From IMG/VR virus record IMGVR_UViG_3300002231_000829, positions 1,626-21,676 of that record: a stretch of DNA of 20,051 nucleotides, one strand, 5' to 3'. Positions 1-20,051 of the stretch are shown here, one piece after another. Under the pieces are notes generated by a model. The model was given only the letters and a program-made list of their open reading frames with translations. It ran no database searches and was not told where the DNA came from. The stretch is from a virus. Positions within the stretch are counted from its first letter, which is position 1, and each line of letters opens with the position of its first letter. The translations under genes and the position numbers were made by a program.

Positions 1-2
1 CA

Positions 3-1577
3 ACTTCTAGCTTGATTGGCAACGTCTCATTGTCTGGCGATGTTGCGATGGTTAGTGGTAAAACTTTAACTGTTGAAACATTACAAGCAGTAGATTCTAC
101 AGGGCTTATTATAAAAAATGACGGTGGAACAGCGGTAGCTTATTTTAATGATAGCGGTCAATTACATGTTGGTGCTGAAGAAGCTGGTGTAGATCAAATA
201 TTTGTTGTTAAAGGCGGGACCAGATTAATTGGTACTAGTACCACTAATTATTTCCAATTAACTGGTGATGGTAGTGGTAATTATCTTGATACTGCTGGTG
301 GAGCTAGTGCTGAAAATTTAGAAGTAAGGGTAGCTGGCACAGGAGGCGATAACAGAAGTTTTGAAGTAAAAACTGGAAATTCAAGTGATCCTGCTAGTTT
401 AACAACTAATCTCTTAGTTACTGATAACAAGTTTTCAATAAACAGTTTTGACACTGGAAAAGCGCCGGCTGTAGCTAATTTCTATTCTGATACAGCAACT
501 CAAAGACCTATGCATATGCAATTAGGTGGCTCAACTAGCTTAACTTGGAATTCTTATTATAGTACTCCAAATTGGAAATACTCAGTTGACAATTATAACG
601 CTGCTTCAATAAATTTAGACGTAAATTATTTAAGAATAAGAATAGCAACAGAAGGTTTAGCTGATGCTAACCTTACTTGGACAACAGGCTTTATGATGGA
701 TGAGAGTGGCCGTATTGGTTTAGCTGGAGCTTATCCTAATGCTTCATATGGTTGTCAGGTTGCTGGGGCATTGTATGCTTCAAGTATAGCTACAACTAAT
801 GTAGACGCAACAGATGTTGCAGTTGATTCTATAACTGTAAGAGATGAAGTAAATACATCAATAGTTACAGCTGGTGGAATTACAACAAACAGAAGGGTAG
901 TTATTAATTCATCTGATAATGCTGGAGCTTTAAGAATAGTTAAAAGTTCAGAAAGTTACCCAAGTTCAAAAATTGCTTTGGTTACAGGAGGTACTGTTGC
1001 AGCAACTATACAAGCTACTGAAGAAACTGAGGATGACACTCAAAAAAGAGTTGAAATAGGTGGTGCTTCAAGTGCGTACTTGTACGCTAATGAGATAAAA
1101 GCTGGAACACAAGCTTTTGCAGGCTTAGCATCACAAGAAGCAAATGTTCAAGTTGACGCTAAGTGGGCTCCAATGTCTTACACAGTTTATGCAAATGGAA
1201 ATATAGGAAAAAATATTGTTTCTGAAGCGTGGGAAGAAAGTAGTATAAGAATACCTAAAACTGGTTTATATAAAATAACTTGGGAAGTTGTGTCTTACAC
1301 TAATGTGACTGGTGACCCACAGCATATATGGGTTAAAGGAAAAGTAGGAACTACTGTCATAGGAGAACACAGAATATATTTAGATGTTGTAGATCCCACC
1401 AACCCCTTGAAAAGAACAAGATGGTATACTTCTCATGTAGGATTTAAACAATTATCAGCAAACGCGAATACATCTCTTAGCATATATGTTCATCAGCAAA
1501 GCAATTGGGGTAAGTATACTGTTGTTGCAGCTCAACTAGAGTTTATTTGTGCAGGAAACAGTTTTAACCTAGTTTAA
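3..1577 (+). CDS. Tail fibre / virion adhesin-like protein with C1q-like C-terminal domain, 5' truncated
   Basis: The reading frame is open to the left edge, so the true start lies outside the window; the TTG at 12 is only the first start-like codon. About 520 residues are visible, ending at TAA 1577. The body (to about residue 380, counting from position 12) is Ser/Thr/Gly/Ala-rich, low in Cys and made of short predicted beta strands, as in phage fibre shafts. The last 137 residues, from the WAPMSYTVYANG segment, look like a C1q/TNF-type jelly roll: the IPKTGLYKITWEV segment matches the 'P-x-x-G-x-Y' strand typical of that fold. Such tips usually trimerise and bind receptors. The next fibre gene follows after 14 nt with an AAGGAG site at 1576-1581, so the two are probably co-translated parts of one tail or fibre assembly. 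The virion role is inferred from composition and neighbour; no exact family is recognised. Confidence 0.72.
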   Translation, partial: TSSLIGNVSLSGDVAMVSGKTLTVETLQAVDSTGLIIKNDGGTAVAYFNDSGQLHVGAEEAGVDQIFVVKGGTRLIGTSTTNYFQLTGDGSGNYLDTAGGASAENLEVRVAGTGGDNRSFEVKTGNSSDPASLTTNLLVTDNKFSINSFDTGKAPAVANFYSDTATQRPMHMQLGGSTSLTWNSYYSTPNWKYSVDNYNAASINLDVNYLRIRIATEGLADANLTWTTGFMMDESGRIGLAGAYPNASYGCQVAGALYASSIATTNVDATDVAVDSITVRDEVNTSIVTAGGITTNRRVVINSSDNAGALRIVKSSESYPSSKIALVTGGTVAATIQATEETEDDTQKRVEIGGASSAYLYANEIKAGTQAFAGLASQEANVQVDAKWAPMSYTVYANGNIGKNIVSEAWEESSIRIPKTGLYKITWEVVSYTNVTGDPQHIWVKGKVGTTVIGEHRIYLDVVDPTNPLKRTRWYTSHVGFKQLSANANTSLSIYVHQQSNWGKYTVVAAQLEFICAGNSFNLV

Positions 1578-1591
1578 GGAGTAAAAGATAA

Positions 1592-4500
1592 ATGAATAGA
1601 ATTAGAGTCCCTTCGGGGAGTGTACAAAATTTAGAAACCGTTTTTGATAATCTTCAAAACGCCACTGAAACTAATATAACCAATAGAGTAGATGTTTTAA
1701 TTGGTAATTTTGGTTTATTGCTTGGTGCCGAAAATGGAGTTTATGACGATGTTTTTAAAGTCCAGATGAATTTTAAAAACAACGGATTTAGTGTTAATAG
1801 TGGAACGGCTATTACTCCAGATGGGGAGCATATTGAGTTTGAGGGTTCGGTTGTTGCTGACGCATTTACTACTTATACTTTAGGTACTGGAAAATACTAT
1901 TTAATAAAAGTTTCTTATGAATGGGTTGGCAGTGATGCTGTAACAGCACAAAATGCATTTATGTATAACAGTGCGGGCACAACCCCGTATTCAACTCAAT
2001 ATACCACTAGATCAGATTCTTATTTAATAGAATTAGTAGAAATAACCAGCATAACTAGTTTAAGTTTAGATAATGATGAGCTTGCTTTAGGAGTTGTAAA
2101 AACATTAGTTGGAAATACTTTTGATATAACAGCATGGACATTAGATGGTTACTCTGCAGCTAATGGAGTAATAGATGTCAGATCATTAAATAGACTTACG
2201 TTAGACGAAAATGTAGTTGATGATTCTGTGTTTATGCTAAAAGATAGAGATTCTATTGGTAGCTATAAAGTTGACGGCAAAGTAGAAATTGGCGATGATT
2301 TTTATGTTGATACAAATAAGTTTTTTGTTGATAAAAGTGAGGGGAAAATCGGTATTGGCACATCTAGCCCATTAAGCGACATACATATAAAAACAACAAC
2401 TCCTACGCTTAGATTGCACGATTCAGATGCATCTACTTTAGGTGCAGTTACCGCTAAAATAGATTTTTATAAAGGTGATGAAACAGCGGTAGATACATGG
2501 GCAGATTATGCTGGATATATAGGTTTTACGAGTGTGTCTACTTCAACTTTCTATGTATCTAACGATACAGAAGGTGATATAATATTAAGAACTGTTTCAA
2601 GAAACGAAACACAAAAATCTAAGTTTGACAGATATTTGACATTTACAAACGAAGGTTATTTAGGAGTTAACACTAATGCTCCAGAATATGGTCTAGATGT
2701 TAGAGGTTCTGTAAGAGCTACAGATGATGCTATATTTGGAAATGTAGATGCTTACAATGTACAAACATCTGGTTATTTATCAGTAAGTGGTATAACTAAT
2801 CATTATTTTGATGTCACTATCTATGATAGTGACTTAGAATTACCTGACACATTTAAAGTTGATAGTTTAACGGGTTATGTTATGATTGGATCATCAGACC
2901 CAACAGCAAACTTGCATATAAGAAATACCAGTGGAGCTGTTTTAAAATTAGATGCCAGTGCTACAACTCCAACAGTAGATTCAATGCCTTACATTGAATT
3001 GAGTGCCGGTGCAAGCAGTCCAAGTACATTTATTATGGCTTTGAATCCAAGCGATAATTCCTTTAGAATAGACAGTACCACAGCTTTTTCTAATAATCAT
3101 TTAGTTATTTTGAGTGATGGTAAGGTTGGTCTAAGTACTGAAACTCCATCAGAAGTTTTGGAAGTTTTAGGAAATATAAAAGCTGGCGGCGTGGGCCATC
3201 AAAAAGCTATTAAACTATCATCTACTGGCGCAGGACAAAAAGAGTATGATCTTGTGGTGGGAACAATTCCTGAAGGCAATATTGGCGATGCTGATGATAT
3301 TGGTAAAGGGAAGTTTGGTATTTATGATGTAACTGCTGATTCTTACAGATTAACAATAGACAAGAATGGGAATATAGGCATTGGCATAAATAATCCATCC
3401 ACCAATTTGCATGTTTCAGGTAGTGCTCGTATAACCGATGATTTATCTATAGAGGGAGATGTAACAGCGACTGATGCTACTTTCAGCACAGTTAGTGCTA
3501 CGACAGTCACCGCAACTAATTTTAATGTGACTAATACTGTTGCTTTAAGCAATTCTTATTTATCTGACACATTATCAGTAACTGAGTTAAGGTGGGCTTC
3601 TAGCCCTACAGATACTTATGCAGATGGTGGTTTTGAAGCAGGAATTACATCTAGTGGTTGGATAACGGCTGGAGCAAGCACCGAATTATCACAAAATTTA
3701 GGCGATGAAGATTCATTAAGAGTCTACAAAAATCTTAGAGTATTTGGTGATCCAGGAGCTAGGTTATCATTTTCTGAGGATACTACAAGCTCTGGAATAG
3801 CTTTATTGTACACAAACAGTGAATTATTTGTTAGAAGTGAATATGGAGATCACGCAAAGTTTTATGCTGACGGCGGTGATGCTGCTGTAGAAATTGATAG
3901 TTTAACTGTAACAGATTTAACTGTGTCTAATTTAAACGTGTTAGAATCAACTTTAGATGTAACAGCTATCACTGTGGCTGATTTAACAGTTCCATCTTGT
4001 TATACAGCAAATGCCAGTGAAATGCATATAACAGCTGCAAGTACGATTATTGATACTTTAGATGTTGGAACTATGGATACAAGTATTGGTAATTTCAATA
4101 ATGTTACTATTAGCGGAGCTTTAGATGTAAATATCATGGTAGCATCTGGTTTAGCAACATTTGGGGATGAGTTGTCTCAAAGTGTGCAAATAGACGGTGC
4201 AAACGGCCGTGTAATATTTACGGATACAGGAGGAACAGAAGTATTACGTATAGATGATGACATATTATCTGGTGATGCTGGTTTAAAAATCACAGGTGGA
4301 GGGGTAATATATAATTTCATAGATGGGTCAAATTATGTGCTTATAAAGGATTATATACTTGCCGTAAGTAATACTACAGCAGTTTCTGTTAATGGTATAA
4401 GCACATATGAAGGTAATGGAAATACTGGTGCTACTGGCGGAATTTATACTACTTCTTCAGCATTAGTGGGCGGATACCAACGTAGAGGTATTGCTGGCAC

Positions 4501-5653
4501 TTCCACTATTAATAATGCTGGTTCAAATAATGTGGCTGTTGGAGTTTATGGTGATGCGCAGACTACTGGAACTGGCGAAGCTTGGGCTGGTTTCTTTGAT
4601 GATGGAAATGTTTATGTAACAAATGATTTACAGGTTGCTACAGAAGGGGCAGATACTGGCAAAGTAATTGTAGGTAGTACTGCTGCTCAAAGAATAGAAA
4701 TAGATGGGGATGGCGGTAATTTAGAATTTTATGATGCTAATAACACTAAAATCGTTGAAGTAACTGATTCTATTTATGGTTCTTCTGCTGGAATTGGTAT
4801 GTATGGATCTTCATATAGTATTCCTCCAGATCCACCAGCAATAATTCTAGAAGATAGTGTAAATGTTAGTGGCGTTTGTTCTGTTAATTTAACTCCATAC
4901 GATGTTGGTATTGGGAATAGAAATCCACTTAGTGCTAGATGTATAATAGCTTATCTGTACTCAACTAACTCAACTCAAGACACAGAAGTGGCTTGGTTCA
5001 AAAATAATATTGATGGTGATACCACAGGTTCTGTTTACGATAGGCGTATATTAAAACTTGAAGCTAAAGTTGATGATGCGGCTTCTAATGACACAATTAA
5101 AGGTATACTAATGACAACCTTGACTGATGGTACTGGAGAAGTGCAGGGTGTTAACTCAAATGCACAAATTAATAATGGTGCAAGCGCCGCCGATGTATTT
5201 GCATTACATGCTACAGCCGCATCAAACGGTACAGGTGATTCTTATGCATTATATGCCACTGCTACAAATACAGGTTCTGGGGATGATTGGGCTGGTTATT
5301 TTAATGACGGAAATGTTTATGTAGCAAATGATTTAACAGTGAATGGAACATTAACTATGTCTAATGTGGTTGCTGCAGGGCCAGTGAATTTTGGTGCTGA
5401 TGCTGAAGCAACGGACGCTTATGTAATAACATTGACTGGTGTTGCAGCTTATGCTACTGGTATGACAATAACATTTTCTGCAAATACTGCTAACACTGGA
5501 GCATGTTCATTAAATGTTAATTCATTAGGTGCAAAAACTATTAAGAAACTTCATGATCAGGACTTAGTTAATGGTGATATTGAAGCTGGACAAATCGTAG
5601 TAGTTGTGTATGATGGAACTAATTTCCAAATGACTTCACAATTAGCACAATAA
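1592..5653 (+). CDS. Large tail fibre / baseplate-associated adhesin (1353 aa)
   Basis: ATG 1592 is preceded by AAGGAG (1576-1581). The N-terminal part contains GTAITPDGEHIEFEG (about residues 78-92), a pattern seen at the base of phage tail fibres. The shaft carries at least five degenerate copies of a G-x-(I/V)-G-(I/V)-x-x-x-x-P motif, near residues 250 (GKIGIGTSSP), 354, 428, 509 and 592 (GNIGIGINNP), each followed by a short 'LHV/LDV' strand. This is the usual signature of trimeric fibre shafts. Two longer related blocks end in WAGFFDDGNVYVTNDLQV (997-1015) and WAGYFNDGNVYVANDLTV (1233-1250). The C-terminal 90 residues, with TGACSLNVNSLGAKTIKK and GQIVVVVYDGTNFQMTS, match a common phage fibre-tip domain. 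It is presumably a virion surface protein for host attachment. The minus-strand reading frame inside it is a shadow. Confidence 0.88.
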   Translation: MNRIRVPSGSVQNLETVFDNLQNATETNITNRVDVLIGNFGLLLGAENGVYDDVFKVQMNFKNNGFSVNSGTAITPDGEHIEFEGSVVADAFTTYTLGTGKYYLIKVSYEWVGSDAVTAQNAFMYNSAGTTPYSTQYTTRSDSYLIELVEITSITSLSLDNDELALGVVKTLVGNTFDITAWTLDGYSAANGVIDVRSLNRLTLDENVVDDSVFMLKDRDSIGSYKVDGKVEIGDDFYVDTNKFFVDKSEGKIGIGTSSPLSDIHIKTTTPTLRLHDSDASTLGAVTAKIDFYKGDETAVDTWADYAGYIGFTSVSTSTFYVSNDTEGDIILRTVSRNETQKSKFDRYLTFTNEGYLGVNTNAPEYGLDVRGSVRATDDAIFGNVDAYNVQTSGYLSVSGITNHYFDVTIYDSDLELPDTFKVDSLTGYVMIGSSDPTANLHIRNTSGAVLKLDASATTPTVDSMPYIELSAGASSPSTFIMALNPSDNSFRIDSTTAFSNNHLVILSDGKVGLSTETPSEVLEVLGNIKAGGVGHQKAIKLSSTGAGQKEYDLVVGTIPEGNIGDADDIGKGKFGIYDVTADSYRLTIDKNGNIGIGINNPSTNLHVSGSARITDDLSIEGDVTATDATFSTVSATTVTATNFNVTNTVALSNSYLSDTLSVTELRWASSPTDTYADGGFEAGITSSGWITAGASTELSQNLGDEDSLRVYKNLRVFGDPGARLSFSEDTTSSGIALLYTNSELFVRSEYGDHAKFYADGGDAAVEIDSLTVTDLTVSNLNVLESTLDVTAITVADLTVPSCYTANASEMHITAASTIIDTLDVGTMDTSIGNFNNVTISGALDVNIMVASGLATFGDELSQSVQIDGANGRVIFTDTGGTEVLRIDDDILSGDAGLKITGGGVIYNFIDGSNYVLIKDYILAVSNTTAVSVNGISTYEGNGNTGATGGIYTTSSALVGGYQRRGIAGTSTINNAGSNNVAVGVYGDAQTTGTGEAWAGFFDDGNVYVTNDLQVATEGADTGKVIVGSTAAQRIEIDGDGGNLEFYDANNTKIVEVTDSIYGSSAGIGMYGSSYSIPPDPPAIILEDSVNVSGVCSVNLTPYDVGIGNRNPLSARCIIAYLYSTNSTQDTEVAWFKNNIDGDTTGSVYDRRILKLEAKVDDAASNDTIKGILMTTLTDGTGEVQGVNSNAQINNGASAADVFALHATAASNGTGDSYALYATATNTGSGDDWAGYFNDGNVYVANDLTVNGTLTMSNVVAAGPVNFGADAEATDAYVITLTGVAAYATGMTITFSANTANTGACSLNVNSLGAKTIKKLHDQDLVNGDIEAGQIVVVVYDGTNFQMTSQLAQ
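4583..4636 (+). repeat. Intragenic repeat copy 1 (WAGFFDDGNVYVTNDLQV)
   Basis: This 18-residue segment of the large fibre protein is 14/18 identical to the copy at 5288-5341. The homology extends weakly upstream into a Gly/Thr/Asn-rich stretch, so the unit is probably a duplicated fibre subdomain of roughly 70-100 residues. Confidence 0.7.
5288..5341 (+). repeat. Intragenic repeat copy 2 (WAGYFNDGNVYVANDLTV)
   Basis: Second copy of the fibre subdomain end, 14/18 residues identical to 4583-4636. It sits directly before the fibre-tip domain. Confidence 0.7.
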
Positions 5654-5668
5654 AATTAAAATAATAAT

Positions 5669-5697
5669 TTGCATTTTTCAAACTTTTTGTTTATATT
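5669..5697 (+). promoter_or_regulatory. Possible sigma70-type promoter in the only sizeable gap of the left half
   Basis: TTGCAT (5669-5674) and TATATT (5692-5697) are separated by exactly 17 bases, about 48 bases ahead of the next start codon. The 91-base gap 5654-5744 is almost pure A/T, so a chance match is quite possible. If the host were a Bacteroidetes species this consensus would not apply. Confidence 0.3.
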
Positions 5698-5744
5698 AAA
5701 TAAACTAAAAATAACTATATAATAATTAAATCAAAAAATTAGAC

Positions 5745-5999
5745 ATGACTGAAAAAATTAAAGCTAGGATCGTTGAATTAGAAGCAGAAAACAAGAGAAG
5801 AGAAGACGAAACACAGAAAATGGCTCAACAAAGAGAGCAAATTTTAATTGGTATGCAACAGAATAAAGAAGCTCACGATTTTTGCCGAGGCCAAGTAGAT
5901 TCATTAAGAAAACTTCTAGAGGAGCAAGAAGGTAATTTGAATGCTCCACAGACTATGCAAAAACTAGAGGTAGCCAATACTACTAATGAATCTAAGTAA
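5745..5999 (+). CDS. Small coiled-coil protein (84 aa)
   Basis: ATG 5745 to TAA 5999. The protein is highly charged and rich in Glu, Lys and Gln, with heptad-like spacing over about residues 5-65 (IVELEAENKRREDETQKM and onwards), so a long coiled coil is expected. No signal peptide or membrane segment is seen. There is no good Shine-Dalgarno site; the upstream stretch is A-rich. Its end overlaps the start of the membrane-anchored gene at 5986 by 14 nt, which suggests translational coupling. No family is recognised; a tail, chaperone or lysis accessory role would be guesswork. Confidence 0.7.
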   Translation: MTEKIKARIVELEAENKRREDETQKMAQQREQILIGMQQNKEAHDFCRGQVDSLRKLLEEQEGNLNAPQTMQKLEVANTTNESK

Positions 6000-6708
6000 A
6001 GTTGTTATAACAATGCTGCTTGCTATAATATTGGCAAGCAGCATTGTTTTCACTGTGAAGATTAGTAATTTAGAAAAAAAAGCTACTGAATTACAACTTC
6101 AACCCGTCAAAAAAGACGTGCATACAGTAACTGTTATAGACTCTTCTTTATATTTTGCAGTGTCTGAAGAATTAGAAACTATAAAAGTTGAGAATAAAAA
6201 ATTACGCAAGTTAGTTAAAAAACAAAAAGCAGATGTAAAAGCTAAAATAGACTTAGTTACTCAACTTACTGATAGTATAAAAAGTGTTGTAATTCGTGAC
6301 AGTATCATAATAAACCATGTTACTAATACTTATGTAGGTATTAGGCAATTCAATGTTGTAAAAGCGCCTTTTGTTATAGAAGGTTTCTTCCAAAAACATG
6401 AGCCCTTTAATATTAGCTTTAGCAAATTAAAAGCTAAAATGAACCTGGAATTGTTAATTTGTCAAACTAAGTATGGTAATTGGGTGAGCAATATTGATAC
6501 AAAAAACCCTAATGTAGAAGTTTTAAATTTAAAAACAGTAGTTAAACCTTATAAGAAGCCATGGTATAAAAATTTACGTATGGGAGCTGGCGTTCAATTA
6601 GGGAATAATTTTACTAACATTTATGGCATTGCTGGTTATAAAAAATATGCTGGGACATTCGGTTTTAGTGCACATGGTAATGTCTTTGGTTTACAAATAT
6701 TATTTTAA
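5986..6708 (+). CDS. Membrane-anchored coiled-coil protein with beta-rich C-terminus; spanin-like architecture (240 aa)
   Basis: Residues 5-24 (VVITMLLAIILASSIVF core) form one hydrophobic segment, probably an uncleaved inner-membrane anchor. Residues about 27-100 are Lys/Glu-rich coiled coil. Residues about 190-240 are short alternating strands with Gly and aromatics, ending in GNVFGLQILF; a terminal Phe resembles outer-membrane beta signals. I associate this layout with proteins of Bacteroidetes phages (recollection, not tested). Membrane anchor, periplasmic coiled coil and an outer-membrane-seeking end is also what a one-piece spanin would need, and the amidase gene follows 12 nt later, so a lysis role is possible (inference). 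There is no lipobox. ATG 5986 overlaps the previous gene; a second in-frame ATG at 6013 lies inside a perfect stem-loop. GAGG at 5967-5970 is somewhat far from ATG 5986. Confidence 0.72.
   Translation: MNLSKVVITMLLAIILASSIVFTVKISNLEKKATELQLQPVKKDVHTVTVIDSSLYFAVSEELETIKVENKKLRKLVKKQKADVKAKIDLVTQLTDSIKSVVIRDSIIINHVTNTYVGIRQFNVVKAPFVIEGFFQKHEPFNISFSKLKAKMNLELLICQTKYGNWVSNIDTKNPNVEVLNLKTVVKPYKKPWYKNLRMGAGVQLGNNFTNIYGIAGYKKYAGTFGFSAHGNVFGLQILF
6009..6048 (+). other. Perfect 15-bp stem-loop followed by T tract, inside the 5' coding region
   Basis: AACAATGCTGCTTGC (6009-6023) and GCAAGCAGCATTGTT (6034-6048) are exact reverse complements with a 10-base loop; the right arm runs into TTTT (6047-6050). 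This is terminator-like geometry inside the codons for the membrane anchor of the 5986 gene. The left arm also contains the in-frame ATG at 6013. It could be an attenuator or a translation-limiting mRNA structure. Confidence 0.7.
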
Positions 6709-6720
6709 CCATAATATAGC

Positions 6721-7248
6721 ATGAATATAGATAATTGGACATATAAATTGCCCTGGAATACTAGTGTTAAAGGGTGGAGTAAAAGAGCTTTATCTAGTGT
6801 AAATAAGATAATTGTACACCAATCTATGTCAACTGGATCGTTATTAGCTATAAATAACTATCATATAAGTCCAGGTAATCATATATCAGAGTACGGGTGT
6901 CCTCATATTTGTTACCATTTTTGTATAGATGACGGTGGCGATATTTATAAAACTAACCCTCTGAGTAAAACTACTTGGCATTGCAGAAAACAAAATTCAA
7001 GCTCCATTGGTATAGCTATGTTAGGCCATTTTTCTGGCCCAACTTTTGAAGGGCAACAAGAGCCTATAGAAGAGCAATTAAATAGTTTAGAATGGCTGCT
7101 TAATTGCTTTACAAATAAAGTATTAAACATAAACACAAAAACGATAATAATTGAAAAAAACAATATATTTGGTCACCATGACTTTGGTAAGACTAATTGT
7201 CCTGGGACTGTAATAGCAGAATTCTTAAGTAAATATAAAAGTTTTTAA
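6721..7248 (+). CDS. N-acetylmuramoyl-L-alanine amidase (amidase_2/PGRP fold), endolysin candidate
   Basis: The 175-aa protein has the landmarks of Zn-dependent type-2 amidases (T7 lysozyme/PGRP family), which cut the bond between MurNAc and L-Ala of peptidoglycan. H33 in KIIVHQSMS is the first Zn ligand, and GHHDFGKTNCPG (151-162) supplies H152 and C160 as the second and third. Y65 in CYHFCIDDGGDIY and K157 fit the conserved catalytic positions. Length is typical for a single-domain enzyme, and no separate cell-wall binding domain or signal peptide is visible. It therefore needs a holin-type release route or acts in the virion. It lies 12 nt after the spanin-like gene, in keeping with a lysis cluster, although the fibre genes upstream also allow a virion-associated lysin. 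No clear ribosome binding site precedes ATG 6721. Confidence 0.9.
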   Translation: MNIDNWTYKLPWNTSVKGWSKRALSSVNKIIVHQSMSTGSLLAINNYHISPGNHISEYGCPHICYHFCIDDGGDIYKTNPLSKTTWHCRKQNSSSIGIAMLGHFSGPTFEGQQEPIEEQLNSLEWLLNCFTNKVLNINTKTIIIEKNNIFGHHDFGKTNCPGTVIAEFLSKYKSF

Positions 7249-7263
7249 GGAGAATTAATAAAT

Positions 7264-8334
7264 ATGAATAAATTAGCTTCATTAACTTTGGATGTGGTTG
7301 ATCACATTATTAATGATGACTTAGAGAAATTAGCAGAAACAGTGCAAGATCTATCTGAAGATGCTAGAACAACTTATGTTCCATCATATGAGGAACGGGA
7401 AAGCATGGATGAATCTAATTTTGGTTTGATTCTATGGCATCCCAATTTAGGTAAATTCAATAAATTTGCTACAGATAGCTCTGGTTTAGTCGAAATTAAT
7501 ATGGCGCTACTAGCTTCTAAAATGAAAGATTTACCTGATGAAATAATTAAAATTGCCGCAGCTAATTTAACTTGTGCTGCTAAAAACTTTGGAGTACAAA
7601 TACCTAAAGATCTAGAAAAATTTGCTTCTACAGAGTATGTATATAATACATTAGATATTAGAACTATAGATGAAGCAAAATTTATTGTAAAAACTTCTGA
7701 AATAGAAGAGCCCAAAACATACGCTGTCTTGGGCGATAATAAGTATCCGTTAGACAATAAAAAAGACATATTAAAAGCAGCTACATATTTCAAAAAGCAC
7801 CACAATAAATTTAGTCCTTTAGCGAAACTTGCTTTTGCTTTAGATGTTGTAAACGCTGCTAAAAATAATGATATTGCTATCAGTAAATCTGAAGTTGAAA
7901 AATACGCATCTATTAATACAGATGAATTTAATGTAGATTTAAAAGATCATATAGCTGTTAGACAATCATATTTAAAAGATGATGAATCTGACATTTTCGA
8001 AATATATGATGAACTTTTGGAGAAATCTGCAGAGCTAGGGCCTAATAGAACAGCTTCTGCTTTATATGAACTAGATAAGAAGTTGGGTTTAACTGATAGT
8101 TATGGAAAAGGTATAGAAGATTCTATAATATCAGTTTTCGCTTTAACGAAAGAAGCTGGCACAGATATAGATGGACATTTTGTTACAAATAACCAATTAA
8201 AAAACATACCTAGTGGTGAGTTAACGGCAATCGTAGGTAACGACGTTATACCAGAGCTCAAGGGAGAAGAAGGTTTAGAAGTATTAGCTTCGCTTCCCCG
8301 TCCCATTAGACAGGAGGTTTTAGATTTAATATAA
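7264..8334 (+). CDS. Uncharacterised phage protein (356 aa), helix-rich
   Basis: ATG 7264 has AAGGAG at 7247-7252. The protein is acidic, mostly predicted alpha-helical, with no signal peptide, membrane segment or Cys-based motif. Several short recurring helix starts of the type 'LEKFAS', 'VEKYAS' and 'LEKSAE' suggest internal helical repeats. The segment GLILWHPNLGKFNKFAT (about 54-70) is distinctive. It overlaps the next gene by one base (TAATG), so the two are probably translationally coupled. I cannot assign a family. Its position among virion genes makes a structural or internal virion protein the best guess. Confidence 0.75.
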   Translation: MNKLASLTLDVVDHIINDDLEKLAETVQDLSEDARTTYVPSYEERESMDESNFGLILWHPNLGKFNKFATDSSGLVEINMALLASKMKDLPDEIIKIAAANLTCAAKNFGVQIPKDLEKFASTEYVYNTLDIRTIDEAKFIVKTSEIEEPKTYAVLGDNKYPLDNKKDILKAATYFKKHHNKFSPLAKLAFALDVVNAAKNNDIAISKSEVEKYASINTDEFNVDLKDHIAVRQSYLKDDESDIFEIYDELLEKSAELGPNRTASALYELDKKLGLTDSYGKGIEDSIISVFALTKEAGTDIDGHFVTNNQLKNIPSGELTAIVGNDVIPELKGEEGLEVLASLPRPIRQEVLDLI

Positions 8335-8711
8335 TGAAAAATGAGTTTGCAAAATGGCTTACACTGATGTTGATAGTAACTGCATTTTTAGTATTAGTTG
8401 TATCCATTGGCAGTTCTTTTAATATTTTCATTGGAATTGTTGGTTATAAATTAGAAGTTTGGGTGTTTTTATTAATATTTTTAGCTTATGTATTAGTAAT
8501 AGCGTTTAAGAAGAATGAAATAAAAATAGAAATACCAGAGAAAGCTATTAAAGTTTTTGTGGATGTTGTAAAAGAAGAACAATCATTTACACAAGCTTCT
8601 TTAGCTATTAATAAAAAGAAAATACAAAATAAAATTGACATAGATAAAGTTAAGCCGTGGAAAGATGTTGATGTTGGAGAAATCTTTCTTGATGGAGAAG
8701 AGGTAAGTTGA
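8334..8711 (+). CDS. Two-TM membrane protein (125 aa), holin-like candidate
   Basis: Two hydrophobic segments at residues about 9-27 and 41-58 are separated by a short loop. A soluble charged tail of about 65 residues follows, containing a Lys-rich helix and a basic-acidic end (DVDVGEIFLDGEEVS). The hairpin topology, short length and proximity to an amidase suggest a holin or a holin-regulating protein, but no family motif proves it. The start overlaps the preceding stop by one base (TAATG at 8332-8336), and the stop overlaps the TTG start of the endonuclease (TTGA, 8708-8711). The gene is thus inside a tightly coupled run. Confidence 0.7.
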   Translation: MKNEFAKWLTLMLIVTAFLVLVVSIGSSFNIFIGIVGYKLEVWVFLLIFLAYVLVIAFKKNEIKIEIPEKAIKVFVDVVKEEQSFTQASLAINKKKIQNKIDIDKVKPWKDVDVGEIFLDGEEVS

Positions 8712-9292
8712 GAAAAGTTATAATATACAGAATAGTCTTTCCAAATGGAAAGAGTTATATTGGACAAACTATTCAGCCTCTTAACAGAAGAATAAATAGG
8801 CATCGTTCAAACTCCGCAAATAAAAGTTGTAGAATGTACAATATCCCAGTTTATAATGCTATTAGAAAGTATGGCTGGAAATCTTTAATTATAAATATAT
8901 TATGTAAAGTTTCTAAAGATAAGGCCAATAAGAGAGAAACCTTTTATATAGAAAAGTTTGGGTCTTTGATTGAAAATAGAGGTTATAACTGTATTTTAGA
9001 GTGGCCCGACAAAAGAAAAGAAATGTCTAAGGAAACTAGACAAAAAATGTCTGAAATACAAAGGACAAGTGAAAAATGTAAAGCTCATCTTAAAAAATTA
9101 CATGAGTCTAGAAAAGGTAAAAAAGCGCAAAATAGAAAGAAATGTGCCTGTTACGATGCGGATGGCGCATTAATTAAGCGATATGATTGTATGATGGATG
9201 CAAAAAAGGATGGACATGTTATGTCAGCTATCTCTAGATGTTGCAAGGGTAAACAAAAAACGCATCATAAACTAACCTGGAAATTAACATGA
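8708..9292 (+). CDS. Free-standing GIY-YIG homing endonuclease with NUMOD-type DNA-binding tail
   Basis: The N-terminal nuclease domain shows a variant GIY element (I5-I6-Y7 in KVIIYRI), the YIG element (Y17-I18-G19 in GKSYIGQT), an Arg/His helix with R27-R28 and H32, catalytic E77 in RETFYIEKFGS, and N94 in RGYN. The linker (about 106-140, SKETRQKMSEIQRTSEKCKA and onwards) is NUMOD3-like. The C-terminus (about 143-194, ending in SRCCKGKQKTHHKLTWKL) resembles the NUMOD1/helix-turn-helix modules that read DNA in such enzymes. The start must be TTG 8708, since the frame offers no closer ATG; AGAGG at 8699-8703 supports it. The gene overlaps its neighbours by 4 nt at both ends. Such seg-like enzymes spread themselves by cutting related phage DNA near their own locus. 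No intron borders are visible. Confidence 0.9.
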   Translation: MRKVIIYRIVFPNGKSYIGQTIQPLNRRINRHRSNSANKSCRMYNIPVYNAIRKYGWKSLIINILCKVSKDKANKRETFYIEKFGSLIENRGYNCILEWPDKRKEMSKETRQKMSEIQRTSEKCKAHLKKLHESRKGKKAQNRKKCACYDADGALIKRYDCMMDAKKDGHVMSAISRCCKGKQKTHHKLTWKLT

Positions 9293-11223
9293 GCGCTGCA
9301 ATTGATTGTGGTACAGGTAATTTTGTTGCTATAGATGGTGACGGAATTAGAATACAGAGAAACGCATTTCTTACAATTGATAGAAGTGTTACAACTACAA
9401 AACAACTTAAAAAAATGAAAGTTCCTTTTGTAGATATGGACAATAGGCTTCATATCGTGGGATCAAAAGCTTATGAATATGCACAAGTTTTTGGTACTAA
9501 AGATCTTAAGAGACCTATGCGTCAGGGATTATTAAATCCTGAAGAACAGGATGCTTTACCTATTCTTCGTTTAATTGTAGGCGGGTTATTAAAAGAACCT
9601 GCAACTAAAGGAGAGAAAGTAGTTTATTGCGTACCTGCTAAACCTATAGATGCGGAAAGAGAAACGGACTATCATGAAGATGTTTTAAAACAAATAATAG
9701 ATAGTTTTGGTTATGATTCTAGAGCTATAAATGAAGGGCTAGCTTTAGGAAATGCTGGTTTAGAAGAGGATGATTTAACGGGTATAGCTATAAGTATGGG
9801 GGCTGGTATGTGTTTAAAGGGAGATACTGTTATACCATTATTAGATGGTAGGAAATTAACAATACAAGAATTAGCAGAATCTAGTGAAAAAAGTTTTTGG
9901 GTTTATTCTTGTAAAAAAGATGGCCAAATAGTACCAGGGAAAGCTTATAATGCTCATAAAGTTAAAACCACGACAAAGTTATTAAAAATTAAATTAGATA
10001 ATAATGAGTATTTAGAATGTACTCCAGATCATAAAATAATGCTTAGAAATGGAAATTTTGTAGAAGCGCAAAATCTAAATATAGGTTCTTCTCTTATGCC
10101 ATTATACGTGTATGAAGAAAAAACTGGCTATAAACAGATAAAAAATAATAAAACAGGGATGTGGAATGCTGAACATAGGTTTTTATACAAAAATTATAAT
10201 AATGAAAATTTAGATAAATCAGACATTGTCCATCATAAAGATTTCAATAAGAGAAATAATAATCCAGATAATTTAGTAAAAATGGCCAATGCTGAGCATT
10301 CCCAACTTCATACTGAGTTAGCTAATGGTGCCAAAGAAAGACTTACAGGTAAAACTCTGGAAGAGCTTTATGGGGAAGATAAAGCTCGAAAAATAAAAAA
10401 GACAAGTTCAGATACTATGAAGAAATCTTGGAAAGAAAAAAAAATAAAATCTAAACCTATAACAAAAGATAATTTAAAAAAATGTCAAGAAAATGGTTTT
10501 GGAACTTATGAAAGAACTACAGAACACTTGAAAAACATATCTGATACATTGTACCAAAAAGGACAAATTCCATGGAATAAAGGTATGTCTGGTAAAGACT
10601 ATAAAAAACATTTTAGCAATGGATTTTCAAACCAGATTGGTACTGGGTTTAACCATAAAGTTATTTCTATAGAAACAATAAATCATGAGGTTGATGTATA
10701 TGATATGACTGTTGATGAATATCATAACTTTGCTATAGATTCTGGTATTTTTGTACATAATTGTAACGTAGCTATTATGTATATGGGAATGAGTGCATTA
10801 CAATTCTCTGTACAACAATCTGGAGATTGGGTAGATAAGAATGTTTCACGAGACTGCGGTATACCTGTAGCTAAAGCTCAATATATTAAAGAATCTGGGG
10901 ATTACACTATTGACCCTAAATCAACAGAAGAAAGAACTAGAGAGCAAAACGCTATTAAAAGTTACTATGAAGCTCTTATTAGGTATTTATTAGCTAATAT
11001 ATCTTCACAGTTTGAAAGTAAAGAAATGCCCAATTTTCCTAGTGAAGTTCCTATCGTAATAGGTGGTGGATCATCTATGGTTAATGGTTTTATTGAAGTA
11101 TTTAAAGCGCAATTTACACAAAAGAATTTCCCATTAAAAATATCAGAAATCAGATTAGTGGAAGAACCTTTAACGGCAGTAGCGCGTGGTTGTTTAATTG
11201 AAGCTAAATTAGAGGATGAATAG
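9289..11223 (+). CDS. Actin-like ATPase (ParM/MreB-type fold) interrupted by an intein
   Basis: After removal of residues 175-491 the product is 327 aa, normal for a bacterial or phage actin. The phosphate-1 loop is A4-I-D-C-G-T-G-N11. The phosphate-2 loop is ISMGAGM|CNVAIMYMG, rebuilt across the splice point. The adenosine-binding GGGSSM lies at 592-597 of the precursor. Phage actins form filaments that position or segregate DNA, or organise replication and virion assembly; which applies here cannot be told. The gene starts in an ATGA overlap with the endonuclease upstream. Because the intein splits the nucleotide-binding site, the unspliced protein should be inactive. A ParM-like plasmid-type partner gene or centromere repeat array is not seen nearby. 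Confidence 0.85.
   Translation: MSAAIDCGTGNFVAIDGDGIRIQRNAFLTIDRSVTTTKQLKKMKVPFVDMDNRLHIVGSKAYEYAQVFGTKDLKRPMRQGLLNPEEQDALPILRLIVGGLLKEPATKGEKVVYCVPAKPIDAERETDYHEDVLKQIIDSFGYDSRAINEGLALGNAGLEEDDLTGIAISMGAGMCLKGDTVIPLLDGRKLTIQELAESSEKSFWVYSCKKDGQIVPGKAYNAHKVKTTTKLLKIKLDNNEYLECTPDHKIMLRNGNFVEAQNLNIGSSLMPLYVYEEKTGYKQIKNNKTGMWNAEHRFLYKNYNNENLDKSDIVHHKDFNKRNNNPDNLVKMANAEHSQLHTELANGAKERLTGKTLEELYGEDKARKIKKTSSDTMKKSWKEKKIKSKPITKDNLKKCQENGFGTYERTTEHLKNISDTLYQKGQIPWNKGMSGKDYKKHFSNGFSNQIGTGFNHKVISIETINHEVDVYDMTVDEYHNFAIDSGIFVHNCNVAIMYMGMSALQFSVQQSGDWVDKNVSRDCGIPVAKAQYIKESGDYTIDPKSTEERTREQNAIKSYYEALIRYLLANISSQFESKEMPNFPSEVPIVIGGGSSMVNGFIEVFKAQFTQKNFPLKISEIRLVEEPLTAVARGCLIEAKLEDE
9811..10761 (+). mobile_element. 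Intein with HNH homing endonuclease (317 aa) in the actin-like gene
   Basis: Block A starts with Cys1 (CLKGDTVIPLLDG, precursor residue 175). Block B is YLECTPDHKIM with T245 and H248. The C-terminal blocks F and G are VDVYDMTVDEYHNFAIDS and GIFVHN, ending His-Asn, followed by Cys+1 (residue 492). All residues for class 1 splicing are therefore present. The inserted nuclease is HNH type: IVHHKDFNKRNNNPDNL, with H315-H316, N323-N324 and N328. A GQIPWNKGMSGKD NUMOD3-like segment follows. The insertion point is the phosphate-2 loop of the actin fold, a highly conserved site that inteins favour. Confidence 0.93.
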
Positions 11224-11296
11224 ATGAATTTTACAAATGAAATTATAAAGGTAGCTATATTTACATTTACTTTAAAAAGTAAAATAAAAAAAATTA

Positions 11297-11590
11297 ATGT
11301 TTAAAAATTACACAGAGGCAGACTTAGAGAACGCAATAAAAGCCTTTAAAGATTCTAATAGTAAACTACAAGGGGCAAAATTTTTAACTAATTTGTCAAC
11401 TGGCGTTGGAATTACTACTGGATTGGTAGCTGATACTATAGTTTTATCTATTATTTTAGGTATAGTTGGTTATGGACTTATGTCAGATGTAAGAGATAAG
11501 GCTATAAATAAGTTAAATGAAGAACTTCATAAATATAATTTACATTATGATACTGGATTAAAAAAAATTGTGAAAGTTACAGGAATTTGA
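11297..11590 (+). CDS. Small membrane protein (97 aa), unknown
   Basis: ATG 11297 to TGA 11590. A charged N-terminal helix (residues 7-27) is followed by a hydrophobic, Gly-rich stretch at 33-62 (VGITTGLVADTIVLSIILGI core), which could form one long or two short membrane helices. A basic amphipathic C-terminus with HKYNLHYDTGLKKI follows. No ribosome binding site is evident; the leader is A-rich. The 73 bases between the actin-like gene and this one are almost all A/T and hold only a weak AT-only inverted repeat. The protein might be a second holin-like or envelope protein; no family is recognised. Confidence 0.6.
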   Translation: MFKNYTEADLENAIKAFKDSNSKLQGAKFLTNLSTGVGITTGLVADTIVLSIILGIVGYGLMSDVRDKAINKLNEELHKYNLHYDTGLKKIVKVTGI

Positions 11591-11642
11591 CTTTAGTGTA
11601 ATTAAAGAGGAAGACTTGCAATAACTAAACCATTAACATACA

Positions 11643-11930
11643 ATGAGATTTTTCAAATGGTTAAAAGAAAAGACAAATTTCCATTGGCAAAATTTAAATG
11701 AAATATCAACACGTTATAACATATGTTATTCGGGGATTAGATACGGAAGATGTTGGTTTAGTCTATATAAGCTGAGGTTTTGTATTGAGTGCCTATTATC
11801 AGCGGCATGTCATGCTAATGTTGAAATTGGCGGAGAGTACGGAGAAAGTGATTTAAAAATAGGATTAGCTTTTTCTCCTGTATCATTTTGGTTTACTATC
11901 GAAGAGGGGCTATTTCCAATAAAAATATAA
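11643..11930 (+). CDS. N-terminal fragment of a conserved phage protein, frame broken (95 aa)
   Basis: The product begins MRFFKWLKEKTNFHW and contains CECL/CHANVEIGGEYGESDLKIGLAFSPVSFWFTIEEG-type beta-rich sequence, then stops at TAA 11928-11930, right after the five-A run 11921-11925. The -1 frame at that point continues as NLKKYHGLKTSISVHNG and reads on as a sensible protein to 12100. From memory, phages carry a single protein family in which this N-terminal part, the tryptophan-rich middle and the 'PATV..TWKR' part encoded next are joined. Here they are in pieces. Function of the family is unknown; it travels with portal-proximal genes. Alternative reading: separate small proteins. There is no ribosome binding site close to ATG 11643. 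Confidence 0.55.
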   Translation: MRFFKWLKEKTNFHWQNLNEISTRYNICYSGIRYGRCWFSLYKLRFCIECLLSAACHANVEIGGEYGESDLKIGLAFSPVSFWFTIEEGLFPIKI

Positions 11931-12100
11931 ACCTAAAAAAGTACCATGGACTAAAAACCTCTATTTCAGTGCATAATGGAACTTTATGGTGGGATATTTG
12001 GCAAGACGGCATGTGTTGGAGTAATAAAACTCCAAAATGGAAAATCGGAAGTTTTGGTTTCACTGATTTTATATTAGGAAAGTCTGTTTATAATAAATAA
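11888..12100 (+). CDS. Middle fragment of the same conserved phage protein (70 aa), tryptophan-rich
   Basis: The frame is open from ATG 11888, but that ATG is probably not a real start because it lies inside the coding sequence of the upstream fragment. The meaningful part begins near 11930. It contains SISVHNGTLWWDIWQDGMCW and KWKIGSFGFTDFILGKS, a Trp-rich block I associate with the middle of a longer phage protein. It ends at TAA 12098-12100. The frame continues beyond that stop without another stop as ILDIKEVNIPLIEGYYP into the next fragment, so the TAA appears to interrupt a once-continuous gene. It is either degenerate, recoded, or a sequence error. Confidence 0.5.
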   Translation: MVYYRRGAISNKNINLKKYHGLKTSISVHNGTLWWDIWQDGMCWSNKTPKWKIGSFGFTDFILGKSVYNK

Positions 12101-12130
12101 ATACTTGATATTAAGGAAGTAAATATTCCG

Positions 12131-12499
12131 TTGATAGAAGGATATTATCCAGCTACTATAGAAATGAGTCTTGCTACATGGAAAAGAAAAAGATGGTCAT
12201 TTACACAAAAAGCTGTGAGGGCAGAGGTTACTCCAAAAGAAGAGGTGTACATTCCTGGTAAGGGGACATGTGCTCATAACTGTGGGCCAGACGCAACCTT
12301 CAGTTCTACATTTCCAGCTAATAATATAAGAGAAGCAATAACAAAGTTTACACATGACATAATAGATACACGTCTTAAACGTGGCGGAGATCTTATGCCA
12401 CCTGAAGGTGAAGATAGGTCATGTAAATATCCTATACCACAAAAACCCATTGATACAGAACTTATAAAAAGTCAAATGGAGAAGAGGGCTAAAAAATGA
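12131..12499 (+). CDS. C-terminal fragment of the same conserved phage protein (122 aa)
   Basis: This is in the same frame as the middle fragment, separated from it only by TAA 12098-12100 and ten sense codons. Translation as a separate protein would start at TTG 12131, for which AAGGAAG (12113-12119) is an acceptable site at 11 nt. Key segments are EGYYPATIEMSLATWKRKRW, VYIPGKGTCAHNCGPDATFS and REAITKFTHDIIDTRLKRGG. This PGKG...NCG.DA pattern matches the C-terminal half of the phage family described for the fragments upstream (recollection). Molecular function is unknown. The stop overlaps the ATG of the next small gene (ATGA, 12496-12499). Confidence 0.65.
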   Translation: MIEGYYPATIEMSLATWKRKRWSFTQKAVRAEVTPKEEVYIPGKGTCAHNCGPDATFSSTFPANNIREAITKFTHDIIDTRLKRGGDLMPPEGEDRSCKYPIPQKPIDTELIKSQMEKRAKK

Positions 12500-12645
12500 G
12501 CAAACAAAAAAAGATCTTTTCTAGGCTGATAGATTTAATAAAGCATATTTTGAAATTAAAAAAGCTTATAGCTGAAAATGCAGAGTTAAAGGCATGGGTA
12601 AAAAACTTTCAAGTTAAGATAAAAAAACTTTTTTCACGCAAATAA
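12496..12645 (+). CDS. Very small basic coiled-coil protein (49 aa)
   Basis: ATG 12496 overlaps the upstream stop by 4 nt (ATGA), and the frame ends at TAA 12643-12645. The product is strongly basic with regularly spaced Leu/Ile (SRLIDLIKHILKLKKLIAEN), so an amphipathic helix or short leucine zipper is expected. It ends in KKLFSRK. Tight coupling to the upstream frame and codon use like its neighbours favour a real gene, but it is short and no family is recognised. Confidence 0.5.
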   Translation: MSKQKKIFSRLIDLIKHILKLKKLIAENAELKAWVKNFQVKIKKLFSRK

Positions 12646-12660
12646 TGGGATTCTATTTAA

Positions 12661-13149
12661 ATGAGCATTTTAAAAGTATCTTTAGAAGACTACACTAAGT
12701 ATAAATATAAAAAAGATTTATTTAATCCTAGGCAAGAGAAGCTTATTAAAAAAAAGTTCAAGAGATATTCTAAAGATTTAGAATCAGGAAAAGGTGTTAG
12801 AATTGGGAATTTGGACAGAGTTTTAATACCAAAAAAAGATCTATCTGCAAAGGAATTAACTAAAGGTTTAGGGTTTTTACCAACAAGAATAGCTGTACCT
12901 GAAAGTGGTCAAACTAAGTTTAGAACTTTTAGACATCCTCACAGTAAACACCATATACACTCCCATAGGAAGTATTGGACAATGCATAAAGACGAACATA
13001 CATCATATACAACTATGGGTTGGGCTAAAAAACTTAAAAAGAATCCATCTATGAAAAAATATGAAGCTGGATTACCAAGCACTGTGGATAGAAACACAAC
13101 AAAAGCGTCTAGTACTGTTGAAGCTTTTGCAAAGGGGAATGAAGCATAA
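12661..13149 (+). CDS. Conserved phage protein with His-rich centre, C-terminus shifted out of frame (162 aa)
   Basis: ATG 12661 to TAA 13149. After a Lys-rich N-terminal helix region, the centre (residues 88-113, FRTFRHPHSKHHIHSHRKYW followed by TMHKDEH) packs eight His into 22 residues (92, 94, 97, 98, 100, 102, 109, 113), which could bind a metal. In phages I recall this 'HIHxHxxxWTxHxDxH' family continuing with an 'EGxPGxxxYxK' tail. That tail is present here but in the +1 frame (IVEGVPGWVSYLKNRYLNK, from 13139 on), so the family protein seems to be interrupted at AAGGGGAATG, 13132-13141. A portal-adjacent structural or assembly role is inferred from position alone. Confidence 0.65.
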   Translation: MSILKVSLEDYTKYKYKKDLFNPRQEKLIKKKFKRYSKDLESGKGVRIGNLDRVLIPKKDLSAKELTKGLGFLPTRIAVPESGQTKFRTFRHPHSKHHIHSHRKYWTMHKDEHTSYTTMGWAKKLKKNPSMKKYEAGLPSTVDRNTTKASSTVEAFAKGNEA

Positions 13150-13261
13150 TATAGTAGAAGGTGTTCCTGGGTGGGTGTCTTATCTTAAGAATAGATATCT
13201 TAATAAAAATAGAACTGGCACAGTCAGTAAAATAAAAAAAGAAGTTAGAGAAGAGAAATAA
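13139..13261 (+). CDS. Out-of-frame C-terminal piece of the His-rich protein (40 aa), or small separate ORF
   Basis: ATG 13139 overlaps the last 11 nt of the His-rich gene. The product starts MKHNIVEGVPGWVSYLKN and ends in a basic tail. Skipping one base in GGGGAA (13134-13139) joins it seamlessly to the upstream protein as ...AFAKG-MKHNIVEG.... An AAAGGGGA stretch lies just before the ATG but is too close to be a normal ribosome binding site. It is best read as the lost C-terminus of the upstream gene, produced by +1 frameshifting, coupled restart, or not at all. Confidence 0.5.
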   Translation: MKHNIVEGVPGWVSYLKNRYLNKNRTGTVSKIKKEVREEK

Positions 13262-13262
13262 A

Positions 13263-13754
13263 ATGACTATAAATGAATTAATAACTATGCAAGAGGAATT
13301 AGAGCCAGAAACAATACGCAAGTTCTTTCCTCTCATGTCATCATTAGAAGTGCAGCAGATCCAAGTTCTAAAAATACTCAACACTACTATGGCAGCTTAT
13401 GAAGACATGGATGTATTTGAGGATGTTGTTGCTGTTTTAAATGGAGTTAGCCCCAATATTGGTGTTATGGAAGGTTCAACTCCTGAATTTATCTGGAGAG
13501 CTCTTGACATAATATTTGGGTTACATCCTAACTTAGAATTATCCTGGGATGTTGAACATTATACTAAGTACATATTTAATGATAATGGTTATTATTTTTA
13601 TCACCCAAAACTTAAATTAGAAAACGAATTATTAGATGATGTTATAAAAAAAGCTACAAGTGGGCCGTTTCCTTTAGAGGAGACTTTTATTGGGATCCAG
13701 GCAGGTAAATACTTAAAAATTTTAGAATACATAAATCAAGCAAAGAGAGGTTAG
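13263..13754 (+). CDS. Uncharacterised protein encoded just upstream of the portal gene (163 aa)
   Basis: ATG 13263 follows the previous stop by one base and the frame ends at TAG 13754, 7 nt before the portal gene. The protein is acidic and helical: ITMQEELEPETIRKFFPLMS at the start, FEDVVAVLNGVSPNIG in the middle, then PEFIWRALDIIFGLHPNLEL. I recall similar small 'EDxxxxLNGVxP' proteins beside portal genes of other phages, but no function is known for them. No membrane segment, Cys cluster or catalytic motif is seen. A head or packaging accessory role is inferred from its fixed neighbour. Confidence 0.7.
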   Translation: MTINELITMQEELEPETIRKFFPLMSSLEVQQIQVLKILNTTMAAYEDMDVFEDVVAVLNGVSPNIGVMEGSTPEFIWRALDIIFGLHPNLELSWDVEHYTKYIFNDNGYYFYHPKLKLENELLDDVIKKATSGPFPLEETFIGIQAGKYLKILEYINQAKRG

Positions 13755-13761
13755 ATAACGA

Positions 13762-16758
13762 ATGCCGGCTACTCCTGTACTAGAGGATACATTATCACAG
13801 ACTGAACGAAATAAGTTGGCTTACCCAGATCCATTCTTTGATCTGGCACGCAACTATATTCCAAAAAATATAAAAACTCTGTTTAAATTCTGCAGAACAT
13901 TTTTTTATACTACAGGGTTTCTTCGTAATGTCGTAACTAAGTTAACAGAATACCCTGTTACAGATATTCTGTATGATGACACAATAGACGCTGAAGCTAG
14001 AAAAAAGTGGGATACTGCGTTACATAGGAAATTAAAAATAAAAAGTTTTTTAATAGAGATTGGTCTTGACTTCTTTATATATGGGAATGCACTTATTTCA
14101 ATATATATGAAGCCCACTAGATTTTTAAAGTGCACAACATGTAAAGAAGAGCATCCAATTGATAATGTTAAATACAAATTAGAGAAATTTAAGTTTAAAG
14201 GCACTTGTCCATCATGTAAAGGAAAGGGTGTAGTTTTTTCCATCAAAGACACGTATTTAAAAACTATTGACAATTTTAAGTTTGTCAGATGGGCTCCTGA
14301 AAATATTGATATTGATTATAATCCATTAACTGGTACATCAATTTATTATTATACAATTCCATCAAAAATTAAGGCAGCAATAATAGCGGGGAATCAAGCT
14401 ATTATTAGAGAAGTGCCTGCTTTATTTTTAGAATCACTTGAAAAGAAAAAAAGAATAGAACTTGACCCAAAGAATCTTTTTCATTTTAAAAGGCCAACAT
14501 TAGCAGAAGATGATATGGGTTGGGGCAAGCCAATAATTTTGCCAGCTCTAAAAGAGATATACTATTTGCAAACATTAAGACGTGGAAATGAAGCTATTGC
14601 AAATGACCATGTTATTCCAAAAAAGAGCATCTATCCTGCTAATACTACTACACTTGATCCTTATTCTGTAGTACCTTATACAACGGTATTAACTAACAAT
14701 GGCATAAAGGAATTACAACATGTGGATTTTAAGAAAGATAAATTGTATTCCTACAATAGGGAAGAAACAGATGTCATTGATTGGAAATTAAGAGAAATAG
14801 AGGATTGGGATTACTTAGTAAAAGTAACTGCTGCCAAACAACCCGCATTTCCAATAAAAGTTAACTCTGTTCACCCTTTTAGGGTTTGGGTGCCTAGTCA
14901 GAAAGAACATAGTTGGAAAATGGCCAAGAGCCTATCTGTAGATGATTACTTAGCGTATCCAGTACCAATTTTAAAGGAAGGCACAGGTTGTATTCAAATG
15001 ATAGATACAGAAGAACTGCTAAAGGAAATTGAGTTTGGTTCTTGTTCAAATAGCATAACTACTAAAATATCCACTAATGAACGTTTTTTTAGATTTATAG
15101 GATTATTTATATCTGAAGGGTATTTGCATCAGACAGGAAGAGTAACTTTTACATTTAATAGTAACGAAACAGACTTACATAAATTTGTAGCTGACTATTT
15201 AAACGAATTAGCTCCGAATTGTAAAGATGCCTCAACATATACAAATGGTACTGTAACACAGGTTACCAAATGCTCTATAAAGTTGAAAATGTTGCTAGAA
15301 AAGTTAGTTGGTAACTTGAGTGATAAAAAGCATCTCACATACTTTAGAAATAAAATAGATAAAACACAACTATTGGCTTTGTTGCAAGGATTATACGAAG
15401 GAGATGGGTGTTTTAGATACTCAAAAAATCATGGAAATGCTAAATATCCTAAAATAACACTCCAATTAGCAAATTTAGATATTTCTTATTTTGTTTGGGA
15501 ACATTTACTGTGTTTTGGTCTATGCTCTTCCATAGCTACCTACAAAAAAGGAAGTTACAAAAGAACATGGACTAATGATTTGACTGGCAAGCCTGCTGAG
15601 ACTTTAGCAATAATGTTAAACATAATTGATAAATTTACTTATGCTACGGAAAGTTTAAATTCAACATATTTCTTCCATGACGATTTTGTGTATACTAAAG
15701 TAAACTCTATTAAAAAAATTAAGGAACGTATGGTTTTAAGTATCGAGGTAGACAATAATACACATTCATACTTAACCTTAGCTAAGTCTAATAAAAACAC
15801 GCAGATGAACCTTGGAAAGTGGAAGGGGCAAATAGAGGCCCAAATAAAAAAATGGAAATATGATCCTAATCACATAGGTGTTTTCCCCATACCAATAGGG
15901 TATCAAGAATTAGGTGGAAATGCTAGAACTTTGCTTTTAACACCTGAAATGAAATTCATTGAAGAATCTATTATTAATTCTTTAGGTGTACCTGTAGAAT
16001 TTGTAAAAGGTGGAACTACTTGGACAGGATCGAGTATTTCGCTTAGGATAGTGGAAAACCATTTTTTAACATATAGAGAATTGCTGTTAGATTTTTTAAA
16101 CTATTTTGTAGTGCCAGGTCTTGTTAGCAGATTAAAGTACTCACCAACGAAGCTAAAGTTTAAAAAATTCAAGATGTCAGATGATATACAAGCTAAGAAT
16201 CTTGTAATACAGCTAGGAGAGCAAGGTAAAATTTCTGATGCTAAACTATTAGATGAATTTGGTTTTGATGCAGAAGAAGAGCAAGAGGCTTTAAAAAGAT
16301 CCAGGTCTACCAGATTTGATGAACAAGTCGCTATGCAGGAGGCTACAGCCGAAGCACAGGGACGTGGAGCTGTTATATTAGCCAAGTATCAGGCAAGGGC
16401 ACAAGCTATCGCGGCGCATGAAAATCTTATAATAGAAACTGAGTTACTTCAAGATGAGCTTGCAAGAGAAAATAATGGCATAACTGATGATCCTGTTAAA
16501 GTTGTTGAAGAGTATGCATTAAAAATTTTAGCTATGACACCAGCACAACAAAATAAAACTTTAAATTCAATGGCAAAAACCATGCCAATAACGTATTCAT
16601 TGGTTGTTAGACGTATACAAGCAAAACAATTAGAACAAGCCCAACAACAAGCTTTTATAGAACAATCCTTTGAACCACAGAGTGCTCCAGAGAAAAAGAA
16701 AAGCACATCACCTGCTAAAAAGGAAAAAACAAAAGGTCAAACTGTGGGTGAACCTTAA
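13762..16758 (+). CDS. Portal protein interrupted by an intein, with Zn-ribbon insertion
   Basis: The precursor is 998 aa, and 620 aa after removal of residues 302-679. The extein looks like a phage portal (dodecameric head-tail connector and DNA channel). It has an N-terminal helix region (FFDLARNYIPKNIKTLFKFC), the wing/stem with WAPENIDIDYN, then IYPANTTTLDPY|TQMNLGKW across the splice point. GYQELGGNARTLLLTPEM and SIINSLGVPVEFVKGGTTWTG follow, typical of the portal clip region. C124, C127, C149 and C152 (CTTC...CPSC) form a probable Zn ribbon in the N-terminal part, an uncommon addition. The last 200 residues are helical and charged, ending in a Lys-rich tail. GAGG at 13746-13749 precedes ATG 13762. 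Terminase genes were not found in the window. The sulfotransferase-like gene overlaps its stop by one base. Confidence 0.85.
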   Translation: MPATPVLEDTLSQTERNKLAYPDPFFDLARNYIPKNIKTLFKFCRTFFYTTGFLRNVVTKLTEYPVTDILYDDTIDAEARKKWDTALHRKLKIKSFLIEIGLDFFIYGNALISIYMKPTRFLKCTTCKEEHPIDNVKYKLEKFKFKGTCPSCKGKGVVFSIKDTYLKTIDNFKFVRWAPENIDIDYNPLTGTSIYYYTIPSKIKAAIIAGNQAIIREVPALFLESLEKKKRIELDPKNLFHFKRPTLAEDDMGWGKPIILPALKEIYYLQTLRRGNEAIANDHVIPKKSIYPANTTTLDPYSVVPYTTVLTNNGIKELQHVDFKKDKLYSYNREETDVIDWKLREIEDWDYLVKVTAAKQPAFPIKVNSVHPFRVWVPSQKEHSWKMAKSLSVDDYLAYPVPILKEGTGCIQMIDTEELLKEIEFGSCSNSITTKISTNERFFRFIGLFISEGYLHQTGRVTFTFNSNETDLHKFVADYLNELAPNCKDASTYTNGTVTQVTKCSIKLKMLLEKLVGNLSDKKHLTYFRNKIDKTQLLALLQGLYEGDGCFRYSKNHGNAKYPKITLQLANLDISYFVWEHLLCFGLCSSIATYKKGSYKRTWTNDLTGKPAETLAIMLNIIDKFTYATESLNSTYFFHDDFVYTKVNSIKKIKERMVLSIEVDNNTHSYLTLAKSNKNTQMNLGKWKGQIEAQIKKWKYDPNHIGVFPIPIGYQELGGNARTLLLTPEMKFIEESIINSLGVPVEFVKGGTTWTGSSISLRIVENHFLTYRELLLDFLNYFVVPGLVSRLKYSPTKLKFKKFKMSDDIQAKNLVIQLGEQGKISDAKLLDEFGFDAEEEQEALKRSRSTRFDEQVAMQEATAEAQGRGAVILAKYQARAQAIAAHENLIIETELLQDELARENNGITDDPVKVVEEYALKILAMTPAQQNKTLNSMAKTMPITYSLVVRRIQAKQLEQAQQQAFIEQSFEPQSAPEKKKSTSPAKKEKTKGQTVGEP
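14665..15798 (+). mobile_element. Intein with LAGLIDADG endonuclease (378 aa) in the portal gene
   Basis: Block A begins with Ser1 (SVVPYTTVLTNNGIKE, residue 302). Block B is FPIKVNSVHPFRVW with H371. The LAGLIDADG helices are RFIGLFISEGY (444-454, acidic E452) and LLQGLYEGDGCF (540-551, acidic D548), so the nuclease looks intact. Blocks F and G are VLSIEVDNNTHSYLTLAKSN then KN|T: terminal Asn679 followed by Thr+1, with Lys rather than His before the Asn. Ser1/Thr+1 with a non-His penultimate residue is a less common but workable set. Borders were chosen so that the extein reads LDPY-TQMNLGKW. Confidence 0.9.
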
Positions 16759-17429
16759 TGCAAGAATACGTGTTTATTAAGCAGTATGGTCAGCGCAGAA
16801 CTGGTACAAATTATCTATTTTCTCTATTACACAGAAACTTTTCTAACGTAAAAGTATTAACCAACCATCTGGGTTGGAAACATGGTGGGCATAAAGATTA
16901 CAAAATTTTATATAAAAAAACCAAGAAAAAGCTAATAGCTCACGTAGGTTCAACTGCTTATGATGAGTTAGAAAACGCCATAAATGCAAATAGAGTTTAT
17001 AAAGCAGTATCTATAAAAAACCCCTACGCATGGATGGATAGCATACAAAGATACTTTAGGGTATCTTATTCAGATGAAGAAGCGGAAAAAGCAATTGGTG
17101 GCTATAATCGCGTTTACAGACACTGGAAAGAATCTTGTTTTGATGCTGGCAATGAAGGTATATTAGTGAGATATGAAGATGTGTTAAGAGATTATAGGAT
17201 CATATTGAGAATAATACAAAAAGATACAGTTGGTCTAAAGAGAAAAGAAAAGCACTTACACAATGTAGGAAAAGCTGTTGGACCGAGATCTCTACAAAAA
17301 GATTTTGCAAATTACTATCTAAATGCAGAGTATATAAAAAAACTCCCCAAGAGTCAAATAAGAATTGTGACTAAACATGCTGATTGGAAACTACTAAAGT
17401 TTTATGGGTATAGAAAGGGAGAACACTAG
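16758..17429 (+). CDS. Sulfotransferase-like protein (223 aa)
   Basis: The N-terminal GQRRTGTNYLFSLL (11-24) matches the 5'-phosphosulfate binding loop of PAPS-dependent sulfotransferases (R-T-G-T-N). VSIKNPYAWMDSIQRY (84-99) matches the 3'-phosphate motif (K87-N88-P89, S95). ILVRYEDVLRDYRIILRII (135-153) is the usual 'RYEDL' helix of the family. WKHGGH (40-45) is a candidate catalytic His region. Such enzymes move sulfate from PAPS to a hydroxyl or amine of a sugar, lipid or protein; the acceptor here is unknown. Length is near the family minimum. ATG 16758 overlaps the portal stop (TAATG). With a glycosyltransferase nearby, modification of a surface glycan of host or virion is a reasonable inference. 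Confidence 0.75.
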   Translation: MQEYVFIKQYGQRRTGTNYLFSLLHRNFSNVKVLTNHLGWKHGGHKDYKILYKKTKKKLIAHVGSTAYDELENAINANRVYKAVSIKNPYAWMDSIQRYFRVSYSDEEAEKAIGGYNRVYRHWKESCFDAGNEGILVRYEDVLRDYRIILRIIQKDTVGLKRKEKHLHNVGKAVGPRSLQKDFANYYLNAEYIKKLPKSQIRIVTKHADWKLLKFYGYRKGEH

Positions 17430-17440
17430 AGGTAAAAGTT

Positions 17441-17590
17441 ATGGACAAGTATGGTACATTTGAAATATTTAAAAACAAAGAAACAGGGGAAATTAAAGAA
17501 ATCCCGTTACATTACACAAAGGAATTAAACAAAGTAGCTAGTGATAAGGAATGGTCTCGCGTAAGTAAGCCTAAATCCGAGGAAAAATGA
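17441..17590 (+). CDS. Small hydrophilic phage protein (49 aa)
   Basis: ATG 17441 has a good AGAGG site at 17428-17432, 8 nt upstream, and the frame ends at TGA 17590. The sequence KYGTFEIFKNKETGEIKEIP, then KVASDKEWSRVSKP, resembles tiny phage proteins of the form 'KYGxxxxxxxKxTGEIKRxP...A.D.xWE', whose role is unknown (recollection). The ribosome binding site, spacing and coupling to the next gene support it as real. Confidence 0.6.
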   Translation: MDKYGTFEIFKNKETGEIKEIPLHYTKELNKVASDKEWSRVSKPKSEEK

Positions 17591-17591
17591 T

Positions 17592-17792
17592 ATGATACAT
17601 TCGCCTAAAATTAACGGTAAACAGGAAGTTGAAACATTTAACTTGGGAATTTACGAAGGTAAGATGAGCTATGAAGATATACTAAACTCTGCCGTAATCT
17701 TAAGAGATGAGTTTATATACGACAAAAAAAGCGGAAATCCTCTTATTACTGTGTGGTATATAAAAGAAGATGAAAGTATACTCAATATTTAA
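17592..17792 (+). CDS. Uncharacterised small protein (66 aa)
   Basis: ATG 17592 lies one base after the previous stop and is preceded by GAGG at 17579-17582 (9 nt), so the start is well supported. The protein is soluble and mixed alpha/beta, with SYEDILNSAVILRDEFIYDK in the centre and NPLITVWYIKED near the end. No motif is recognised. It is the last plus-strand gene before the convergent terminator. Confidence 0.6.
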   Translation: MIHSPKINGKQEVETFNLGIYEGKMSYEDILNSAVILRDEFIYDKKSGNPLITVWYIKEDESILNI

Positions 17793-17816
17793 TGTAAAAA
17801 AAGTTATAAAACGAAA

Positions 17817-17844
17817 CTAGGCACTGAAACAAGTCAGTGCCTAG
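17817..17844. terminator. Hairpin terminator between convergent genes
   Basis: CTAGGCACTG (17817-17826) and CAGTGCCTAG (17835-17844) pair perfectly around an 8-base loop; an extra A-T pair can shorten the loop to 6. In the minus direction the stem is followed by TTTCGTTTTATAACTTTTTTT (complement of 17796-17816), a good U tract, so it should end the glycosyltransferase transcript. In the plus direction the trailing sequence ATATATAAACTATTT is weaker, so it may act bidirectionally but less efficiently. Confidence 0.85.
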
Positions 17845-17853
17845 ATATATAAA

Positions 17854-20051
17854 CTATTTAAGAACTTCTCTAAAAATCTTACTCAACATTTCTACTTTAT
17901 CTTTCCATAAAAAGTTGGCCTTCACATTAAGAATACAAGATTGATCTATTATTTTTTCATTAGGCGATTCTTTCCATTTCTTATACTCTATCTCTAAAGC
18001 TTCTGTCATTTTCCAAACATCGACTACAGGTCGCAAATGACCATTATCCATAGCTTGATTCATTACAGCACTATTCGCAATCAAATGACCAGTGTCTCTT
18101 AACATCTCTGGAACTGCGGAATTTGCTGGAGCAATGCTGGGAGTTCCAGCAGCTGCTGCTTCTATTAGAGACAATCCACAGTTATGACTAGTGACTTGTC
18201 CAATATTATAGGATTCTCCATCTGGGACTTCTAAATCATACCCTATGCCATAAGGCTTTACATTTTCAATTGCTCTTATTTGTATATTTACACAACCGTC
18301 ATTTATATCGTACTTGCGAGTAATTTGGCCTTTTTTTATATCAGCTTCGTTATCTTCATAGTAAGTAACAGTATATATATTTCCGGAGCTATATCCTCTG
18401 GAGTTATCTTCAAGTCTAATTGAAAATACTTTATTTAGTGTTAAACCCAAATCTCTAACTAAATAGGCTAATTTCTTTGATACTGTTTTATATCTGGTAA
18501 AAGTATTTTTTTTACTAACATCCCCATCTCCTTCAATCAATCCTTGAAGTAAGCTTTCTCTGCAATCTTTCTCTAAATACAAAAACCATAGTGGGAACTT
18601 TTTATTGTGAGCATTATTTCCAAATAAATCTTCAAATAGTTTACTCAATGGGGCTCCATTTAATTGAATAGCTCCTGATGCGTCTTTCTTTGATTTTACG
18701 AATTTTGGGCATTTATAACTATTATGTATATTTATTTTATTTGAATAACAATCTATCACAAATTTATGTAAATCAATTTCTTTGTTATGAAAAGAAAAAC
18801 TAATACCAGAACTATTTTTTGATCCTTCAGCTATATATAATCCAAAAAGTCTACATAAGTCTTTATCAATATTTAAATATCTTGGTAATTTACATTTTGC
18901 TTTACTTTGTTTTGATTCAACGTAAGTATCTGTTATAGTGTAATATTTTGGATTTGCATATAATTTTAAGTCTATTTTATCAGTATTTCCTACATTATAT
19001 TCAGAATACCTTGGAATTTTTAATGATAAAACATCATTTAAACTAAGTTTATCAGCTCTTTTATATTCACCAGATTGAGTTAAGAATGGGTGATCATGAG
19101 AACAAATTATAGGTTCTGCAAATTTCCAGAGTTTAATAGAATACATGTCTTCTGTAAATTTAGTGGCTTGTGTTTTATTTACTTTAGTAAAATAACCTTT
19201 ATCATTAATGACCTCGTCTTCTTCTGATATTTCCTCAATATACTTATAACCTTGTTTTGTTAGTATTAGAGTGCCCTCTAAAAGCTTACCTTCCCCTAAA
19301 GTAGAAGATATATTAATGTTAGAAACATTATATATGTCATTAACTACTTCATTTGAAACAGCGCCACCGTATATATTACTGGCATTTACACCAATTATTG
19401 TGTTTACATCATTGTCTTGAAAGCCGGCATTTAATAAATGGTTTTGCAATAAATTAGATCTGCCCGGTCCCATACAAGGCTCATTAGCCATCATATGGAG
19501 ATACAAAAAAACATCTTTTTTGTCATGGATTACCACATTGACTATATGTTCCTTGGGACAAGGATTTAAATCACAAGATGTTCTATCTAGTGGCATGCGA
19601 TTTCCACATTTACATTCTTTGTAACCTTTTGCAAACATGCTAAAGGCTCTAACAGACAGAGGAATTGCTTTTCTAGGCTGAAATCTGTTTAAATTTGTTA
19701 CTACAAATTTCCGTTTCCATCCGAAGTTTTCTTTTTTCTCAAGAATTTCCTTATATTTTAAAGGGCGGTATACTTTAGTATCTACACCATGATATAACTT
19801 ATGCATATTCTTAATATTAGGAAACCTGTCTTGTACGACTTTGATAGCCCAATCAGAATAAGTTATAACACTATCAGCTATTTTAAATACATTTTCCCAC
19901 GCTTGACTAAATGGTTGACCATCTACAGGAAAATAAATAACTATTTTTGATGTTGGTGGAAGCACTGCTCTAACTTTATCTATTATGTCAGAGATATGAA
20001 ATATATCCTGAAACAAAAACACAATATCTGGCTGTTCGCGTTTTAGTAAAG
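17854..20051 (-). CDS. GT4-type glycosyltransferase interrupted by an intein, 5' truncated
   Basis: The frame is open to the right edge (LLKREQPDIVFLFQD upstream of the GTG at 20022), so the start is outside the window. The extein (residues 1-245 and 615-722 counted from 20022) has GT-B/GT4 landmarks: YHGVDTKVYRP (77-87), VVTNLNRFQPRKAIPLSVRA (107-126, nucleotide-sugar domain start) and STLGEG|CGLSLIEAAAAGTP, the conserved 'GEGxGLxxxEAxAxG' donor-binding stretch containing the catalytic Glu. C137, C139, C150 and C155 form a Cys cluster inserted in the C-terminal Rossmann domain, possibly a Zn site. The likely role is transfer of a sugar from a nucleotide donor to DNA, protein or surface glycan; the acceptor is unknown. 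Transcription converges on the plus-strand genes. Confidence 0.85.
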   Translation of the reverse strand, partial: LLKREQPDIVFLFQDIFHISDIIDKVRAVLPPTSKIVIYFPVDGQPFSQAWENVFKIADSVITYSDWAIKVVQDRFPNIKNMHKLYHGVDTKVYRPLKYKEILEKKENFGWKRKFVVTNLNRFQPRKAIPLSVRAFSMFAKGYKECKCGNRMPLDRTSCDLNPCPKEHIVNVVIHDKKDVFLYLHMMANEPCMGPGRSNLLQNHLLNAGFQDNDVNTIIGVNASNIYGGAVSNEVVNDIYNVSNINISSTLGEGKLLEGTLILTKQGYKYIEEISEEDEVINDKGYFTKVNKTQATKFTEDMYSIKLWKFAEPIICSHDHPFLTQSGEYKRADKLSLNDVLSLKIPRYSEYNVGNTDKIDLKLYANPKYYTITDTYVESKQSKAKCKLPRYLNIDKDLCRLFGLYIAEGSKNSSGISFSFHNKEIDLHKFVIDCYSNKINIHNSYKCPKFVKSKKDASGAIQLNGAPLSKLFEDLFGNNAHNKKFPLWFLYLEKDCRESLLQGLIEGDGDVSKKNTFTRYKTVSKKLAYLVRDLGLTLNKVFSIRLEDNSRGYSSGNIYTVTYYEDNEADIKKGQITRKYDINDGCVNIQIRAIENVKPYGIGYDLEVPDGESYNIGQVTSHNCGLSLIEAAAAGTPSIAPANSAVPEMLRDTGHLIANSAVMNQAMDNGHLRPVVDVWKMTEALEIEYKKWKESPNEKIIDQSCILNVKANFLWKDKVEMLSKIFREVLK
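18181..19287 (-). mobile_element. Intein with LAGLIDADG endonuclease (369 aa) in the glycosyltransferase gene; first residue atypical
   Basis: Residues 246-614 (numbering from 20022). Block A reads KLLEGTLILTKQGYKYIEEI, so position 1 is Lys246 where Cys or Ser is expected. Block B is ICSHDHPFLT with H311. LAGLIDADG helices are RLFGLYIAEG (391-400, E399) and LLQGLIEGDG (491-500, D499). Blocks F and G are IGYDLEVPDGESYNIG and VTSHN, ending His613-Asn614 before Cys+1 (615). The borders rejoin the GT motif as GEG-CGLSL. All but residue 1 are canonical, so C-terminal cleavage should work while N-terminal cleavage is doubtful. Confidence 0.88.

Follow-up and report, generated by a model that had tools for sequence, protein, structure and literature searches.

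A Family of Phage Glycosyltransferase Inteins without an N-Terminal Nucleophile: a Probable Class-2-Like Splicing Route outside KlbA

Introduction

Class 2 inteins carry no nucleophile at position 1 and use the Cys+1 residue, with residues at positions B:7, B:10, and F:4 being required (PMC4031507, PMC10663303). They have been reported solely from KlbA genes (PMC3196547), with Ala at position 1 (PMC3196547, PMC4031507), and Ser is found at position G:6 in all of the KlbA members described (PMC4031507). In class 1 inteins, a nonconservative substitution of residue 1 blocks splicing (PMC3196547). The penultimate His is often lost in mycobacteriophage inteins, Lys being one of its replacements (PMC5050341), and inteins are known to favour conserved sites (PMC2814812).

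The window analysed here (the whole stretch of 20,051 nt, bases 1626–21676 of a 26,209-bp virus record) belongs to a large-genome tailed phage. Three inteins and one selfish DNA-cutting gene of the GIY-YIG type lie inside 11 kb. The host genes, each cut in frame, encode a volactin-type actin, a portal-like protein, and a GT4-type glycosyltransferase, the last on the opposite strand. The glycosyltransferase intein begins with Lys, and it probably splices, judging from its residues, by a shortcut that has so far been described only for one archaeal gene family.

Experimental Section

Relatives of the locus were recruited with the actin N-extein and then with alignments of the glycosyltransferase and of the portal protein, and contigs of up to 210 kb were obtained. 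Profile searching with PF14890 was too insensitive across the relatives. Scans of viral contigs with a single-protein query (the glycosyltransferase or the portal intein of the window) gave zero matches; relatives for these two genes were recovered instead by alignment-based extein and intein scans of the viral contigs. Intein borders were determined by alignment with intein-free relatives. Separate trees were calculated for the exteins and for the inteins, portal inteins and other phage inteins being included in the latter beside the glycosyltransferase inteins. Residue positions are given by intein block (A, B, F, G), and a slash marks a splice junction.

Results

The features of the locus are collated in Table 1. 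A reading of the sequence alone had proposed three inteins and a GIY-YIG endonuclease at these positions and had described a dense invasion with three nuclease folds. The borders defined with intein-free relatives agreed with the proposal to the base at all three sites, the insert being present in the window and absent from the relatives, and HNH, LAGLIDADG, and GIY-YIG domains were matched. The outcome that the reading had named as a refutation, homologues without an intein that nevertheless contain the proposed intein stretch, was seen at none of the three sites.

Table 1. Features of the intein cluster, numbered from the first base of the window.
Feature	Positions	Strand	Evidence
Free-standing GIY-YIG homing endonuclease	8708–9292	+	PF01541 4.1e-8; TIGR01453 3.7e-18
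Volactin-family actin gene with intein	9289–11223	+	PF25216 2.3e-69
Actin N-extein	9289–9810	+	21 distinct empty alleles align through the site
Actin C-extein	10762–11223	+	21 distinct empty alleles align through the site
HNH intein in actin, 317 aa	9811–10761	+	PF14890 4.4e-23; TIGR01445/TIGR01443 intein ends; borders
HNH_3 motif in volactin intein	10174–10302	+	PF13392 2.8e-5, slightly under cut-off
Portal-like gene with intein	13762–16758	+	phrog_16240 7.8e-5 (weak); 56 distinct empty relatives
LAGLIDADG intein in portal, 378 aa	14665–15798	+	Borders; same-site inteins in L127, L135
LAGLIDADG_3 domain, portal intein	15367–15576	+	PF14528 1.5e-7
GT4-type glycosyltransferase gene with intein	17854–20051	−	PHROG 2170 1.2e-13; runs past window end
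Cys+1 codon, proposed first nucleophile	18178–18180	−	Invariant in 4/4 intein-bearing alleles
LAGLIDADG intein in glycosyltransferase, 369 aa	18181–19287	−	PF14890 5.1e-9; borders; relatives K1, K1, A1
LAGLIDADG_3 domain, glycosyltransferase intein	18397–18561	−	PF14528 3.1e-7; second acidic motif GDGD present
Lys1 codon AAG, glycosyltransferase intein	19285–19287	−	Sequence

Each intein is an in-frame insert that is missing from homologues and has exact junctions in the reading frame, and intein-free relatives align across all three junctions without gaps. Distinct empty alleles numbered 22 for the glycosyltransferase, 56 for the portal, and 21 for the actin; the occupied alleles, with the window counted, were four, three, and two, respectively. 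The sequence-only reading had proposed a search for the same insertion sites in related phages, and these sites are indeed used in relatives: L017 carries the volactin and the glycosyltransferase inteins and no portal intein, L127 and L135 carry an intein in the portal gene, and L057 and L008 carry the glycosyltransferase intein only. Most relatives have none of the three, and among the relatives surveyed the full set occurred in no other than the window.

The actin gene belongs to the volactin family: its PF25216 score (234.8 bits) lies above the cut-off, and the relative L016 covers positions 5–321 of the 321 in the profile. The intein junctions (SMGAGM/C...HN/CNVAIMY) are those of class 1, with Cys1 and Cys+1, and the split sequence, SMGAGM/CNVAIMY, is presumably the phosphate-binding motif (phosphate loop) of the actin fold. 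Several HNH PHROGs also match the HNH motif. The L017 intein at the identical site is 60 % identical to that of the window.

The portal-like protein is 29 % identical (E 1e-37) to the annotated portal of Salmonella phage Arash. The junctions of its intein (DPY/S...KN/TQMNLGKW) show Ser1, a penultimate Lys, and Thr+1; two acidic LAGLIDADG motifs (ISEG and EGDG) are present. PF14890 gave no match here, and the intein was identified from its borders and from its counterparts in L127 and L135, which occupy the same site and both have Cys1 and HN/T ends. In the intein tree it groups firmly with that of L127 (100/99). Because it has Ser1, and because replacement of the penultimate His by Lys is known from mycobacteriophage inteins, it is regarded as a variant class 1 intein. 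The sequence-only reading had passed over both the Ser1 and Lys-Asn ends of this intein and the Lys1 of the glycosyltransferase intein.

The GIY-YIG gene starts with TTG, overlaps each of its neighbours (the gene at 8334–8711 and the actin gene) by 4 bp, and lies directly before the actin gene. It is a gene of its own with a GIY-YIG domain: a surrounding group I intron was considered and rejected, since the window has no Rfam match and relatives simply do not have the gene. It is absent between the same neighbour genes in L004, L005, and L094, and in L068 the gap is filled by an HNH_3 gene that also matches NUMOD4 weakly. With a GIY-YIG gene here and an HNH_3 gene in L068, the gap before the actin gene is thus a spot where unrelated homing endonucleases land.

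The full glycosyltransferase gene, including the part beyond the window, spans L003:480-2885 (801 aa), and its intein-free relative in L016 is matched by the Pfam family Glycos_transf_1 (1.8e-9). The intein splits the sequence E-G/C-G-L-S-L-I-E, which we take to be the EX7E catalytic motif of GT4 enzymes; besides the window, three more phage lineages have this site occupied, and 22 have it empty. The junctions read GEG/K...HN/CGLSLIE, so position 1 holds no nucleophile. Lys1 is assigned to the intein because the empty alleles read GEG/CGLSLIE, with residue +1 directly after GEG and no Lys. Position 1 is Lys in the window, in L017, and in the L008 group (five contigs), and Ala in L057. A sequencing error was ruled out, as Lys is found in three separate lineages. 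Scanning of viral contigs for GEGKLxEGT returned 13 stretches, among which the glycosyltransferases were those of the intein family and the rest were unrelated proteins; a chance pattern was rejected on this basis. A Cys1 intein was also seen within an EX7E-like motif of another phage protein that resembles glycosyltransferases in sequence (L150, L152), and the EX7E target thus seems to have been reached repeatedly.

In all four glycosyltransferase inteins, Ser-B:7, His-B:10, Asp-F:4, the terminal His-Asn, and Cys+1 are invariant. Class 1 inteins have Cys, Ser, or Thr at position 1, as do the volactin (C1) and portal (S1) inteins; the glycosyltransferase inteins have K, K, K, and A. Class 3 was likewise rejected, the WCT residues (Trp B:12, Cys F:4, Thr G:5) being absent: B:12 is F (L in L057), F:4 is D, and G:5 is S or V. 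The residues defining class 2, a position 1 without a nucleophile together with Cys+1, are present. The features specific to KlbA (a KlbA orthologue with Ala1 and Ser G:6) are not: the host gene is a glycosyltransferase, G:6 is His, and Lys1 occurs in three of the four alleles. With the position-1 nucleophile of class 1 and the WCT residues of class 3 both absent, the intein would be expected to work like class 2, and by elimination the family appears class-2-like and outside KlbA. It is not filed as a member of class 2, since the KlbA-specific features are missing and the route is deduced from residues.

The glycosyltransferase intein of the window has two acidic LAGLIDADG motifs (IAEG and EGDGD). 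In L008 both are gone (AEGS has become GCGH, and GDG is deleted), and every splicing residue is present. The endonuclease region of L008 is 29–30 % identical to those of the other alleles, the splicing regions 53–68 %. Conservation of the latter in an allele that no longer homes indicates that the splicing part is held in place. Across the four lineages, whose inteins are 39–71 % identical, the frames are open and the splice residues are retained.

The inteins of L017 and L057 are 70 % identical and their exteins 56 %, and the L017 extein is 79 % identical to that of the intein-free L016. In the extein tree, L017 is sister to L016 (100/100) and the window is sister to L057 (99/95), a grouping of L017 with L057 being rejected (p-AU 2e-6). 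In the intein tree, L017 is placed with L057 (90/90), and a grouping of the window with L057 is rejected (p-AU 0.03). The conflict between the two trees indicates that the glycosyltransferase intein has moved horizontally between phages. This movement, the kept splice residues, and the L008 pattern are three indirect lines of evidence for a splicing function, and splicing of the glycosyltransferase intein is probably intact.

A fold model of the glycosyltransferase intein built from seven sequences (pLDDT 81.5, pTM 0.83) matched endonuclease-bearing VMA inteins and PI-PkoII; an earlier model from four sequences had reached a pLDDT of 64.8, with a poor C terminus. Over the last 20 residues the pLDDT is about 26–54, so that the C-terminal splice motif is unreliable and the active-site geometry cannot be judged from the model. 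Assignment to the splicing (HINT) fold is given by PF14890 for the volactin and glycosyltransferase inteins, with the VMA match in addition for the latter. No relatives of the glycosyltransferase intein were found in the bacterial and archaeal genomes searched, and no KlbA structures appeared among its sequence matches at E≤1. In the tree, the four glycosyltransferase inteins cluster together (100/99) within phage LAGLIDADG inteins that begin with Cys or Ser, which fits a single loss of the position-1 nucleophile; on the tree obtained, Lys predominates at this position and Ala is accounted for by one change.

Discussion

The explanation that we consider likely is that the three inteins and the free-standing GIY-YIG homing endonuclease would have invaded the phage separately, the glycosyltransferase intein splicing by the class 2 route. 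Each intein occupies a conserved functional motif and would have to be excised by splicing for a working protein to be formed, and its own nuclease (HNH, LAGLIDADG, and LAGLIDADG, respectively) would serve its homing. Insertion into conserved motifs is expected from homing alone (PMC2814812), and the cluster as a whole would be explained by ordinary phage homing into such motifs. With Lys at residue 1 (Ala in one relative), the usual N-terminal (thio)ester is impossible. Cys+1 would instead attack the Gly-Lys1 peptide bond directly, aided by Ser-B:7, His-B:10, and Asp-F:4, and cyclisation of Asn would then release the intein. Several points stand against this explanation: G:6 is His where KlbA inteins have Ser, which sets the intein apart from the known class 2; only four independent alleles of the glycosyltransferase intein are known; the searched bacterial and archaeal genomes yielded no relative; and the C-terminal splice motif is poorly modelled. 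Since substitution of residue 1 blocks splicing in class 1 inteins, a further adaptation must also be assumed. With somewhat less assurance, at rather better than even chances, the alleles may be taken as a still-mobile phage family of class 2 type that has an origin separate from that of KlbA, accepts either Lys or Ala as residue 1, retains the normal penultimate His, and has intact endonuclease motifs in three of its four members.

Loss of splicing would be the simplest consequence of a position 1 without a nucleophile: the intein would be inert or would only cleave, like a bacterial intein-like domain, and the enzyme would be lost or made in two pieces. Retention of an inactive intein in a genome has a precedent (PMC3196547). 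We nevertheless consider this unlikely, because open frames and complete sets of splice residues persist in four lineages that have diverged to 39–71 % identity, because L008 has lost its endonuclease and not its splicing residues, and because both exteins are conserved and the catalytic EX7E motif stays split unless they are joined. Another residue might also have taken over from residue 1, for example the Cys at B:6, which is invariant in the four inteins (ICSHDHPF and variants), giving a class-3-like path with a newly placed internal branch point. Asp at F:4 and the absent WCT motif speak against such a path, and Cys B:6 is not tied to the loss of residue 1, for the volactin intein has it (LECTPDHKIML) together with Cys1; we regard this takeover as quite improbable.

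The idea, raised from the sequence alone, that the inteins place several phage functions under conditional control (redox, metal, temperature) found no support; most relatives make all three proteins without inteins. Conditional splicing of other inteins is documented (PMC7360933, PMC6195587), and atypical catalytic residues can adjust the rates of phage inteins (PMC5050341). Coordinated switches are still very improbable here: the relatives carry inteins at the three sites sporadically and without coupling, and no shared regulatory feature was found. A misplaced N-terminal border, with Lys belonging to the extein or another residue being the true first one, would be conceivable for a border defined in silico and has next to no likelihood, given that the 22 distinct empty alleles show GEG, then one residue and a conserved G, and nothing extra, that L057 has Ala1 in the same column, and that the block A spacing K-L-L-E-G-T-L-I fits C-L-x-x-D-T-x-I.

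As a case of phage homing, the clustered invasion is good but ordinary, with three sites, three nuclease folds, and, in a relative, a further HNH gene in the same intergenic gap; the family of glycosyltransferase inteins starting with Lys or Ala is the part worth bench work. If the class 2 route is correct, the family would represent a second way in nature of splicing with no N-terminal nucleophile. Being phage-borne and comprising four diverged alleles (K, K, K, A), of which one is endonuclease-dead, it would allow the compensating residues to be found by comparison, and an intein that splices with Cys+1 alone could be useful for protein ligation.

Among known systems, the GIY-YIG gene is like the T4 Seg/Mob-type endonucleases, being intergenic, beside core genes, and sporadic among relatives, with no difference seen at the sequence level. 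In architecture and fold the glycosyltransferase intein resembles the class 1 LAGLIDADG inteins of phages (portal, ribonucleotide reductase), which are its nearest relatives by sequence; unlike it, those compared all begin with Cys or Ser. It shares the missing residue-1 nucleophile and the phage context with class 3 (WCT, of phage origin) but has no Trp-B:12, Cys-F:4, or Thr-G:5. From the KlbA inteins of class 2, which have Ser G:6 and Thr B:7, it differs in its phage host gene, its Lys1 (Ala1 once), its His G:6 and Ser B:7, and its LAGLIDADG endonuclease; with class 2 as represented by Methanocaldococcus jannaschii KlbA it has in common a position 1 without Cys, Ser, or Thr, together with Cys+1, His-B:10, Asp-F:4, and the terminal Asn.

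Inteins and homing endonucleases at shared sites
The portal-site inteins on two other viral contigs (L127 and L135) are 23-32% identical to the portal intein of the window. The intergenic spot occupied by the GIY-YIG gene in the window carries an HNH_3 endonuclease in L068, a further viral locus. A Cys1 intein was also observed within an EX7E-like motif of another glycosyltransferase-like phage protein (L150 and L152, around position 3001).

Features located at the compared viral loci (L003, right flank of the window in its own record; others, other viral contigs)
Feature	Location	Strand	Remarks
Portal-site intein	L127:6004-8874		Window's portal insertion site; Cys1, His-Asn then Thr+1
Portal-site intein	L135:6037-8793		As for L127
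HNH_3 endonuclease	L068:3655-4090		Place equivalent to window's GIY-YIG gene
Portal gene with in-frame stops	L017:12900-14850		Contig IMGVR_UViG_3300028299_000324; likewise L083
Hairpin-rich stretch, about 800 nt	L003:3040-3850		Folding energy, G+C
Reverse transcriptase, retron type	L003:4904-5824	minus	PF00078 2.6e-24; PADLOC RT_XIII 1.8e-77

Recoding of TGA
In-frame stops occupy conserved Trp positions of the L017 portal gene (also in L083), and when TGA is read as Trp the longest ORF of the L017 locus grows to 1996 codons. TGA is likely recoded in this contig. Unlike the portal gene, the contig's genes for volactin and the glycosyltransferase have uninterrupted reading frames with the standard code, and the recoding is perhaps confined to structural genes.

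Right flank of the window
The phage also codes for a retron-type reverse transcriptase. The hairpin-rich stretch, possibly a structured RNA close to this gene, contains numerous long hairpins (folding energy z-score -14 versus 20 shuffles), and its G+C reaches 0.53 against a background of 0.3; an Rfam search of the stretch gave no match at gathering score.

Volactin
Volactin has been described in the archaeon Haloferax volcanii (PMC10869688). Full-length relatives are present in the phage family of the window (9289-11223 in the window) and in two phage genomes of 485-595 kb (LR745208 and LR756511).

Follow-up and report, generated by a model that had tools for sequence, protein, structure and literature searches.

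The window analysed here, a stretch of 20,051 nucleotides from an IMG/VR virus record of 26,209 bases, raises at positions 11643-12499 the question of whether a series of open stretches in different reading frames represents one gene that has been broken, several genes, one gene expressed by recoding, or an error in the sequence. Frame 0 is open from ATG 11643 to TAA 11928-11930, closing right past a run of five adenines (A5), and frame 2 downstream runs for ~170 nt to TAA 12098-12100 and then on in the same frame to TGA 12497-12499, i.e., the interruption by TAA with same-frame continuation that the first-pass annotation had described is found again when the frames are read. The features of the locus are as follows:

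11643-11922, plus strand: piece 1, the N-terminal part, in frame 0 (the frame whose codons begin at positions divisible by 3), with a nominal ORF of 11643-11930
11921-11925, plus strand: the A5 run, at or adjoining the probable first frame change, which leads from frame 0 into frame 1
11923-11970, plus strand: bridging segment KYKPKKVPWTKNLYFS, in frame 1, open between TAA 11920 and TAA 11974
11960-12097, plus strand: piece 2, the middle part (SISVHNGTLWWDIW...ILGKSVYNK), in frame 2
12098-12100, plus strand: in-frame TAA standing between the middle part and the C-terminal domain, aligned to residue E137 of the homologue from phage BM15
12101-12499, plus strand: piece 3, the C-terminal domain (EGYYPAT...ATWKRKRW...PGKG...DATF), in frame 2, with its TGA end at 12497-12499
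12113-12133, plus strand: weak candidate restart, consisting of AAGGAAG (12113-12119) and, at a spacing of 11 nt, TTG (12131-12133)
12496-12645, plus strand: a 49-aa ORF, its ATG and the TGA of piece 3 overlapping as ATGA

The proposal that all of the pieces are members of a single phage family is borne out by profile searches. Piece 3 matches phrog_20814 on its own (E 8.9e-12, positions 148-239 of 250), and the joined translation, whose comparison with phage proteins had been suggested as a check, matches the same family over profile positions 45-239 both when it is joined by one shift (E 1.6e-14, 55.1 bits) and when it is joined by two (E 5e-18, 66.6 bits). Searching all six frames of the record for the family also gave a phrog_20814 match that runs through one TAA. 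Piece 1, where the family match starts at about 11817, carries almost no family signal in isolation (0.4-1.8 bits) and counts only when it is placed within the joined reading. The family reference, Bacillus phage BM15 gp170 (ALO79591.1), is a single gene of 250 aa that crosses both junctions and is 37.8% identical to piece 3 over 90 aa; ten further loci of the BM15 clade were found in the viral collection, every one of them matching over all 250 residues, and distant relatives of ~250 aa occur as single ORFs in the jumbo phages Salmonella SA002, Erwinia SNUABM_37, Klebsiella Eowyn and Proteus phage 10. Homologues that span the junctions therefore exist, as the idea of one protein requires. In the two-shift reading the locus is colinear with phrog_20814 over both the N-terminal and the C-terminal parts, but it does not offer the single uninterrupted frame of ~250 codons, which two frame changes and a TAA interrupt. 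Judged from its sequence, 11643-12499 is a broken relative of phrog_20814 and not a working member of the family.

Other searches contributed little to the characterization of the family. The pieces had no match in Pfam, the intact phrog_20814 homologues had no relative in NCBIfam or PDB, and a literature search returned nothing that bears on the family. Single-protein scans of viral and genome contigs gave no closer relatives of the pieces, and an alignment-based search (alignment A1) retrieved the BM15 clade only. The structure prediction for the BM15 clade had a mean pLDDT of 32, too low to be of use.

The first break had been described as a single -1 shift at A5. The observation that frame 0 ends just after A5 and that the -1 frame carries on with protein-like sequence holds, but the comparison with the family points to two shifts rather than one. 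Frame 1 from 11923 (KYKPKKVPWTKNLYFSA) aligns without gaps to residues 79-95 of the BM15 protein (KWKYKHLPVTRNYGISA) with 8 identities in 17 positions and a BLOSUM score of 35, compared to 10 for the best placement in frame 2; among 1,888 windows taken elsewhere in the contig, none scored above 27 in the same comparison. A frameshift-aware alignment of BM15 gp170 with the DNA placed one shift at 11923 and another near 11960 when the penalty was between 12 and 25, and took a different path with three shifts when it was 10. With an HMM of the BM15 clade the two-shift reading scored 71.5 bits against 56.7 for one shift, a difference of 14.8 bits, and with the phrog_20814 profile two shifts exceeded one by 11.5 bits. 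A profile that is broader and more divergent, having been extended to the jumbo phages, did not discriminate between one and two shifts (55.3 against 56.1 bits), probably because the jumbo-phage proteins differ in the bridging stretch. When piece 1, the bridge or piece 2 was shuffled, the score with the BM15-clade HMM fell in 2,999 of 3,000 trials; the observed score was reached in none of 1,000 trials each for piece 1 and the bridge, and once in 1,000 for piece 2. The colinearity of frame 1 with the family from 11923 to about 11970 thus argues for two successive frame changes, and we consider it highly probable from these alignments that both go in the same direction (0 to 1 to 2, net -1) and lie about 40 nt apart, the position of the second being fixed only to within about 11957-11970.

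The genomic setting of the locus bears on how the breaks are to be understood. The gene is part of the following segment:

11224-13262, plus strand: accessory insert of ~2 kb between a volactin-like gene and gene 13263, containing four small ORFs in addition to the broken gene

The comparison set consisted of ten related loci that were obtained via the portal protein. The volactin-like gene and the homologue of gene 13263 are only about 7-15 nt apart in L027 and L028, while in L030-L035 the same gap measures several hundred nt and holds unrelated genes. A tblastn search of four insert proteins (11297, the broken gene, 12496 and 12661) against the ten portal-related loci gave no match, a search of the ten records for the phrog_20814 family gave none either in a first pass that may miss divergent copies, and gene 12661 had no relative in the viral contigs. 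The slot is a variable one, and the broken gene is part of its cargo.

Several features of the slot and of the adjoining genes are recorded here as observations in their own right. In four syntenic relatives the slot contains proteins with one mitochondrial carrier repeat (Mito_carr, PF00153), with E-values of 3e-6 to 2.7e-16, above the cut-off:

L031, 7062-7271: Mito_carr-repeat protein (PF00153)
L032, 2592-2981: Mito_carr-repeat protein (PF00153)
L033, 7151-7507: Mito_carr-repeat protein (PF00153)
L034, 6891-7499: Mito_carr-repeat protein (PF00153)

The slot of L035 appears by eye to have similar mitochondrial-carrier-like content. The protein from L032 had no match among 50,697 phage records, and a literature search yielded no phage report of such a mitochondrial-carrier-like protein. 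The volactin/actin-like gene itself (9289-11223; PF25216, E 2e-69) contains an intein that carries an HNH endonuclease; this intein is absent in most relatives, and L035 matches the gene over its full length including the intein. The portal gene (13762-16758) has an intein-like insert with a LAGLIDADG domain (PF14528), and the L027 portal is colinear without it; a glycosyltransferase gene on the minus strand (17854-20049) has an intein-like middle too. In L035 the portal homologue at about 7989-9875 seemingly falls into three open stretches (178, 131 and 251 aa), possibly on account of an intron, decay or an assembly fault. Outside the window, an ORF on the minus strand of L026 (record positions 21600-26209) has a YADD motif like that of reverse transcriptases and may encode the enzyme of a retron or DGR.

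Protein-like sequence persists through every break, and this is the observation that speaks for programmed recoding, in which frameshifting at A5 and stop readthrough would yield a full-length protein. One gene would, however, require two frameshifts and one TAA readthrough for this purpose, and the homologues need none. A canonical slippery heptamer (X_XXY_YYZ) was looked for in the zero frame at the break and none was found; the A-site part of the sequence that is present, ATA AAA ATA (A_AAA_ATA), cannot re-pair after a -1 slip, and AAAAAT occurs 72 times in the window against 70 expected. The RNA downstream folds no better than shuffled sequences (z-scores of -0.29 after A5 and -0.59 after the TAA), and 11 of the window's 18 other ORFs that were checked end in TAA, so this codon has not been reassigned. 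With slippery site, RNA structure and stop usage all against it, recoding, which the first-pass annotation had listed as an option, is rejected as extremely improbable. Another option was that of split subunits with a restart of translation, i.e., that piece 3 is still made from an internal start as a separate small protein and that the N-terminal part is either defunct or a subunit in its own right. The C-terminal domain does exist as a gene of its own, gp183 of Bacillus phage Troll (134 aa, phrog_3494), AAGGAAG lies upstream of TTG 12131, and gene 8708 of the window likewise begins with TTG. The coding log-odds of piece 3 (0.53 bits per codon) are normal and fit a domain that is still in use, whereas piece 1 has the lowest value among the segments tested (0.149 per codon, compared to 0.24-0.86 for the listed intact genes), and for this reason a surviving C-terminal product is worth keeping in view. 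The start at TTG 12131 does not correspond to that of the Troll protein, however: gp183 begins about 26 residues before the EG of its EGxY motif, while TTG 12131 lies only 2 residues before EG and would cost the domain its first strand (according to a low-confidence model), and the combination of an 11-nt spacing with a TTG codon is weak. There is no in-frame ATG, GTG or TTG between TAA 12098 and TTG 12131, and piece 3 does not match the phrog_3494 profile, so that it lacks both the family match and the start upstream of the first strand that would mark a stand-alone domain. The Troll neighbour gp182 shows by eye no resemblance to the N-terminal half, no natural three-piece split is known, and a separate piece 3 would leave the two upstream frame changes unaccounted for. 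We therefore regard this explanation as improbable, and it is a distinctly long shot that piece 3 has been kept as a new separate protein after the death of the N-terminal half, i.e., that the locus is midway through a reduction from gene to domain that parallels Troll gp183.

The two remaining options of the first-pass annotation, decay and local sequence error, are both retained, with decay preferred. Under the latter the real gene would be intact and a patch of low coverage or mixed strains would have introduced false indels and a stop. The contig is metagenomic and its record has lone Ns at positions 1360, 1363, 1620, 1625 and 21677, one break sits at a homopolymer, and an independent copy of the locus was not found among the data searched, where an exact 30-mer adjoining the break occurs in no other viral contig. 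Against this, the neighbouring genes with homologues in relatives (5986, 6721, 7264, 8334, 13263 and the exteins of the volactin and portal genes), about 8 kb in total, are free of frameshift or stop, which makes a generally error-prone assembly unlikely; with faults spread evenly over the window, three of them would fall in one gene of 857 bp with a probability of about 0.002; one of the lesions is a stop and not an indel; and the gene is accessory, where decay is expected. Local error is thus an unlikely explanation, if one to be taken seriously. Since a broken family gene is found here in an accessory insert that has no counterpart in the ten relatives compared, the explanation we consider most likely, and on balance probable, is that of a decaying, dispensable cargo gene. 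In the lineage of this phage, a single phrog_20814-family gene of about 280 codons would have been carried into the slot flanked by the volactin-like gene and gene 13263 and would since have acquired at least three inactivating lesions, namely a frame change at or adjoining A5, a second one between about 11957 and 11970, and TAA 12098-12100; all three fall within about 180 nt. As read, translation from ATG 11643 would give a 95-aa stub without the conserved C-terminal domain. From the sequence as it stands, the lesions are most likely real mutations and the gene is most likely no longer functional.

For annotation, 11643-12499 should be marked as one disrupted phrog_20814 gene and not as three proteins, and the locus is unsuitable to be cited as an example of frameshifting. 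Little general knowledge is gained from what is probably the decay of a passenger gene in the cargo slot of a phage. The slot is more interesting than the gene because relatives hold single-repeat mitochondrial-carrier-like proteins there.

Compared with known systems, the locus differs from Troll gp183 in that the latter starts from an ATG of its own, about 26 aa ahead of the EG motif, while piece 3 is without a matching start. The jumbo-phage proteins (SA002 ACSA002_0340, Eowyn 00316 and those of Proteus phage 10 and SNUABM_37) belong to the same family by PHROG profile or tblastn and are intact single ORFs, although they are only about 25% identical to the BM15 protein. With BM15 gp170 the locus shares the order of blocks NxxxGG...ExDL, GLxP, KxKxKxxPxTxN, EGxYxATI, ATWxRKR, PGKG and DATF at about 30% identity, the difference being that gp170 is one uninterrupted frame whereas in the window's copy two frame changes and a TAA break the frame.
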